Shown here: positions 1-64,000 of the stretch, piece by piece
How positions within the stretch are numbered: the stretch's first letter is position 1
How the letters are laid out: every line of letters starts with the position of its first letter
Source: Salinibacterium sp. G-O1
GTDB lineage: Bacteria; Actinomycetota; Actinomycetes; Actinomycetales; Microbacteriaceae
NCBI RefSeq assembly: GCF_030063305.1
Contig: NZ_JASISV010000002.1
Location: 372,001 to 436,000 of the forward strand
Reading direction: 5' to 3'
DNA: 64,000 nt
Made by a program: the position numbers and the translations under genes
The notes under the pieces: model-generated
Told to the model about the DNA's origin: nothing
The model's input: only the letters and a program-made list of their open reading frames with translations
Database searches by the model: none

Positions 1-10
1 CATGCCGGGC

Positions 11-1216
11 TCACTCACCGCGGGAGGAGCTCGCGGTGACGAGTTCAGCCGGGATGGCGGCGAGGTAGGCGTCGAAGTTGCGCTTGGTCTCGCCCACGGA
101 GTCTCCGCCGAACTTCTCCAACACGGAATTGGCGAGCACGAGGGCGACCATAGCCTCCGCGACAACACCGGAGGCGGGAACCGCGCAGACATCGGATCGC
201 TGGTGGTGGGCTTCCGCGGCGGCTCCTGTCGCGACATCCACTGTCCTGAGGGCATGGGGAACCGTCGAAATCGGCTTCATGGCCGCACGGACGCGAAGCA
301 GCGTTCCCGTGCTCATTCCACCCTCGGTTCCGCCGGCGCGGTCACTCAGCCTCGTGATGCCATCCGGGCCGATCACGAGTTCGTCGTGCGCTTCCGATCC
401 TCGGCGCCTGGCGGTCTCGAATCCGTCGCCGATTTCGACGCCCTTGATCGCCTGGATGCCCATGATCGCTGCGGCAAGCTGCGAATCGAGCCGGCGATCC
501 CAGTGCGTGTACGAGCCGAGTCCCGGCGGCAGGCCGTAGGCGAGCACCTCCACGACTCCACCAAGGGTGTCTCCGTCATCGTGCGCCCTGTCGACCTCCG
601 CCACCATGGCAGCGGATATCGCGGGGTCGAAGCAGCGCAGCAGGTCGGCGTCGAGCGTTGCCACGTCACCGGCGCCGGGCACGGGTGATCCGTCAGGCAC
701 TCGAACCGTGCCGACTGCCAGGGTGTGGCTAACCAGCTGTATTCCGAGTTCAGCGAGGAATGAGCGGGCGATCGCACCGAGCGCGACCCTGGCCGCCGTC
801 TCGCGCGCGCTCGCGCGTTCGAGCACATTGCGCGCCTCGGGGAAGTCGTACTTCTGCATTCCGACAAGGTCGGCGTGTCCGGGTCGCGGGCGGGTTAACG
901 CAGCGCCGCGGCCCTTCGGCAGAGCCTCGAGGTCGACGGGCACCGCGCTCATGACATCAACCCAACGCGGCCATTCGGTGTTGCCGATGCGCAGGGCGAT
1001 CGGGCTGCCCATGCTCGCACCGAAGCGAATCCCGCCGCTGATCGACAGCTCGTCCTGTTCGAACTTCATCCGCGCTCCACGCCCGTAGCCGAGCGAACGA
1101 CGGTGCATGTCCGTCTGGATCGCCTCAGGGCTCACGGGTACACCAGCGGGAAGTCCCTCGAGTATGGCGACGAGTTCGGGACCGTGCGACTCACCAGCCG
1201 TCAACCAACGCAACAT
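11..1216 (-). CDS. aroC: Chorismate synthase
   Basis: This enzyme converts 5-enolpyruvylshikimate-3-phosphate to chorismate with reduced FMN, the last common step of aromatic amino acid synthesis in the cytoplasm. The 401-residue protein carries the family signature GESHGP at residues 8-13, the RRSLGYGRG segment near residue 40, RPGHADL near residue 113 and the GGMSTG loop near residue 300. Length fits the family. The ATG is preceded by a strong GGGAGG ribosome site. It lies downstream of aroE on the same strand with a short gap, so the two form a shikimate-pathway cluster. A possible ATG at bases 3-1, eight bases after the stop, may begin the next gene (aroK is usual here), but only three bases are in the window. 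Confidence 0.97.
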
Positions 1217-1253
1217 GGGTCAATCCTCCCATAGCGCGAGTGGCCGTCAGCAC

Positions 1254-2093
1254 TCACCGACGGTCGAGCGCCGCCCTCATCGCTGCCACCACGGCAGGCT
1301 CGTTCACAAGTGCGACAGTCTGGTCTCCGCCAACGAAAATCCGGATCTGGCCGACGGCCTGGTTGACGAGCAGATCCAGCCCGGAAATGACGGTGCCGCC
1401 CGCCTCAGCCCACGAGGTGGCGAGATTGCTTGGCCACGGATCGTACGCGACATCGAACAGCGCCGAGGCTGACCGGATCTCGTGGGAGAACGCCGGGACG
1501 CTCTCGCCTCCCGGCACCGTGCTGACGACGGCGTCGGGGTGTCCGCTGAGGGTCTCTCCCCAGGGCGTGATGGAGACCTCAACGCCAATGCTGTGGCCGA
1601 GCTCGACGAGTGCTCCAGCCTTCGCCGGCGTGCGAGCCGAAACCTGCACCTGACGTGCACCGAGGCGCTGGGCGCCGGTGATGACGGAGGCTGCCGTGGC
1701 GCCGGCTCCGAGGATGTGAACGAGCCTGAGCCGCTCGATGCCAGCATCCCTGAACGAGCGCTCCACGCCGTACACGTCAGTATTGAAACCCCGAAGTTCG
1801 CCGGCCTCGCCGAAGAGCACGGTGTTTGCTGCGCCGACGACATCCACCAGGTCATCGCGGGAATCCAGCAGACCCAGGATGTCGCGCTTGAGCGGCATCG
1901 TCAGCGACAGGCCGCGCCAGGTCGAGTCTCGCGCCGCCACGAACGCAGCGAGGGTCTCCCCGGTGACGTCGGCGGATTCGTAGGTCCAGTCGAGCCCGAG
2001 GGCGTCGTACGCTGCGCGGTGGATAGCCGGCGAGAGCGAGTGCGAGATGGGCGACCCAAGAACCGCCAATCGGGAGCGGTCGGGATTACTCAC
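1254..2093 (-). CDS. aroE: Shikimate dehydrogenase
   Basis: The product reduces 3-dehydroshikimate to shikimate with NADPH. The N-terminal substrate domain shows GSPISHSLSP near residues 12-21, the catalytic-lysine segment SLTMPLK and the NTDVYG motif; the Rossmann fold shows GAGATAAS. I chose the GTG at 2093, which overlaps the mltG stop by eight bases and gives a 279-residue protein of normal length. An in-frame ATG at 2120 would add nine residues, and neither has a clear ribosome site. The overlap suggests translational coupling to mltG, and aroC follows immediately. The first residue of the NVT motif is serine here, a minor variation. Confidence 0.93.
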   Translation of the reverse strand: MSNPDRSRLAVLGSPISHSLSPAIHRAAYDALGLDWTYESADVTGETLAAFVAARDSTWRGLSLTMPLKRDILGLLDSRDDLVDVVGAANTVLFGEAGELRGFNTDVYGVERSFRDAGIERLRLVHILGAGATAASVITGAQRLGARQVQVSARTPAKAGALVELGHSIGVEVSITPWGETLSGHPDAVVSTVPGGESVPAFSHEIRSASALFDVAYDPWPSNLATSWAEAGGTVISGLDLLVNQAVGQIRIFVGGDQTVALVNEPAVVAAMRAALDRR

Positions 2094-3459
2094 AGTATGT
2101 GGCGTTTTCGGCGCTGGCATCGCACCAAGCGAACAGCTTGTTGACGGCAGCCTGATGCTCATCGGCGGTCTCGGAGAAGACAGTCTCCCCCGTCGCGAGG
2201 TTGATCGGCACGAAGAACAGCCATGGGCCGTCGACCGGATGAAGCGCTGCGTCGATCGCGAGATCTCCTGGCAGCCCGATGGGTCCGACCGGAAGCCCCG
2301 GGTTCGCGTAGGTGTTGTACAGGTTCGACGGGTCGGCGCGCTCCTCGGGCTCGGTCCAGACCGAGTCGAATCGGCCGGTGCCATAGGCGACCGTCGCGTC
2401 TGACTGCAGGTTGATGCCCTGATCGATCCGGTTCTGGAATACTCGCGAGATCTTATAGAAGTCGTCTTTGTTCGATCCTGCTTCACGCTGGATGATCGAC
2501 GCCATGATGAGAGTCGTGTACCGGTTCTCGGGAGCAACGCCGGCGGCATCGAGTCGCGCAATGGTGGTGTTCACAAGCATCTGAAGGATGCCCTGGGCGG
2601 TCTCGCCACCGTCGAGCTCGTAGGTCGCGGGGAAGAGGAAGCCCTCGAGGGTCGGTGCCTCCGCGGGAAGACCGAACGACTGGGGGTCTGACGCCGCGGC
2701 GGTCACCTCGTCCAACGGCAGTCCGGTGGTCTCTGCGATGACCTCCAGGGAGGTCTCCAGCGAGATTCCCTCGCGCAGCAAGAGCCTGTCGGTCACCTTG
2801 TTGGCGCTGTCCTGTAGCGCGCTGACGGCCGATTCCGCGCTCATCATCTTCTGGAGCTGCCAGTTGCCCGGGAGGAATCCCACGTCGGGATTCGCGACCA
2901 GGTAGTCGTAGACGGCGTCGTAGGTCATGGTGACCCCGGCCTCGTGCAGCTCCCGCGCCACGTCTGAGCCGATGTCGCCGGACCTCACGGTGACGATGAC
3001 CTCTTCGCCGTTGCCGGAACCCTCGTAGTCGTTGGGAAGTTGGATGCCGAGCAGCTCGCGCACCTGATCGTTGTAGGTAAACCATCCGTAGGCGGCCACG
3101 CCCGCGAGCGAGCCCAGCACAAGCACGATGGGCAGAGTGATCTTCAACCAGAGAAACTTGCGCTTGCCGGGTCCGCCATTATCGCGGAGACCACCGGAAC
3201 CGCCGCGCGATCCGCCACCGGAGCCCTGTCGGCCCCGCCCCGCGCTCTCCCGAGCGGCGCGACGACTGACCGGCGCGTCATCCTGCCCAGCGGCGGGCGT
3301 CAGTGTTTCTGCGGGTGTTGCGGGTTCTTCTGGCGCACCAAAGAGCTGCGCGAACGAGTCGAACTCGGTCGGCTCAGGCTCAGGGGCTGCCTGTCGAGCT
3401 GCAGGTGCAGTCGGTGGCTGGCCTGTGAAGATGTCGTCCCAGCTCGGCTCGTTGGCCAT
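2086..3459 (-). CDS. mltG: Endolytic murein transglycosylase MltG
   Basis: MltG cleaves nascent peptidoglycan strands at the membrane and is thought to set glycan chain length. The 457-residue protein has a disordered, Gly/Arg-rich cytoplasmic N-terminus (residues 1-98), one transmembrane helix at about 101-127, and a YceG domain to the end. The presumed catalytic glutamate lies in SIIQREAG (residues 321-328), and the later block NTYANPGLPVGPI is typical of the family. The long charged N-terminus is usual for actinobacterial members. It sits between ruvX and aroE in an order common in actinobacteria, four bases after ruvX. Confidence 0.93.
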   Translation of the reverse strand: MANEPSWDDIFTGQPPTAPAARQAAPEPEPTEFDSFAQLFGAPEEPATPAETLTPAAGQDDAPVSRRAARESAGRGRQGSGGGSRGGSGGLRDNGGPGKRKFLWLKITLPIVLVLGSLAGVAAYGWFTYNDQVRELLGIQLPNDYEGSGNGEEVIVTVRSGDIGSDVARELHEAGVTMTYDAVYDYLVANPDVGFLPGNWQLQKMMSAESAVSALQDSANKVTDRLLLREGISLETSLEVIAETTGLPLDEVTAAASDPQSFGLPAEAPTLEGFLFPATYELDGGETAQGILQMLVNTTIARLDAAGVAPENRYTTLIMASIIQREAGSNKDDFYKISRVFQNRIDQGINLQSDATVAYGTGRFDSVWTEPEERADPSNLYNTYANPGLPVGPIGLPGDLAIDAALHPVDGPWLFFVPINLATGETVFSETADEHQAAVNKLFAWCDASAENATYCE

Positions 3460-3463
3460 GGTT

Positions 3464-3925
3464 TTACGATCCTTCGGTGGTGTCTACGACGACGCCTGGA
3501 GGTGAACCAGCCGAGCGCTCAAAGTCGAGGGCATGTTGCAAAATTATAACGGCGGCAACCTGATCGACTACCGATCGGGAATTTCTGGCATTTCTGCCGG
3601 ATGCGCGGAGCGCAGAGTTTGCCGACACTGTCGACAGCCTTTCGTCGACGAGTCGAACCGGCAGCGCGATGGTGCGCGCAATCTCGCGGGCAAAGTCACG
3701 AGCGTCACCCGTCGACGGTGTGTCCCGTCCCGATAGTGCAATCGGCAGTCCGACCACGATCTCAGACGCCTCGATTTCGCGCACAATGTCCGCGATCCTC
3801 GCGAGATCCCCGCTGCCTCTGGGCACGGTCTCGACGGGCGTGGCAAGCATTCCGTGCAGGTCACTCCGCGCGACACCGATGCGCACCTTCCCGACATCGA
3901 TACCCAGCCGCACCCCGGAACGCAC
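3464..3925 (-). CDS. ruvX: Putative pre-16S rRNA nuclease / Holliday junction resolvase RuvX
   Basis: This is a YqgF/RuvX family RNase H-fold protein, 153 residues long. The family processes the 5' end of 16S rRNA and was first predicted to be a Holliday junction resolvase. The first acidic residue lies in LGIDVGKVRIGVA near residue 10, a VDERLST strand lies near residue 96, and a final acidic VDQVAAV segment is near residue 119. The start is GTG and overlaps the alaS stop by one base, so translation is probably coupled. It is followed four bases later by mltG. Confidence 0.92.
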   Translation of the reverse strand: MRSGVRLGIDVGKVRIGVARSDLHGMLATPVETVPRGSGDLARIADIVREIEASEIVVGLPIALSGRDTPSTGDARDFAREIARTIALPVRLVDERLSTVSANSALRASGRNARNSRSVVDQVAAVIILQHALDFERSAGSPPGVVVDTTEGS

Positions 3926-6579
3926 TATCGCGACACTGCCGCAACTACTGCATCGAGAGCAGCACCGATGGCGGAGACGTCCGACCCACCACCCTGCGCA
4001 ATGTCATCTTTTCCGCCGCCGCCGCCGCCGAGCACTCCGGCCGCGACCTTCGCCATGGCGCCAGCCCTGTGTCCCGCGGCCCTGGATGCCTCGTTCGTCG
4101 CGACGATGATCGCAGGCTTGCCCGCAACATCTGCCGCCAGCGCGACGACCGATGCCTCGTTGCCGAGACGATCGCGCACTCCCGCTACCAGTGAGCGCAC
4201 ATCATCGCTCGATGCGACGCTGCCGATGTTCTCGGCGACAACAACGATTCCGCCGGCCTGGCGTGCGTTGGCGACGATGGCCGGGATCCGTTGCGACAAC
4301 TGCCCTGCCTCGAATTCCGCAATCTTCTTCTCGGCGGCCTTCAGTTCGGCCACGAGCGAGCTGATGCGTTCCGGGAGGTGCTCCCGCGGGGTCTTGAGCG
4401 TCGATGTCAGCTCCGACACGATTGCTCGCTCTGCCGCGAGGTCTCGGAACGCGTCCAGTCCTACGAGAGACTCGATGCGCCGGTTGGATGACCCGACCGA
4501 GGATTCACCGATGAGGCTGATGAGACCGACCTCCGCCGAGCGCGACACGTGAGTGCCGGCACACAGCTCAAGCGACCACGGTCCCCCGATGTCGACCACT
4601 CGCACGGTCTCGCCGTACTTCTCGCTGAACAACGCCATCGCACCGAGCGCTTTTGCCTCATCGATGGGCAGGATGCGCGTCGTTACCTCGAGGTTGTCCC
4701 TGACGGCATTGTTGGCAACCTCTTCGATCTCGCTCTTGGTTGCTGCGGACAGCGCCGAGGTCCATGAGAAGTCGAGGCGCATGTAGCCGGACTTGTTGTA
4801 GGAGCCGGACTGGTGTGCCTGCGGGCCGAGAATCTGGCGCAACGCGGCATGGATGAGGTGGGTGGCAGAGTGCGCCTGGGTGGCACCACGGCGCCACTCC
4901 GGATCGACGACGCTCGTGGCGGCGTCCCCCACTCCGACCTCGCCGGAGGTGACCTGCACCTTGTGGCTGACGAGTCCCTTCACCGGGCGTTGAACATCGA
5001 GCACTTCCAGCTCGAATCCGCGGCCGACGATCGTGCCAGCGTCAGCCTCCTGACCACCCGATTCCGGGTAGAGCGATGTTTCCGCGAGGATGACCTCGGC
5101 AATCTGACCCGACGTTGCCGAGGTGACTGACGCACCATCGACGATGAGCCCCAGCACGGTCGACTCGGTGTCGAGGAAGTCGTAGCCCGTGAAGACGGTC
5201 TCGCCCTTCGCGCGGAATGCGCTGTACACCGAGAGGTCTGCGAGGTGCTGCTTCTTCGACTTCGCGTCGGCCTTCGCCATGGTTCGCTGGTGGTTCATCA
5301 GCGCGTCGAAGCCGGTGCGGTCGATGCTGAGCCCGGCCTCTTCCGCGATCTCCAGCGTGAGGTCGATCGGGAAGCCGTACGTGTCGTGCAGCAGGAACGC
5401 GGTATCTGTCGGCAGTTGCGCGGCCCCTGCCTGCTGTGTGCGCGAGACCGCGACATCCAGAATCGTGGTTCCGCTTGCGAGGGTGCGCAGGAACGTCTCC
5501 TCCTCGGCCAGGGCGAGTCGTGAGATGCGGTCGAAGTCGGTCGCTACCTCGGGGTACTGCGCCTTCATCGCGTCACGCGACGCCGGGAACAGCTCTGCAA
5601 ACGTCGGGTCTTCGACACCGAGCAACCGCATCGAGCGGACGGTGCGCCTCAGCAGTCGGCGCAGGATGTAGCCGCGCCCCTCGTTCGCCGGCGTGACACC
5701 GTCTGACATCAGCATCATGCTCGAGCGGACGTGGTCTGCGATGACGCGCATCCTGACATCGTCTTCGTGGCCTGCGCCGTACTTGCGGCGCGAGAGTTCC
5801 GCTGCCTTGTCGAGCACGGGACGCACCTGGTCGATTTCGTACATGTTCTCGACGCCCTGCTTGATGAACGCGACGCGTTCCATGCCCATGCCGGTGTCGA
5901 TGTTCTGACTGGGCAGCTCGCCCAGGATCTCGAAGTTCTTGCCGCTGCCCTCACCGCGGAGGTACTGCATGAAGACGAGGTTCCAGATTTCGACGTAGCG
6001 GTCGTCGTCTGTCGCCGGCCCGCCGTCCCGGCCGTAGGACGGTCCACGGTCGAAGAAGATCTCCGAGCAGGGCCCTGCAGGGCCCGGCTGGCCGGTGGAC
6101 CAATAGTTGGTGTCCATGCCGAGGCGCTGGATGCGCTCGTCGGGGAGCCCCGCCTTCTTCTTCCAGAAGTTCACCGCGTCATCGTCGTCCTCATAGACGG
6201 TGACCCACAGGTCTTTCTCGTCGAATCCGAAGCCGCCGGCCGATTCGGTGTTCGTGAGAAGATCCCACGCATATTCGATCGCCTGCTCCTTGAAGTAGTC
6301 GCCGAACGAGAAGTTGCCGTTCATCTGGAAGAACGTGCCGTGCCGCGGAGTCTTGCCGACCTCTTCGATGTCGAGCGTCCTGATGCATTTCTGCACGCTC
6401 GTTGCGCGTGGGTATGGCGCGGGAACGAGCCCCGTCAGGTACGGGACGAACGGCACCATGCCGGCGACGGTGAAGAGCAGTGTCGGGTCGTCACTGACGA
6501 GCGACGCGGAGGGAACGATGGTGTGACCACGGTCCCCGAAAAAGTTCAGCCAGCGGCTCTGGATGTCTGCGGTTTGCAT
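3925..6579 (-). CDS. alaS: Alanine--tRNA ligase
   Basis: The enzyme charges tRNA-Ala and edits mischarged Ser/Gly-tRNA-Ala. The 884-residue protein has the class II catalytic domain at residues 1-250 (including TGMGMERV near 229-236), the editing domain with its zinc ligands HSATH (H570, H574) and CAGTH (C673, H677), and the C-terminal C-Ala domain ending in a glycine-rich GGGGGGKDD loop. All domains are present, so it should be fully active. The upstream ribosome site is weak. It heads the alaS-ruvX-mltG-aroE-aroC run; two small membrane-protein genes precede it on the same strand. Confidence 0.97.
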   Translation of the reverse strand: MQTADIQSRWLNFFGDRGHTIVPSASLVSDDPTLLFTVAGMVPFVPYLTGLVPAPYPRATSVQKCIRTLDIEEVGKTPRHGTFFQMNGNFSFGDYFKEQAIEYAWDLLTNTESAGGFGFDEKDLWVTVYEDDDDAVNFWKKKAGLPDERIQRLGMDTNYWSTGQPGPAGPCSEIFFDRGPSYGRDGGPATDDDRYVEIWNLVFMQYLRGEGSGKNFEILGELPSQNIDTGMGMERVAFIKQGVENMYEIDQVRPVLDKAAELSRRKYGAGHEDDVRMRVIADHVRSSMMLMSDGVTPANEGRGYILRRLLRRTVRSMRLLGVEDPTFAELFPASRDAMKAQYPEVATDFDRISRLALAEEETFLRTLASGTTILDVAVSRTQQAGAAQLPTDTAFLLHDTYGFPIDLTLEIAEEAGLSIDRTGFDALMNHQRTMAKADAKSKKQHLADLSVYSAFRAKGETVFTGYDFLDTESTVLGLIVDGASVTSATSGQIAEVILAETSLYPESGGQEADAGTIVGRGFELEVLDVQRPVKGLVSHKVQVTSGEVGVGDAATSVVDPEWRRGATQAHSATHLIHAALRQILGPQAHQSGSYNKSGYMRLDFSWTSALSAATKSEIEEVANNAVRDNLEVTTRILPIDEAKALGAMALFSEKYGETVRVVDIGGPWSLELCAGTHVSRSAEVGLISLIGESSVGSSNRRIESLVGLDAFRDLAAERAIVSELTSTLKTPREHLPERISSLVAELKAAEKKIAEFEAGQLSQRIPAIVANARQAGGIVVVAENIGSVASSDDVRSLVAGVRDRLGNEASVVALAADVAGKPAIIVATNEASRAAGHRAGAMAKVAAGVLGGGGGGKDDIAQGGGSDVSAIGAALDAVVAAVSR

Positions 6580-6634
6580 AGAAGGTCCCGGTTGGTAGTG
6601 AGCGGCGAGACCCGGTGATCGAGTCTGTCAGAGT

Positions 6635-6859
6635 TCAGCGGCTTCGTTGGATGTCGGCGATGAGGTCTTCAGCGTCGGACACGGCCGAGCGCAATTCAGA
6701 CTCACGAGCCTTGTACCCGTCGACCACAGCACGGCCGAATTCGCGGGCACGGGAGTCGACATCCGCGAAGAATTGCTTTCCCTCCGGGGTCTTCGCCATA
6801 GTGTGAGCGACCAGGAATCCGACCGCGACGCCGACGAGAACAAGAACGAGGCTCTTCAT
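6635..6859 (-). CDS. Small YtxH-like membrane protein
   Basis: The protein has 74 residues. One transmembrane helix spans residues 4-21, followed by a charged amphipathic helix probably facing the cytoplasm. This layout and composition (Lys/Glu-rich tail after a Gly-containing helix) resemble YtxH-type proteins, but similarity over so short a length is not decisive. It lies between the DUF948 gene and alaS on the same strand, a position I associate with Microbacteriaceae. Its function is unknown. A GGAG-type ribosome site precedes the ATG. Confidence 0.7.
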   Translation of the reverse strand: MKSLVLVLVGVAVGFLVAHTMAKTPEGKQFFADVDSRAREFGRAVVDGYKARESELRSAVSDAEDLIADIQRSR

Positions 6860-6910
6860 GGTTGCTCCTTGGGTGAGTGTGATCGAACTGGGCGATGCTG
6901 AAGCATCAGT

Positions 6911-7288
6911 TTAGTTCTTCGGCGTGGCTCGGCTGGCGCGCGGTCGACCACCGGTGATCGCGGCGCGGACACCGGCCGAGAAGCCAGCGATTTTGATCAT
7001 TGGTCGGCCCACGCTGGCCGCGAAGAGTGCCACGAGCGACGAGAGATTCTTTGTGGCCTCATCGACGCTGCTGGTGATCGAGTCGACTCTCGCGATCTGC
7101 TTGTTCGTCTCGCTGATCGTTGTGGTCGCTTCCTCCAGAAGCGGTGTGATGTTCTCACTGGCCTCACGAATTGCGGCGCTCGTCTCATCGAACACCCGCC
7201 CCAGCTTGATCAGCGGGATCGCGAGGAAACCCACCAGGATCGCGAATACTCCTGCGGCGATAAGGCCTGCGATGTCTCCACCAGTCAT
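6911..7288 (-). CDS. DUF948 domain membrane protein
   Basis: The protein has 125 residues with one N-terminal membrane helix (about residues 6-28), then a long helical segment rich in Ser, Thr, Glu and Ile (about 35-90) that is likely coiled coil, and a basic tail. This is the DUF948 pattern. DUF948 proteins are membrane-anchored and some are called general stress proteins, but no biochemical role is established. It lies downstream of rpsD and upstream of the small YtxH-like gene, all minus strand. Confidence 0.75.
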   Translation of the reverse strand: MTGGDIAGLIAAGVFAILVGFLAIPLIKLGRVFDETSAAIREASENITPLLEEATTTISETNKQIARVDSITSSVDEATKNLSSLVALFAASVGRPMIKIAGFSAGVRAAITGGRPRASRATPKN

Positions 7289-7359
7289 TCGATGTCCCCT
7301 CGTTAACGGAAGAAGCGGGCCATCTCGCGATGACCCGCTCCCACAGTAACTGCTCAGCG

Positions 7360-7989
7360 TTAGCGAGCCGCGTAGTACTCCACGACGAGCTGAACTTCAC
7401 AGGTCACGGGAACCTCGGCGCGCTTCGGGCGACGAACGAGTCGTGCCTGCAGCTTGTCGATTTCGACCTCGAGGTAGCCCGGGGTCTTCGGCAGTACGTC
7501 AACGTGTCCACCGGCAGCGGCGACCTGGAAGATCTCCATGCCTTCGCTCTTCGCCTTAACGTGAACGAGCTGGCCTGGCTTGACGCGGAACGAGGGACGG
7601 TCGACGAGCTGGCCGTCAACGAGGATGTGGCGGTGAACAACCATCTGGCGCGACTGCGCAGTGGTGCGGGCGATCGCGGAGCGAACGAGGATGGCGTCGA
7701 GTCGCATCTCGAGCTGCTCAACCAGGTTCTCACCGGTCAGGCCGGCTGCCTTGCGGGCTTCTTCGAACTGGATCTTGAGCTGAGCTTCGCGGATGCCGTA
7801 CTGGGCGCGCAGACGCTGCTTCTCGCGCAGACGGACGGCGTAGTCGCTGTCCTGCTTGCGCTTGGTGCGGCCGTGCTCACCCGGAGCGTACGGACGCTTC
7901 TCGAGGTACTTGGCTGCCTTCGGGGTCAGGGCGATGCCCAGAGCACGCGAAAGGCGGGTCTTGCTGCGAGTACGTGACTTAGTAGACAC
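7360..7989 (-). CDS. rpsD: 30S ribosomal protein S4, zinc-free form
   Basis: S4 is a primary 16S rRNA binding protein that nucleates assembly of the 30S subunit body. I place the start at GTG 7989, which has the ribosome site AAGGAAA just upstream and gives 209 residues, the usual actinobacterial length; a longer frame to 8064 has no such support. The S4 RNA-binding domain runs from about residue 97 (RLDAILVRSAIA) to 160. The N-terminal region has no cysteines, so this is the C-minus type that lacks the zinc ribbon. The gene stands alone rather than in an alpha-operon cluster. Confidence 0.95.
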   Translation of the reverse strand: MSTKSRTRSKTRLSRALGIALTPKAAKYLEKRPYAPGEHGRTKRKQDSDYAVRLREKQRLRAQYGIREAQLKIQFEEARKAAGLTGENLVEQLEMRLDAILVRSAIARTTAQSRQMVVHRHILVDGQLVDRPSFRVKPGQLVHVKAKSEGMEIFQVAAAGGHVDVLPKTPGYLEVEIDKLQARLVRRPKRAEVPVTCEVQLVVEYYAAR

Positions 7990-8028
7990 GGTTTCCTTAC
8001 TGTCAGTGAATAGTGGAGACGGATGCTC

Positions 8029-8046
8029 GCGCGCACGCATGCGCGC
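8029..8046 (-). promoter_or_regulatory. GC-rich hairpin in the rpsD leader
   Basis: A 7-bp perfect stem (GCGCGCA/TGCGCGC) with a 4-base loop lies about 40 bases upstream of the rpsD start codon. The intergenic stretch 7990-8213 contains no gene. S4 represses its own synthesis through a leader structure in several bacteria, so an autoregulatory role is possible. The stem is only seven pairs and I see no clear pseudoknot, so the role is a guess. Confidence 0.3.
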
Positions 8047-8213
8047 GCAAAACATGTGCTTCAAAAGCGCGCCGTGAAAGTAGAGGGAATTGCCCTGCGA
8101 AACCCGGTCGGCTACAGACCGTTGTTCCTCGACCAGCGATTTCGTTGCAGCCGCGCGCAGAAATCAGGTCTTGAGCAGCGATAAGACTAGCATGCGCGCT
8201 GGAGCTATGAGGA

Positions 8214-9545
8214 TCACTTCCCCCTGATGATGCTCCGCAGCTTCTCGAGTCGCGCCGAAACGTCGCGTTCGTTGCCGTTGTTTGTCGGCTGGTAGTAATC
8301 GGTGCCCTTGAGCTCGTCGGGCAGGTACTGCTGCTGCACCACCCCGAAGTCGGAATCGTGCGAATACTTGTAGCCCTTACCGTGACCCAGACGCTTTGCG
8401 CCTGGGTAGTGCGCGTCACGCAGGGGCTTGGGCACGCGGCCGATCTTGCCGGCGCGCACGTCGGCGATCGCGGCATCAAGTGCCACATAGGCGGCGTTGG
8501 ATTTCGGGGCTGTCGCCAGGTAGACCACGGCCTCGGCGAGAGGGATGCGCCCTTCCGGCATGCCGATGAGCTGCACGGCGTCGGCCGCAGCCATGGCGAT
8601 CAGCAGCGCCTGCGGGTCGGCCATGCCGATGTCTTCCGCTGCGGAGATGATCACCCGTCGTGCGATGAACCTCGGGTCTTCTCCCGCCTCGATCATTCGG
8701 GCCAGGTAGTGCAGGGCGGCATCCACATCAGAACCACGGATGGATTTGATGAAGGCGCTGATGACGTCGTAGTGCTCGTCGCCCTGCCGGTCATAGCGAA
8801 GCAACGCACGGTCGACGGCCATCGCCACGATGTCTGCCGTCACGACGGGTTTGCCATCGCCTGCGTGAGAAGAGCTCGCCGCCAGCGCAGACGCCTCAAG
8901 GGCGGTCAGTGCTCGTCTCGCGTCGCCCGACGACATCCGGATGATCGCCGCCCTGGCATCGGCCTCGAGCTCCACCGCATCGCGAAGGCCGCGAGCGTCA
9001 CCGAGAGCCCTGTCGATCAGGGCGCCAAGATCGGTCTCATCCAACTGCTCGAGAGTGAGGAGCAGCGATCGCGACAGCAGCGGCGAGATCACCGAGAACG
9101 ACGGATTCTCTGTCGTGGCAGCAATCAGGATGACCCAGCCGTTCTCCACGCCCGGAAGCAGCGCGTCCTGCTGAGCCTTGGTGAACCGGTGGATCTCGTC
9201 GAGAAACAGCACGGTGGTCAGCCCGTAAAGGTCTCGGCTCGCCAGCGCCTCCTCCATGACCTGCCTGACGTCGCGAACGCCGGCGGTCACCGCAGAGAGC
9301 TCGACAAACTTGCGGCCGGAGCTGTGCGCGATGGCTTTCGCCAGGGTTGTTTTGCCCGTTCCCGGCGGACCCCACAGGATGATCGAGACGGAGCCCTGCT
9401 CGCCGGTCTTATCTGAGGCGAGGCTCACCAGCGGTGAACCCGGAGTAAGAAGATGCTTCTGACCGGCGACCTCATCGAGGCTCATCGGCCGCATTCGTAC
9501 CGCCAGTGGGGTGGCGCCGCTACGCAATCCGGGGCCACTGTCCAT
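8214..9545 (-). CDS. rarA: Replication-associated recombination protein A (MgsA/RarA AAA+ ATPase)
   Basis: RarA is a clamp-loader-like AAA+ ATPase that acts at stalled replication forks. The 443-residue protein has a Walker A motif GPPGTGKTT at residues 59-67, Walker B FLDEIHRF near 114-121, a sensor 1 TTENPSF segment and the C-terminal tetramerisation domain with its DYYQPTNNG ending. Homology to RuvB is limited to the AAA+ core; a true RuvB is encoded elsewhere in the window. It is divergent from the cyclophilin gene across a 113-base gap and lies upstream of rpsD. Confidence 0.94.
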
Positions 9546-9658
9546 TCGGCAATGCTAACCGGGGCAACCGACTACGGCGGATATCGTAAAGTTCTCAGGG
9601 GCGGGCGCAGCACTGCACCATACCTTCACCGCAGTTTTGCCCACATAAGGAGTTAGCC

Positions 9659-10459
9659 GTGGCATCGAGTAAGAGCACCGAGCGCGAGGCCCGCGAGGCA
9701 CGCGAACGTCTGCGTCGCTACAACGCCAGGCAGACTGTCCACGAGCAGGGCCGCAAGCGCCGCACTCGTGACAACATCGTTGCCGTCATAGGCGTTCTGG
9801 CCATCGCTGCTCTGGCCACCGGCGCCCAGTTGTTCTATTTCAACGGCGGACCCGGCACGGCAACTCCCGTACCCTCTGCCACACCCGAGGCCATCGAGAC
9901 TCCGGCGCCGGAACAACAGAATGTTGGCGACGTGCCAGATCCGTCAGTTGCGGAAGCCCGCACCTGGACGGGCGAGCTCACCCTCAACGATGTGCCGCTG
10001 GGAATAACGCTCGACGGCGCCCTGGCCCCGCAGGCCGTCGCATCGATCGTGACCGACGCGCAAAGTGGCTACTACATCGGCAAGTCCTGCCACCGACTCG
10101 TGTCGACCGAATCCGCAGGCCTCATCCAGTGCGGATCGCTCGATGGCACGGGTGCCTCGGACCCCAGCTACAGCTTTGGCCCGCTCGAGAACACCGCCGC
10201 GAGCGGCGTCTATCCCGCCGGCACGATCGCCATGGCACGCTCCGGCAACGACGCCTACAGCAACGGCCGCCAGTTCTTCATCGTGTTCGCAGATGCGACC
10301 CTTCCCGACGACACAGTCGGTGGCTACACGATTGTCGGGAACATCACGAGTGGACTCGACCAGTTCGTAGCCGCGATCGCTGATGCTGGAGTAGCCGACG
10401 GTGCTGCTGATGGAGCACCCGTGGTCGCCACATCCATCACCGGCCTCACGATCCAGTAA
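9659..10459 (+). CDS. Membrane-anchored cyclophilin-type peptidyl-prolyl isomerase
   Basis: The 266-residue protein has a basic cytoplasmic N-terminus, one transmembrane helix at about residues 39-60, a Pro/Thr/Glu-rich linker, and an extracellular cyclophilin domain from about residue 98 to the end. The catalytic-arginine region appears as CHRLV and the active-site strand as RQFFIVF. The linker composition suggests an exported folding helper tethered to the membrane. The GTG start is supported by AAGGAG seven bases upstream. It is transcribed away from rarA and is followed by the DUF349 gene. Confidence 0.9.
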   Translation: MASSKSTEREAREARERLRRYNARQTVHEQGRKRRTRDNIVAVIGVLAIAALATGAQLFYFNGGPGTATPVPSATPEAIETPAPEQQNVGDVPDPSVAEARTWTGELTLNDVPLGITLDGALAPQAVASIVTDAQSGYYIGKSCHRLVSTESAGLIQCGSLDGTGASDPSYSFGPLENTAASGVYPAGTIAMARSGNDAYSNGRQFFIVFADATLPDDTVGGYTIVGNITSGLDQFVAAIADAGVADGAADGAPVVATSITGLTIQ

Positions 10460-10557
10460 CACCGCTGCGGTCGATTCCCGCGGTGCCATAGGCTTGACCC
10501 GCTGGGCGGGGTACGAGTGTGCCCGGCCATACGGTACAAACTGCAAGGGTGATTCAC

Positions 10558-11790
10558 GTGGCAACAGACGATCAGGCTCCATGGGGCCGCGTCGACGAAA
10601 CCGGTACCGTCTTCGTCCGGGAAGCAACGGGCGAGCGAGCCGTTGGACAATACCCGGACGGCACCGCCGAGGAGGCGCTGGCATACTTCCAGCGCAAATT
10701 CAGTGAGCTTGCCGGACAGGTGACGCTGCTCGAGCAGCGGGTGAAGCGCGGCGCGCCCGCAGCTGACGTGTCCAAGGCAGTGAAGACCCTGGCGGCGAGC
10801 ATCGCGACAGCGAACGCTGTTGGCAACCTCGCAGCCCTCCAGACCCGCATTGAGGCGCTCGGCGGCTCGGTGAGCGAGCTCACGGAGAAGCAGACCGAGG
10901 AGTCGAAGGCGCACGTTGCTGCCGCCCTCGCCGAACGCGAGGCTCTTGTTGTCGAGGCCGAGACCATCGCCGCTCAGGACCCAGCCAAAGCGCAGTGGAA
11001 GCAGGTCACCGCTGCCATTGATGAAATCTTTGCGCGCTGGCAGAAGCACCAGGCCGATGGCCCACGCCTTCCCAAGAACGAGGCGAACGAGCTGTGGAAG
11101 CGATTCCGCGCGGCCAGAGCGACCATCGACACGCATCGCAAGGCATTCTTTTCCGAGCTCGACAGCGTGCACAAGGACGCCCGCGCCGCAAAGCAGTCTC
11201 TCGTCGAGAAGGCGGAGGCGCTGGTCGGCAAGGGAGCCGATGGCATCCCGACCTATCGTGGTCTGCTCGAACAGTGGAAGGCTGCCGGTCGGGCAGGCAA
11301 GAAGTTCGACGACGCGTTGTGGGCTCAGTTCAAGGAGGCGGGCGACGCTCTGTACTCCGCGAAGAGCGAGATCGATGCCCAGGATAACGTCGAGTTCACC
11401 GCGAACCTCGAGTTGAAAGAAGCGCTGCTGGTTGAGGCTGAGCCGCTGCTGAAGGAAACCGATCGCACGAAGGCAAAAGACGCGCTGCTGCGCATCCAGA
11501 CCAAGTGGGACAAGATCGGCAAGGTTCCTCGCGACAAGGTCAAGACGATCGAAGATCGCCTGCGCAAGGTTGAGAACGCTGTGCGCAAGCTCGACGAAGA
11601 TCACTGGCAGAAGAACAATCCGGAGCGCAAGGAACGCGAGTCTGGGTTCCTCGGCCAGCTGAACGATGCGATCGCCAAACTCGAGAGTGAGCTCGATGAG
11701 GCGAAGGCCAGTGGCGACAAGCGGGCCATCGCGTCCGCACAGGAAGCCCTCGACGCCCGCAAGGCGTGGCTGGGTGCGCTCGGCAAGTAG
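10558..11790 (+). CDS. DUF349 domain protein
   Basis: The protein has about 410 residues and is highly charged, made of repeated helical DUF349 units (tryptophan-containing repeats around WKQVTAAIDEIFARW, WKRFRAARATID, WKAAGRAGKK and WDKIGKVPR), with strong coiled-coil character. I chose GTG 10558 because AAGGGTGA lies five bases upstream; an earlier in-frame ATG at 10519 lacks such support. The function is unknown. In actinobacteria such genes often sit near rel, as here, but I cannot assign a role. Confidence 0.85.
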   Translation: MATDDQAPWGRVDETGTVFVREATGERAVGQYPDGTAEEALAYFQRKFSELAGQVTLLEQRVKRGAPAADVSKAVKTLAASIATANAVGNLAALQTRIEALGGSVSELTEKQTEESKAHVAAALAEREALVVEAETIAAQDPAKAQWKQVTAAIDEIFARWQKHQADGPRLPKNEANELWKRFRAARATIDTHRKAFFSELDSVHKDARAAKQSLVEKAEALVGKGADGIPTYRGLLEQWKAAGRAGKKFDDALWAQFKEAGDALYSAKSEIDAQDNVEFTANLELKEALLVEAEPLLKETDRTKAKDALLRIQTKWDKIGKVPRDKVKTIEDRLRKVENAVRKLDEDHWQKNNPERKERESGFLGQLNDAIAKLESELDEAKASGDKRAIASAQEALDARKAWLGALGK

Positions 11791-11881
11791 TCAGTCGCAC
11801 GCAGGTGGGCAGATCGGTGGCTTTCCCACAGATTGCCGCTCGGCGTGAGAGTGGATGGCTCCCCCTATCCATGATGGTGGG

Positions 11882-12442
11882 ATGCCCCGAACACTGCAGC
11901 CTGTGCTCTCCGATGCCGATCTGCCCGTCGCCGAGCTGTGGGCGGCGAGGATCGACGGCGAGCTCTTTCGACTCGGTGACTGTTTCACCCCCATCGATGA
12001 AGTCGAGCAGCCGAGCCACCGCGCGCGAGCCGTCTTTTCGGCAACGAGCGATTTCGCAGCGCATCGCGGCCGGCTGATCGCAGAACAACTGTCGGCTGCA
12101 TGGATCTGGGGAGCAACAGGCGCCCCACCCGTGCGTCACCAGTTCTGTGTCGCCATGGCCTCGCGTACCGGGCGCGACCTTCCGAGATCCATCTCGCTCC
12201 GAGAGGTCGTCATTGAGGATTGTGACATCGTCATTCTCGGAGGCTGTCGGGTGACCACCGCGCTACGCACGATCATCGATCTGGCCCGCTTCAGCGAGAC
12301 CTTCGAGGGGCAGGACGCGCGGGCCGTGTCCAGCCTGATGCACCTCTCCGGCATCACGCTGGAATCGAGCGTTGAGCAGATGAACAGCCGCAGAAACCTT
12401 CCGGGCAAGCACCGCGCGATTCAGCGTCTCAGCCGTTGCTGA
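11882..12442 (+). CDS. Hypothetical protein, AbiEi-antitoxin-like context unproven
   Basis: The protein has 186 residues from ATG 11882, or 195 from ATG 11855. It has a mixed helix and strand composition with a central segment (VVIEDCDIVILGGCRVTTALRT followed by IIDLARF, shown here in two parts) that resembles the C-terminal half of actinobacterial AbiEi-type or DUF559-associated proteins, where a transcription-factor-like domain precedes a nuclease domain. No nuclease motif is visible and no toxin gene is adjacent, so I do not call a toxin-antitoxin system. Its last 14 bases overlap the end of rel on the opposite strand. Confidence 0.6.
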   Translation: MPRTLQPVLSDADLPVAELWAARIDGELFRLGDCFTPIDEVEQPSHRARAVFSATSDFAAHRGRLIAEQLSAAWIWGATGAPPVRHQFCVAMASRTGRDLPRSISLREVVIEDCDIVILGGCRVTTALRTIIDLARFSETFEGQDARAVSSLMHLSGITLESSVEQMNSRRNLPGKHRAIQRLSRC

Positions 12443-14678
12443 CCCGGTAGACGTCGTACACCCCGTCAATTCGGCGCACCGCGTTCAGTACCCTGTCGAG
12501 GTGGGTCGTATCGCCCATCTCGAACACGAAGCGGCTGAGCGCGAGTCGCTCGTTCGACGTCGATACCGTCGCAGACAGGATGTTGACGTGATTCTCCGTC
12601 AGTACCCGTGTCACATCGGATAACAACCCTGACCGATCCAATGCTTCGATCTGAATCTGCACCAGGAAGAGCGATTTGGAACTCGGGGCCCACTCGACCT
12701 CGATCATGCGCTCCGGCTCCAGCATGAGGGAGCTCACGTTGTTGCAATCGGTGCGGTGAACCGAGACGCCAGCACCTCTGGTGACAAAACCGACGACGGT
12801 ATCCCCCGGCACTGGTGTGCAGCACTTGGCGAGCTTAACGAGGATGTCAGGAGCTCCGCGCACAAGCACGCCAGAGTCGCTGTTCTTCAGGGCCCGGCTG
12901 CGTCCCTTTGGCGCGAACTCGATCTCGGAGTCGTCAGTCTCAGATTCGCTGTTCAGCGTTGCGAGGACCTTCTCGATGACTGACTGGGTCGAGACGTGAC
13001 CCTCGCCCACCGCCGCGTACAGGGCGGTTACGTCGTCGTAGCGCATCAGGGATGCGACCTCGGAGAACGAGTCCTGATTCATCAGTTTCTGCAGGGGCAG
13101 ATTTTGTTTGCGCAGGGCGCGCGCAATCGCATCTTTGCCCTGCTCGACCGCCTCTTCGCGGCGTTCTTTGGTGAACCACGCACGGATCTTGTTTCGCGCT
13201 CGCGTGCTCTTGACGAAAGAGAGCCAGTCCTGGCTGGGTGCAGCATCCGGGTTCTTCGAGGTGAACACCTCGACGGAGTCTCCGCTGTTCAGTTCGCTTT
13301 CGAGGGGAACCAGCCGCCCGTTGACTTTCGCACCCATGGTGCGATGACCGACCTCGGTGTGCACGGCGTACGCGAAGTCGACGGGAGTCGCGCCTGCCGG
13401 CAGACCGATGACCTTGCCCTGCGGTGTGAAGACGTAAACCTCTTTGGCGCCGATCTCGAACCGGAGCGACTCGAGGAACTCCCCCGGATCTTCGGTTTCG
13501 GCCTGCCAGTCGCTAATGTGCGCAAGCCACGCCATGTCTGCGTCATCGTGACCCCCGGCGCCATCGCCCTTGCCGTTGACCCTGGCCTTGTACTTCCAGT
13601 GGGCGGCGACACCGAACTCGGCACGCTGATGCATCTCGGGCGTTCGGATCTGCAGCTCGACGGGCTTGCCCTGCGGGCCGATCACGGTCGTGTGCAGCGA
13701 CTGATACAGGTTGAACTTTGGGGTGGCTATGTAGTCTTTGAAACGCCCGGGGATGGGTGTCCAGCGCGCATGAATCGACCCGAGTACCGCGTAACAGTCA
13801 CGCACGGAGTTGACCAGCACGCGCACACCGACGAGGTCGTAGATTTCGTCAAACTCGCGGCCGCGCACGATCATCTTCTGGTAGATCGAGTAGTACTGCT
13901 TGGGGCGCCCGGCGACGCTTCCCTTGATCTTGGATGCCTTCAGGTCGTCTTTGACAGCATCGATGACCTTCTGAACGAACTCCTCGCGCTGCGGCGTGCG
14001 CTGACGAACCAGGCTTTCGATCTCGACGTAGAGCTTCGGGTGCAGTACAGCGAACGAGAGGTCTTCGAGCTCAAGCTTGATCGCCTGAATTCCGAGCCGG
14101 TGCGCCAGGGGCGCGTAGATCTCGAGCGTCTCTGTGGCCTTCCGCGTCGCGGAGCTCGTCTCCACGAAACCCCACGTCCGCGCGTTGTGAAGTCGGTCGG
14201 CGAGTTTGATGACGAGAACGCGAATGTCTTTCGACATTGCAACGATCATCTTTCGCACGGTCTCCGCTTGTGCGCTGTCGCCGTACTTGAGCTTGTCGAG
14301 CTTCGTGACGCCATCGACCAGCATGGCAATCTCGTCGCCGAAGTCGTCGCGAAGATGCTCGAGTGTGTAGTCGGTGTCTTCTACCGTGTCGTGGAGCAAC
14401 GCGGCTGCGACCGTCTTCGACCCGATCCCAAGATCCGCCAGGATTTGAGCGACCGCGACAGGGTGAGTGATGTAGGGCTCACCGCTTTTGCGCTTCTGGC
14501 CGCGGTGGGCCTTCTCTGCCGCGGCGTACGCCCGCTCCAGCAGCACGATGTCTGCCTTTGGGTGATGCGTGCGTACCGTTTTGATGAGACGGTCAACGGC
14601 GCCGGTCGGCTGCGCCCGGGAGAAAATGCGGGGAAGCAGCATTCGGAGCGAGGCAGTGTTCTGCGATGTCTCCGTCAT
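12429..14678 (-). CDS. rel: Bifunctional (p)ppGpp synthetase/hydrolase Rel
   Basis: Rel makes and degrades (p)ppGpp in the stringent response. From ATG 14678, which follows a perfect AGGAGG, it is 749 residues. The hydrolase HD pair is intact (H96-D97 in ALLHDTVED). The synthetase domain covers about 230-370 and carries RFKD at 312-315, the RXKD form found in bifunctional enzymes rather than the EXDD form of synthetase-only RelA. A TGS domain follows at about 410-470, and a C-terminal ACT domain ends the protein. It lies downstream of secD-secF and a rhodanese gene on the same strand. Confidence 0.95.
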   Translation of the reverse strand: MTETSQNTASLRMLLPRIFSRAQPTGAVDRLIKTVRTHHPKADIVLLERAYAAAEKAHRGQKRKSGEPYITHPVAVAQILADLGIGSKTVAAALLHDTVEDTDYTLEHLRDDFGDEIAMLVDGVTKLDKLKYGDSAQAETVRKMIVAMSKDIRVLVIKLADRLHNARTWGFVETSSATRKATETLEIYAPLAHRLGIQAIKLELEDLSFAVLHPKLYVEIESLVRQRTPQREEFVQKVIDAVKDDLKASKIKGSVAGRPKQYYSIYQKMIVRGREFDEIYDLVGVRVLVNSVRDCYAVLGSIHARWTPIPGRFKDYIATPKFNLYQSLHTTVIGPQGKPVELQIRTPEMHQRAEFGVAAHWKYKARVNGKGDGAGGHDDADMAWLAHISDWQAETEDPGEFLESLRFEIGAKEVYVFTPQGKVIGLPAGATPVDFAYAVHTEVGHRTMGAKVNGRLVPLESELNSGDSVEVFTSKNPDAAPSQDWLSFVKSTRARNKIRAWFTKERREEAVEQGKDAIARALRKQNLPLQKLMNQDSFSEVASLMRYDDVTALYAAVGEGHVSTQSVIEKVLATLNSESETDDSEIEFAPKGRSRALKNSDSGVLVRGAPDILVKLAKCCTPVPGDTVVGFVTRGAGVSVHRTDCNNVSSLMLEPERMIEVEWAPSSKSLFLVQIQIEALDRSGLLSDVTRVLTENHVNILSATVSTSNERLALSRFVFEMGDTTHLDRVLNAVRRIDGVYDVYRVSNG

Positions 14679-14715
14679 GCCACCACCTCCTGAAGCAACT
14701 CTAAGCCGCCGCGGT

Positions 14716-15066
14716 TCAGTCTTTGTCAGAGTTCGCTGTGTGCGAATCCACGACGATCGAACCGCCAGCGGCCGCCCAGGCCAACATGCCACCGTCGACA
14801 TTCACAGCATCGAATCCCTCGGACCGAAGAAAGCCTGCGGCACGAAGCGATCGACCGCCGCTGTGACACACGATCAGCAGCTTCGTGTCCCGCGGCAACT
14901 CGGATGCACGCTCCTGCAGGGCAGACAGTGGGACGAATCGTGCGTCGGGCGCGTGCCCTGCATCCCACTCATCCTGCTCGCGAACGTCGATCAGGATGGT
15001 TCCGCCAAAAGACTCCTTCATGGCGGTCTCGACGGTGACGACGGGAATCTCTGAGGAGTCGGTCAT
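14716..15066 (-). CDS. Single-domain rhodanese protein
   Basis: The protein has 116 residues and forms one rhodanese domain. The active-site loop is CHSGGRS, with the catalytic cysteine in IVCHSGG, preceded by the conserved DVREQDEWDAGH segment. It probably transfers sulfane sulfur, but the acceptor is unknown. It starts at ATG 15066, 10 bases after secF ends, and rel follows 37 bases later, so it belongs to the secDF-rel transcript. Many actinobacteria have apt (adenine phosphoribosyltransferase) at this spot; I see no apt here. Confidence 0.88.
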   Translation of the reverse strand: MTDSSEIPVVTVETAMKESFGGTILIDVREQDEWDAGHAPDARFVPLSALQERASELPRDTKLLIVCHSGGRSLRAAGFLRSEGFDAVNVDGGMLAWAAAGGSIVVDSHTANSDKD

Positions 15067-15076
15067 GGCTGTTGCT

Positions 15077-16090
15077 CTACTTCGTGCTCGCGGCGAGACG
15101 GTTCGACTCAAGCTTCTTGGTGTGCGAGAGGATGTCTGGCTCGTTCTCACGCAGCTGCGAGTAGATCGGAGCTGCGATGAAGATTGTCGAATAGGTACCA
15201 ACGATGATGCCGATGAACAGCGCGAGGGCGATGTCGCGCAGGGTACCTGCGCCGAGCACGATGGCACCGATGAACAGGATGGCGGCAACCGGCAGGGCGG
15301 CAACGACACCGGTGTTGATCGACCGCACCAGGGTCTGGTTCACCGCGAGGTTCACGGACCCCGCGAACGTCCGCGGCGAGGAGTTGGCGTCCTCTGTCGT
15401 GTTTTCGCGGATCTTGTCGAACACCACCACGGTGTCGTAAAGCGAGAAACCGAGGATGGTGAGGAAACCGATGACCGCTGACGGCGTGATCTCGAACCCG
15501 AGGGCGCCATACACACCAGCCGTGATCACGATGTCGTGAAGAAGCGCCACCATGGCAGCGACCGACATCTTCCACGTTCTGAAGTACAGCGCCATCATGA
15601 TTGCGGCAAGCACCACGAACACGATGAGCGCACGAATGGCAGAACCAGTGATGTCGGCACCCCACGAAGGGCCGATGAAGGATGCCGTCACGTCGGTGAC
15701 GTCGACCTTGAAGGCAGTAGCCAGTGCATCTCGCACCTGGTTGGATTCTTCGGCGAGCAGTTGCTCCGTCTGTACGCGAACGGAGTCGGTACCGACGATG
15801 GACACTCGAGGCGACGCGGCAGGGTCGACGCTCTCGACCGTAGCCGCAGCAAGATTCTGAGCCTCGGTGCGAGGGCCATCCTGGCCCAGGTCGGCGACTC
15901 CGGAGACCTGGAACTCCGAGCCTCCCCTGAACTCGATGCCGAAGACGAATCCACCCCGCGCGAGCGGCAGCAGGATCGACAGCAGCACCATCGCAGCGGC
16001 AATGATGTACCAGACCTTGCGGCGTCCAACGAAGTTGATGGAACGCTCACCCGTGTATAGGTCGTTTCCAAATTTGGAGAAGCTGGCCAT
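15077..16090 (-). CDS. secF: Protein translocase subunit SecF
   Basis: SecF pairs with SecD to drive the late stage of protein export with the proton-motive force. The 337-residue protein has an N-terminal membrane helix (about residues 28-48), a periplasm-facing P1 domain starting at GIEFRGGSEF, and five further membrane helices with the conserved GFSLYDTVVVFDKIREN segment. The ATG overlaps the secD stop by one base, so the two are coupled. The C-terminal tail is short and basic. Confidence 0.96.
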   Translation of the reverse strand: MASFSKFGNDLYTGERSINFVGRRKVWYIIAAAMVLLSILLPLARGGFVFGIEFRGGSEFQVSGVADLGQDGPRTEAQNLAAATVESVDPAASPRVSIVGTDSVRVQTEQLLAEESNQVRDALATAFKVDVTDVTASFIGPSWGADITGSAIRALIVFVVLAAIMMALYFRTWKMSVAAMVALLHDIVITAGVYGALGFEITPSAVIGFLTILGFSLYDTVVVFDKIRENTTEDANSSPRTFAGSVNLAVNQTLVRSINTGVVAALPVAAILFIGAIVLGAGTLRDIALALFIGIIVGTYSTIFIAAPIYSQLRENEPDILSHTKKLESNRLAASTK

Positions 16091-17853
16091 CAGGAATCCT
16101 TCCTATCACCGCTGGGTTTTGAGCTTGAACGTGCGTCGGTACCGGTTGAGGCCATTGCCTTGCGCTCTGCAATTGTCTGGCGCTTGGCGGCTTCGCGGCC
16201 CGCACCGGACTTTGCCGGAGAAAGCACGGGAGCCCTGAACTGGGCACGACCGCGGTAGACGGCGCCCAGAGCGTTGGGATCAAGCCCGCTCAGCGGGTGT
16301 CCGCTTGCAAAGAACCTGGTGGATGCAAGCAGCTGAAGCACAGGGTGCGTGAACAGGATCACGATGAGGACGTCAATCACGGTGGTGAGTCCGAGCGTCA
16401 GGGCGAATCCCCTGACGTTTCCGACCGCGAGGATGAACAACACGACCGCGGAGAGAAGGTTGACGGCCTTGGCGGCGAAGACCGTGCGGAGGGCACGCTT
16501 CCAACCTGCCTCGACGGCTCCCGGAAGTCCACGGCCGTCTCGCAGCTCGTCTCGTATTCGTTCGAAGTAAACGATGAACGAGTCTGCCGTGAAGCCGATT
16601 GCCACGATCAATCCCGCGACGCCGGCGAGGGAGAGTCGGTAGCCCTGGCGCCACGAGAGAATCGCGATCATCAGGTAGGTGAGCACTCCGGCCACAATCA
16701 GGGATGCGACGGTGACCAGGCCGAGCAGTCGGTACTGGAACAGCGAGTAGACCACGACCAGGATGAGACCGATCAGACCGGCGATGACCCCACTGTTGAG
16801 CTGGGCTGCACCGAGGGTGGCCGAGATCGTCTCGTTCGACTGCACCGTGAAGCTAATCGGCAGGGCACCGAACTTCAGTTGGTCAGCGAGGGTCTTTGCG
16901 CTTTCCTGAGTAAACGAACCGCTGATCTGGGGCTTGCCGTCTGTGATGATCGCCTGCGTCGTGGGGGCGGAGATCACCTTGCCATCGAGCACGATCGCGA
17001 AGCGGTTGCGGGAATCCGTGTTCGCGTCAAAACCACTCAGGCGCTGGGTGACATCGGCGAACTGCGTGGTGCCCTTGGCGTCGAAGGTGATGAAGACACC
17101 CCAGGTGCCGGTGCTGACGCCCTGGCTGTTCGCGATAAGGCCGCTCGATGCGTCGGAGATTGTCTCGCCGGACACTTCGACCGGGCCGAGGATGTACTTG
17201 TAGGTGTACGTGCCGTCGGTGGCCGCCTCACAGGTGATGAGCGGTGCGTCTTCGGGAGCAACGTTCGTTTCAGCCTTGTCGAGAGTCGAGCAGTCGAAGT
17301 TCGTGAACTCGTCGAACAGTGCGGGGCTAACCCAGTTCGGGTCGCTGGCATCGGTCGGCACGGCCGTTGACGTGGTGGCAAGCGTTGGGGTCGGCGTGGG
17401 TGTCGCTGAGTCATCGGCTGCCGGTGTCTCGGTGGGCTCCACGGCACTCGTTGCCGCGACATCCGTGAAAATCACGGGACGGAATTCGAGTTTCGCCGAA
17501 GATTCGATGCGCCGAAGCGTCTCCTCGTCGGGGGTGCCCGGGATGGACACAACGATGTTCGATGCACCCTGGGTCGCGATTTCCGCCTCGGAGACGCCGC
17601 TGGCGTCGATGCGCTGGCGGATGATCGCAACAGCCTGGTCCAGTTGTTCACCGGACGGTGCAGCCTGGCCCGCACCGAGTTTGGGGGCCAGCGTGATCTG
17701 CGTGCCGCCCTCGAGGTCAAGCGCCAGTTTCGGCGCCCACGAGGCCTGATCGAAAATGACCCCGTACGCGAGGATGCCCGTGAGTCCCACGGTGATGACG
17801 CCTAGCCACGCGAGTGAACGCCACGCTTTCTTCACGGGAGTAGATCTAGCCAC
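16090..17853 (-). CDS. secD: Protein translocase subunit SecD
   Basis: SecD is the larger half of the SecDF export motor. The 587-residue protein has an N-terminal helix (about residues 15-35), the DLEGGTQITL motif, a P1 domain interrupted by a long Thr/Pro/Ala-rich insertion (about residues 140-185), and a C-terminal six-helix region with GFTADSFIVYFERIRDE. The insertion is low-complexity and probably flexible. A Ser/Lys-rich tail ends the protein. It is followed by secF with a one-base overlap. The yajC terminator lies just upstream. Confidence 0.96.
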   Translation of the reverse strand: MARSTPVKKAWRSLAWLGVITVGLTGILAYGVIFDQASWAPKLALDLEGGTQITLAPKLGAGQAAPSGEQLDQAVAIIRQRIDASGVSEAEIATQGASNIVVSIPGTPDEETLRRIESSAKLEFRPVIFTDVAATSAVEPTETPAADDSATPTPTPTLATTSTAVPTDASDPNWVSPALFDEFTNFDCSTLDKAETNVAPEDAPLITCEAATDGTYTYKYILGPVEVSGETISDASSGLIANSQGVSTGTWGVFITFDAKGTTQFADVTQRLSGFDANTDSRNRFAIVLDGKVISAPTTQAIITDGKPQISGSFTQESAKTLADQLKFGALPISFTVQSNETISATLGAAQLNSGVIAGLIGLILVVVYSLFQYRLLGLVTVASLIVAGVLTYLMIAILSWRQGYRLSLAGVAGLIVAIGFTADSFIVYFERIRDELRDGRGLPGAVEAGWKRALRTVFAAKAVNLLSAVVLFILAVGNVRGFALTLGLTTVIDVLIVILFTHPVLQLLASTRFFASGHPLSGLDPNALGAVYRGRAQFRAPVLSPAKSGAGREAAKRQTIAERKAMASTGTDARSSSKPSGDRKDS

Positions 17854-17900
17854 CAGTAGAACTCAGCTTTCTTTGCGGCCCGCAGATAGTGCAGGCACCT

Positions 17901-17943
17901 AAAAAGGTGCTGGCCAGCACGTCCTGTGACGTGGGCCAGCACC
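17901..17943 (-). terminator. Intrinsic terminator downstream of yajC
   Basis: A 10-bp perfect stem (GGTGCTGGCC/GGCCAGCACC) with an inner ACGTC/GACGT pairing is followed on the minus strand by five T residues. It separates yajC from secD, so the secDF genes probably need their own promoter or rely on read-through. Confidence 0.75.
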
Positions 17944-17954
17944 AAGAGTAGTGC

Positions 17955-18404
17955 CTACTCTGAGGCCTTCTTTGTCGACTCGTCGACGGGGTTAGCGTCG
18001 CTGTCAATTCGCTCACCGAACTCGGGTTCGGCCAATTCGGTCGCGGCGGCGTCGCTGAGCGTTACGCCGTCGCGCTCCTCGGCCTCGCGGTTCGCGATGG
18101 CCATTGCCTCTTCGACGGAGCGGGGCTCACCGGGTGCGCCGACCTCATTCGTGACGACCTTGGCGATCGTCTGGCTGTGGACGCGCACGATGTTTCCGGG
18201 GGCGACCTCAAGCTCGGCGACCTTGCTCGTCTCGTCGAGGGAGATGAGCGTGCCGTAGAGGCCGAAGTTCGTCATCACCTCGGCTCCGGGAACGATCTGC
18301 GTGCGGAGTGCTTCCTGGTCTGCCTTACGCTTACGCGAATTGCGGAACATGAAGAAAATGAGTACTGCCAGAATGGCGAGCATTCCAATAGTCAGCGGAT
18401 CCAT
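17955..18404 (-). CDS. yajC: Preprotein translocase subunit YajC
   Basis: YajC is an accessory membrane subunit associated with SecDF. The 149-residue protein has one N-terminal helix (about residues 3-19), then a conserved beta-rich domain with VPGAEVMTNFGLYGT, and an unusually acidic tail of about 60 residues. The YajC domain spans about 20-90. It lies between ruvB and secD, the standard actinobacterial order. Confidence 0.92.
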   Translation of the reverse strand: MDPLTIGMLAILAVLIFFMFRNSRKRKADQEALRTQIVPGAEVMTNFGLYGTLISLDETSKVAELEVAPGNIVRVHSQTIAKVVTNEVGAPGEPRSVEEAMAIANREAEERDGVTLSDAAATELAEPEFGERIDSDANPVDESTKKASE

Positions 18405-18471
18405 GATTACCTTCCAAGGGAGTCTGTAGGCCGGCCAGTCCAGACGGACTGGCTAAGAGGCCACCAAAGAA

Positions 18472-19509
18472 TTATAGGTCATCCCCGAAGAGCACAGGTT
18501 TGGCCAGGGCATCGCCCACAGGGGCGAGTCCGAAATGCTTCCATGCCTCGCGCGTTGCCACCCGGCCTCGCGGCGTTCTCGTCAACAGGCCGATTCGTAC
18601 CAGGAACGGTTCGACGACCGACTCGACGGTTTCTGACTCCTCGCCCACCGAGACGGCCAGGGTGTTGAGGCCAACAGGACCTCCCCCGAACCTGGTGAGC
18701 ACGGTGTGCATAACGGCGCGGTCGAGCCTGTCGAGGCCAAGTTCATCCACGTCATAGAGCTCAAGGGCCGCGTGAACTGCCTGGATGCCGGCGCCGGACC
18801 CCTTCACGAGCGCGTAGTCACGAACGCGCCGCAGCAACCGGTTCGCGATGCGAGGCGTTCCGCGACAACGTCCGGCAATCTCGGCAAGCGCAGCCTTGTC
18901 GATGTCGAGTTCGAGCAGCTTGGCCGCTCTCTGCAGCACGAGTTCCAGCTCCGGCTTGTCATAGAACTCAAGGTGGGCGGTGAATCCGAACCTGTCGCGC
19001 AGGGGGTTCGGCAGCAGTCCGGAACGCGTTGTCGCGCCGACCAGGGTGAACGGCGCGAGATCGAGCGGGATGGAGGTCGCGCCCGCGCCTTTACCGACCA
19101 TGATGTCGATTCGAAAATCTTCCATCGCGAGATAGAGCATCTCCTCCGCCGAGCGCGCCATGCGATGGATTTCGTCGATGAAGAGCACCTCGCCCGGCAC
19201 GAGAGACGACAGCACGGCGGCGAGATCGCCGGCGTGCTGGATGGCGGGGCCACTCGACATCCGAAGCGGCCTCTGGCTCTCGTGTGCCACGATCATCGCC
19301 AGCGTCGTCTTGCCAAGCCCGGGTGGCCCGGCCAGGAGGATATGGTCCGGCGTTCGGTTCTGCATGCCGGCGGCCTGCAGCAACAGCTGCAGTTGGCCGC
19401 GCACCTTCGACTGGCCGACGAACTCCGCCAGCGATCGTGGGCGCAGCGCACCCTCGAAGGCAAGCTCGGCGTCGGACTCGGGTTCCAGCGATACGAGCGG
19501 GTCAGTCAC
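18472..19509 (-). CDS. ruvB: Holliday junction branch migration helicase RuvB
   Basis: RuvB is the AAA+ hexameric motor that drives branch migration with RuvA. The 345-residue protein shows Walker [13 protein letters not shown], Walker [10 protein letters not shown], the GATTRSGLL sensor segment and the C-terminal winged helix with [15 protein letters not shown]. The GTG start overlaps the ruvA stop by four bases (GTGA), giving translational coupling in a ruvC-ruvA-ruvB operon. Confidence 0.97.
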
Positions 19510-20123
19510 GATGAGCTCCCCGCCAGTTGCGGACCGAGGTTGGCCAGGGCAAGTCGCAGCAGCGACTGCACCGCGTTGCGTTCGGACTCGCTCGCCTGCG
19601 CCAGCGCCTCCTCGGTCGCCTGCACCGCGATGCGCTCAGGCCAGCCGAGGCCTACCAGCGCAATGGTCACGCTCTGGCTCACCGTCGACGGTCGAGCCTG
19701 GGCGGGGGCGCGAGTCGTGGCCATCCCCTCGAGCTTCCCGGCCAGCGACAACACGATGAGCTTCGCCGTCTTCGGCCCGATACCCGAAACCTTGCGAAAA
19801 GCCGCATCGTCTTCCAGCGTCACGGCCTGTGCGATGTCGGCAGGGGCCATGGCTGCCAACACCCCCAGGGCGCTCTTGGGCCCCACGCCGGTTACCCCTC
19901 GGAGCAGGTCGAAGGCGGTGAGCTCGTCGGCTTCGACAAAGCCGTAGAGCGACAGGTCGTCTTCTCTCACGATCAGCGCCGTACGAATGGATGCCTCGGA
20001 ACCAACGCGAAGCGAGAGCGCGAGTTGCGGCGTCACCTGCACAGACAGCCCGACACCGCCGACCTCGATGACAACGGTGGAGCCGATCGCCGCGAGGACC
20101 GTTCCACGCAGTGAGGAGATCAA
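19506..20123 (-). CDS. ruvA: Holliday junction DNA-binding protein RuvA
   Basis: RuvA binds the four-way junction and loads RuvB. Domain I begins with ISSLRGTV; two helix-hairpin-helix motifs occur at [13 protein letters not shown] and [12 protein letters not shown]; the C-terminal RuvB-binding domain includes IALVGLGW. I chose the TTG at 20123: it overlaps the ruvC stop as TTGA, has AAAGGTGA just upstream, and gives 205 residues starting at the conserved MISSLRG. A longer frame to 20168 would lie inside ruvC. Confidence 0.94.
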
Positions 20124-20683
20124 GAGTTCACCTTTCGGTTGGTTGCCGCCTTCTCGGCGTCGCGCCATGCGCGTTGAGCTGGCGTCATTGCGCTACTTGT
20201 AGCCATAAGTGCCGGGCCCTTCCAGGCGTGACAGATGGCGATGGCAAGTGCATCCGCGGCATCTGCCGGCCGTGGCACGGCATCCAGCCCCAGCACTCTC
20301 GCAACCATCGCGCCCACCTGCCGCTTGTCTGCTGCGCCGTAGCCCGTTACTGCGGCCTTCACCTCGCTCGGCGTGTGTAGTCCCACCGCGAGCCCGCGCG
20401 ACGCGGCGATCTGCAGCGCGACGCCGCTGGCCTGGGCGGTGCCCATCACAGTTCGCAGGTTGTGCTGGGCGAACATCCGTTCCAGCCCGACAGCCTCCGG
20501 ACGGAAGTCGTCGATGACCTGGGCAATCCCCTCCGAGATCGCCAACAGGCGCCGTTCGAGAGGCAAATCCGGAGCTGTCCCGATGACGCCGACATGCACG
20601 AGGGTGACGGTGCGGGTGGATGTGACATCCACCACCCCGACACCGCATCGGGTGAGTCCAGGGTCGATGCCAAGCACTCTCAT
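20120..20683 (-). CDS. ruvC: Crossover junction endodeoxyribonuclease RuvC
   Basis: RuvC resolves Holliday junctions. The 187-residue protein has the RNase H-like active site: first aspartate in LGIDPGLTRCG (residue 7), glutamate in GLERMF, and the late aspartates in ADAADALAIAICH. Length is normal. It is the first gene of the ruvCAB operon and follows yebC by 24 bases, an arrangement common in actinobacteria. Confidence 0.96.
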   Translation of the reverse strand: MRVLGIDPGLTRCGVGVVDVTSTRTVTLVHVGVIGTAPDLPLERRLLAISEGIAQVIDDFRPEAVGLERMFAQHNLRTVMGTAQASGVALQIAASRGLAVGLHTPSEVKAAVTGYGAADKRQVGAMVARVLGLDAVPRPADAADALAIAICHAWKGPALMATSSAMTPAQRAWRDAEKAATNRKVNS

Positions 20684-20707
20684 GCTGGCACCGAAAACGT
20701 CATGCCC

Positions 20708-21466
20708 CTAGTCTTCTTCCAATTCGGCCTGCACCTCCGGCGACACGTCGTAATTCGAATATATGTTCTGAACATCATCGGAATCTTCGAGAGCGTCGAT
20801 GAGCTTCATCACCTTGCGGGCGGTCTCAGCGTCGACATCCACGGTGAGGTTGGGAACGAATTCGGCCTCCGATGAGTCGTAGTCGATTCCCGCAGCCTGC
20901 AAGGCCTCCCTGGCTGCCACGAGGTGTGCGGTGTCAGTAACGACCTCGAAGCCCTGGCCGCGGTCGTTGACCTCTTCTGCGCCGGCGTCGAGAACCGCAA
21001 TCAGGATGTCGTCCTCCGTGACGCCGTCGACCTTCGTGATCGAGATGACGCCCTTGCGGGTGAAGTTGTACGCCACGCTTCCGGGGTCGGCGAGGTTGCC
21101 GCCGTTGCGGCTCATGAGCGTGCGAACGTCTGCCGCGGCCCGGTTCTTGTTGTCGGTAAGACATTCGACGAGCAGAGCGACACCGCCGGGGCCGTAGCCC
21201 TCGTACATGATCGTCATGTAGTCGACAGCGTCACCAAGCTGGCCAGAACCACGCTTGACGGCCGAGTCGATGTTGGAGTTCGGCACCGAAGTCTTTTTCG
21301 CCTTTTGGATGGCGTCAACGAGGGTGGGGTTTCCCGATAGATCGGCCCCGCCCAGCTTTGCTGCGACTTCGATGTTCTTGATGAGTTTGGCGAACGACTT
21401 GGCACGGCGCGAATCTTTGATCGCTTTTTGGTGCTTGGTGGTTGCCCATTTGGAGTGGCCTGACAT
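20708..21466 (-). CDS. yebC: YebC/PmpR family transcriptional or translation-associated protein
   Basis: The 252-residue protein has the family start [14 protein letters not shown], the [12 protein letters not shown] segment and the [11 protein letters not shown]-terminus. YebC proteins were annotated as DNA-binding regulators; recent work links some to relief of ribosome stalling. I chose ATG 21466 because it gives the conserved N-terminus. A TAGGAT -10 box ends seven bases upstream, so the mRNA may be leaderless or nearly so. It precedes ruvC. Confidence 0.95.
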
Positions 21467-21504
21467 GAATAACATCCTAACCAAGCACCGGATGCACGGC
21501 TCCC

Positions 21505-22110
21505 CTAACGGTCGAGCTTCACCCCGGCCGATTTCAGTTCGAGGCCGGCAAGCGCCCGCATGACGTCCTCGTCGCCCCTGCGCCAGGCATCCATCGCGTT
21601 GGAGCTCACCGTCGAGAGCGCCGAGATCTTCTGGTTGGCCAGCGCCCGAAGGGCCAGCAGATCGACTCCTGCGTCGGCATCCAGCATCGAGCGCGCGTGC
21701 GCCGACCGCTGCGCAAACCGGAGCCGCGGAATCAGCCACAGGATCAGAATGGTCAGGATCGGCAGTGCCGAAATGCCCACCCCGAGGCCGGTTGCCAATT
21801 GGGATACCGCGACCTGCTGGCTCTGGCCGGCTGTCTCCAGAGCCTGACCGGCGTCACTCGCGCCATCGAAGGGAACCCGGATGCCGCCGCCGATCAGGGG
21901 TATACCCCCGAGCGTGTCGCCCAGTTCGACCATCGTGCTTTTGAACCCGGAGCCGGCGTCCTCCATCTGCACACCGAAGGTGGACAGATTCGACACGAGC
22001 TGGAAGATCGTCACGCCCAGCCACGCCCACGCGCCGATGGCAAGAAGTGCCGCCACGTCACCGATGATCTGGCGGGTGCGTCTGGGTGCGAAATCCGAGT
22101 AGAAGTTCAT
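21505..22110 (-). CDS. Predicted two-helix membrane protein
   Basis: The 201-residue protein has transmembrane helices at about residues 17-40 and 108-128 with a roughly 65-residue loop rich in Gly and Ser between them, and a C-terminal Ala/Arg-rich helical cytoplasmic domain. I do not recognise the family. It lies between pdxT and yebC on the same strand. No signal peptide or catalytic motif is visible. Confidence 0.7.
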
Positions 22111-22142
22111 GCACCCATGATCGCGCAGCTGGCGGAGGGTTG

Positions 22143-22742
22143 TTACGCGGCTTTGACCTTGGCGAGGAAATACTGGTGGAACCGGGTGTCGCCCGTCATC
22201 TCAGGATGGAACGACGTGCCCAGCAGGTTGTCCTGTTCGACTGCGACGACACGGCCATCCGCGAGAGAGGCGAGAGCCGTCGCCCTCGCGCCAACGGTTT
22301 CGACCACGGGCGCCCGGATGAACACGGCGTGCATGGGAGGATCCCCCAGCGCGGCAACCTCCAGATCGGTCTCGAAGGAGTCGAGCTGAGACCCGAACGC
22401 GTTGCGCCGCACGGCGAGGTCGAAGCCGCCCAGACTCTGCTGACCGACGATGCCATCGAGCACGGTGTCTGCCAGCATGATCAGCCCGGCACACGTTCCG
22501 TAGACGGGCATCCCGGACGTAATGGCTGCTTTCAGCGGCTCGGCAAGGCCGAACATCCTGCTCAGCTTGTCCATCACGCTTGACTCCCCACCGGGGATGA
22601 CCAGCCCAGCCACGCGCTCGAGCTCCTCCACGCGCTTCACGGGAATCGCGTCAGCGCCAAGCTGTCGCAAGACCGCGATGTGCTCGCGGAAGTCGCCCTG
22701 GAGGGCGAGCACTCCTACCGTGGGCGTCGCGCTACCAGCCAC
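22143..22742 (-). CDS. pdxT: Pyridoxal 5'-phosphate synthase glutaminase subunit PdxT
   Basis: PdxT releases ammonia from glutamine for PdxS in the DXP-independent vitamin B6 pathway. The catalytic cysteine is in YGTCAGLI, the GGESS motif binds glutamine, and the His-Glu pair lies in FHPEMTGD. The GTG at 22742 gives 199 residues and overlaps the pdxS stop by 11 bases; a longer frame would run into pdxS. The pair forms a coupled operon. Confidence 0.94.
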
Positions 22743-23634
22743 GCTCAGACAGGCGGTGCGGGGCAGCGAGGTCAGACACGTTGATGCCCACCATCGCCTC
22801 ACCCAAACCGCGTGAGGCCTGAGCGACGATGTCGGCATCGTCGAAGAAGGTTGTGGCCTTCACGATTGCGGCTGCACGCTGAGCCGGGTTTCCCGACTTG
22901 AAGATGCCGGATCCGACGAACACGCCATCGGCGCCGAGCTGCATCATCAGGGCGGCATCGGCGGGCGTGGCTACTCCCCCGGCGGTGAAGAGCACGACAG
23001 GGAGCTTTCCGGCCGCAGCAATCTCGCGCACGAGCTCGTAGGGTGCCTGCAGCTCTTTCGCCGCAACGTAAAGCTCGTCTTTCGACTTGCCCTTCAACGC
23101 GTTGATCTCGCCGAGGATGGTGCGGATGTGCTTCGTCGCCTCAGACACGTCGCCGGTGCCGGCCTCGCCCTTGGAGCGGATCATCGCAGCGCCCTCGGTG
23201 ATTCGCCTAAGTGCCTCGCCGAGGTTGGTCGCGCCGCACACGAACGGCACGGAGAAGTTCCACTTGTCGATGTGGTTGACGTAGTCAGCGGGGCTCAGCA
23301 CCTCTGACTCGTCGATGTAGTCGACCTTGAGCGACTGCAGGATCTGCGCTTCGACGAAATGACCGATGCGAGCTTTGGCCATGACCGGGATCGACACGGC
23401 TTCGATGATGCCGTCGATCAGGTCTGGGTCGCTCATGCGAGCGACGCCACCCTGCGATCGGATGTCGGCGGGAACACGCTCGAGTGCCATCACGGCGACG
23501 GCTCCCGCGTCTTCGGCGATCTTCGCCTGCCCGGCGTTGACGACGTCCATGATGACGCCACCCTTAAGCATTTCGGCGAGTCCGCGCTTGACGCGGCTGG
23601 TGCCCAATTCGTCTGATGTGCTGTTAGTGCTCAT
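22732..23634 (-). CDS. pdxS: Pyridoxal 5'-phosphate synthase lyase subunit PdxS
   Basis: PdxS builds PLP from ribose 5-phosphate, glyceraldehyde 3-phosphate and ammonia delivered by PdxT. The 300-residue TIM barrel shows [29 protein letters not shown], the lysine-bearing [13 protein letters not shown] and [18 protein letters not shown] 23634 is preceded by AGGAT, and a TAGAAT -10-like box lies at 23643-23648, so the leader is very short. It is followed by pdxT. The B6 supply serves many enzymes. Confidence 0.96.
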
Positions 23635-23711
23635 GATCCTAAATTCTACGCGGGGTCTGGATGCCGCGGCTGCGGCCAATGGGAATGCTGTGGCTTGATG
23701 GGCCGGTGTGG

Positions 23712-24281
23712 TCAGTCGGTGTGCGGCCAGGCGTTGGCGATTTCGGTTCGCACCTCGCCCAGCAGCCTGGGCACAGATTTCGTGCCGGCGATGATCGGGA
23801 AGAAGTTCGAGTCGAGCGCCCACCTCGGCACGATGTGCTGATGCAGATGCTCGGCGATTCCGGCCCCGGCGAGGCGACCCTGGTTCATGCCGATGTTGAA
23901 GCCGTCAACGCTCGCCGTCTGCCGCAGCACTCGCATTGCCACCTGAGTGAGGCTACCGATTTCGGCGATCTCCTCCGCCGTGGCCTCGTCATAAGTTGCA
24001 ACATGCCGGTAAGGGCATACGAGGAGATGACCGCTGTTGTAGGGGTACAGGTTCAGCAGCACGTAGGCGTGGGTTCCGCGGGCGACGATGAGAGCCTTTT
24101 CGTCGTCCATTTTCGGGGCTTCGCAAAACGGGCAGTTGTGCTCCACCGGAGCCTGCTCGGTATTGTCTTTGATGTAAGCCATCCGGTACGGGGTCCACAG
24201 TCGCTGGAAGGCGTCAGGAACTGCAGCGAAATCCTCAGCGGATTCCACGCCATCAAAGGTCGTACCGTCGTAATCTTTCAC
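23712..24281 (-). CDS. HIT family hydrolase with CxxC zinc ribbon
   Basis: The 189-residue protein carries the histidine triad [10 protein letters not shown] and an N-terminal zinc-type CPFC segment with a second histidine further on, the layout of AP4A-phosphorylase or nucleotide-hydrolase HIT proteins. The GTG start at 24281 lies seven bases after the thrS stop. It therefore forms a thrS-HIT-pdxS-pdxT minus-strand series. In actinobacteria this neighbour of thrS is typical. Confidence 0.88.
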
Positions 24282-24288
24282 TCTGGCG

Positions 24289-26241
24289 TCACACCTGCGC
24301 CCGTGTGGTGATGGATTCCGTGATGCGGGCGATGGCGTCGGCGATCGGTACGCCGTTCTCCTGAGACCCATCACGGAAGCGGAAGCTGACGGAACCGTTG
24401 GCCGCGTCTTCCTCGCCGGCGATCAGCTGGAACGGAACCTTGAGCTTGGTGTGCGTGCGAATCTTCTTCTGCATGCGCTCGCTCGACGCGTCGAGTTCCG
24501 CCCTGACTCCCGCAGCCTTGAGCTGGGCGATGACATCACCGAGGTACCCCTCGTACGCCTCCGCGACGGGGATGCCCACGACCTGCACGGGCGACAGCCA
24601 GACCGGGAACGCGCCGGCATAGTGCTCGGTGAGCACGCCGAAGAATCTTTCGATCGACCCGAACAGCGCCCGATGGATCATGACGGGACGCTGGCGCGAG
24701 CCGTCGGCGGCCGTGTACTCCAGGTCGAAACGCTCGGGGAGGTTGAAGTCGAGCTGCACAGTCGACATCTGCCAGGTGCGTCCGATGGCGTCCCGTGCCT
24801 GTACGGAGATCTTTGGTCCGTAGAACGCTGCTCCGCCCGGATCGGGGACGAGCTCCAGCCCGGATTCGGTGGCCACCTCGCGCAACGTCTCGGTCGCTTC
24901 ATCCCAGATATCGTCGTCGCCGACGTACTTCTCGGGGTCTTTCGTCGACAGCTCGAGGTAGAAGTCGGTGAGTCCATAGTCACGCAACAGCGACAGGATG
25001 AAGTTGAGGGTGCCGGTGAGCTCCTCCTTCATCTTCTCCTTCGTGGTGAAGATGTGGGCGTCGTCCATGGTGAGGCCACGCACACGGGTGAGTCCGTGGA
25101 TCACGCCCGACTTCTCGTTGCGGTACACAGTTCCGAACTCGAACATCCGTAACGGCAGGTCACGGTACGACCGGGCGCTGGAGCGGTAGACGAGGATGTG
25201 GAATGGGCAGTTCATGGGCTTGAGGTAGTACTCAGCGCCCTGCCGTGTGATCTCACCCTCCTCGTTGCGCGCCTCGTCGAGGTGCATCGGGGGGAACATT
25301 CCGTCGGCGTACCAGCCGAGGTGCCCTGAGGTCTCGAACAGGTGCGACTTGGTGATGTGCGGGGTGTAGACGAAGTCGTACCCCTCCTGCTCGTGGCGCT
25401 TGCGCGAATAGTCCTCCATCTCGCGACGGATGATGCCGCCCTTGGGATGGAAGACCGCGAGACCGGAACCGATCTCGTCGGGGAACGAGAACAGATCGAG
25501 CTCGGCGCCGAGCTTGCGGTGGTCGCGCTTGAGCGCCTCCTCCTGACGGGCCTGGAATGTGCGCAGGTCATCCTTGCTGGCCCACGCGGTGCCGTAGAGG
25601 CGCTGAAGCTGCTTGTTCTTCTCTGAACCGCGCCAGTATGCGGCGGCGGTGCGGGTCAGCGCCCAACCATTGCCGATCATCCGGGTGTTCGGAAGGTGGG
25701 GGCCGCGGCACAGGTCTTTCCAGTAGACCTCGCCGGTCTTGCCGTCGACATTGTCGTAGATGGTCAGTTCGGCCCCGCCGACCTCCACGGATTCGCCGTC
25801 CTGGCCCTCGGCTGCGTCTCCGCCCTTGAGTCCGATGAGTTCCAGCTTGTATGGCTCGTCGGCGAGCTCTGCCCGGGCCTCCGCCTCGGTGACGACGCGG
25901 CGCTGAAAACGCTGACCCTGACGGATGATCCGATCCATCGCCTTTGAGACGGCCTTGACGTCTTCCGGGGTGAGTGGTTCTTCGACGTCGAAGTCATAGT
26001 AGAAACCGTCGGTGACGGGCGGGCCGATTCCGAGCTTGGCCTTCGGGTTGATCGACTGCAGCGCCTGGGCCGCAACGTGAGCAGCGGAGTGGCGCAGGAT
26101 GGCAAGCCCATCGGGCGAGTCGATTGTCACAGGCTCGACCGTGTCGGTCTCGCTGGTCGAGGCCGCAAGATCTTTCAACTCACCGTTGACGCGCATCGCG
26201 ACAACGGAACGGTCGGTGAAAAGTTCGAATCCTGTACTCAC
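24289..26241 (-). CDS. thrS: Threonine--tRNA ligase
   Basis: The enzyme charges tRNA-Thr. The 650-residue protein has the TGS-like N-terminus, the editing domain zinc motif HSAAHVAAQ (near residue 52), the class II motifs (including the [12 protein letters not shown] region near 545, written here without the full context) and an anticodon-binding C-terminal domain. The GTG at 26241 has TAAAGT six bases upstream (26248-26253), which suggests a leaderless message. The HIT gene follows. No T-box is seen upstream. Confidence 0.96.
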
Positions 26242-26247
26242 CCCACA

Positions 26248-26253
26248 ACTTTA
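26248..26253 (-). promoter_or_regulatory. Leaderless-type -10 box for thrS
   Basis: TAAAGT matches the actinobacterial TANNNT -10 element. Exactly six bases separate it from the thrS GTG, so transcription should begin at the start codon. No good -35 hexamer is visible. Confidence 0.5.
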
Positions 26254-26336
26254 GCGGCGGCGGGAGGCTCCCCCGTTCGCGTACTGCCGCTAGCGCCAGC
26301 CTCCCCGCCGGGAAACCCCCGCGCATCCCCACGCGT

Positions 26337-26415
26337 CCAAATGAAGGAGATTCCAGCCATACGGTCACCCGCAGCAGGAAAAGTCAGGGGATGCTCCGAA
26401 ATCTCCTTCGTTTGG
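26337..26415. repeat. Long-range inverted repeat in the thrS-tRNA gap
   Basis: A 16-base arm at 26337-26352 (CCAAATGAAGGAGATT) is repeated in inverted form at 26400-26415 with one mismatch, separated by 47 bases. The region 26254-26493 has no gene that I can support. It could fold on either strand into a long hairpin, or mark the ends of a tiny mobile element, but no target duplication is obvious. Confidence 0.5.
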
Positions 26416-26493
26416 GGAACCGAAGGGCGGGGCTCGGGCGTGTCGGCCACCCGTCCCCTGGGCCCAGCCGCGGGTGGCGGGTCTACCGGACAG

Positions 26494-26530
26494 AAAAAAC
26501 CCCCGGAACCGTGATGATTCCGGGGGTTTT
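26494..26530 (-). terminator. Bidirectional intrinsic terminator after the minus-strand tRNA genes
   Basis: A 13-bp perfect stem (arms AAAACCCCCGGAA and TTCCGGGGGTTTT) with a 9-base loop starts five bases after the tRNA-Val 3' end in the minus direction and is followed by T residues. It should end the Gly-Cys-Val tRNA transcript. The flanking A and T runs make it work in both directions. Confidence 0.85.
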
Positions 26531-26534
26531 ACCG

Positions 26535-26606
26535 TGAGCGATACTGGGATCGAACCAGCGACCTCTTCCGTGTCAGGGAAGCGCGCTACCGCTGCGCCAA
26601 TCGCTC
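26535..26606 (-). tRNA. tRNA-Val (anticodon GAC)
   Basis: The 72-base minus-strand sequence folds with a 7-bp acceptor stem (GAGCGAT/ATCGCTC), a GCGC D-stem, an anticodon stem CTTCC/GGAAG around CTGACAC, and a TTCGATC T-loop. The anticodon GAC reads GUC and GUU. CCA is not encoded. It is the last gene of a three-tRNA minus-strand set. Confidence 0.95.
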
Positions 26607-26648
26607 AAGCTTTTTTATTGTACCGGGCAGATCTGCCTCGGGCTTCCG

Positions 26649-26719
26649 AGGTGACGACGGGATTTGAACCCGTGTACACGGCTTTGCAGGCCGTTGCCTC
26701 GCCTCTCGGCCACGCCACC
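26649..26719 (-). tRNA. tRNA-Cys (anticodon GCA)
   Basis: The 71-base sequence has an acceptor stem GGTGGCG/CGTCACC with one G-U pair, an anticodon stem ACGGC/GCCGT around CTGCAAA, a TTCAAAT T-loop and a U discriminator, as expected for tRNA-Cys. It lies between the Gly and Val genes. Confidence 0.95.
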
Positions 26720-26773
26720 ACGTGCGGGAAGATCAGAAATCAAACTTTCGTAGGTCCTGACACTTCCCACTCG

Positions 26774-26845
26774 AGCGGATGACGAGATTCGAACTCGCGA
26801 CCCTCACCTTGGCAAGGTGATGCGCTACCACTGCGCCACATCCGC
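26774..26845 (-). tRNA. tRNA-Gly (anticodon GCC)
   Basis: The 72-base sequence has the acceptor stem GCGGATG/CATCCGC, an anticodon stem TCACC/GGTGA around TTGCCAA, a TTCGAAT T-loop and a U discriminator. It is first in the minus-strand Gly-Cys-Val series. Confidence 0.95.
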
Positions 26846-26970
26846 ATTACTCGCATTGCTGCGTGCGTAGATGACTGTATCCGAAGTCGGCCACGAGAGC
26901 GAATCGTGTGACGGCCGTGTCGCGAACGTGTGGCGGCCGGGCCGCAAACCTGTGGCAGGATTATGCTCGC

Positions 26971-27046
26971 GGGCGATTGGCGCAGTTGGTAGCGCGCTTC
27001 CTTCACACGGAAGAGGTCATCGGTTCGAGTCCGGTATCGCCCACCA
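26971..27046 (+). tRNA. tRNA-Val (anticodon CAC), CCA encoded
   Basis: The sequence folds with the acceptor stem GGGCGAT/ATCGCCC, anticodon stem CTTCC/GGAAG around TTCACAC, and TTCGAGT T-loop; the mature body is 26971-27043 and CCA follows in the DNA. Anticodon CAC reads GUG. It is on the opposite strand from tRNA-Val(GAC) and shares its D and anticodon stems. Confidence 0.95.
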
Positions 27047-27093
27047 CTCAAAGTTCAGCTTCTTGCGTCCGTGGCCGACCGCGCTGGCGACAC

Positions 27094-27099
27094 TAGGCT
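27094..27099 (+). promoter_or_regulatory. Leaderless-type -10 box for the EI24 gene
   Basis: TAGGCT lies exactly six bases before the GTG at 27106, the geometry expected for a leaderless message. No ribosome site is present before that GTG. No clear -35 is visible. Confidence 0.5.
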
Positions 27100-27105
27100 G
27101 CTGTC

Positions 27106-27912
27106 GTGACTAGCGCAGCGGAAAAGACGGGAATCCTGCGCCAGTTTCTTGCCGGCGCAGCGATGCTCGGCCGAGGGTTCGGCGTCTGGCGAACCGCACC
27201 AGGCTTGATGCTGCTGGGAATCGTGCCCGCGTTCATCGTGGCAGCGCTGTTCGTCGCCGGTTTCATCGCCCTCGGGTTGAATCTCGAAACAATCGTCATC
27301 TCAATCACCCCCTTCGCGTCCGAATGGACCGAACCTTTCCGCTCGGGCCTGCGCGTGTTCGTCGGGCTCGCTTTTGTGGTTGTCGCCGTGCTGTTCATCA
27401 TCAACGCCTTCACAGCAGTGACACTCATCGTCGGCCAGCCGTTCTACGAGCGCATCTGGAAACACGTCGAGAGCCGCGGTGGCACCCGTGCCACTCCCCC
27501 GGACGTCGGCTTCTGGGAGGCTGCTTTGCGCGGTGTGGTCGATGGCATCAGGATGCTCGTTCCGACGGTTCTCGCGGGCGCAGCGCTGTTTGCTCTGGGC
27601 TTCATCCCCGTCGTCGGCACGATCCTCGCGGCGGTCCTGGGGGCGCTGGTGGGAGGCTGGTTCCTCGCCGTCGAGCTCACCGGTCCCGCGTTCGAATCGC
27701 GAGGTAAGTCGCTGACCGAGCGTCGGCGGATATTGCGGGCGAGCCGGCCGATGGCCACCGGCTTTGGACTTGCCAGCTACCTCGTGTTCCTGATCCCGCT
27801 CGGAGCGGTAATCATGATGCCTGTCGCCGTGGCCGGCGCGGCGACGCTCAGCGGGAGGCTGCTCAGTTCGGAGACCGACCCTGGCGCCGGGCCCGTCCAA
27901 ACCACGTCGTAA
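27106..27912 (+). CDS. EI24 domain membrane protein
   Basis: The 268-residue protein has about five hydrophobic helices (about residues 33-58, 82-106, 145-170, 172-192, 220-245) and the GQPFYERIW signature of the EI24/CysZ family. CysZ members move sulfate, but actinobacterial EI24 proteins have no proven substrate, so I call the family only. Its last 50 bases overlap the DUF2071 gene on the other strand. Confidence 0.82.
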   Translation: MTSAAEKTGILRQFLAGAAMLGRGFGVWRTAPGLMLLGIVPAFIVAALFVAGFIALGLNLETIVISITPFASEWTEPFRSGLRVFVGLAFVVVAVLFIINAFTAVTLIVGQPFYERIWKHVESRGGTRATPPDVGFWEAALRGVVDGIRMLVPTVLAGAALFALGFIPVVGTILAAVLGALVGGWFLAVELTGPAFESRGKSLTERRRILRASRPMATGFGLASYLVFLIPLGAVIMMPVAVAGAATLSGRLLSSETDPGAGPVQTTS

Positions 27913-28600
27913 CTCCCTCGCTGTACAGCACGGAATCCGGTGGGTTGTTCGCCACGTCGGAGATTCCCGCCTCACGAAGGAGGGTGTCGTCGAGCGAGAC
28001 CAGTTCTGCGCTCACCAGCGGCCACGGCTCATGATGGTTGGGCAGGAAGATTGTGCGTCCGAATCGACGGGTGAAGAGACCCCAGCGGGCCGTGAGGAAG
28101 TCTGCTGTCGGATCCCCCACCACCGGCGTCGATCCAGGTCGCACGATCATCCGGAACTCACCGGTGCCGAGCAACCGCTGCGACCGGTATTCGACCTGAC
28201 CGTCGCTCTCAGACAGGGAGGTTCTGGCCCAGAAATATGGAAGCGAGAAGGCAGCGCGAGCGGCGAGCACAGAGGCGAGCCTCGACGCCTCGAGCGAACA
28301 GAAGATCACACCGCGTCGACCGCTCTCGTCCACGCCATACAGGCGCACATTGACCTCGGCAAAGGATCCGAGGTACGGGATCGGTGGGCTACCGAAGAGG
28401 GTTGCTCGATCGAGGTAGAAGGCGATCAGCCCGACCCAGCTCGATCCGTCGTGCTCATCGGGCCGCACCCCCGCTGGCATCAGCCCCAGCAGCTCCGACG
28501 ACGGAACTCTCCAGTGCAGAAATGCCAGCTTCGACCACCGCTGGCTCGCGACGGCCCTGCCGGTGAGCTCAGGCGCGAGCCGGCGAATCGGTTCGATCAT
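27863..28600 (-). CDS. DUF2071 family protein
   Basis: The 245-residue protein begins with a LAFLHWRVPSSELLGLMPAGV segment and continues with FAEVNVRLYGV and a GVIFCSLEASRL strand, the pattern of DUF2071 (YqjF-like) proteins. The fold resembles acetoacetate decarboxylase but no catalytic lysine is confirmed, so function is unknown. The start ATG lies inside the 3' end of the Amt-like gene (28569-28600), indicating coupling to it. Confidence 0.82.
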   Translation of the reverse strand: MIEPIRRLAPELTGRAVASQRWSKLAFLHWRVPSSELLGLMPAGVRPDEHDGSSWVGLIAFYLDRATLFGSPPIPYLGSFAEVNVRLYGVDESGRRGVIFCSLEASRLASVLAARAAFSLPYFWARTSLSESDGQVEYRSQRLLGTGEFRMIVRPGSTPVVGDPTADFLTARWGLFTRRFGRTIFLPNHHEPWPLVSAELVSLDDTLLREAGISDVANNPPDSVLYSEGVTTWFGRARRQGRSPN

Positions 28601-29657
28601 GCTTCGACGGTACCCTCAGCGCAGTCACCGCTCTGCTCGCGAGTCGCAGGATCATCATCAGCAGCACCGACACAGCCAGGGAATAGCCGGCCACCACCAC
28701 GGTTCCCGCCACCTGATTGCCTATCAGCGTCACCGATCCGGTGAAGATGAATCCGATATTCGACGCGAGCAGCCCCAGAAGCACAGCACCCGCACCCCCG
28801 GCTATGAGGTGTGTGCCCACCACGAACCACTGTTGGCGGCGAGAGCTGCTCACCCGTTGAATGGTGAAGATGCACGCCGCACCGCCCGCCATGATGCCGG
28901 CAGCGGCCGCGGACACCGGCGTAAACAGTGGGGCTCCGGCTGTCATGGCGACCAGGCCGCTGATGAGCCCGGCAGCCACCGAGTTGAGCGTGACCGACCT
29001 GTGTCGGATGCGCTGGACGCACAGCCAGCCCACCACGCCCCCACCGGCCCCAATGACACCGTTGGCGACGATCGCGCCGATCGTGTCGTCTACGGCGAAC
29101 TCGGCGCCGGCGAGCCATACGAGCCAGCCCACACTCAAGCCGATCATCCCGACCATTCCGGTGATGCGGCTAACACTCGCCGTCCGAAGACGTGGGCCGC
29201 CGCACAGCAAGACCCCCAGCACAGCGGCGCCCGCGGCGACGTTCACGGGCAGGGAGCCGCCGTGATCGATGGGATTTATGCCCAGGCTCCAGCTCGGCTC
29301 AAACGGGACGAAGGTGCGAATTGCCGTCGGCACGTAAACCAGCAGGCTCCATGAAGCACCGAAGAGCAGAGTAATCACGATGCCGTAGCCATTGGCCCGC
29401 ACGGCGATGGTGGCCAGGTATGACGCAACGCCACCGAGGGCTGCGATGGGAAGGAAGAGGGGCGTCACGACATCCGGGAGCACAACAGGAGCCAGCAGCA
29501 GCCACGACACCATGCCCGTGGCCGCGCAGGACAGCGACAACAACACTGAGCGCGCCCAGGGCGCTGCGGGCAACATCCTCGCGTCGACGACCGCCAGGGA
29601 TACCAGGACGAGCAGGATCGCGAGGATGGATGATGCCGACATGCCCCAGTTGTCCAC
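28569..29657 (-). CDS. Degenerate ammonium-transporter-like membrane protein
   Basis: This 362-residue multi-pass protein is a divergent relative of the adjacent Amt. Two blocks align with Amt: PIDHGGSLPVNVAAGAAVL (about 129-147) with the first pore region, and VVGTHLIAGGAGAVLLG (about 279-295) with the second. The first pore histidine is asparagine (N139), while the second is kept (H283). The Amt start segment MTPGLAFFYGG is absent. It may be a non-transporting or altered-specificity paralogue, and it probably arose by duplication. It lies 92 bases downstream of amt on the same strand and overlaps the DUF2071 gene by 32 bases. Confidence 0.75.
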   Translation of the reverse strand: MDNWGMSASSILAILLVLVSLAVVDARMLPAAPWARSVLLSLSCAATGMVSWLLLAPVVLPDVVTPLFLPIAALGGVASYLATIAVRANGYGIVITLLFGASWSLLVYVPTAIRTFVPFEPSWSLGINPIDHGGSLPVNVAAGAAVLGVLLCGGPRLRTASVSRITGMVGMIGLSVGWLVWLAGAEFAVDDTIGAIVANGVIGAGGGVVGWLCVQRIRHRSVTLNSVAAGLISGLVAMTAGAPLFTPVSAAAAGIMAGGAACIFTIQRVSSSRRQQWFVVGTHLIAGGAGAVLLGLLASNIGFIFTGSVTLIGNQVAGTVVVAGYSLAVSVLLMMILRLASRAVTALRVPSKHDRTDSPARA

Positions 29658-29681
29658 AAACCCCCCTTACACGGACGCACT

Positions 29682-29713
29682 ACGGGGTGCCACTCTGATG
29701 AGAGGCACCCCGT
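29682..29713 (-). terminator. Hairpin downstream of amt
   Basis: A 10-bp perfect stem (GGCACCCCGT/ACGGGGTGCC) with a 12-base loop lies 37 bases after the amt stop. It has no run of T, so it is a weak terminator or an mRNA-stabilising structure. It would reduce read-through from amt into the Amt-like gene. Confidence 0.5.
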
Positions 29714-29749
29714 GGTGAGTTGTTTTCGATTATGCCGTGCTTTGGGCCA

Positions 29750-31018
29750 TTAGACCTTTACTTCGGTGAGAACGTAGCCCTCTTCACCGTGGACAACGGA
29801 GTCGATACCGGCGATCTCGTCCTCGTTCTTGATGCGGAATCCGATCGTCTTCTCGATGGCGTAACCAATCACGAAGGCGAGGACGAAGGAGTACCCGAGA
29901 ACCGAGAATGCTGCGATGGCCTGCACGAGCAGCTGAGTTGCCTCGCCGCTGTAGATGAGCCCGGTGCCGTTGGCGAAGATGCCCAGGTACAGGGTTCCGA
30001 TGAGACCACCGACGAGGTGGATGCCCACAACGTCGAGTGAGTCGTCGAAGCCGAGCTTGAACTTCAGGTCGATGGCAAGCGCACAGACCGCGCCAGCGAT
30101 GAGGCCAAGCACGATGGCCCATCCCGGGGTGAGCGAGCCACAGGCCGGGGTGATCGCGACGAGACCAGCGACGGCCCCCGACGCGGCGCCGACGGATGTG
30201 GGCTTGCCATCCTTGATCCTCTCGACCACGAGCCACGCGAGAAGTGCAGCCGCGGGAGCGACGATCGTGTTCACGAAGGCAAGAGCGGCGGTGTTGTCCG
30301 CTGCGAGCTCCGAGCCGGCGTTGAAGCCGAACCAGCCGAACCAGAGCAGACCGGCGCCGAGCAGAACGAACGGCGGGTTGTGAGGTACGTGGATGCCCTT
30401 GGCGAAGCCAACGCGCTTGCCGAGAACCAGTGCGAGGGCGAGGGCCGCTGCACCAGCGTTGATGTGAACCGCGGTTCCACCGGCGAAGTCGATTGCGCCG
30501 ACACCGAAGATGTCCTGCATTCCGTGGGTAAGCCATCCGCCGTAGGCGAAGCTTCCATCGTCGGCAAGACCGAAGTTGAAGACCCAGCTTGCGACCGGGA
30601 AGTAAACGACTGTCGCCCAGATTCCGGCGAAGATCATCCATGCGCCGAACTTGGCGCGGTCGGCGATGGCGCCGGATACCAATGCCACGGTGATGATGGC
30701 GAAGGTGGCCTGGAAGGCAACGAACGCGAGCGGCGGGAATGCCGCGCCCTCTGGGGTCTCAAGAACGTTTCCTAGGCCCATTGCGCCGGTGTCGATCGAC
30801 CACGGAAAGATTGTGCCTTCAGCGCCGGGAAACGCGATCGCGTAGCCGTAGAGCGCCCAGAGAACGCCGATAAGCCCGATGGCACCGAAGCTCATCATCA
30901 TCATGCTGATGACGCTCTTTGCCTTGACAAGGCCGCCGTAGAAGAACGCCAGGCCCGGTGTCATCAGCAGCACGAGCGCTGCTGCGATCAAAATAAAGGC
31001 TGTGTTGCCCTGATCCAT
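29750..31018 (-). CDS. amt: Ammonium transporter
   Basis: Amt is a trimeric channel that imports ammonium at low concentration. The 422-residue protein has 11 helices in prospect, the MTPGLAFFYGG entry segment (residues 19-29), and both pore histidines: H185 in GGTAVHINAG and H334 in VGIHLVGG. From ATG 31018, preceded by GAGAGAGG, it is normal length. Regulatory partners glnK and glnD, often found downstream of amt, are missing here and replaced by the Amt-like paralogue. Confidence 0.95.
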   Translation of the reverse strand: MDQGNTAFILIAAALVLLMTPGLAFFYGGLVKAKSVISMMMMSFGAIGLIGVLWALYGYAIAFPGAEGTIFPWSIDTGAMGLGNVLETPEGAAFPPLAFVAFQATFAIITVALVSGAIADRAKFGAWMIFAGIWATVVYFPVASWVFNFGLADDGSFAYGGWLTHGMQDIFGVGAIDFAGGTAVHINAGAAALALALVLGKRVGFAKGIHVPHNPPFVLLGAGLLWFGWFGFNAGSELAADNTAALAFVNTIVAPAAALLAWLVVERIKDGKPTSVGAASGAVAGLVAITPACGSLTPGWAIVLGLIAGAVCALAIDLKFKLGFDDSLDVVGIHLVGGLIGTLYLGIFANGTGLIYSGEATQLLVQAIAAFSVLGYSFVLAFVIGYAIEKTIGFRIKNEDEIAGIDSVVHGEEGYVLTEVKV

Positions 31019-31195
31019 TGTGTACCTCTCTCTGTGTTGCGAAGGGTGCACCGTCGGGTCTGCGTATGGGAGGACTCGCCTCAGGCACGAAGACAGTTTG
31101 CCCAAGCGAGGTTTCGCCGGTTGTGTCTGCGCGTTTCGATCGTGTTACGTGGCCATGGCCCGTGTAAACATCGTGTTTCGACGAACCAGCCGAAA

Positions 31196-32215
31196 TCAGT
31201 CGGACTGGTTGGTCAGTGCGATAAGTCGTGAAACCGCGCGAAGGTACTTCTTGCTGTAGCCGCCCGCCAGCATTTCGTCGGAGAAAACACCATCCAGGGG
31301 CGTCCCCTCCGCAGCTATCCGCACCTGTGCGTCATAGAGGCGGTCCACGAAGGCTACGAATCTCAGCGCGTCGGTCTGGTTGGCGAAGGGATGCACATCG
31401 GTGAGCCCAATGGCCGACAGTCCTTCCACGATCTTCACGTAGCGGGACGGATGAACGCTGCCGAGATGGGCAAGCACGTCGTGGAACGAATCGAGGGTCG
31501 TTTCACCGGAGAGTTCCTTCAGCGCTGCCGCGGCATCCGGAACTGACACGGCATGCGCCTCGACGTCGCGTCGCCGATAGTCGAGCCCATCGACCCTGAG
31601 GGTCGTGAACCGTGACGCGAGGGAATCAATCTCGCGAAGGAAGTCCTGCGCGGCGAAGCGACCCTCTCCGAGCGCGTTGGGTGGGGTGTTGGATGTCGCG
31701 GCGATCCTCGTACCCGATGTCGCCAGCTCGTTCAGCAGGCGAGACATCAGCCTCGTGTCGCCCGGATCATCCAGCTCGAACTCGTCGATGCACAGAAGGG
31801 ATGCGCCAGTGAGAAGGGTGACTGCCGGCGCATAGCCGAGCGCTCCAACCAGCGCGGTGTACTCGATGAAGGTGCCGAAGTACTTGCGGCCGGGAGCCGC
31901 ATGCCAGAGCGCCGCCAGAAGATGGGTCTTGCCGACGCCGAATCCGCCATCCAGGTAGATGCCGGGCAGCTCGACCGGGGCTTTCTTCCGCGAGAAGAAC
32001 CCGCCCCCACGACCGGATTGCCACCCGGCAACGAAAGCGCGAATGGCTTCGACCGCGCCCGCCTGCGATGGATAGTCGTCGTCGGGGCGATACGAGTCGA
32101 GGGTGGCGGTGGCGAATTGCCGCGGTGGCACCAGATGGGCGATCATCTCCGCCCCGTCGAGAGTGGGGACGCGGTCAACGAGCCGACCCGGTGAGGTCAC
32201 AGCTTCGGCACTCAT
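31196..32215 (-). CDS. zapE: Cell division ATPase ZapE
   Basis: ZapE is an AFG1-like ATPase that affects Z-ring stability. The 339-residue protein has Walker A in GGFGVGKTHLLAALWH (about residues 93-108), Walker B LLCIDEFELDDPGDT, and the following RLMSRLLNELATSG and ATSNTPPNALGEG segments typical of AFG1/ZapE. ATG 32215 was chosen for the alignment start; a 16-residue longer frame exists. It is divergent from sseA. Confidence 0.9.
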   Translation of the reverse strand: MSAEAVTSPGRLVDRVPTLDGAEMIAHLVPPRQFATATLDSYRPDDDYPSQAGAVEAIRAFVAGWQSGRGGGFFSRKKAPVELPGIYLDGGFGVGKTHLLAALWHAAPGRKYFGTFIEYTALVGALGYAPAVTLLTGASLLCIDEFELDDPGDTRLMSRLLNELATSGTRIAATSNTPPNALGEGRFAAQDFLREIDSLASRFTTLRVDGLDYRRRDVEAHAVSVPDAAAALKELSGETTLDSFHDVLAHLGSVHPSRYVKIVEGLSAIGLTDVHPFANQTDALRFVAFVDRLYDAQVRIAAEGTPLDGVFSDEMLAGGYSKKYLRAVSRLIALTNQSD

Positions 32216-32375
32216 TGGTTCAGCCTCGGTTTGTGTCGAAGTCTTACAACGGCCAAATCTCACAGCGCGTAGATTTGTCGTCAGGGGAATTTCAGCCTAG
32301 CCCGATCGCGACGATGGCTCGATCGCACACTCGGCCGGGCAACTCCCGCCATCATCGCACTACCGGAGGTAGCTC

Positions 32376-33275
32376 ATGTCGGTCCAGAACGATCCCGCCG
32401 AACAATTCGCCCAGTTTGCTCACCCGGAACGCCTGGTCTCCGGCGACTGGCTGGAGGCGCACCTCGGCGATCCGGGACTCGTCGTCGTCGAATCCGACGA
32501 GGATGTGCTGCTCTATGAGACGGGCCACATCGAGGGTGCCGTCAAGATCGACTGGCACACCGACCTCAACGATCCGGTCGTGCGCGACTACATCGACGGC
32601 GAGCAGTTCGCGGCGCTGCTCGGATCCAAAGGCATCTCCCGCGACTCCACCGTCGTGATCTACGGCGACAAGAGCAACTGGTGGGCTGCATACGCACTCT
32701 GGGTGTTCACGCTGTTCGGCCACGAGGATGTTCGGCTGCTTGACGGCGGCCGGGCCAAATGGGAGGCGGACGGACGCGCGTACACGACCGCACCTGAGGC
32801 AGCTGCCACGGTCGAATATCCGGTCGTCCAGCGCGACGACTCACGCATCCGCGCCTATAAGGATGACGTACTCGCCCACTTGGGTAATCCCCTGATCGAC
32901 GTGCGCTCGCCCGAGGAGTTCAGTGGTGAGCGCACGACCGCTCCGGCATACCCGGATGAGGGCGCACTGCGCGCCGGCCATATTCCGAGTGCACAGAGCG
33001 TGCCCTGGGGCAGGGCTGCGGCCGAGGATGGCACGTTTCGACCGATCTCCGAACTCAACGAGATCTACCGGGACGGTGCCGGGCTGGTCGATGGCGATAA
33101 CGTCGTCGCGTACTGCCGCATCGGCGAACGCTCCAGCCACACCTGGTTCGTGCTGACCCACCTGCTCGGTTTCGAGAATGTGCGCAACTACGACGGTTCA
33201 TGGACGGAGTGGGGATCAGCCGTCCGCGTGCCGATCGTGCAGGGTTCCGAGCCCGGCGCTGTGCCTGCTCGCTAA
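32376..33275 (+). CDS. sseA: Thiosulfate sulfurtransferase (two-domain rhodanese)
   Basis: The enzyme moves sulfane sulfur from thiosulfate or a mercaptan donor. The 299-residue protein has two rhodanese domains; the second carries the active cysteine in the loop CRIGERS, the form found in actinobacterial CysA-type sulfurtransferases. The first domain keeps the fold but lacks a cysteine at the matching site. A CGGAGG ribosome site precedes the ATG. The sufE homologue follows after 9 bases, suggesting a joint sulfur-transfer role. Confidence 0.93.
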
Positions 33276-33278
33276 ACT
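33273..33278 (+). promoter_or_regulatory. Leaderless-type -10 box for the SufE gene
   Basis: TAAACT overlaps the sseA stop and ends six bases before the GTG of the SufE gene. Only an internal promoter would use it; the gene may also be read from sseA. No -35 is evident. Confidence 0.4.
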
Positions 33279-33284
33279 TAACCA

Positions 33285-33722
33285 GTGACGAACGACACAC
33301 TGCCCGAGCCGCTAGCCGAGATCCGCGACGACTTTCTGGCACTCGAGATGAAAACCAGGCTGCAGCTGTTGCTTGAGTTCTCGAACGAGTTGCCCGAGTT
33401 GCCCGCTCGTTATGCAGACCACCCTGACCTGCTGGAGCGGGTCGTTGAGTGTCAGTCGCCCGTCTTCATCTTCGTCGAGGTGGATGACAGCAGCACCGTG
33501 CACATGTTCGCAACGGCTCCACCCGAATCCCCCACGACGCGCGGCTTCGCCTCGATCCTCGTGCAGGGTCTCAGCGGGTTGAGCGCCGCCGAGGTACTCG
33601 CTGTGCCTGACGACTACCCGAACTCGATCGGCCTCACCGCTGCGGTCAGCCCGCTGCGCATCAGGGGCATGACCGGGATGCTGGCTCGCGTCAAACGTCA
33701 GATTCGCGCGAAGGCTGCCTGA
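33285..33722 (+). CDS. sufE: SufE family sulfur acceptor
   Basis: SufE takes sulfur from a cysteine desulfurase or sulfurtransferase on one conserved cysteine. In this 145-residue protein the cysteine is in VVECQSPVF, near residue 51. No SUF cluster is in the window, so the sseA-sufE pair may serve other sulfur pathways. The start is GTG. Its last 32 bases overlap the serine hydrolase gene, which is convergent. Confidence 0.9.
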   Translation: MTNDTLPEPLAEIRDDFLALEMKTRLQLLLEFSNELPELPARYADHPDLLERVVECQSPVFIFVEVDDSSTVHMFATAPPESPTTRGFASILVQGLSGLSAAEVLAVPDDYPNSIGLTAAVSPLRIRGMTGMLARVKRQIRAKAA

Positions 33723-34905
33723 GACTTTCGGTTTCGAGATTCTGCAGCCATCTCCTGATGGCCGAGTTCCAGCGATCCGGATCGTAATTCCAGAGTCGCG
33801 TGTGACGCGCGGTATCGAATTCCTCGTACGTGACGATGTCAGGTCTGGCCGCCGCGAGGGCCTGGGAGGCCGTGGCCGGAATGAGTCCGTCGTCGACACT
33901 GTGAAACAGCAGGATGGGCAGGTCGAGTTCGCGGGCCCGCGCAACCAGATCGAGTCGTCTCAGGTCGACGGGTTGCGCCTGACCGGTGATGCGTCTCGAC
34001 CACGAGTGTGTCACCAGGCCCATCATGCCCAACCGAACCAGCCGCGGCAGACGGTGAGCTGCGCCCTGGAAATGCAGGGCGGTAATCCAGTCGACTACGG
34101 GAGATTCGAGCACGAGCCCGGTGACTCGACTCGCGAAAGATGACCGTGTCGCGAACTGGAGTACCGTCGCGCCGCCCATCGACCATCCCATGAGAACAAT
34201 CTGCTCGGCTCCACGCGAGACCGCGAATTGCACAGCGGATTCGACGTCCTTCCACTCGGCATCGCCGAGCGAATAGCGGTTGTCACCGGTGGCTGGGGCG
34301 TCCCCGTCGTTGCGATACGACACCAGCAGCGAGTTGTAGCCCGCATCGCGGAACACCGGAACGGCCCTCAGCGCCTCTTCGCGGCGCACCGCACGACCGT
34401 GGACACCAATGACCCAGCGCGTCGACGGTTCGGCAGCGGGGATGAGCCAGGCGGGAGCCGCGCCCAACTCGGTCTGGATCTCGACCTCATCCCACTCGTC
34501 ACTGACGTCTGCCGGCCTCAGAAAGAACCACCCACTGACCCGGGCCCGAGTGACACCCTCGAGCGAACCGCGGTCCACCCCGAGGAGTTGCCGCGTCACT
34601 GATCGCCCCGAGAACGTGACAATATCGCCGACGCGGGCATGGCCGGCGTCCCCGGAGAACCACATGCTGTACAGGCCTGGGGTGAAAGCGTCGATGGACC
34701 GCGACAGCGTAATGGTGTCGTCGTCATAGTCGAGGATCCGAAGGTCTTCCTCGCGCTTCCTGGGCGGGGTCAGTACCGTGCGCGCGAAATACACCGCGAG
34801 CACGCTCCCGGAAATCGCCGTCGCCGCGATGACGCCCCCGACCGTGATGGCGATGACCGCCAGGCTTCGAGCCGCAGTGGAACTAGGGTGCTCGTGCCTG
34901 GTCAT
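33691..34905 (-). CDS. Membrane-anchored alpha/beta hydrolase
   Basis: The 404-residue protein has one N-terminal helix (about residues 14-38) with no cleavable-signal pattern, then a globular domain. The nucleophile elbow is GWSMGG; the acidic residue is probably in HSVDDGLIP and the histidine in TARHTRLWN, in the right order. The substrate is unknown. I chose ATG 34905; an adjacent ATG at 34908 is equally possible, both after AGGAG. It is divergent from the DUF3000 gene. Confidence 0.82.
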   Translation of the reverse strand: MTRHEHPSSTAARSLAVIAITVGGVIAATAISGSVLAVYFARTVLTPPRKREEDLRILDYDDDTITLSRSIDAFTPGLYSMWFSGDAGHARVGDIVTFSGRSVTRQLLGVDRGSLEGVTRARVSGWFFLRPADVSDEWDEVEIQTELGAAPAWLIPAAEPSTRWVIGVHGRAVRREEALRAVPVFRDAGYNSLLVSYRNDGDAPATGDNRYSLGDAEWKDVESAVQFAVSRGAEQIVLMGWSMGGATVLQFATRSSFASRVTGLVLESPVVDWITALHFQGAAHRLPRLVRLGMMGLVTHSWSRRITGQAQPVDLRRLDLVARARELDLPILLFHSVDDGLIPATASQALAAARPDIVTYEEFDTARHTRLWNYDPDRWNSAIRRWLQNLETESLRQPSRESDV

Positions 34906-34973
34906 CATGCTCCTGGTATGGCTATGGCTGGTGCACCCCGGCGTGCCTAGGTCGGGATCGCTTGAAGGAAGCC

Positions 34974-34979
34974 TAATCT
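34974..34979 (+). promoter_or_regulatory. Leaderless-type -10 box for the DUF3000 gene
   Basis: TAATCT is followed by exactly six bases and then the GTG at 34986. There is no ribosome site, so the message is probably leaderless. Confidence 0.55.
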
Positions 34980-34985
34980 TCACTC

Positions 34986-35582
34986 GTGTCAGACACGCCC
35001 CCAGCGCCGCAGCTCCCCCCAGCTTTCGCCGCCGCCACCGCCTCGATGAGAGCCGCGACGACCCGCGATGAGTTGACAGTCTCGGAGATTCCCGCCCCCG
35101 GATCACTGGCTCCATGGTCACTTGCGCTCGCCGCAGACGTCACCCCGGCCTTGCACGGCAGCGATTCCGAACTGGGAACCGGCCGATTCGTTCTGCTCTA
35201 CGACCCCGAGTCGCCAGAAGCCTGGGGTGGGCAGTTCAGGGTGATCTGTTTTGCGCAGGCTCCGCTCGAGACTGAGATGGGTGTTGACCCGTTCCTGGCC
35301 GATGTCGCCTGGTCGTGGCTCGTTGATGCGCTCGACACTCGAGGCGCGAAGTACACCTCCGCCAGCGGGACCGCCACGCGAATCCTGTCCACCGGATTCG
35401 GCGAGCTGGAATCACAGGGAGACGGTGCACAGATCGAGCTTCGAGCCTCGTGGACACCCGATGATCACGACATTGCCGCTCATGTGGAAGGCTGGGGTGA
35501 GTTGTTGTGCATGCTTGCTGGCCTGCCGCCGACGATCGAGGGAGTAAGTCTGTTGTCTGCACGCCGGGTTCGACGTGAGTAG
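34986..35582 (+). CDS. DUF3000 family protein
   Basis: The 198-residue protein matches the actinobacterial DUF3000 pattern: a WSLALAADV segment, GRFVLLYDPE, and a long VDPFLADVAWSWL helix, and it is almost always next to a ribonuclease D gene, as here. No catalytic motif is known. It overlaps rnd by eight bases. Confidence 0.88.
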   Translation: MSDTPPAPQLPPAFAAATASMRAATTRDELTVSEIPAPGSLAPWSLALAADVTPALHGSDSELGTGRFVLLYDPESPEAWGGQFRVICFAQAPLETEMGVDPFLADVAWSWLVDALDTRGAKYTSASGTATRILSTGFGELESQGDGAQIELRASWTPDDHDIAAHVEGWGELLCMLAGLPPTIEGVSLLSARRVRRE

Positions 35583-36843
35583 CGCGAACGATAGCGCCGC
35601 AGCTGAAGCAGCTGCGACGATTCCCGACGAGCCGAAACAGGCCGCCCACGTGGAGGTCGATGTCATCGACACCCGCGAGGAGTATCTCGCCGCCGTCGAC
35701 GCAATCGCCGCGGGAACCGGGCCCATCGCGATCGACGCTGAACGGGCATCCGGCTATCGCTACTCGCAACGCGCATACCTGATCCAGATTTTCCGGCGCG
35801 GTGCTGGCACCTTCCTGTTCGATCCGCCAGCAATCGGCTCCTTCAGCGAACTCAATGACGTCATCGCTGGTGAGGAATGGATCCTGCACGCAGCGAGCCA
35901 GGACCTGACGTGTCTTCGGGAGGTCGGCCTCAACCCCACCCGCCTGTTCGACACCGAACTGGCCGCTCGCCTGGCGGGACTCCCCCGCGTCGGGCTCGGC
36001 GCAGTCGTAGAAGATCTGCTGGGCATCCATCTCGCCAAGGAGCACTCCGCGGCTGACTGGTCGACCCGGCCACTTCCCCAGAGCTGGTTGGTCTACGCAG
36101 CGCTCGATGTCGAGTTGCTCGTCGATCTGCGCGAAGAGCTCGCGAACGTTCTCGAGCGCGATGGCAAGACCGGCATCGCCGACGAAGAGTTCTCGTCAGT
36201 GCTCTCTCGAGACTTCGTGATCGTGCGCCACGAGCCCTGGAGGCGCCTGAGCGGCGTTCACGCCATCCGCGGCGGGCGCAATCTGGCTATCGCCCGCGAG
36301 CTGTGGCAGGCCCGAGATGCGTACGCGCGCGAAATCGACACGGCTCCGGGCCGGCTCGTGCCGGACTCCGCCCTGGTCGCAGCGGCAAGGATGCTGCCAG
36401 AGACCAAACGCGACCTCGCTGCGCTCAAGGAATTCACTGGTCGCGCCAGCCGTTCTCAGATCGATCGCTGGTGGAATGCCATCCAGGCCGGTATGGCGAG
36501 CGACGACCTGCCTGTTCTGAGGGTCGCGAGCGACGTTCTGCCTCCCCCGCGGGTGTGGAGCGACAAGAACCCTGAGGCCGACAAGCGGCTGAAGACCGCG
36601 CGGGCCCGGATAACCGAGTTGGCGACCGAGATGTCGATTCCCGTCGAAAACATGCTCACGCCTGACCTGCTCCGGCGAGTGTCATGGAATCCTCCCACTC
36701 CCGCCGACCAGACAGCTATTACCGAAGCCCTCACGGCCCTCGGTGCGCGGGCCTGGCAAATTGACGCAACATCACAGGTAATCGCCGATGCGTTTGTGGA
36801 AGCCAGCCAAACGCCTGAGCAGACGACCGAACCTGCATCGTAG
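35575..36843 (+). CDS. rnd: Ribonuclease D-like 3'-5' exonuclease with HRDC domain
   Basis: RNase D trims the 3' ends of tRNA and other RNAs. The 422-residue protein has a DEDD exonuclease core (first acidic pair in IAIDAERASG, second in HAASQDLTCL, third with tyrosine in WLVYAALDVELL) and HRDC-type helices near residues 225-300. The third motif, YAALDVE, keeps Y and D as in the DEDDy family. The GTG start at 35575 overlaps the DUF3000 stop, so the two are coupled. Confidence 0.92.
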   Translation: MSSANDSAAAEAAATIPDEPKQAAHVEVDVIDTREEYLAAVDAIAAGTGPIAIDAERASGYRYSQRAYLIQIFRRGAGTFLFDPPAIGSFSELNDVIAGEEWILHAASQDLTCLREVGLNPTRLFDTELAARLAGLPRVGLGAVVEDLLGIHLAKEHSAADWSTRPLPQSWLVYAALDVELLVDLREELANVLERDGKTGIADEEFSSVLSRDFVIVRHEPWRRLSGVHAIRGGRNLAIARELWQARDAYAREIDTAPGRLVPDSALVAAARMLPETKRDLAALKEFTGRASRSQIDRWWNAIQAGMASDDLPVLRVASDVLPPPRVWSDKNPEADKRLKTARARITELATEMSIPVENMLTPDLLRRVSWNPPTPADQTAITEALTALGARAWQIDATSQVIADAFVEASQTPEQTTEPAS

Positions 36844-36857
36844 GAACAGTCAAAGGA

Positions 36858-36886
36858 TTCGACTGGAGTTTCCGCGAGCCTAGGAT
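36858..36886 (+). promoter_or_regulatory. Predicted promoter for fadA-fadB
   Basis: TTCGAC at 36858-36863 and TAGGAT at 36881-36886 are separated by 17 bases, upstream of the GTG at 36917. The leader would be about 25 bases and includes the GTGGAGG ribosome site. Confidence 0.55.
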
Positions 36887-36916
36887 CGATTACGACCTAA
36901 GGAAAGTGGAGGCATC

Positions 36917-38113
36917 GTGGCCAAGCAAGCTGAAGTTGTATTCGTCGACGGAGTGAGAACTCCGTTCGGCCGAGCAGGCGAAAAGGGCATGTTCTGGAAC
37001 ACCCGGGCAGATGACCTTGTCGTTAAGGCAATGATCGGCCTGATCGATCGCAACCCCTCGATTCCCAAGGATCGCTACGACGATGTCGCCATTGCTGCCT
37101 CAACGCAGCAGGGCGATCAGGGCCTCACGATTGGCCGCACCGCGGCGCTGCTGTCCGGTCTGCCGAAGACTGTGCCTGGCTTCGCCATCGACCGCATGTG
37201 CGCCGGCGGCATGACCTCGGTCACCGCCATCGCCGGTGGCATCGCGTTCGGCGCCTACGACATCGGGATCGCCGGCGGAGTGGAGCACATGGGGCATCAC
37301 CCGATGGGTTCAGGGGCAGATCCGAACCCTCGGTTCCTTTCCGAGAAGCTCGTGAGCAGCGAGGCACTCAACATGGGCAACACCGCTGAGCGCATCCACG
37401 ATCGATTCCCACATTTGACCAAGGAGCGAGCCGATCGTTACGCCTTCGCCAGCCAGCAGAAGGCATTCGCAGCCTACGAGAATGGCAAGCTGCAGCCCGA
37501 TCTGATCCCCGTTGCTATCCGGAGTGAATCGGGATGGGGTCTGGCCACTCGCGATGAGGCGCTCAGGCCAGAGACCACCATGGAGGGTCTGTCCACTCTC
37601 CGCACGCCCTTCCGCCCGCACGGTCGCGTCACCGCCGGCAACTCCTCCGGACTCAACGACGGCGCCACCGCCAGCATCATCGCCAGTGCCGACGCCGCCA
37701 AGGAGTTCGGCCTGAAGCCCAAGATGCGCATGGTGAGCTTCGCCTTTGCCGGCGTCGAGCCGGACATCATGGGCATCGGGCCCGTGCCGTCCACGGAGAA
37801 GGCTCTGCGCAAGGCCGGCCTGACCATCAACGACATCGGCCTCTTCGAACTGAACGAGGCATTCGCCGTCCAGGTGCTGTCACTGCTCGACCACTTCGGA
37901 ATCGACGACGACGACCCCAGGGTCAACCAGTGGGGCGGCGCCATCGCGATGGGACACCCGCTCGCGTCATCCGGCGTTCGGCTCATGATTCAGCTCGCTG
38001 CCCAGTTCGCGGAGCACCCCGAGGTGCGTTACGGCCTCACCGCCATGTGCGTCGGTCTCGGCCAGGGTGGATCCGTCATCTGGGAGAACCCGAACTACAA
38101 GGGGAAGAAGTAA
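36917..38113 (+). CDS. fadA: Acetyl-CoA C-acyltransferase (beta-oxidation thiolase)
   Basis: The thiolase cleaves 3-ketoacyl-CoA. The 398-residue protein has the catalytic cysteine C95 in DRMCAGGMTS, the GHPLASSG histidine motif near residue 350 and the C-terminal cysteine in CVGLGQGGS. The GTG start has GTGGAGG upstream. The gene overlaps fadB by one base (TAATG), so the pair encodes both subunits of the fatty acid oxidation complex. Confidence 0.95.
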   Translation: MAKQAEVVFVDGVRTPFGRAGEKGMFWNTRADDLVVKAMIGLIDRNPSIPKDRYDDVAIAASTQQGDQGLTIGRTAALLSGLPKTVPGFAIDRMCAGGMTSVTAIAGGIAFGAYDIGIAGGVEHMGHHPMGSGADPNPRFLSEKLVSSEALNMGNTAERIHDRFPHLTKERADRYAFASQQKAFAAYENGKLQPDLIPVAIRSESGWGLATRDEALRPETTMEGLSTLRTPFRPHGRVTAGNSSGLNDGATASIIASADAAKEFGLKPKMRMVSFAFAGVEPDIMGIGPVPSTEKALRKAGLTINDIGLFELNEAFAVQVLSLLDHFGIDDDDPRVNQWGGAIAMGHPLASSGVRLMIQLAAQFAEHPEVRYGLTAMCVGLGQGGSVIWENPNYKGKK

Positions 38114-40245
38114 TGACCGCAACCGCTGCCACCTTTGAGAAGCTCGCGTCGCTTGACCCAGACGAAGTCATCACGAACTCGTTCGTCCGCGACATCCCGA
38201 TCTCCCAGGGCAAGACCCTGGTGCTGCTGACGCTCGACAACGGCAAAGACCACACCCGCCCGAACACGCTCGGCCCCAGAACACTGCTGGAGTTCGCGCG
38301 AATACTGGATGAGCAGAAGGCCCGAGCCGACCGTGGCGAGATCCACGGCCTGGCTGTCACCGGCAAGCCCTTCATCTTCGCGGCCGGAGCGGACCTGTCG
38401 AAGGTCGGCGACCTGCCGGACCGTGAGACGGGCAAGCAGATGGCCCAGCTGGGTCATTGGGCACTCGGCAAGCTGAGCGAGCTCGGCGTTCCTTCATTCA
38501 CCTTCATCAACGGCCTTGCCCTGGGCGGCGGAGTCGAGATTCCGCTGAACTCCAACTATCGAACGATCGACAGTTCGGTGCCGGCGCTGGCCTTGCCGGA
38601 AGTCTTCCTCGGAATCATTCCCGGATGGGGTGGAGCGTGGCTGCTGCCGAACCTGATCGGCATCGAGAACGCCCTCGAGGTCGTCATCTCCAATCCGTTG
38701 AAGAACAACAGGATGCTCAAAGGCCCCCAGGCCTTCGAGCTCGGTATCGCTGACGCGATGTTCGGCCCTGCCAACTTCATCGAGAACTCGGTCGCGTGGG
38801 CCGACGGCGTCATCAACGGCACGACGAAGGTGAAGCGCCCCAACGAGCCAGGCAAGATCGAGCGCGCCGTCAAGTGGGACATCGCCATCGGTATCGCGCA
38901 GAAGACGCTGGAGAGCCGCATCGGGAAGGTAGCGAAATCGCCCTATCGTGCGCTGGAGCTGCTGAAGGCCGCGAAGAACACCGACAAGAAGACGGGATTC
39001 GCCGCCGAGGATGAGGCTTTGGCCGATCTGATCGCGGGCGACCAGTTTCACGCCAGCATCTACGCGTTCAACCTTGTGCAGAAGCGCGCCAAGCGCCCGG
39101 CCGGTGCCCCGGATAAGGAGCTCGCCCACAAGGTCACCAAGGTTGGCGTCATCGGCGCCGGGCTGATGGCGCGCCAGTTTGCGTTGCTCTTCGTTCGGCG
39201 CCTGCAGGTTCCCGTCGTCATCACCGACCTGGATCAGGGTGCGACTGACGCTGGTGTTGCCGCCATCCACAAGGAGATCAACGACCTGCTCGAAAAGGGC
39301 CGCATCTCCAGCGACGAGTCGAATCGACTCACCGCACTCGTGACGGGCACGACGAACAAGGCCGATTTCGCGGACTGCGACTGGGTGATCGAGGCAATCT
39401 ACGAGGAGCTTGAGGCGAAGCAGAACGTGTTTGCCGAGGTCGAGAAGTTCATCTCGGCCGAGGCGATTCTCGCCACCAACACCTCGTCGCTCTCGGTTGA
39501 ACAGATCGGCGCGAAACTGGAGCACCCTGAGCGAGTGGTTGGCTTCCATTTCTTCAACCCTGTTGCGGTCATGCCTTTGATCGAGGTTGTGAAGACACCG
39601 CACACCAACGACGCATCCCTCTCCACGGCGATGGTGACCGCGGCGAAGCTGCGCAAGAACGCGGTCATCACCCGCGACACCCCCGGGTTCGTCGTGAACC
39701 GCATTCTGGCCAAGGTTCTCGGCGAGGCCATGCACGCTGTCGACACCGGCACACCCTTCGAGGTGGTGGAGGAATCCACCAGGCCGTTCGGTCTTCCGAT
39801 GACGCCTTTCGAGCTGCTCGAACTGGTGGGCCTCAAGGTGGGCGCCCACGTGCTCGACACGCATCACAAGGCGTTCCCTGACCGATTCTTTGAGAGCGCC
39901 AACCTGCACAAGCTCGCAGAGCTTGGCCACATCTTCGAGCGAGACTCGAAGGGCAAGATCAAGGGAATCGACAAGGCAGCCCAGAAGATCGTCAAGGGCG
40001 GCACCACCCCTATGACGGCCGCGGAGCTGCAGGTTCGCATCGAGGATGGTCTGGCCGACGAAATTCACCGGATGCTCGAGGACAACGTCGTCGCAGCAGC
40101 CGAAGACATCGACCTCTGCCTCATCCTCGGGGCCGGATATCCCTTCCAGATGGGCGGAGCGACACCGTACCTCGACCGGGTCGGCGCATCCGAGCGCGCC
40201 TTCGGAGGCACCTTCCACTCCCCCATGATCGTGGGAGTGAAGTAG
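38113..40245 (+). CDS. fadB: Fatty acid oxidation multifunctional protein (enoyl-CoA hydratase/3-hydroxyacyl-CoA dehydrogenase)
   Basis: The 710-residue protein fuses an N-terminal crotonase domain (about 1-310; AAGADLSKV, NGLALGGGVEI and EVFLGIIPGWGG) to a 3-hydroxyacyl-CoA dehydrogenase (about 335-710; GVIGAGLMARQF Rossmann motif, catalytic histidine in GFHFFNPV). It carries out two middle steps of beta-oxidation and is coupled to fadA. I chose ATG 38113, with GGGGAAGAAG just upstream; a longer frame overlaps fadA. Confidence 0.95.
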   Translation: MTATAATFEKLASLDPDEVITNSFVRDIPISQGKTLVLLTLDNGKDHTRPNTLGPRTLLEFARILDEQKARADRGEIHGLAVTGKPFIFAAGADLSKVGDLPDRETGKQMAQLGHWALGKLSELGVPSFTFINGLALGGGVEIPLNSNYRTIDSSVPALALPEVFLGIIPGWGGAWLLPNLIGIENALEVVISNPLKNNRMLKGPQAFELGIADAMFGPANFIENSVAWADGVINGTTKVKRPNEPGKIERAVKWDIAIGIAQKTLESRIGKVAKSPYRALELLKAAKNTDKKTGFAAEDEALADLIAGDQFHASIYAFNLVQKRAKRPAGAPDKELAHKVTKVGVIGAGLMARQFALLFVRRLQVPVVITDLDQGATDAGVAAIHKEINDLLEKGRISSDESNRLTALVTGTTNKADFADCDWVIEAIYEELEAKQNVFAEVEKFISAEAILATNTSSLSVEQIGAKLEHPERVVGFHFFNPVAVMPLIEVVKTPHTNDASLSTAMVTAAKLRKNAVITRDTPGFVVNRILAKVLGEAMHAVDTGTPFEVVEESTRPFGLPMTPFELLELVGLKVGAHVLDTHHKAFPDRFFESANLHKLAELGHIFERDSKGKIKGIDKAAQKIVKGGTTPMTAAELQVRIEDGLADEIHRMLEDNVVAAAEDIDLCLILGAGYPFQMGGATPYLDRVGASERAFGGTFHSPMIVGVK

Positions 40246-40272
40246 CAGCAGGCGAATTTGTCGCGGTAGCGG

Positions 40273-40305
40273 ACACCCTCGGGACGTGCAAAGTCTCGAG
40301 GGTGT
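40273..40305. terminator. Hairpin between fadB and dxs
   Basis: A 9-bp perfect stem (ACACCCTCG/CGAGGGTGT) with a 15-base loop lies between the convergent fadB and dxs genes. It lacks a T run on both sides, so it is a moderate candidate for a shared terminator. Confidence 0.5.
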
Positions 40306-40329
40306 TGCTCTGTCTACGGAGGAACGGGC

Positions 40330-42270
40330 CTACTCGTTAGGAACGCGCGTCTGAACGTCGGAATCGGTCGGCAGGGGCCTCGCTACCGGCAGCTTGCTGC
40401 CGAGCACCTGCTCGACCACGCCGCGCGCGATGGCCTGAGGGGTCAGGCCGACCAGATCGAGAATGTAGCCGCGACTGCCGTGGGGCAGGAACTCATCGGG
40501 CAGGCCGAGTTCAGTGACGGCGGTGTCGACGCCTGCAGCACGGAGGTCTTGTCGGATGCGAGTGCCGATGCCGCCGACGCGCACGCCGTCTTCAATCGTA
40601 ATCACCAGTCGATACTCGGCAGCGAGGTCGATGACGCCCTGAGCCACCGGCACAACCCAGCGCGGGTCGATCACCGTGGCGCCGATGCCCTGCGCCGCGA
40701 GCCGTTCTGCGACCTCAAGACCGGTTTTCGCCATCGGACCCACGGTGATGATGAGCACATCTTTGTTGTCGGTCTCCCGCAGCACGTCGACGCCGTCGGC
40801 TGTGCGGCGTACGGCGTCGTATTCGGTGCCGACCACGCCCTTCGAAAATCTGAGCACGGTGGGCCTGTCGTCGACCGCGACCGCTTCGCCGAGCTCCTCA
40901 CGCAGCCGCGATGCATCCCTGGGCGCCGCAATCATGATGTTGGGAACGACCTGCAGGATGGCAAGATCCCACATTCCGTGATGGCTCGCGCCGTCAGGGC
41001 CGGTGACTCCGGCGCGGTCGAGCACAATCGTGACGCCAGCTTCATGCAACGCGACATCCATCAACACCTGGTCGAAGGCGCGATTGACGAACGTGGCGTA
41101 CATGGCGATGACCGGATGCAACCCGCCGAAGGCGAGCCCAGCGGCCGAGGTGACGGCGTGCTGCTCTGCGATTCCGACATCGAGTACGCGCTGTGGATAC
41201 TTCTCAGCGAACTTGTGCAGCCCGGTGGGTCGGAGCATGGCCGCGGTGATGCCGACCAGCCGGGGGTTCTCGTCGGCGAGGTGAAGAATTTCATCTGAGA
41301 AGACTGACGTCCACGACGGCGTATTCGACGGGTCGATCGGTTCGCCGGTCTCCGGATCGATCTGGCCCACCGCATGGAACTGGTCTGCGGTGTCGAGGAG
41401 AGCCGGCTGGTAGCCGCGGCCCTTCTCGGTGATGGCGTGCACGATGACAGGAGCACCGTAGTTCTTGGCCTGCCTGAGCGCCTCGGTGACAGCCTTGAGG
41501 TCGTGCCCATCGACCGGACCGAGGTACTTGATATCGAGATTCGAGTACAGCGCCTCATTGTTGGTGAGGCGCGACAGGAAGCCGTGGGTTCCGCCCCTGA
41601 TGGCCCGATACAGGGCACGACCGGGGGCGCCGAACTTGTGGAACACGGTGCGGCTGGTGGAGTACAGGCTGCGGTAGGAGCGCCTCGTACGGACATCGTT
41701 GAGGAAGTGGGCCATCCCGCCGATGGTCGGCGCGTACGAGCGTCCGTTGTCGTTGACGATGATGACCAGGTTGCGGCTGTTGTCGTCGCTGATGTTGTTG
41801 AGTGCTTCCCACGTCATGCCACCCGTGAGCGCACCGTCACCGACCACAGCAACCACGTGCCGGTCGGACTGGCCGGTCATGGTGAATGCACGCGAAATGC
41901 CGTCGGCCCACGACAGTGAGCTCGACGCGTGGGAACTTTCGACGATGTCGTGCTCTGATTCCGCTCGCTGCGGGTACCCCGCCAGCCCGCCCTCTTCTCG
42001 GAGGTGGCTGAAATCCTGCCGTCCGGTCAACAGCTTGTGCACGTAGCTCTGGTGCCCGGTATCGAACACCATCGCATCATGCGGCGAGTTGAATACCGTG
42101 TGCATCGCGATCGTCAGTTCGACGACGCCGAGGTTCGGACCGAGGTGCCCTCCGGTCTTTGATACCTCCCGAACGAGGAACGCGCGGATCTCCGCCGCGA
42201 GCTCGACAAGCTGCTCAGGTGAGAGCTTGTCGAGATCACGAGGGCCGCGGATTTCCTCGAGAAGAGTCAT
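40330..42270 (-). CDS. dxs: 1-deoxy-D-xylulose-5-phosphate synthase
   Basis: Dxs condenses pyruvate and glyceraldehyde 3-phosphate in the first step of the MEP isoprenoid pathway. The 646-residue protein shows the thiamine-diphosphate motif GDGALTGGMTWEALNN (about 144-159), the HGASHHGMWD-type region near residue 430 (seen as GPDGASHHGMWD) and a transketolase C-terminal domain. It follows acnA after 9 bases on the same strand, so the two are probably co-transcribed. Confidence 0.96.
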   Translation of the reverse strand: MTLLEEIRGPRDLDKLSPEQLVELAAEIRAFLVREVSKTGGHLGPNLGVVELTIAMHTVFNSPHDAMVFDTGHQSYVHKLLTGRQDFSHLREEGGLAGYPQRAESEHDIVESSHASSSLSWADGISRAFTMTGQSDRHVVAVVGDGALTGGMTWEALNNISDDNSRNLVIIVNDNGRSYAPTIGGMAHFLNDVRTRRSYRSLYSTSRTVFHKFGAPGRALYRAIRGGTHGFLSRLTNNEALYSNLDIKYLGPVDGHDLKAVTEALRQAKNYGAPVIVHAITEKGRGYQPALLDTADQFHAVGQIDPETGEPIDPSNTPSWTSVFSDEILHLADENPRLVGITAAMLRPTGLHKFAEKYPQRVLDVGIAEQHAVTSAAGLAFGGLHPVIAMYATFVNRAFDQVLMDVALHEAGVTIVLDRAGVTGPDGASHHGMWDLAILQVVPNIMIAAPRDASRLREELGEAVAVDDRPTVLRFSKGVVGTEYDAVRRTADGVDVLRETDNKDVLIITVGPMAKTGLEVAERLAAQGIGATVIDPRWVVPVAQGVIDLAAEYRLVITIEDGVRVGGIGTRIRQDLRAAGVDTAVTELGLPDEFLPHGSRGYILDLVGLTPQAIARGVVEQVLGSKLPVARPLPTDSDVQTRVPNE

Positions 42271-42279
42271 ACAGTCAGC

Positions 42280-45096
42280 CTAAACGAGACTCCTGAGTAC
42301 GTACTGCAGGATGCCGCCATTTCGGTAGTAGTCGGCCTCACCCGGTGTGTCGATGCGAAGGACAGCATCGAATTCGACAACGGCCTTGCCAGCAGCGGAG
42401 TGCTCGCTCGGTGATGCCGTCACGTGCAGAGTCTTCGGGGTGTTTCCCTCGTTGAGCTCCTCGACACCAGCGATGTCCACGATTTCGGTTCCGTCGAGTC
42501 CCAGCGAGGCCCAGCTCTCGCCGGCGGGGAACTGCAGTGGCAGCACGCCCATCCCGATCAAGTTGGAACGGTGGATACGCTCAAAGCTCTCGGTGATGAC
42601 AGCCTTCACACCCAGCAGCGACGTGCCCTTGGCCGCCCAGTCCCGGCTTGAGCCGGAGCCATACTCCTTGCCACCGAAGATGACGAGCGGCGTCGACTGT
42701 GCTGCGTAGTTCTGCGCGGCGTCGTAGATGAATGACTGAGGAGCCTCGGCCTGAGTGAAGTCGCGAGTGTATCCACCCTCAACCCCATCCAGCAGCTGGT
42801 TCTTGAGGCGGATGTTCGCGAACGTACCGCGGATCATCACCTCGTGGTTGCCTCGTCGTGAACCGTAGGAGTTGAAGTCACCACGGGCGACCCCGTGCTC
42901 CTGCAGGTAGGCGCCAGCCGGGCTGTCTGCCTTGATGTTTCCGGCAGGGCTGATGTGGTCGGTCGTGACCGAATCGCCGAGCTTGGCCAGGACGCGAGCA
43001 CCGGAGATGCTGCTGACCGGTGTCGTCTCGAGGGTCATGCCGTCGAAGTACGGTGGGCGGCGCACGTAGGTGGATGCGTCATCCCACTCGAACACCTCAC
43101 TGTCTGGTGTCGGCAGCGAACGCCAGCGCTCGTCGCCGTCGAAGACCTCGCCATATTCCTTGAGGAACATCTCGGTGTCGATCGACGAGTCGATCGTGCG
43201 CTGCACCTCTGCAGAATCCGGCCAGATGTCCTTCAGGAATACCGGCTGGCCGTCACTGCCCGTGCCGAGGGAGTCGGTCTCGAAGTCGAAGTTCATCGAT
43301 CCGGCCAGGGCGTACGCGATGACCAGAGGCGGCGACGCCAGGTAGTTCATCTTGACGTCGGGGCTGATACGACCCTCGAAGTTGCGGTTTCCCGAGAGAA
43401 CGGCCGTCACAGCCAGATCATTCTCGTTGATGGCCGCCGTGACCTCATCGATGAGGGGCCCGGTGTTACCAATACACACCGTGCAGCCGTAGCCGACGGT
43501 GTAGAAGCCGAGGGCTTCGAGGTCGTCGGTGAGTCCCGCCTTCGCGTAGTAGTCGGTGACAACCTTCGAGCCCGGCGCGAGGGTGGTCTTGACCCATGGC
43601 TTGGAGGTCAGGCCCTTGCGGACAGCGTTGCGTGCGAGCAGGCCTGCTGCGAGCATCACGCTGGGGTTCGAGGTGTTGGTGCACGAGGTGATCGCGGCGA
43701 CAGCGACAGCGCCGTGGTCGAGCGTGTAGTCGAGCCCTGCTGAGGTCTTGACCTTCACTGGACGCGAGAGGTCGCCCGGCGCGTGACTCACATGAGTGTG
43801 CGAGAGCTGGTGCGCGGTGCCTTCGTCTTCCGGGGTGAAACCATTCGGGTCTGAGGCGGGGAAGCTACCCTCGATGGCCGCGTCGACGCGCGACATGTCC
43901 TGCGAGGTGTAGTCGCCGAGGTCGATAGCGAACTGCGTCTTGGCGTTGGTGAGTTCGACGCGGTCCTGCGGGCGCTTCGGTCCGGCGATGGATGGCACAA
44001 CCGTCGCCAAATCCAGTTCGAGATATTCGCTGAATTCCGGCTCAGTTTCGGGGTCGTGCCAGAGCTTCTGCAGCTTGGAGTATGCCTCCACGAGAGCAAC
44101 CTGCTCGTCGGTGCGACCGGTGAGGCGCAGGTAGTCGAGCGTCACGTCATCGATGGGGAACATCGCTGCTGTCGACCCAAACTCTGGGCTCATGTTTCCG
44201 ATGGTCGCTCTGTTCGCCAGGGGAACCTCGCCGACGCCGGCGCCATAGAACTCGACGAACTTGCCCACGACACCGTGCTTGCGCAGCATCTGGGTGATCG
44301 TGAGCACGACATCCGTTGCCGTCACGCCGGTCGGGATTGAGCCGTTGAGCTTGAATCCGACGACCTTCGGGATGAGCATGGAGACCGGCTGGCCGAGCAT
44401 CGCTGCCTCGGCCTCGATGCCGCCGACGCCCCAACCCAGCACACCGAGTCCGTTGACCATCGTCGTGTGGGAGTCAGTGCCGACACAGGTGTCCGGGTAC
44501 GCACGAAGCGCGCCGTCCACGGTGCGCGTGAAAGTTACTCGTGCCAGGTACTCGATGTTGACCTGGTGCACGATTCCGGTTCCTGGCGGAACAACCTTGA
44601 AGTCGTCGAACGCGGTCTGGCCCCAGCGGAGGAACTGGTAGCGCTCACCGTTGCGCTCATACTCAATCTCAACGTTGCGCTCGAGAGCGTTCTCGCTGCC
44701 GAAGAGGTCGGCGATGACGGAATGGTCGATGACCAGTTCGGCCGGTGCGAGTGGGTTGATCTTGTTGGGGTCGCCGCCCAGGGCGGCAACTGCCTCGCGC
44801 ATCGTGGCGAGGTCAACGATGCACGGGACGCCCGTGAAGTCCTGCATGACGACGCGCGCAGGGGTGAACTGAATTTCGGTGTCTGGCTCGGCGGTCGGCA
44901 CCCACGAACCGAGAGACTCGATCTGCGATTTCGTGACGTTCTTACCGTCTTCGGTCCGCAGCAGGTTTTCGAGCAGGACCTTCAGGCTGAACGGGAGCTT
45001 TTCATACCCGGGAACCTTGTCTACTCGAAAGACCTCGTAGTCGGTCGAACCGACGGTCAGGGTGTCTTTCGATCCGAAGCTGTTCACTGCCGACAC
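42280..45096 (-). CDS. acnA: Aconitate hydratase A
   Basis: Aconitase interconverts citrate and isocitrate in the TCA cycle with a [4Fe-4S] cluster. The 938-residue protein of the AcnA/IRP1 type has cluster ligands in [12 protein letters not shown] and [27 protein letters not shown] early and a C-terminal swivel domain with [14 protein letters not shown]. The GTG start at 45096 follows an SD-like GAGGGAG. The intergenic region carries a perfect palindrome at 45231-45244. Confidence 0.97.
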
Positions 45097-45230
45097 TGTC
45101 GTCTCCCTCGCTGAGCCCGCGATTACCGCGGGTACCCTGCCATCTTTGCCGCCAACAGCATCAAACTGCTAGCAAGGCAAGCCTAAGACCGTTCCAGCAG
45201 GACACATCATGCTGGTTCAATCAAAAAGTA

Positions 45231-45244
45231 TCTTGATATCAAGA
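45231..45244. promoter_or_regulatory. Perfect 14-bp palindrome upstream of acnA
   Basis: TCTTGATATCAAGA is a perfect palindrome, extended to 18 bp (45229-45246) with one mismatched pair. It lies about 135 bases upstream of the acnA start and just downstream of a TATATT -10-like box (45247-45252) on the minus strand, so it would cover the transcription start. The pattern resembles MarR-family operators; in Streptomyces the MarR regulator TamR controls aconitase, but I cannot show that a TamR is involved here. Confidence 0.6.
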
Positions 45245-45270
45245 CAAATATAGCACCGACAGGACAGACG

Positions 45271-46008
45271 CTACGCTGCCGGACCGACCTTTTTGGATCT
45301 GTACACCGTGCGCATCATCAGCCAGGTGACCCACAACACTCCCGCGTAGAGAGGAACTCCAAGGATGAGCTTGAACGCGGCCAGAGCATCGACGTTGCCC
45401 GAGAAGTACAGGGGCAACTCGACCCCAAGCCGAACCGAGAACAGCCCGCACCACAGGATCGTCGCGAGGTAGGCAACCCTGACCTTCGCGCGATCTGCGC
45501 GCCAGCCCGTGCCCTCACTCGTGATGAGCGACGCGATCACGCCGATCAGCGGCCAGCGCGCGATCATGCTGATGACCAGCGCGAGCAGAAATATCGCGTT
45601 GATGAAAAATCCGAGCACGAAATTGTCTTCAGCCCGACCCGTGATGAGAGCAAGGCCGGCACTGAGTCCGAGACCAAGCACACCAGCAATGGCGGAAGTG
45701 AATGGCGTCCTGGTGACGACCCTGACCACCACGAACAGCACGGCGATGACGAGTGGGATGAGCACAGACACAAGTAGTTCGCGAGTGATCGTATAGACCA
45801 CAAGGAAGGAGAGGCCAGGGAGGATCGATTCGACCAACCCGCGGACGCCGCCCATGGCCTTGAGGAGGGCGCCGCTGGATGGCGTCTCGCCCGGGGCGAC
45901 ATACCCGAGACCAGACCGTCGAGCCGCCGCGGCAAATGTCTCAGCCACCGAGGGAGCATCGACCTCCGGCGTGATGTCGTCTTCGTTCGAAGAACTGCCG
46001 GAGGTCAT
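45271..46008 (-). CDS. DUF3159 membrane protein
   Basis: The 245-residue protein has an acidic N-terminus, a GLGYVAPGE segment and five to six hydrophobic helices from about residue 60 on, the pattern of the actinobacterial DUF3159 family. Function is unknown. Its ATG overlaps the DUF3710 stop by four bases, in a dut-DUF3710-DUF3159 operon. The acnA promoter region follows. Confidence 0.85.
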   Translation of the reverse strand: MTSGSSSNEDDITPEVDAPSVAETFAAAARRSGLGYVAPGETPSSGALLKAMGGVRGLVESILPGLSFLVVYTITRELLVSVLIPLVIAVLFVVVRVVTRTPFTSAIAGVLGLGLSAGLALITGRAEDNFVLGFFINAIFLLALVISMIARWPLIGVIASLITSEGTGWRADRAKVRVAYLATILWCGLFSVRLGVELPLYFSGNVDALAAFKLILGVPLYAGVLWVTWLMMRTVYRSKKVGPAA

Positions 46009-46625
46009 GCCTGTGCTGCGGCAGGACCGGTGGCAGGCATGCTCAGCGGGATGAGGTCGCGCGGAGGCATCGGAGTGTTCCCGCGCACCACCACGATCGA
46101 ACGGAAAAGATCCTCGACCTGAGCGGCGGGTTCACCGCCGGCGGCACCCGCACCGGCAATCACGCCGCGCAGGAACCATCGAGGCCCATCGACGCCGATG
46201 AATCGGGCCAACCGGGATCCGCTCTCCTGCCCCGCCGCGAGAGGGATCTCTGCCTGCACCTCGGGGCCGAATGGTCCGACAACCACCTTGGTGGTACCAC
46301 CCTGCTTGTGAATCTGATCCACGATCTGCTGGCGGATCTCGTGCCACAAACCGCTCGAGCGGGGAGCAGCGAACGGCTGAACCTGCAGCGTTGAACCCGC
46401 ATAGTCGAGACCGACAGCGACCACTCGCTTGCTTCCCTCTTCAACCTCAAGCCTGAGGTGGAGATCGGGTCGCGGGAGGATCTTCACTCCCCCGAGGTCG
46501 ACGTATGGCCTTACGGCGTTGGCTTCGCTTTCATCGAGCGGACCTTCCGTGGCACGGTCATCCGGGGCCGACTTGGGCTGATCGGCAATGGGTTCATCGA
46601 GCTGTTCTCCAGCAATATCGCTCAC
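46005..46625 (-). CDS. DUF3710 family protein
   Basis: The 206-residue protein is an actinobacterial DUF3710 member: an acidic disordered N-terminus (about 1-35), then a domain with YVDLGGVKILPR and the strongly conserved RFIGVDGPRWFLRGVI segment. The function is unknown. It overlaps dut at its start and DUF3159 at its end by four bases each. Confidence 0.87.
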   Translation of the reverse strand: MSDIAGEQLDEPIADQPKSAPDDRATEGPLDESEANAVRPYVDLGGVKILPRPDLHLRLEVEEGSKRVVAVGLDYAGSTLQVQPFAAPRSSGLWHEIRQQIVDQIHKQGGTTKVVVGPFGPEVQAEIPLAAGQESGSRLARFIGVDGPRWFLRGVIAGAGAAGGEPAAQVEDLFRSIVVVRGNTPMPPRDLIPLSMPATGPAAAQA

Positions 46626-47113
46626 GAGGTGACTCCTGGTCGTGTTGTGTCGGTTTCGGGATGATGTCCGACTGGTGTTGGTCGCAGGCCGGTTGAGCCG
46701 AAGCCCGCCCCACCGCGGTGACTGCCCGGCAACGTTGCCACCGGGATGAATGTGGCCCGGGTAACGGGCATGACGATGAGCTGTGCGATACGGTCGCCCA
46801 CCTCGATGGCGAAGGAATGCTCGGCGTCGGTGTTCAATATCGTGACCCTGATCTCGCCGCGGTAGCCCGCATCCACCGTGCCTGGGCTGTTGACGATGGT
46901 GATGCCGTGCTTGGCCGCGAGCCCGGATCGCGGAACGACGAATGCCATGAATCCGTTGGGAAGCGCTATCGAGACGCCGGTGCCGACCGTTGCTCTGCCT
47001 CCCGGTGCGAGCAGGTGGGCCTCGGCGGCATGAAGGTCCGCTCCAGCATCACCGGGGTGCGCGTAGACAGGAGTCTCGCCACTCGCAATGAGCACTTCGA
47101 TGTTCTCAGCCAC
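46622..47113 (-). CDS. dut: Deoxyuridine 5'-triphosphate nucleotidohydrolase
   Basis: dUTPase removes dUTP from DNA precursor pools and makes dUMP. The five motifs are all present in this 163-residue protein: PGDAGADLHA, PRSGLAAKHG, a GTVDAGYRGEI segment, GDRIAQLI and GGAGFGSTG. The GTG at 47113 gives the normal start; an in-frame ATG at 47182 lies outside the conserved region. It is first in the dut-DUF3710-DUF3159 operon and divergent from the DUF3093 gene. Confidence 0.94.
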   Translation of the reverse strand: MAENIEVLIASGETPVYAHPGDAGADLHAAEAHLLAPGGRATVGTGVSIALPNGFMAFVVPRSGLAAKHGITIVNSPGTVDAGYRGEIRVTILNTDAEHSFAIEVGDRIAQLIVMPVTRATFIPVATLPGSHRGGAGFGSTGLRPTPVGHHPETDTTRPGVTS

Positions 47114-47174
47114 GAGTCGAGGGTAGTGCAGAACGCTGCACGGTCGATGATCGTGAGCAGTGTCTAATAGAGCG

Positions 47175-47627
47175 GTGACCAACTATCGCGAAAAACTGTG
47201 GCCGGCTCCCTGGCTCTTCATCAGCACGGCTCTGGTGATTCCGGCCAGCCTGCTGGTGTTTCTGCCGATCAACATCAACGTGGGAATCGGCGCAGCGGTG
47301 GTGCTCTATCTGGGATGCCTCGCAGCGCTGCTCGCGTCGGCGACGAAGGTAGAGGTCACCGAGACGCACCTGATCGCAGGGAAGGCACGGCTTCCCCTCG
47401 ACATCATTGGAGCCGTTGATGGTTTCGTGGGTTCAGAGGCAACACTGGAACGTGGCCAGCGCCTTGACGCGAGAGCATTCCTCGTCATCCGCGGCTGGAT
47501 CGACCCGGTCGTTCGAGTCGAATTGATCGACCCGAACGATCCGGTGCCGTACTGGTTGGTGTCGACCAGGAAACCTCAGGAGGTTTCCCGTGCGATCGAC
47601 CAGGCCAGGAGCGCCCTAAAAAATTAG
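47175..47627 (+). CDS. DUF3093 membrane protein
   Basis: The 150-residue protein has two close N-terminal helices (about 12-32 and 36-57), then a small soluble domain with PVPYWLVSTRKP, as in DUF3093. Function is unknown. I use GTG 47175; a GTG at 47160 adds five residues. It ends overlapping the DUF4193 gene by four bases on the opposite strand. Confidence 0.82.
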   Translation: MTNYREKLWPAPWLFISTALVIPASLLVFLPININVGIGAAVVLYLGCLAALLASATKVEVTETHLIAGKARLPLDIIGAVDGFVGSEATLERGQRLDARAFLVIRGWIDPVVRVELIDPNDPVPYWLVSTRKPQEVSRAIDQARSALKN

Positions 47628-47917
47628 GCGGCGCACTCCTGGCAGACTGCGCCGAGCTTTGTCGTGTGGTCAACCTGTGAGCGGTGCTTCACCAGGAAGC
47701 ACTCCACACAGGTGAACTCGTCGGCCTGTGCCGGGAGCACAACCACGTCGAGATCGAGGTCTGAAAGGTCTGCTCCGGCGAGCTCAAAGCTGCCGGGATT
47801 GTCCGCGTCGTCGGAGTCAATCGAGCCCGACGTCTTGTCCGGAACGCGCTCCTTCAGTGCCTCGATCGACTCAGAGTCGTCGTCGGTCTTTCGGGGTGCG
47901 TCGTAATCGGTTGCCAT
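47624..47917 (-). CDS. DUF4193 zinc-ribbon-like protein
   Basis: The 97-residue protein begins MATDYDAPRKTD and ends with two cysteine pairs, CVEC and CQEC, the zinc-ribbon pattern of DUF4193. The middle is acidic and probably disordered. It is conserved in actinobacteria next to dut and DUF3093, with no known role. An ATG at 47923 would add two residues. Confidence 0.85.
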   Translation of the reverse strand: MATDYDAPRKTDDDSESIEALKERVPDKTSGSIDSDDADNPGSFELAGADLSDLDLDVVVLPAQADEFTCVECFLVKHRSQVDHTTKLGAVCQECAA

Positions 47918-48128
47918 GCCCATCCACTTCTGTAAGCGTCTCGTCTTGGTGGTCCAGTAACGAATTCGCGGGGACAGTGTGCATCAAACCATCTGGAATA
48001 GCAAACCACCGGAGCCTCGTCACCATCGTGCTCTGCGTGCAACTTACGGCGCGCCCGTTCTATTCCCAACAAATAGCGACTCAGCGTGCGATCCTGTCAG
48101 CAAATATCCATGGCTGGAGGGCTTCAGC

Positions 48129-49142
48129 ATGCAGGACCTGCGAGTAATCGGAGTAGAGAGCGGCGCGCTGTTAGCGGCTGCTGACGACGGGACGCGATTC
48201 CGCATCCCCATTGACGAGATGATGCAGTCCAAATTGCGTCAGAGCGTGGCGGATCCCGGCGCCGGACCCAAGCTGTCGCCACGTGAAATTCAGGCGCACA
48301 TTCGGTCGGGCATGTCGGCGCAGGACGTGGCGTCCATCACGGGAGCGTCATTCGAGTACATTCAGCGCTTCGAAGGACCGGTGATCGCTGAACGCGACTT
48401 CGTCGTGCAGTCTGCCCTCGGCGTGCCCGTAAAGAGCGCAGCCGATGCTGACCCGATGAACCAGGGGCGCAACTTCGGCTCGGTCATCAGGGACCGGCTT
48501 CATGAGCTCGGCGCAACCGATGAACGGTGGGCCAGTTGGAAAGATCCCGAAGCCGGCTGGATCGTGAAGCTTGCCTTCACCGCCAAAGAGATCGATCACG
48601 ATGCGCGCTGGGGTTTCGACCCGAAGAAACAGTCCCTCTCCCCCAATAACGGTGAGGCCGTCACCCTGTCGCGGCAGGGCGAGAACGGGGGCGGAATGAT
48701 GCCGCGACTCCGTGCCGTCAGCGAGCCCGCCATCGACACGGCCGACTCGGACCCCACACGCTTCGACAGTGGCGCTTTCACCCTGAGCGAGTCACAACAG
48801 TTCTCGGCGAACCACCAATCGGGCTCAGAGCCTGCCGCCATCGGTCGAAGGACCGAGGAGCCCGTTCACGGCAACCAGACCTCAGACCTGCTGGAGGCAC
48901 TTCGACGTCGTCGTGGCGAGCGTGAGGCCGCCCACTTCGACGAGGCTGAGGCGCGCGGATCTCACCCATCAACGGGATCGATCCGGATCGTGGATGTTCC
49001 GATGGAGATCTTCGACGAGGAGCCGGAAGAGCCGAGGCGCACAACCTCGCCGCAACCTGCAGTTCGTCGCAAGGCGCGCACCTCTATGCCCAGCTGGGAT
49101 GAGATTGTCTTCGGCGCCCGACCGGACGACGACCCCGCCTAG
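48129..49142 (+). CDS. sepH: Septation protein SepH
   Basis: SepH promotes FtsZ assembly in actinobacteria. The 337-residue protein has the N-terminal DUF3071 domain, with a helix-turn-helix-like segment around SAQDVASITGASFEYIQRF (about 61-79), followed by a disordered Ser/Glu-rich region and a conserved end, MPSWDEIVFG. I chose ATG 48129, with GGAGGG seven bases upstream; the frame continues upstream without support. The 211 bases before it (47918-48128) carry no further gene that I can support. Confidence 0.9.
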   Translation: MQDLRVIGVESGALLAAADDGTRFRIPIDEMMQSKLRQSVADPGAGPKLSPREIQAHIRSGMSAQDVASITGASFEYIQRFEGPVIAERDFVVQSALGVPVKSAADADPMNQGRNFGSVIRDRLHELGATDERWASWKDPEAGWIVKLAFTAKEIDHDARWGFDPKKQSLSPNNGEAVTLSRQGENGGGMMPRLRAVSEPAIDTADSDPTRFDSGAFTLSESQQFSANHQSGSEPAAIGRRTEEPVHGNQTSDLLEALRRRRGEREAAHFDEAEARGSHPSTGSIRIVDVPMEIFDEEPEEPRRTTSPQPAVRRKARTSMPSWDEIVFGARPDDDPA

Positions 49143-49166
49143 GTGCTCGTCAGCGAGGGTGCAGTC

Positions 49167-50300
49167 TCACCTCGCGAAGGCTCCAAACCTGATGAGTGGC
49201 ACTCGGACTTCACCCGGCGACCATGAACCGTGCTGGGCGACCATCCCGCGACTGGAATGGTTTTCCAGGCGACCGTCGTAGTACGCAATGCCCTTGCGGG
49301 CCGCCACGAGGATGTCGCCAATACGCGGAAGCACTTCAGCACGGACCTCACCAAACCACCCGGCAGCGACCGCTTCCGACCGCGTTGCCACCCACGCCCG
49401 CTCGCCTTCACTGGCTCGCCAGCGACTGATGATGTCCGCGCGTTTATCGTCGCTCGCATCGGGTTCGAAATACAGCTGCAGGCATCGCGGCTCCCCGGCC
49501 ATGAATCTCACGCCGTCCAAAAGTTCGTCGTCGACCAGCACATGTGAGTGCTGTGGCACATCCAGTACTCCGTGGTCAGCCGTCACCAGCAGTCCGTCGT
49601 GCGCTCCGAGGGCGCCCACCAGTTCGCGCACTGCTGCGTCCGCCAGCTCAAGGGCAGACGTCCACTCCCGAGAGCGCCACCCGTGGGCGTGCGCGGCCTG
49701 GTCGAGCTCGGGAATGTACACGTAGATGAGTTTCGGGGGCCCCGCTGCGGCGATCTCAGTCGCGGCTTTGGTCATCCTGTCGGCCATGGATGCGGCAGAC
49801 ACATATCGGGCGCCGCGAAGTACAGCGCGCGTAAAGCCCGAGTTTTTGTACCGGGCAGGGCCGATGACGACCGGATCCAGCCCCTGTGCGTGCGCGGTCT
49901 CGAAGAGCGTGGGTACCTGCTGCCAGGTCTCGGGGTCGAGCAGGGCATCCCACCCGGAGAGCTGGTTGACCACCCTGTCGTTGGCCGCATCGAGCACGCT
50001 GTAGCCGACCATGCCGTGCTGCCCAGGGCCGACACCGGTCGTAAAAGTGGTGAGCGCCGATGCTGTCGTGGTCGGGAAGCCCGAATCGATGACCGATTTC
50101 GACGTCATCGCACCGGCCAGCGTTCTGGCGTGCCCGGCACTCGATTTCAGTACGTCTGCGCCCAGCCCGTCGATGAGCACGACTATCGCGTTGCCGACCG
50201 CCGGCAACGCGAGGCGGTTCTCGTCGCCGTTGACCGCGTCGAGGCAACTTCGCAACACATCGGCAAGGCTCAATCCATCAGGTTTGGGCGCCGGTAGCAT
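49167..50300 (-). CDS. Alkaline phosphatase superfamily phosphodiesterase
   Basis: The 377-residue protein belongs to the nucleotide pyrophosphatase/phosphodiesterase branch: metal site VVLIDGLGADVL (about 40-51), catalytic threonine in GFPTTTASA, and metal ligands in ELDQAAHAHG and TADHGV. No signal peptide is present, so it is cytoplasmic. Substrate unknown. It is divergent from parC, with 12 bases between the two start codons, and convergent with sepH. Confidence 0.85.
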   Translation of the reverse strand: MLPAPKPDGLSLADVLRSCLDAVNGDENRLALPAVGNAIVVLIDGLGADVLKSSAGHARTLAGAMTSKSVIDSGFPTTTASALTTFTTGVGPGQHGMVGYSVLDAANDRVVNQLSGWDALLDPETWQQVPTLFETAHAQGLDPVVIGPARYKNSGFTRAVLRGARYVSAASMADRMTKAATEIAAAGPPKLIYVYIPELDQAAHAHGWRSREWTSALELADAAVRELVGALGAHDGLLVTADHGVLDVPQHSHVLVDDELLDGVRFMAGEPRCLQLYFEPDASDDKRADIISRWRASEGERAWVATRSEAVAAGWFGEVRAEVLPRIGDILVAARKGIAYYDGRLENHSSRGMVAQHGSWSPGEVRVPLIRFGAFAR

Positions 50301-50312
50301 GGGGGCAATCTT

Positions 50313-52781
50313 ATGGCTACTCCCGAAAACCCCACCAGCACCGCTCCCTCCGGCGAACGCATCGAAGACATCGATGTCACTACCGAGATGCAGGGATCGT
50401 TCCTTGAGTATGCGTACTCAGTCATCTATTCCAGGGCGCTGCCCGACGCGCGGGACGGCCTCAAGCCAGTGCAGCGGCGAATCCTGTACCAGATGGCCGA
50501 GATGGGCCTTCGCCCGGACCGCGGACATGTGAAGTCGTCGCGCGTGGTCGGCGAGGTGATGGGAAAGCTTCATCCGCACGGTGACGCCTCCATCTACGAC
50601 GCGATGGTGCGACTGACCCAGGAATTCGTGCTGCGCGTCCCCCTCATTGACGGCCACGGCAACTTCGGCACCCTCGACGATGGCCCGGCCGCTCCGAGGT
50701 ACACCGAGGCACGGCTGCACGCCACGGCTCTCGCCCTGACCGAGAACCTCGATGAAGATGTTGTCGACTTCATCCCCAACTATGACAACCAGTTCATGCA
50801 GCCGGAGGTGCTGTCTGCGGCCTTCCCCAACCTGTTGGTCAACGGTGCCAGCGGAATCGCTGTCGGCATGGCAACGAACATGGCACCCCACAACCTCATC
50901 GAGGTGGTGGCCGCTGCACGGTATCTGCTCGAGAATCCTGAAGCCTCCCTCGAAGACCTGATGGCCTTCGTGCCCGGGCCCGACCTGCCCACCGGCGGCA
51001 CGATCGTCGGGTTAGACGGCATCAAGGATGCCTACGCGAACGGCCGGGGCGCCTTCAAGACCAGAGCCCGCGTGTCAGTCGAGGCGATCACCGCCCGCAA
51101 GACCGGACTCATCGTCACCGAACTCCCCTTCCTGGTCGGCACCGAGCGCGTTATCGAAAAGATCAAAGACGGCGTGAACTCCAAGAAAATCAGTGGCATC
51201 TCCGATGTCACGGATCTCACCGACCGCAAGCACGGCATGCGGCTCGTCATCGGCATCAAGACCGGATTCAGCCCCGATGCCGTGCTCGAACAGCTTTATC
51301 GCCTCACCCCGCTGGAAGACAATTTCAGTATCAACAACGTCGCCCTGGTCAACGGTGGTCCGCGCACGCTCGGGCTCAAAGAGCTGCTGCAGGTGTATCT
51401 CGACCACAGGCTGAGCGTCGTTCGTCGACGCAGCCTCTTCAGACTCGCCCGACGCAAAGAACGCCTTCATCTCGTTGAGGGCCTGTTGATCGCAATCGTG
51501 GACATCGACGAAGTGATCCAGGTCATCAGGCGCAGCGACGACAGCGAGCAGGCGCGGGCCAGATTAATTGATGTCTTCGATCTCAGCGAGCTGCAGGCCG
51601 AGTACATTCTCGAGCTCCGGCTCCGCCGTCTCACGAAGTTCAGTCGCATCGAGCTCGAAACGGAGGCTGAGAAGCTGCGGGCCGAGATCGCCTACCTCGA
51701 GGCCCTGCTCGCAGATCCGGCCCGAATCGCCCAGCTGGTGTCAGATGAGCTCGAAGAGATCGCCGAACGCTTCGGAACCCCTCGGCGAACACTGCTGACC
51801 GAAGCGCGACCCTCCATTGCCACGACGGCGGCGTCCCGCAGAACCGCGGCGGTGCTGGAGATCGCCGATGCCCCCTGCGAGGTGCTGCTCTCGACCACGG
51901 GACGGGCCATCCGTGTTGACATCGCTCCAGAGGTCGCCGATGAGCCGACTGCCGAGCGTCCCGCCAGACGCCGGACCAAACACGACGCGATCCGATCGCG
52001 GCTCATCACCACGAGTCGCACCGAGATCGGGGCCGTTACCAACCTCGGTCGGCTCATCCGTTTCACCGCGGTCGACCTTCCGAGCGTGCCATCCAACTCG
52101 ATCCAGTTGGCCGCTGGCGCGAAAATCAGCGACTACCTCGCCATCGGCGGTAAAGAACGGGTGATCGGCATCGTCTCCCTCGATTCCGAGGTACCGGTGG
52201 CAATCGGGACTCGCCAGGGCGTCGTGAAACGCGTCATCCCTGCATCCTGGCCGTCACGCCCCGACTTCGACATCATCTCGCTCAAACCGCGCGACGAGGT
52301 CGCAGGGGTCGCGCACGCCAGAGACAGCGATGAGGTCGTTTTCGTCACCTCGGATGCGCAACTGCTCCGGTTCAGCTCGTCCCTCGTGCGGCCACAGGGT
52401 GTTGCCGCGGGTGGGATGGCAGGCATCAACCTGTCGAGCGCGGCGGCCGTAATCTTCTTCGGTGTCGTCGACCCCGGTCTCGACAATGTCGTGGCGACTG
52501 TCTCCACTTCCGCTGCCACGATCGCCGGCGCCGATCCCGGCCGGGCAAAGGTGTCGGTGATCGGCGAGTTCCCGGCAAAGGGTCGCGCAACCGGTGGCGT
52601 GCGGGCTCACAGCTTCCTCAAGGGCGAAGATTCGCTCGCGCTTGGCTGGGCAGGACCGTCCCCAGCCGTGGCCGTGGGAACCGATGGCTCGGTGAGACAC
52701 CTGCCGGAGACGCTCGCCAAGCGGGACGCGTCTGGCACAGTGCTCGATGGCGTAGTCGGCTCGATCGGGGCAGGCCTCTAG
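50313..52781 (+). CDS. parC: DNA topoisomerase IV subunit A
   Basis: ParC is the DNA-cleaving subunit of the type IIA topoisomerase that separates daughter chromosomes. The 822-residue protein has the catalytic tyrosine Y130 in AAPRYTEARL, the HPHGDASIYDAM quinolone-region segment (86-97) with wild-type-like Ser93, and a C-terminal beta-propeller. I see no GyrA-box (QRRGGKG-type) in the C-terminus, so I call ParC rather than GyrA. The C-terminus of a GyrB/ParE-type partner lies at the end of the window, separated by the sugar island. Confidence 0.9.
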   Translation: MATPENPTSTAPSGERIEDIDVTTEMQGSFLEYAYSVIYSRALPDARDGLKPVQRRILYQMAEMGLRPDRGHVKSSRVVGEVMGKLHPHGDASIYDAMVRLTQEFVLRVPLIDGHGNFGTLDDGPAAPRYTEARLHATALALTENLDEDVVDFIPNYDNQFMQPEVLSAAFPNLLVNGASGIAVGMATNMAPHNLIEVVAAARYLLENPEASLEDLMAFVPGPDLPTGGTIVGLDGIKDAYANGRGAFKTRARVSVEAITARKTGLIVTELPFLVGTERVIEKIKDGVNSKKISGISDVTDLTDRKHGMRLVIGIKTGFSPDAVLEQLYRLTPLEDNFSINNVALVNGGPRTLGLKELLQVYLDHRLSVVRRRSLFRLARRKERLHLVEGLLIAIVDIDEVIQVIRRSDDSEQARARLIDVFDLSELQAEYILELRLRRLTKFSRIELETEAEKLRAEIAYLEALLADPARIAQLVSDELEEIAERFGTPRRTLLTEARPSIATTAASRRTAAVLEIADAPCEVLLSTTGRAIRVDIAPEVADEPTAERPARRRTKHDAIRSRLITTSRTEIGAVTNLGRLIRFTAVDLPSVPSNSIQLAAGAKISDYLAIGGKERVIGIVSLDSEVPVAIGTRQGVVKRVIPASWPSRPDFDIISLKPRDEVAGVAHARDSDEVVFVTSDAQLLRFSSSLVRPQGVAAGGMAGINLSSAAAVIFFGVVDPGLDNVVATVSTSAATIAGADPGRAKVSVIGEFPAKGRATGGVRAHSFLKGEDSLALGWAGPSPAVAVGTDGSVRHLPETLAKRDASGTVLDGVVGSIGAGL

Positions 52782-52823
52782 CCAGCTTCCTCATCGCGTC
52801 TGGAACGTGGCCAGGTGGGGAGA

Positions 52824-52851
52824 TTGACAGGTCGTCAGACGGTGGTAGGTT
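52824..52851 (+). promoter_or_regulatory. Promoter of the ROK regulator operon
   Basis: A perfect TTGACA at 52824-52829 is followed by a 16-base spacer and TAGGTT at 52846-52851. Transcription would start near 52858, so the operator at 52859-52874 lies at the start site. Confidence 0.7.
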
Positions 52852-52858
52852 ACGGGGA

Positions 52859-52874
52859 TAGTAAAGTTTCCTAA
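52859..52874. promoter_or_regulatory. ROK operator, left copy
   Basis: TAGTAAAGTTTCCTAA matches the right copy (63780-63795, minus-strand reading) at 14 of 16 positions. Both are near-palindromic, with AGTAAA-type half sites as in other ROK regulators. It lies between the promoter and the ROK start codon, which suits autorepression. Confidence 0.75.
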
Positions 52875-52890
52875 CCACGCTGGGGTAGCC

Positions 52891-54060
52891 ATGGCACGGC
52901 CTTCCGAAAGTCCTCCCTCCCCCGCCACACCGGGGCTGCTTCGATCGATCAATGACCGAGTGGTGCTCGAGCTCCTGATCACGCATCCGACCCTGAGTCG
53001 CGGTGACGTTCGCCGTCTCACCGGGGTGTCGAAACCGACCGCATCGCAATTGCTCTCCCGCCTCGAGGAAAGCGGTCACGTCGTGCAGAACGGGGTCGAG
53101 GAACACAACCGCGGCGGCCGCGCCTCGGCCATTTACGAACTCAATCCGCGCGCCGGGTTCGCTGCCGCAATCAATGTGACCGCGACCGGAACCCATGCCC
53201 GGGTTGCTGACCTTCGCGGCACTGTCATCGGCGAGCACCGGGACCCAGGCGAATCCGGGCCCGAGACCGCCATCACCTCGCTCAGATACGCCCTGTCCAC
53301 GGCCGAGCTCGAGATGACCGACCTGACGTCTATCGTCGTTAGCCTGCCGGGATCCTACGATCCGGATGCCGACACCCTGCGGTTCGCCGGGCACCTCCCC
53401 CGCTGGCAGCAGCCCGGCCTCGTTGAGGGCCTTGAGGCGATCACGGGCGTCGAGACACATATCGAGAACGACGTCAACGTCGTCGCCATGGCGGAGCAAC
53501 AGAGTGGTGCGGTTCGAGGGGAGAGTGATTTCTTCCTGCTGTGGAGCGACGAGGGTATCGGTGGCGCGCTCATGCTCGGCGGTCGCATCCACCGCGGAAG
53601 TACGGGAGGCGCCAGCGAGGTGGCCTTCCTGCCCGTTCCCGGGGTTCCCATCGTGCGCAACCCAGCGCGAGAAAACCACGGTGGATTCGACGACCTCGCC
53701 GGTGTCGCGCAGGTCGTCGAGCTGGGGGCCAGGCACGGCATCCACGCCGACAGCGCTGCCGAGATCGTGGCATCCGCCGTGGCATCCGATGCACACGGCT
53801 TCCTCGACGAACTCGCCGGCCGGTACGCGCCGGCACTCGCGACCATCATTGCCCTCATCGACCCGCCGGTGATCGTGCTTGCGGGCGCCGTACTGAACGC
53901 TGGCGGACCAGGTTTGCTCGACCTCATCCGGGACCACGTTGATGAGGTCGCAATTCGTACTCCGCGGTTCGCCGCCCGAGAGGTCATTGACGATCCAGTT
54001 GCGGCGGGTGCCCTGCTGGTCAGTCTCAATCACACCCGCAACGCGGTGTTCAGCACATGA
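52891..54060 (+). CDS. ROK family transcriptional regulator
   Basis: The 389-residue protein has an N-terminal winged helix (about 14-75; LSRGDVRRLTGVSKPTASQ recognition region) and a C-terminal sugar-sensing ROK domain with EGIGGALMLGG. The usual ROK zinc motif (CxCGxxGCxE) is absent: the matching region reads ENHGGFDDLAG and has no cysteine. The EVGH-type catalytic histidine is also lost, so it should not be a kinase. It probably represses the island by binding the two operators until a sugar is bound. Confidence 0.92.
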   Translation: MARPSESPPSPATPGLLRSINDRVVLELLITHPTLSRGDVRRLTGVSKPTASQLLSRLEESGHVVQNGVEEHNRGGRASAIYELNPRAGFAAAINVTATGTHARVADLRGTVIGEHRDPGESGPETAITSLRYALSTAELEMTDLTSIVVSLPGSYDPDADTLRFAGHLPRWQQPGLVEGLEAITGVETHIENDVNVVAMAEQQSGAVRGESDFFLLWSDEGIGGALMLGGRIHRGSTGGASEVAFLPVPGVPIVRNPARENHGGFDDLAGVAQVVELGARHGIHADSAAEIVASAVASDAHGFLDELAGRYAPALATIIALIDPPVIVLAGAVLNAGGPGLLDLIRDHVDEVAIRTPRFAAREVIDDPVAAGALLVSLNHTRNAVFST

Positions 54061-54152
54061 AGATGGTCGGCGGCGGAGCATCCACATACACTCCCGAGTT
54101 CGCCGCGGCGCTGGAAAACACGCAACGACAGTTTGGAATATCACGTGGATGA
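54057..54152 (+). pseudogene. N-terminal remnant of a GH4-like glycosidase
   Basis: A 31-codon frame starts at an ATG that overlaps the ROK stop (ATGA) and ends at a TGA just inside the Gfo/Idh gene. Its product begins MKMVGGGASTYTPEFAAAL, close to the N-terminal nucleotide-binding motif of GH4 6-phospho-glycosidases (GGGSTYTPEL). Nothing of the rest of GH4 remains. It is either a decayed gene or a small coupling peptide between the ROK and oxidoreductase genes. Confidence 0.5.
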
Positions 54153-55032
54153 CATCAGATGGGGTCTCGTCGGCACAGGGTTCTGGGCGCGAGAAACACA
54201 CGCGCCGTCGATTGCTGCGACTGCCGGGGCTACTCTGGCGTCGGTATGGGGCCGCGACCCGGAAGCCACCGGCCTGCTCGCCGACGACTTCGCCGCCCGG
54301 CCGTTCTCTGACGTTGATGCATTTCCCGATTCGGTCGACGCGGTGAGCTTTGCTGTGCCTCCCCACGTGCAGAGCGAGATTGCACTTAAGGCGATTCGTG
54401 CGGGCAAGCATGTCCTTCTCGAGAAGCCAATTTCGGTGTCGCTCGCGGCAGCCAACGAACTCGTCGCGGCGGCCGAAACCAGCGGCGTCTCCACAACCGT
54501 GTTCTTCACGTTGCTGTTCGACCCCCGGATGCGCGCTATCAACGCGAACGCCGAGATCGACGCGTGGTCGGGGGCCCAGGGGCTTTGGCTCGGTTCCGCA
54601 CTGATGGACGAGAATCCGTTCAACACACCCTGGCGCCACGAGAAGGGTGCGGTCTGGGATTTGGGCCCGCATGCCGTCTCCGTTCTGGTTACCACCCTTG
54701 GCCCGATCGTCAACGTGTCCGCGACGGCGGGCGAGCAGGGCCTCGTCCACGCCCAGTTCACGCACGCCAGCGGGGCCACCAGCACGGCCACGATGACACT
54801 GTTCGCGACCGAGGCTGCCGATGGATTCTCCACTCTCATGTGGGGCCCGAACGGCAGACAGTGGCTCCCCGTCGACGATGTCGATGAACAGGCGGCAATG
54901 CGACTGGCGCTCGCCGAGCTGGTCGACAACATCCGAAACGAACGCACGCAGCACCAATGCGATCTGTCATTCGGACGCGACATCGTTGCAGTACTCGCGG
55001 CGATCGAATCCGGGCTCGCGAGCCAACCATGA
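54145..55032 (+). CDS. Gfo/Idh/MocA family oxidoreductase (first)
   Basis: The 295-residue protein has an N-terminal Rossmann fold (WGLVGTGFWARE), the EKPISVSLAAA motif near residue 95, and a C-terminal domain with VWDLGPHAVSVL. Members oxidise or reduce sugars and cyclitols with NAD(P). GTG 54145 gives the normal start and overlaps the GH4-like remnant; TTG 54133 is less likely. It ends with an ATGA overlap with the dehydrogenase gene. Confidence 0.87.
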   Translation: MDDIRWGLVGTGFWARETHAPSIAATAGATLASVWGRDPEATGLLADDFAARPFSDVDAFPDSVDAVSFAVPPHVQSEIALKAIRAGKHVLLEKPISVSLAAANELVAAAETSGVSTTVFFTLLFDPRMRAINANAEIDAWSGAQGLWLGSALMDENPFNTPWRHEKGAVWDLGPHAVSVLVTTLGPIVNVSATAGEQGLVHAQFTHASGATSTATMTLFATEAADGFSTLMWGPNGRQWLPVDDVDEQAAMRLALAELVDNIRNERTQHQCDLSFGRDIVAVLAAIESGLASQP

Positions 55033-56045
55033 GATCTCTCGACATCACCTTTCCGCAACCTCGCGTCGTTCAGGTGGCGTCCAACGATGTCGCGGAACCG
55101 GGCGAGGGTGAACTACTCTGCGAGGCGCGAGTCTCACTCCTGAGCACCGGCACGGAAACCTTCTGTCTCGCGGGCGAGTTCGACGACGGCACCTTCTGGC
55201 AGGAGTGGGTCACCTTCCCCTTCTCGCCCGGGTACTCCATGACGTCGGTGGTCGTAGCCGTGGGGCCGGGCGTCACTCGCTACGCTGCGGGAGACCGCGT
55301 AGCAAGCCAGACACCGCACGCCCAGCGCTTCACCGTGCCGGTGACACAAGCTGTGCCAGTTCCCGACGACATCACGGATGATCAAGCCGCCTGGATCTCG
55401 CTCGCGTGCACGACGCAGCTTGGGGTCCGCCGGGCCGAACTTCAGCTTGGAGAGACGGTGGGCGTGATCGGGCTCGGTCTTCTCGGACAGCTGGTGGTGC
55501 AGTACCTGTCGATTGCCGGAGCCGGGCGCACCGTGTGCATCGACCCCTCGGCGGAGCGCCTCGGGCTTGCCGGTGTCAGCGGCGGCAGCGATCTGATTTG
55601 TGCAGACGCGGGTGCTGCGAAAGCCGAGATCGCCGAGCTGACCGGCGGTCGAATGCTCGATGTCGTCTTTGATGTCACCGGGCATCACTCAGTCCTCGCG
55701 CCGGCATCCTCGTTGTTGCGGCCGCGGGGACGCCTGATACTGCTCGGCGACAGTCCCTCCCCCAGTCGTCAATCGCTCGGTCCGCGGATTGTCGCCGATT
55801 CGATCTCCATCCTCGGCGTGCACGGCTCGAACGCCCCAGAGCAGGCGACGCTGAGCGACCCCTGGACCCTCGAGGCGATGACCGAGCTTTTCTTCCATTT
55901 TCTGCGGAAGGGACGAATGAACGTCGACTCGCTGGTGTCACACAGGTTCACTCCGGATCAAGCCCCCGAGGTGTACGCGATCCTGCAGCAGGATCGGTCA
56001 GCGTATCTCGGCACCCTCTTCGACTGGACGGACATAGCGACGTGA
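55029..56045 (+). CDS. MDR superfamily dehydrogenase without clear zinc ligands
   Basis: The 338-residue protein has a medium-chain dehydrogenase fold: a GroES-like N-terminal domain and a Rossmann domain with GVIGLGLLGQLV. The classical GHE zinc motif and the structural four-cysteine lobe are missing, so zinc may not be used. MDR proteins next to Gfo/Idh proteins are seen in several sugar-oxidation loci, but the substrate is unknown. It is coupled to both neighbours by ATGA and GTGA overlaps. Confidence 0.82.
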   Translation: MRSLDITFPQPRVVQVASNDVAEPGEGELLCEARVSLLSTGTETFCLAGEFDDGTFWQEWVTFPFSPGYSMTSVVVAVGPGVTRYAAGDRVASQTPHAQRFTVPVTQAVPVPDDITDDQAAWISLACTTQLGVRRAELQLGETVGVIGLGLLGQLVVQYLSIAGAGRTVCIDPSAERLGLAGVSGGSDLICADAGAAKAEIAELTGGRMLDVVFDVTGHHSVLAPASSLLRPRGRLILLGDSPSPSRQSLGPRIVADSISILGVHGSNAPEQATLSDPWTLEAMTELFFHFLRKGRMNVDSLVSHRFTPDQAPEVYAILQQDRSAYLGTLFDWTDIAT

Positions 56046-57019
56046 ATGAGGCGGTGCGGTGGGGAATTCTCGGTGCAGCCGGGATTCTCGAAGCGTCAGC
56101 GCCCGGAATCGCCCTCGCCCGGAACGCTACGCTCGTCGCGATCGCCAGCCGCTCGCAGTCCAGGGCAGACAATGCGGCGACCAGCTACGGTGCTCACCGC
56201 GGAATCGCCGGCTACGAGAGTCTTTTGGCCGACCCGGAGATCGAGGCCGTCTACATCCCCGTACCGAACTGGCTGCACCACGAGTGGGTGCTGAAGGCCG
56301 CTGAGGCTGGCAAGCATGTTCTCTGCGAAAAGCCCTTGGCCGTGACCTCGGCAGAGGCGAGGACGATGATCGACGCCTGCACCTCGGCGGGAGTGTTGCT
56401 CGGCGAGGCGTACATGTATGCCCACCACCCGCGCTTCGACCGGATGATCGAGATCATCGCATCGGGCGAGATCGGAACGCCGCGAAACATCATCACCACC
56501 TTTTCCTTCGATGCGAGCGCTGACCTCGATCACTCCGGCTTCCAGGGCCATCCCGGCAGCGGTGCGGTCTATGACGTCGGCGGCTATGCGATTCATTCGG
56601 CGCGGTTGTTTTTCGGCGCAGAGCCCGTCGCTGTCACCGCGCGATCGGCGATGTCTGAGCTGCACGGCAATATCGATCTCGCCACCTCGGCGCTGGTGGA
56701 ATTTCCCGGTGCGACCCTGCTGTTTCACGTCGACATGGCGGGTGCTGACACAGACACCATCGAGGTGATCGGAACTCGCGGAAGAATCAGGGTGCCTCAC
56801 GCATTCCTGTGCGCGCCTGGACAGGGCGACTTCTTCGTGAATGATCGGATCGAGTCGGTGCCTGAGACGAACCATTATGTTGCTCAGGTCGAGCGATTCT
56901 CGCGGGCTGTGCGTGGTGAGCAGCCTTGGCGCTACAGCGCCGACGAGCCGTGGCGGATGGCGCGGGCACTCGAGGCGACATCGCAGTCGTACCGGCGTTC
57001 CGAGCGAATCACGCTCTAG
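56042..57019 (+). CDS. Gfo/Idh/MocA family oxidoreductase (second)
   Basis: The 325-residue protein starts with GTG 56042 (GTGA overlap) and shows WGILGAAGILEAS, the lysine motif CEKPLAVTSAEA (about 96-107), a YMYAHHPRFDRM segment and the AVYDVGGYAIHSARL motif. It shares little sequence with the first Gfo/Idh protein beyond the fold, so the two may act on different intermediates. Its end overlaps the GH84 gene by four bases on the other strand. Confidence 0.88.
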   Translation: MNEAVRWGILGAAGILEASAPGIALARNATLVAIASRSQSRADNAATSYGAHRGIAGYESLLADPEIEAVYIPVPNWLHHEWVLKAAEAGKHVLCEKPLAVTSAEARTMIDACTSAGVLLGEAYMYAHHPRFDRMIEIIASGEIGTPRNIITTFSFDASADLDHSGFQGHPGSGAVYDVGGYAIHSARLFFGAEPVAVTARSAMSELHGNIDLATSALVEFPGATLLFHVDMAGADTDTIEVIGTRGRIRVPHAFLCAPGQGDFFVNDRIESVPETNHYVAQVERFSRAVRGEQPWRYSADEPWRMARALEATSQSYRRSERITL

Positions 57020-58320
57020 CGCTCAAACTCGCGCGCGAAGTCGGACAAAAACATGTCGACCAGATCGCCATGCACACGAAGGCGATGGCTGCGCAGGTGT
57101 GTGAGAGCCGCCATCACTCGAGCCCGTCCGGCCGGGAGAATCTCGCCCTGCCCCATAATCTCGGCGCACAGCGCGATCGCGCTGGCCGCACGCTCGTACT
57201 GATCGACCCACGGCTCGACCTCGGCAGCGAGGGCCCGATTGAAGATGGTCCTCATGTGGGACGCGACAACGCCAAGCTCCGCCGCGACGTCGCCGAGTTC
57301 TGCCACCGCCACCGCACTATCCCCAAACGAATAGTCAAAGGCGAACCGCTCGAGACGCTCGGCCAGCCGCGGCGAGTCGTCGGTGCAGAGCGCCGAGCCT
57401 CGGAGCGCATCAGCGAAAGCGCGCACCGTCTCGCGGTCGGCACCGGCAACGAGCTCTATCGCCCGCTCCCAACTCTGCTCGGGCTGGTAGGCCTCCGGAT
57501 CGGCCAGATAGTCCGCGATAGAGGCGAACGCGATCTTGGATGCTTCTGGGTATGGCATGGCGTTGGCGATGATGCCGCGTGATGCCGATCCCAACGAGCC
57601 ATCCCGCCCGAGGTAGGGCCCGACATGAAGCTCGTGGGTCATCGCGACGTCGTTCACCGGGAAGTTGTCCCAGTACAGCGGTGGATGCCCCGTAGCCGCC
57701 TCGAACCGCTCGGCGTCGACCGTCTCCAGCACGGGTGAGCAGATCGCGCGCCCCGTGAAGAAGATGTCGATTGTGGGATCAATGCCTCGCCCCAGTTGCG
57801 ACAGGTACGGCTCATCACCGCGACCCCAGTAGGTTGTGGGAGCCACCATGAGCTCACCATCGAGCAACGGATGGAGCTGACGGATCAGGGTTATCTGTGC
57901 ATCCACCAGCGAGGCAAACACATCCGCGTCTTCGGGATGTTGCAGTGACGCGGGGATGTCGTCGAGAAGAAGCGCGAAACTGGACACTCCCAGTTCCGAG
58001 ACCTGCCGGTACTTGGCGATCAGGAGATCCCGATCGCTGGCGCTGGAGTATCGCATCGACAATCCGGGCGACAGTGCGAAGGTGAATGTCACGCCGCTCT
58101 GCACGCATGCATCGACCAATTCCCGCAATCGCCGCAGGGCATCCCGATCAAACTTCTTGCGCCAATCGCGGCGCAGGAAGGCGTCATCCTTCGGTCCGTA
58201 GACGTACGTGTTCATACCCAGGCGCCCGATGAAGCCGATCATGTCCAGCCGCTGTTGGTGGGTCCACGGCGTGCCGTAGAAACCCTCGATAATGCCGCCG
58301 ACAGCGAAGGGGCTGGTCAT
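57016..58320 (-). CDS. GH84 beta-N-acetylglucosaminidase (O-GlcNAcase-like), cytoplasmic
   Basis: The 434-residue protein has the GH84 catalytic domain: GIIEGFYGTPW (about 9-19), K44 in YGPKDD, the catalytic aspartate pair D120-D121 in LLLDDI, and N218 and N222 in YWDNFPVND. These match the active-site residues of GH84 enzymes that remove beta-GlcNAc by substrate-assisted catalysis. There is no signal peptide, so it works inside the cell on an imported or endogenous substrate. The C-terminal 140 residues are helical. It is the last gene of the kinase-SIS-GH84 operon, joined by ATGA overlaps. Confidence 0.92.
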   Translation of the reverse strand: MTSPFAVGGIIEGFYGTPWTHQQRLDMIGFIGRLGMNTYVYGPKDDAFLRRDWRKKFDRDALRRLRELVDACVQSGVTFTFALSPGLSMRYSSASDRDLLIAKYRQVSELGVSSFALLLDDIPASLQHPEDADVFASLVDAQITLIRQLHPLLDGELMVAPTTYWGRGDEPYLSQLGRGIDPTIDIFFTGRAICSPVLETVDAERFEAATGHPPLYWDNFPVNDVAMTHELHVGPYLGRDGSLGSASRGIIANAMPYPEASKIAFASIADYLADPEAYQPEQSWERAIELVAGADRETVRAFADALRGSALCTDDSPRLAERLERFAFDYSFGDSAVAVAELGDVAAELGVVASHMRTIFNRALAAEVEPWVDQYERAASAIALCAEIMGQGEILPAGRARVMAALTHLRSHRLRVHGDLVDMFLSDFAREFER

Positions 58321-59063
58321 AGGGATCTCACACGGGATCGGTAACGCTCCAGAGTGGCCTGGTTCTGACCGTCACCATCGAGGACATTACTGCTGGTGAA
58401 CACGGCGGGCTGCGCACCCGCCTGCGCCACCTTCATCGCGGCTGTCATCGCCAGCAGGTTCACGATTGCTGAACCCATCACCGTGGACGTCGGGCCCATC
58501 GGCCGGTCGACACCGGAGACCTCGATGGCAGCGTCACCGGGTACCCCACCGTTATCGATGACAAAGCGAGCGAGCTGATGGATGCCCGCCACGGATGACC
58601 CGCGGGACGTTGCCGAGGTGGCGTGCGCCACGCTGACCAGGGCAATCGTCGCCATCCCAGCATCATTGGCGAGCTGTGTCAGCTCCCGCGCGATGACATT
58701 TGAGCCCGAGTTCGAGATCACGAGCAGAGTGTCTGTGGGGCGGGCATCCATCCTGGCGAAGATCACCGGGCCCAGGCCCGCCGTTCGCTCCATCGAGGTG
58801 CTCAGCTCGGCACCGGCATGAAGCAGCAAGCCCTCGATCAACACGGGGTTGACCGCACCGAGACCACCAGCTCGGTAAAACAGCTCAGCGGCGAGAAGAT
58901 GAGAGTGTCCGGTGCCGAACACGTGCAGCATGCCGTCAGCCGCGATCGAGTCAGCGATGGCCTGCGCCGCATCCTCGATGATCTTCGCCTGGTCGGCGAG
59001 CCGTTCGAGCTGACCAACCAGATGGGCTGTGTAGTCGGCAAGCGGATCGGTCGTTGGGCTCAT
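58317..59063 (-). CDS. UPF0309-type SIS domain sugar-phosphate protein
   Basis: The 248-residue protein has an SIS fold: HVFGTGHSHLLAAE early, LLVISNSGSNVIARE near residue 110, and a VMGSAIVNLLAMT segment. UPF0309 proteins resemble sugar-phosphate isomerases. As I recall, one Streptomyces member, NagS, has been reported to dehydrate GlcNAc-6-phosphate, which would fit a partner kinase and GH84. That link is an inference here. It overlaps the kinase and GH84 genes by four bases each. Confidence 0.85.
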   Translation of the reverse strand: MSPTTDPLADYTAHLVGQLERLADQAKIIEDAAQAIADSIAADGMLHVFGTGHSHLLAAELFYRAGGLGAVNPVLIEGLLLHAGAELSTSMERTAGLGPVIFARMDARPTDTLLVISNSGSNVIARELTQLANDAGMATIALVSVAHATSATSRGSSVAGIHQLARFVIDNGGVPGDAAIEVSGVDRPMGPTSTVMGSAIVNLLAMTAAMKVAQAGAQPAVFTSSNVLDGDGQNQATLERYRSRVRSL

Positions 59064-59989
59064 GGGCTACTCCATTTACTGATGAACTGCTCGTAGACGG
59101 CCGGAGCTCCCCTTGACGCGAGCTCGAGCGCTCCGTCGAGCGGGGCACCCGCTGCCGCCACGAGTACCAGTCTGGCCTCTTCTCGCACGCGCCGCTCGAT
59201 CTCGATTCTCAGTGGCGTTCCCGGCGATGCCGCGCGACCCAGTAGTACGGCGGGAACCGGTTCCGGCTCGCAGACCGACGCCGCCGCCAGGGTGGTCGCC
59301 ACCAACTCGCGGGCGGGCTCCCGCACGATCGTGGTCGCGACGTGGTCTCCCGCCCGAGCATGGTCCTGAACAACCGAGGCAAATTGGGCGATGTCGTTCA
59401 CCGGACGCTCCCGGGCGTGCACCCTCGCCGCGAGCTGATGAATCGGGCCGAACCGCTCCTGGGCGGCGACGGCCAGCGTCGTCTCGCCCCCTCTGCCGTC
59501 GCCAGAGGCCAGCGCCGCAGCGAGGCCGCGACGTCCGATCCAGAAAGATCCACCATTGTCACCGAGCAGGATCCCGTCGCCGTCCACTCGCCGGACACGC
59601 CCGCTGCGTGCGTCGACGGCGAGGCACGCGACTCCCGTGCCCACGGCCAGCACCACGCCGTGGTGCTCGGGCAAAGCAGCGAGGTGGGCGGTGATCTCAT
59701 CACCCACGAGCCAGACCTCTTTTGCTCCCGTTTCCGCGAAGAGGGCGCGTGCAAGTTTGTTCAGGGTGGGTTCATCAGCGGGCATGGTCGTAATGCCGAG
59801 GACGATCCTGCCCACCGCGTCGTCGGGTTGGCGAAGCCGAGCCCACGCTTCAGTCACCGACGCCACCAGCAGACGTACCGGATCGCCATCGGTGTGGGCA
59901 ACGCCATCGCTCACGGCCATTTCTGCTCGTCCAACGACACTGAGCCGAACCTGCGACTGGCCCCCATCGACCCCGATGTCAACCTTCAC
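59060..59989 (-). CDS. BadF/BcrA-type N-acetylglucosamine kinase-like protein
   Basis: The 309-residue protein begins DIGVDGGQSQ, with the phosphate-1 motif, and has LGDNGGSFWIGRRG near residue 143, corresponding to the NAGK GDEGSxxWIG segment. This matches the ASKHA-fold GlcNAc kinases of the BadF/BcrA group rather than the ROK kinases. It probably phosphorylates GlcNAc set free by GH84. The GTG start follows GGCGG. It is the first gene of a kinase-SIS-GH84 operon. Confidence 0.82.
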   Translation of the reverse strand: MKVDIGVDGGQSQVRLSVVGRAEMAVSDGVAHTDGDPVRLLVASVTEAWARLRQPDDAVGRIVLGITTMPADEPTLNKLARALFAETGAKEVWLVGDEITAHLAALPEHHGVVLAVGTGVACLAVDARSGRVRRVDGDGILLGDNGGSFWIGRRGLAAALASGDGRGGETTLAVAAQERFGPIHQLAARVHARERPVNDIAQFASVVQDHARAGDHVATTIVREPARELVATTLAAASVCEPEPVPAVLLGRAASPGTPLRIEIERRVREEARLVLVAAAGAPLDGALELASRGAPAVYEQFISKWSSP

Positions 59990-60066
59990 GAAACGCCGCC
60001 CCGTCGCCGTTGCCGAGTCATGGCGCGAGAGTATCTAGGCTGAGAGCACCCGACGGAAGGACTGTT

Positions 60067-60672
60067 ATGCCGCACATTCGGCAGTATGAAGCGCACGATC
60101 ACGACAGCCTCTACGAGGTGTGCCTGCGCACTGGTGCTAATGGCGACGACGCGACCGGTCTCTACCAGGTACCCACCATCCTGGGTGAGGTGTACGTCGG
60201 ACCGTACCTCGAGTTCCATCCCGATCTTTCCTGGGTCATCGACAACGACGGCACCGCGTCCGGATATGTGTTGGGCGCCCCTGACACGAAGGCTTTCGAA
60301 TCCCGCTGCGAAAGCGAATGGTGGCCGCAATTGCGGGAGCGGTATCCGCTGGGAAGTTTCGCGCCGGACTCGCTCGACGAAGAAGTCGTCGGCGATATCC
60401 ACGTCCCCCCGCGTGCTGACCAGCGAGTGGCCGCGGCGTATCCGGCTCACTTGCACATCGATCTCGCGCCGGAGGTGCAGGGCTTGCGCCTCGGCGGAGC
60501 TCTCATCAGTGTTCTGCTCGACACCCTGACGGCGCGGGGCGTCGCCGGAGTACATCTTGGCGTAGCAACCGCAAACACGCGGGCGCTGGGCTTCTACCAG
60601 CACCTCGGATTCGCTGTGCTGAGTCACGACGAATCCGGAACGACGATGGGCAAACTGCTTCCGCCCACATGA
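60067..60672 (+). CDS. GNAT protein resembling the O-GlcNAcase C-terminal domain
   Basis: The 201-residue GNAT-fold protein starts MPHIRQYEAHDHDSLYEVC, has GYVLGAPDT near residue 75 and the acetyl-CoA segment GLRLGGALIS near residue 140. The N-terminal pattern is that of bacterial GNAT proteins that share a fold with the HAT-like C-terminal domain of human O-GlcNAcase. Whether it acetylates is unknown. I use ATG 60067, after AAGGA. It lies between the ABC genes and the kinase operon and is the only plus-strand gene of that part. Confidence 0.8.
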   Translation: MPHIRQYEAHDHDSLYEVCLRTGANGDDATGLYQVPTILGEVYVGPYLEFHPDLSWVIDNDGTASGYVLGAPDTKAFESRCESEWWPQLRERYPLGSFAPDSLDEEVVGDIHVPPRADQRVAAAYPAHLHIDLAPEVQGLRLGGALISVLLDTLTARGVAGVHLGVATANTRALGFYQHLGFAVLSHDESGTTMGKLLPPT

Positions 60673-60686
60673 AGACACCCGTCCAC

Positions 60687-61544
60687 CTAATGCACCGAAC
60701 CTTCGGTGATGCCGTTGATTACCTGGCGATGAAACACCACATAGATCCCCACCATCGGGATGGTGATGATCGACAGTGCAGCGAAGAGGGTCGGGTAGTC
60801 CGTCGAGTACTTTCCGGTGAAAGCGAGCAGACCGACGGGGATCGTGCGCAAATCATCGCTCTGGATGTACAGCGTCGCGAGCAGAAACTCGTTCCACGCG
60901 CTCAGCACCGAGAAGGTGGCCACCGTCGCAAGCCCTGGGCGCATCAGAGGCAACACGATTTGGGCCAGAGTCCGGAAGTCGCCGGCCCCGTCGATGCGGG
61001 CGGCCTCAAATAGTTCGCGCGGGAGTGAGTCGAGATAGCCCTTGAGCAGAAACACGGCCAGCGAGAGTCCGAGCCCGATGTACGGCAGGATCAGGGCCCA
61101 GCGGGTATCGAGAATGTAGAAGGCATCCAGGAGGCGGCTCTGGGCTGTCAGGTAGCTCTGGACCGGAAGCAACAGGCCCAGCAGGAACGGGAGCAACAGC
61201 CATTTACTGAACCGAAACTTCAGACGGCTGAACGCGTAGGCCGCGAGCAGGCCGAAGACCAGGATGCCCGACACCGACGCCACCGTCGTGATGACGCTGT
61301 TCACTGCGTAGACGCCAAGGTCGCCGCGCTCCCATGCATTGGTCCACACCGTGAAGTCGAGCGAGGTCGGCAGTGCAAACGGGCTGTCGAAAATCTCCCG
61401 CTTCGACTTGAACGACGAGACGATCATCCACACCAGGGGAAGCACAAAAAACAGAGAGACTGCCGTCAGCACCGAGTGATAAACAATCGCGCTGATCCGC
61501 GGACTCAACCGGGCTCGCCGTGGACGGGTGTCAGTATTCAACAT
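60687..61544 (-). CDS. Carbohydrate ABC transporter permease (second, MalG type)
   Basis: The 285-residue protein has six helices and the EAA motif ELFEAARIDGAGDFRTLAQIVLPLMRP split over residues 191-217 (ELFEAARIDGAGD then FRTLAQIVLPLMRP). It forms the membrane channel with the upstream permease of a CUT1-type sugar importer. It overlaps that permease by 14 bases. No ATPase gene is here; a shared MsiK-type ATPase is usual in actinobacteria. Confidence 0.92.
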   Translation of the reverse strand: MLNTDTRPRRARLSPRISAIVYHSVLTAVSLFFVLPLVWMIVSSFKSKREIFDSPFALPTSLDFTVWTNAWERGDLGVYAVNSVITTVASVSGILVFGLLAAYAFSRLKFRFSKWLLLPFLLGLLLPVQSYLTAQSRLLDAFYILDTRWALILPYIGLGLSLAVFLLKGYLDSLPRELFEAARIDGAGDFRTLAQIVLPLMRPGLATVATFSVLSAWNEFLLATLYIQSDDLRTIPVGLLAFTGKYSTDYPTLFAALSIITIPMVGIYVVFHRQVINGITEGSVH

Positions 61545-62415
61545 CGACTCCCCCGACCTTGGAACGAATGCGAGCGAAAATCAGGCCGAGAGCCAGAACC
61601 ACAATCGTCATGATCGTCGCCAGCGCCGCGCCATAGCCCAGATTGTTGAAGCGGAACACCACCTCGACGAGGTAGGTGGTCACGATTTCGGTCGCATGGT
61701 CCGGGCCGCCGTTCGTCATCACGTAGAAAAGATCGAAGCTCTGGAATGCGCCCGTGACGCACAGCAGCACCGCGATCTCGATCATCGGCCGAATCATCGG
61801 CACCTTCACCGAGAAGAAGATTCGCCACTGCGATGCTCCGTCGAGCGTGGCGGCTTCGACGATATGTGTCGGGATGCGTTGCAGAGCCGCAAAGAAGATC
61901 GCCATGTAAAAACCGGCGTAGATCCAGCCGGAGACGACGCTGATCGCGATGAGCGCAGTTGCCGGATTGCCCAGCCACACCAGTGCAAGCGCGTCGAATC
62001 CGGTGCTCCTCAACGCCGTGTTGATCAGGCCGATGTCGTCGCTGTACACGAACGACCACAAAACGGCGATGACGACCATCGGCAGCATCACCGGCACGAA
62101 AAACGCGATGCGATAGAAGGCCGTTCTGCGGCCCTGCATTGTCACGACGCCCGCCATCACGAGCCCGACGGCCACCTCAAGGATGAGCGTGAGCGCGATG
62201 TACCCGAAGGTGTTCCGGTACGCCGTGAGATAGATGTCGTCACGGAACGCGCGGGTGAAGTTGTCGATGCCCACGAAGACCATCTGGTTGGTCCCAGACC
62301 AGTCGACGAAACTGAGGCCGGTGTTGAGCAGCGCCGGCAGCAGCACGACGAACGCGAACACCAATACGGCCGGTGCAACCAGCAGGTACGGCGTCCAGAC
62401 CCTGTCGGATTTCAC
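61531..62415 (-). CDS. Carbohydrate ABC transporter permease (first, MalF type)
   Basis: The 294-residue protein has an N-terminal VAPAVLVFAFVVLLPALLN helix, the WLGNPATALIAI segment and the EAA motif HIVEAATLDGASQWRIFF near residue 195. It starts at GTG 62415, after AAGGG, which fits the MalF N-terminus better than the longer frame. A hairpin lies in the 65-base gap between it and the binding-protein gene. Confidence 0.92.
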   Translation of the reverse strand: MKSDRVWTPYLLVAPAVLVFAFVVLLPALLNTGLSFVDWSGTNQMVFVGIDNFTRAFRDDIYLTAYRNTFGYIALTLILEVAVGLVMAGVVTMQGRRTAFYRIAFFVPVMLPMVVIAVLWSFVYSDDIGLINTALRSTGFDALALVWLGNPATALIAISVVSGWIYAGFYMAIFFAALQRIPTHIVEAATLDGASQWRIFFSVKVPMIRPMIEIAVLLCVTGAFQSFDLFYVMTNGGPDHATEIVTTYLVEVVFRFNNLGYGAALATIMTIVVLALGLIFARIRSKVGGVDVEY

Positions 62416-62441
62416 AGCAGTTGGCCCTTCTCGACGCGGAT

Positions 62442-62475
62442 GTTGTGCGGGGACCGAAAGGGGTCCCCGCACAAC
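62442..62475 (-). promoter_or_regulatory. Stem-loop between binding-protein and permease genes
   Basis: A 14-bp perfect stem (arms GTTGTGCGGGGACC and GGTCCCCGCACAAC) with a 6-base loop lies just after the binding-protein stop. It has no T run, so it is not a simple terminator. It could protect the upstream mRNA and make the binding protein more abundant than the permeases, as in malE-malF. Confidence 0.65.
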
Positions 62476-62480
62476 TCTTG

Positions 62481-63758
62481 CTAACGGATCTCGGCTATCC
62501 GCTTCTCCGCTGTGTCCAGGGCATCCTGCACGTTGCCACCACCGATGATGTTGGCAACCGCGTCGTAGAACGCCGCTGCCACCTCGATGTCGTAGCCGCT
62601 GTCTGACGGTGCAACAACCGTCGGTGCCGTCGACATGAGGGTCGCGAGCGACACCGTCCGTTCGTCAGCATCGACCCCGTCGAAGGGGTCAATTGTCATC
62701 GGTGCAAGGCCCGCCTGCGCCCACAACTTCGTTCCCTCTGCCGATGCCACGAGCTCGAGGAAGTCCATCGTCTCCGCGATGTGCGCCGACTTGGCGTTCA
62801 CCATGAATCCCGTCGAGATACCGAGCACGCTTTCCTGGTCACCTGCGCCGTCAAGGGCAGGGGTGTTGAAGTAGTCGAACTCGAGGCCTTCGCCATCGGT
62901 TTGTGCGTCGGCCATGAGCCAGCTTCCGATGACGATCATGGCGGCGCGCCCCAGGAAGAATTGCGTATTTGCCTCATCGTCAGGCAGCGCGTTCACGCTG
63001 TCGTTGATGTAGCCTTCGCGGGCGATCTCGGCCAGGTAGCCCATCGCGTCGACCATCTCCGGTGAGTTCATGGGCGCTTCGCCGTTCATCGTCTCGGCGT
63101 AAACGTCTTCGCCGACGACTCGCGAGGCGATGTGTGAGGCCCAGTTGCCCACGGTCCACTGATCCTTATTGCCCTCGACGATCGGGGTCACACCGGATGC
63201 CTTGATTGCGGCGCAGACATCCATGAATTCGTCCCAGGTCGTGGGGACGTCGAGCCCCAGATCGCTGAAGATCGTCTTGTTGTACCACACGATGTCTGTG
63301 ACGTCACCGGTCCACGGCACCATATAGATTCCCGAACCGTCGACATCCATTCCGGTGAAGGCGCCATCGTCGAAGCGGCCGTCGAAAGCATCGCCCGAGA
63401 GGTACTCGCTGATATCGGCGCCGTCCCCGTCCGCGACGTGATTGCGCATGCGTGGGCCCGACCACTCAAAGTATGCATCCGGGGCTTCGCGGCTGGACAA
63501 CAGGGTGGACAGCCCCGTCGTCTGGTAGACGTCGTCTTCCTGCACAATTATTTCGACCGTGCGGTCCGGGTACTTCGTCTCGTACTGAGTCTTCAGGGTG
63601 TCGAAATTGCTGTCCACAGCATCCCCGGAAGCGCCCATGGCGATCCGGATGACGACGTCAGAACTGGATGCTGGCGCACAGCCCGACACGGCAAGGGCGA
63701 GAGTGACACCAATTGCGGCTGCAGTCATTCCTGGTTTGAGCACGTTCCGTATTGCCAC
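62481..63758 (-). CDS. Sugar ABC transporter substrate-binding lipoprotein
   Basis: The 425-residue protein has a lipoprotein signal with lipobox LAVSGC and Cys27 as the lipidated residue, then a type 1 solute-binding fold with aromatic residues (YFEWSGPRM, WTGDVTDIVWYN) typical of carbohydrate-binding CUT1 proteins. The GTG start at 63758 follows GGAGG. It heads the importer operon and is preceded by a promoter and a ROK operator. Confidence 0.92.
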   Translation of the reverse strand: MAIRNVLKPGMTAAAIGVTLALAVSGCAPASSSDVVIRIAMGASGDAVDSNFDTLKTQYETKYPDRTVEIIVQEDDVYQTTGLSTLLSSREAPDAYFEWSGPRMRNHVADGDGADISEYLSGDAFDGRFDDGAFTGMDVDGSGIYMVPWTGDVTDIVWYNKTIFSDLGLDVPTTWDEFMDVCAAIKASGVTPIVEGNKDQWTVGNWASHIASRVVGEDVYAETMNGEAPMNSPEMVDAMGYLAEIAREGYINDSVNALPDDEANTQFFLGRAAMIVIGSWLMADAQTDGEGLEFDYFNTPALDGAGDQESVLGISTGFMVNAKSAHIAETMDFLELVASAEGTKLWAQAGLAPMTIDPFDGVDADERTVSLATLMSTAPTVVAPSDSGYDIEVAAAFYDAVANIIGGGNVQDALDTAEKRIAEIR

Positions 63759-63779
63759 GAGTCGACCTCCGGTGCGATG

Positions 63780-63795
63780 TTAGTAAACTTTACTT
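63780..63795. promoter_or_regulatory. ROK operator, right copy
   Basis: Read on the minus strand this is AAGTAAAGTTTACTAA, a near-palindrome that matches the left copy (52859-52874) at 14 of 16 bases. It sits 22 bases before the binding-protein start and just after its promoter. Confidence 0.75.
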
Positions 63796-63805
63796 CCGTA
63801 GCCAG

Positions 63806-63834
63806 AGTGAACTGCCATTTGCGCTGGATGTCAA
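63806..63834 (-). promoter_or_regulatory. Promoter of the ABC importer operon
   Basis: On the minus strand TTGACA (63829-63834) and TTCACT (63806-63811) are spaced by 17 bases. The -35 is perfect and the -10 is imperfect. The start would be near 63799, so the right operator lies at about +4 to +19. Confidence 0.6.
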
Positions 63835-63865
63835 TGTTTCCGTCGCGAGTTGACGGACTTGTAAC

Positions 63866-63891
63866 AAAGAAATCGGCCCGTCAAGGGGCCG
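63866..63891 (-). terminator. Intrinsic terminator downstream of parE
   Basis: A 6-bp CGGCCC/GGGCCG stem with a 6-base loop is followed on the minus strand by ATTTCTTT. It lies 14 bases after the parE stop and separates parE from the importer promoter. Confidence 0.6.
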
Positions 63892-63905
63892 TGCCAGCCC
63901 GACGA

Positions 63906-64000
63906 TCAGACGTCGATGCGGTCCCTGTTGAGCCCGTTGCCCGCAATGATGAACTCTTTGCGCGGGGCGACGTCGTTGCCCATGAGGAGCTCGAAAACCG
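63906..64000 (-). CDS. parE: DNA topoisomerase IV subunit B, C-terminal end (partial)
   Basis: The last 31 codons read FELLMGNDVAPRKEFI and continue to the stop, which is the conserved C-terminus of the GyrB/ParE family. It is cut by the window edge. Since parC lies at the other side of the sugar island, the partner is most likely parE, though gyrB cannot be excluded from this fragment alone. Confidence 0.8.
   Translation of the reverse strand, partial: VFELLMGNDVAPRKEFIIAGNGLNRDRIDV

Follow-up and report, generated by a model that had tools for sequence, protein, structure and literature searches.

The window, a stretch of 64,000 nucleotides from Salinibacterium sp. G-O1, was found to carry a gene island between parC (DNA topoisomerase IV subunit A type, 50313..52781, plus strand, an ORF of 822 aa) on the left and the 3' end of parE (63906..64000, minus strand) on the right, with parE ending at 63906-63908 and running beyond the window. 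Analysis of the window ORFs and profile searches detected all 11 genes of the families named in the earlier note (GH84, kinase, UPF0309 SIS, GNAT, two Gfo/Idh, MDR, CUT1 importer and ROK) in this gap as a conserved unit, the genes within each operon being overlapping or closely spaced. The start codons of Gfo/Idh 1, MDR and GNAT were chosen by comparison with relatives. The view of the island as an insertion was supported in that parC and parE were no more than 1.5 kb apart in 17 of the 28 other family genomes that had a ParE orthologue; 14 of these close pairs were convergent, as in the window, and three had parC on the same strand and upstream of parE. The same island occupied the parC-parE gap in L004 and L005, the window parC being 86% identical to that flank in L004, and was present at other sites in L007 and L012. 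No account of the island was found among the leading matches in the open-licence literature, as judged from titles and abstract openings.

Regulator, putative operators and deletion scar

The island began with a gene for a ROK-family regulator with a winged helix (52891..54060, plus strand; PF00480 E 6e-24 plus MarR_2). A putative 16-bp operator, AGTAAAGTTTCCTAAC (52860..52875, plus strand), preceded this gene and was observed by eye to lie just 3' of a promoter-like TTGACA / TAGGTT pair. The motif recurred as AGTAAAGTTTACTAAC (63779..63794, minus strand) upstream of the importer operon, giving two copies in the window against an expectation of zero from shuffles, and was retained at both the ROK and importer promoters in L004, L005, L007 and L012. 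ROK would bind this shared site and repress the dehydrogenase and importer operons together. In L012, an extra copy of the putative operator preceded a gene for a secreted-looking protein, in which Pfam detected only a weak propeller repeat.

An in-frame ORF of 31 codons (54057..54152, plus strand) joined the start of a GH4 gene to the end of a gene for a second BadF kinase, with approximately 15 residues derived from each. GH4 and second kinase genes stood at this position, after ROK, in L004, L005, L006, L007 and L012, the last being the long island form of Microbacterium flavescens, and the dehydrogenases of L004, L005, L007 and L012 were arranged in a ROK-GH4-kinase 2-Gfo-MDR-Gfo row. A genome-wide search detected no GH4 gene. 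At the level of sequence, this comparison showed the window island to be truncated, with GH4 and the second kinase lost in comparison with the relatives.

The scar was followed by genes for Gfo/Idh/MocA oxidoreductase 1 (54133..55032; PF01408 E 3e-23; start set by comparison with L004), an MDR oxidoreductase of the zinc-type alcohol dehydrogenase superfamily (55029..56045; PF00107 E 7e-18) and Gfo/Idh/MocA oxidoreductase 2 (56042..57019; PF01408 E 2e-25), all on the plus strand. Comparisons with NCBIfam models and solved structures returned only generic matches for these proteins.

The kinase-SIS-GH84 triad

The GH84 enzyme (57016..58320, minus strand, 434 aa), a predicted cytoplasmic beta-N-acetylglucosaminidase, matched PF07555 at E 3e-91 and 306.3 bits (curated cut-off of 25). 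No signal peptide was seen by eye and the barrel match began near residue 5, in agreement with the cytoplasmic location proposed in the earlier note. The closest solved relative was 5diy (E 4.5e-70), which we take to be the O-GlcNAcase (OGA) of Thermobaculum terrenum. The catalytic pair, Asp120-Asp121, aligned with the paired Asp residues of BT_4395; its counterparts in 5diy were Asp119 and position 120, which is Asn in that chain. The active-site motifs matched those of characterised enzymes, and residue roles follow PMC4683255.

The UPF0309 SIS-domain protein (58317..59063, minus strand) scored 241 bits with NF002805 (cut-off of 135), and its solved relatives were 3cvj and 9eol, the latter being SCO4393 (NagS). 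The adjoining gene encoded a BadF/BadG-type amino-sugar kinase (59060..59989, minus strand; PF01869 E 9e-18, 65.2 bits, cut-off of 31.5). This kinase scored 63.1 bits with the NagK equivalog model NF046058, below the 370-bit cut-off, and its best solved relative was the N-acetylmuramic acid/N-acetylglucosamine kinase 8zo3 (E 2.5e-12).

The order of kinase, SIS and GH84 genes, on one strand, was found at 19 of 69 usable GH84 loci and was the same in Microbacteriaceae and Clostridia, and hence in two phyla. Neither a kinase nor an SIS gene was present at 22 of the 69 loci, mostly those of more distant GH84s. The importer adjoined the triad in L004, L005, L007, L009, L012, L096, L097 and L104, and in the Clostridia loci, HMM searches near the triad failed to detect genes of these importer, ROK and GNAT families. 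The earlier note had described a co-regulated island, whose genes should co-occur in related genomes, with a cytoplasmic GH84 for a GlcNAc glycoside either made in the cell or brought in. Relatives were found to carry these genes together, and thus the first half of what it gave as grounds for rejection, a failure to co-occur, was not observed. The conserved core was the triad: L096, L097 and L104 had the triad, importer and GNAT but no orthologue of MDR or Gfo/Idh 1, with a Gfo/Idh-2-like gene in L096 and L097 and a remote MDR relative (38 bits) in L104.

A different regulator, of the GntR/HutC type, adjoined the triad in these three loci (L097 scanned; L096 and L104 by eye). NagR-like half-sites of the TGGTCTA type were present in L096 (n = 3), L097 (n = 3) and L104 (n = 2); PMC4333415 employs GTGGTCTAGACCAC as the NagR operator. 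The L097 regulator passed no NagR model. A full dre palindrome was absent from L096 and L097, and the one in L104 had two mismatches and lay away from the regulator.

Importer and GNAT

The importer comprised two CUT1-type permeases, of the MalG/UgpE type (60687..61544) and the MalF/UgpA type (61531..62472), each matching PF00528, and a sugar-binding lipoprotein (62481..63758) with a weak NgcE-type match, all on the minus strand. The binding protein scored 83.7 bits with the NgcE equivalog TIGR03851, far below the cut-off of 399.65, and had 27 solved-structure matches, among them chitin- and xylo-oligosaccharide-binding proteins. No ATPase gene was seen in the block.

The remaining gene encoded a GNAT protein (60067..60672, plus strand) of the type that forms the C-terminal domain of O-GlcNAcase. 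Its best solved-chain matches were the bacterial acetyltransferases 4bmh (E 4e-40) and 3zj0 (E 2e-37), presumably SsAT and OgpAT, followed by OGA C-terminal domains (6r45, E 6e-18). As this protein matched the acetyltransferase-like domain, the island, with its GH84, holds sequence relatives of both halves of animal O-GlcNAcase. The canonical acetyl-CoA loop is Q-x-x-G-x-G. The loops of the window (QGLRLG) and L004 (QGLHLG) proteins were noncanonical, and the fourth-place Gly was retained in L005, L007, L012 and L097. The altered loop argues against an active acetyltransferase in the window, and the loop of human OGA is likewise atypical (PMC3919268).

Among 150 family genomes, this type of GNAT was found in 43, GH84 in 13 and both in 10, and no general genomic link between the two was found; in the triad genomes of the family, the GNAT gene lay within 5 kb of GH84 (5 of 5). 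Inspection by eye of five of eight standalone GNAT loci detected housekeeping neighbours in four (L112, L113, L116 and L117) and, in L114, a GH3-like glycosidase and importer genes at least 3 kb away; L115, L118 and L122 were left out. An OGA gene near a GNAT gene of this type is also found in Oceanicola granulosus, where OgOGA and OgpAT are adjacent and of unknown function according to the available text of PMC3814719, whereas the window pair lies inside an importer-kinase-SIS island.

Proposed pathway and alternatives

The genes of the island probably serve to import short beta-GlcNAc glycosides and degrade them in the cytoplasm, with the products passing to NagA and NagB. In the route that we infer, from its substrate and ATPase to each of its reactions, a short beta-GlcNAc glycoside would enter through the two permeases and their binding protein, together with an ATPase encoded outside the block, and the cytoplasmic GH84 would cleave GlcNAc from it. 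The BadF-type kinase would produce GlcNAc-6-phosphate and perhaps also phosphorylate the remaining half at position 6. The SIS protein may apply the known C3 chemistry of its family to a 2-acetamido-hexose-6-phosphate, and the final steps would fall to NagA and a NagB-like enzyme, whose genes lie outside the island. As GH84 requires a 2-acetamido group, the GNAT protein may re-acetylate de-N-acetylated units for GH84 attack.

This reading drew on the triad order in two phyla, the importer beside the triad, the putative operator common to both operons, the GH84 motifs and the nearest solved relative of the kinase. It was also favoured by the GntR/HutC-type regulator and the half-sites resembling the NagR operator of PMC4333415 in L096, L097 and L104, and by the genome's own nag genes. 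Elsewhere in the genome, two matches to nagA exceeded the cut-off, and one nagB-like match scored 213 bits, short of the curated cut-off of 236.9. The window ORFs examined included neither gene, as the earlier note had stated, but a pathway made up of GlcNAc release, a kinase and the three dehydrogenases, with no part for nagA and nagB, was rejected because the genome has nagA and a nagB-like gene. The idea of a co-regulated island with a cytoplasmic GH84 was supported. The proposed route was favoured, too, by the position of UPF0309 genes, which by eye were no more than 15 kb from a nagA or nagB match in at least 10 of the 36 family genomes. Against the proposed route stand the low NgcE score, the Clostridia triads with no such importer, ROK or GNAT nearby, the GH84 loci without kinase and SIS, the failure of the L097 regulator to pass a NagR model, the missing full dre palindrome, the altered GNAT loop and the nagB-like score. 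The genome had no GH18 match, and a supply of chitobiose would therefore depend on other organisms or on another chitinase family. Moreover, it is not apparent why a chitobiose pathway should require the SIS protein, and the dehydrogenases are left unexplained.

In Streptomyces, importers of the DasABC/NgcEFG type take up chitobiose or GlcNAc, and an intracellular N-acetylglucosaminidase and NagK-NagA-NagB process them. The proposed route resembles this one in ABC import, an intracellular beta-N-acetylglucosaminidase, a kinase, NagA and NagB, and a further likeness is the presence of NagR-like half-sites next to the triads of L096, L097 and L104. It differs in having GH84 as the glycosidase, a BadF-type kinase, SIS and GNAT proteins and ROK control, and in a binding protein that falls below the NgcE cut-off.

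The murQ-murK-nagZ set of genes serves peptidoglycan-sugar salvage. A doubtful alternative is that the importer takes up GlcNAc-MurNAc, with GH84 in place of NagZ, the kinase in the role of MurK, and lactate removed from MurNAc-6-phosphate by the SIS protein, a MurQ-like etherase in this reading. Such salvage would explain why an SIS protein accompanies a kinase and a glycosidase, and the likeness of SIS protein, MurNAc/GlcNAc-type kinase (MurK is described in the available text of PMC10465942) and beta-N-acetylglucosaminidase is matched by the MurNAc/GlcNAc kinase being the nearest solved relative, by the relatedness of the UPF0309 family to MurQ (available text of PMC12680351) and by the lack of a GH18 match. 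However, the window glycosidase is a GH84 and its SIS protein is not MurQ: the best of three genome matches to TIGR00274 scored 32.7 bits (cut-off of 302), and none lay at the island. At E 1e-20, none of the nine distinct triad-bearing genomes of Microbacteriaceae (G000, G082, G145, G041, G095, G150, G152, G153 and G154; G151 holds the G041 contig) had MurQ, a pattern that would suit a substitute, but most family genomes lack it anyway, with MurQ present in 31 of 150. Among Clostridia, a true MurQ occurred in 9 of the 22 genomes whose GH84 adjoins SIS and in none of the 6 whose GH84 does not; this count used 22 of 23 SIS-linked loci, L020 being from the same bin as L026. These results indicated that the SIS protein is no simple replacement for MurQ and weakened that candidate.

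It is distinctly unlikely that chitosan or chitobiose is used with the SIS protein as a NagS-like GlcNAc-6-phosphate dehydratase in an overflow or signal branch off the main route. NagS (SCO4393) is the UPF0309-family GlcNAc-6-phosphate dehydratase of Streptomyces, and eight of the nine NagS residues probed in the available text of PMC12680351 (H53, S54, R64, S91, E94, S119, S121, D179 and N228) were identical in the window protein, with S91 replaced by Thr. Identity to SCO4393 was, however, 34% over 231 aligned residues, within the range of three homologues from outside Streptomycetaceae (26-36%) for which the same text gives absent or negligible GlcNAc-6-phosphate dehydration. NagS orthologues are there confined to Streptomycetaceae, beside dmdR1, with an identity floor of 58.7%; the window protein falls below that floor and has a kinase and GH84 as neighbours. 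It is highly improbable that GH84 and GNAT target O-GlcNAc-modified proteins of the cell itself, a role put forward for T. terrenum: its OGA, part of a putative O-GlcNAc system (available text of PMC4683255), likewise has no signal peptide and is the presumed source of 5diy, the closest solved GH84, and the island GNAT is of the OGA C-terminal-domain type, but that OGA is linked with an OGT homologue and the window GH84 instead sits among sugar catabolism genes, with an importer, kinase and SIS protein and the operator that they share.

A bolder proposal, tentative and rather unlikely, is that the triad is an undescribed catabolic route common to Actinomycetota and Clostridia, in which the SIS protein is a C3-eliminating enzyme of a new kind, such as an alternative MurNAc-6-phosphate etherase or a lyase acting on some other 3-O-substituted GlcNAc-6-phosphate. 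Under this proposal, GH84 and GNAT in nutrient islands would represent the metabolic role that the two domains originally had, before their fusion in animal O-GlcNAcase, with GNAT re-acetylating GlcN units for GH84 cutting.

Taken as a whole, the locus is likely to be a patchily distributed and relocating island for amino-sugar catabolism. It puts relatives of the two animal O-GlcNAcase domains in a metabolic context, the acetyltransferase-like domain being one of unsettled function. For the reaction of UPF0309 proteins outside Streptomyces, where the homologues in the available text of PMC12680351 were inactive on GlcNAc-6-phosphate, the triad gives a place to look, flanked by an amino-sugar kinase and a beta-N-acetylglucosaminidase. 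How such pathways are trimmed and relocated is shown by the in-frame scar and by the differing island sites in relatives.

Layout and conservation of the GH84 island

Eleven genes, with parC on one side and parE on the other, fill the last 11 kb of the window. A rightward block encodes a ROK regulator, a Gfo/Idh protein, an MDR dehydrogenase and a second Gfo/Idh protein, and a leftward block encodes a binding protein, two permeases, a BadF-type kinase, a UPF0309 SIS protein and the GH84 enzyme. A GNAT gene (60067-60672) lies between permease and kinase on the strand opposite to the leftward block, spaced 14 bases from the permease gene and 77 bases from the kinase gene. Within the operons, each gene shares 4 to 14 bases with the next; only the binding-protein gene is followed by a gap, of 8 bases. 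The two blocks converge, and the second Gfo/Idh gene and the GH84 gene have overlapping stop codons at 57016-57019.

The earlier note described this block as inserted between parC and parE, and comparison with other Microbacteriaceae agreed. A ParE search of 31 genomes gave a match in 30; the window's own genome and one with a gyrase-like hit only (G012) were left out, and in 17 of the 28 others the 1.5-kb parE flanks contained parC, 14 times convergent with parE and 3 times upstream of it on its own strand. The island occupies the convergent parC-parE gap in the window and in two loci from relatives, L004 and L005, and neither gene was present in the 21 kb covered by each of loci L007 and L012. 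Just past the window end, a PF14397 sugar-transfer associated ATP-grasp protein (locus L003, 2540-3541) adjoins parE.

The grouping of these genes also held up in relatives. Using the window proteins as queries, an identical gene order was detected in L004 (from a Salinibacterium bin of the Microbacteriaceae, the source of the closest GH84 found, with 75% identity), L005 (one contig with L102), L007 and L012, and a partial order on the short contig L006. HMMs built from the hits and run on all loci delimited a smaller core of kinase, SIS and GH84 on one strand, termed the triad. The GH84 loci examined were the best 80 of 216 relatives, a sample that leans towards the window. Judgement was made for 69 loci, 67 in which the contig extends 2.5 kb or more beyond GH84 on its upstream side and two shorter ones (L008 and L009) kept since both genes were visible, with a slight bias in favor of the triad; 11 were dropped. 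Among these 69 of the best 80, kinase and SIS were both present in 19 (6 Actinomycetota and 13 Clostridia), the kinase alone in 19, the SIS gene alone in 9 and neither in 22. Three further loci, L096, L097 (from the window's genus) and L104, also carried the triad.

In a GH84 tree of 92 rows, the window fell in an 11-row clade (support, 92) that was SIS linked throughout; a Clostridia clade was SIS linked in 23 of 30 rows, and in a clade of uncultured actinobacteria 16 of 23 rows had GH4 no more than 6 kb away. As the tree was quick and the SIS label is clustered by descent, these clade counts reflect few events rather than many. An HMM scan near the Clostridia triads found no importer, ROK or GNAT gene of the island families. 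Within the Microbacteriaceae, GH84 was present in 13 of 150 genomes, the window's own included, and five of these had the triad (G000, the window's own, and G082, G145, G041 and G095); HMM scans of the 20-kb loci of the remaining eight found neither SIS nor kinase. A different arrangement was observed in L054 (1105-8650) and 15 further loci of uncultured actinobacteria, in which GH4, the BadF kinase and GH84 form a single row that lacks SIS. Wherever the contig extends far enough upstream, ROK and the importer precede this row, and in L054 it is followed by an SGNH-like esterase, identified by eye.

Putative operators of the island and the triad

The window has exactly two copies of a 16-bp near-palindrome, the putative ROK operator, one ahead of the ROK gene (52860-52875) and one ahead of the binding-protein gene (63779-63794), and zero copies were obtained in shuffles. 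The operator was present at both promoters in L004 and L005, while in L007 and L012 it preceded the ROK gene and its reverse complement preceded the binding-protein gene. An extra copy at position 18110 of L012 lies before an ORF (18702-21305) for a secreted-looking protein of at least 868 amino acids with one weak propeller repeat; this protein might fall within the ROK regulon and might hint at the outside substrate.

No ROK operator was seen in L096, L097 and L104, in which a GntR/HutC-type regulator lies beside the triad (L097 scanned, the other two by eye). The model scan of the L097 regulator gave no NagR-specific model over cut-off. Respectively 3, 3 and 2 TGGTCTA half-sites were located next to the regulator, and 3, 4 and 2 over the whole 19.9-kb loci. 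The NagR operator is given as GTGGTCTAGACCAC in an excerpt of PMC4333415; the full palindrome of this type was not found in the space next to the regulator in the three loci, and hence NagR-type control of these triads is likely but no more.

Predicted pathway, substrate and lost genes

We consider it probable that the island serves amino-sugar catabolism. The importer would bring in a short beta-GlcNAc glycoside, GH84 would cleave it, the BadF kinase would phosphorylate after cleavage, the SIS protein would act on the 6-phosphate, and NagA and then NagB would complete the breakdown. The imported glycoside may be chitobiose, a chitosan oligomer or GlcNAc-MurNAc. Salvage of this last, a peptidoglycan disaccharide, and a NagS-like role of the SIS protein are finer variants inside amino-sugar catabolism and do not exclude it.

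GlcNAc-MurNAc is a candidate that fits the kinase type and the SIS family; MurQ was present in 31 of 150 family genomes and none of the five triad genomes, and no GH18 match was found in the window's genome. However, 9 Clostridia genomes out of the 22 with SIS-GH84 also carried MurQ, against none of six whose GH84 is without an adjacent SIS. Among those with SIS-GH84, it was detected in 7 of 9 genomes without an adjacent kinase versus 2 of 13 with one (L014, L015, L016, L019, L023, L026, L031, L035 and L037 versus L013, L018 and similar loci), which may simply be two different clades.

The window SIS protein has two solved relatives, one being SCO4393, the GlcNAc-6-phosphate dehydratase NagS according to an excerpt of PMC12680351. 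The two share 34% identity over 231 aligned residues and eight of the nine NagS residues tested in that excerpt, Ser91 being replaced by Thr. The same excerpt reports little or no GlcNAc-6-phosphate dehydration by three homologues of 26 to 36% identity, and the window protein is therefore not named NagS. Of the 150 family genomes, 36 have a UPF0309 match above cut-off; in at least 10 of these (by eye, among the matches listed), such a gene and a nagA or nagB match are no more than 15 kb apart. A second copy in the window's 3.14-Mb genome adjoins nagA, in a second amino-sugar island (locus L111, G000:C1:1001000-1018000, at 2418-11896) with an RpiR-type regulator containing a SIS domain, importer genes (by eye), a BadF kinase and a DUF5107/TPR protein. 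A nagB-like gene, separated from the other nagA by about 10 kb, scored 213 bits against a cut-off of 236.9 that only 54 of 150 family genomes passed.

Genes for a GH4 enzyme and a second BadF kinase lie upstream of the first Gfo/Idh gene in L004, L005, L006, L007 and L012, directly after ROK where the contig includes it (L006 is cut before ROK). The nearest solved structures to the L004 GH4 are 6-phospho-beta-glucosidases, its only NCBIfam matches are alpha-galactosidase and alpha-glucosidase models far below cut-off, and the second kinase is nearest to a MurNAc/GlcNAc kinase. The window has instead, between ROK and the first Gfo/Idh gene, a 31-codon open frame (54057-54152) that begins like GH4 and ends like the second kinase, which reads as an in-frame loss of about 2.15 kb; an assembly error may also account for it. 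GH4 had no match in the window's whole genome and matched in 53 of 150 family genomes. Nothing specific matched the Gfo/Idh and MDR proteins. As their genes belong, in relatives, to the operon that also contains GH4 and the second kinase, these proteins may be part of a branch incomplete in the window's genome.

GH84, GNAT and the animal O-GlcNAcase

The best solved relative of the window GH84 is 5diy, which we take to be T. terrenum OGA, and the catalytic Asp pair is kept. For the GNAT, the best solved matches were 4bmh and 3zj0, followed by OGA C-terminal domains, including the human one. In each of the five triad genomes of the family, this gene is no more than 5 kb away from GH84; five of the eight non-triad GH84 genomes have such a gene elsewhere. 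Alignment of 17 GNATs indicated loss of the usual fourth-place glycine of the acetyl-CoA loop in the window and L004 (7661-8251) proteins, which are from sister loci and may be impaired, judging by this residue. A small-molecule acceptor is suggested for SsAT in an excerpt of PMC3919268. A GH84-GNAT neighborhood is known in one lineage, since an excerpt of PMC3814719 reports OgpAT directly downstream of the GH84 gene in O. granulosus; new here is the setting of the pair within a catabolic island. Overall, these analyses indicated a real, conserved and co-regulated island of amino-sugar type that holds a link to the domain composition of the animal O-GlcNAcase.
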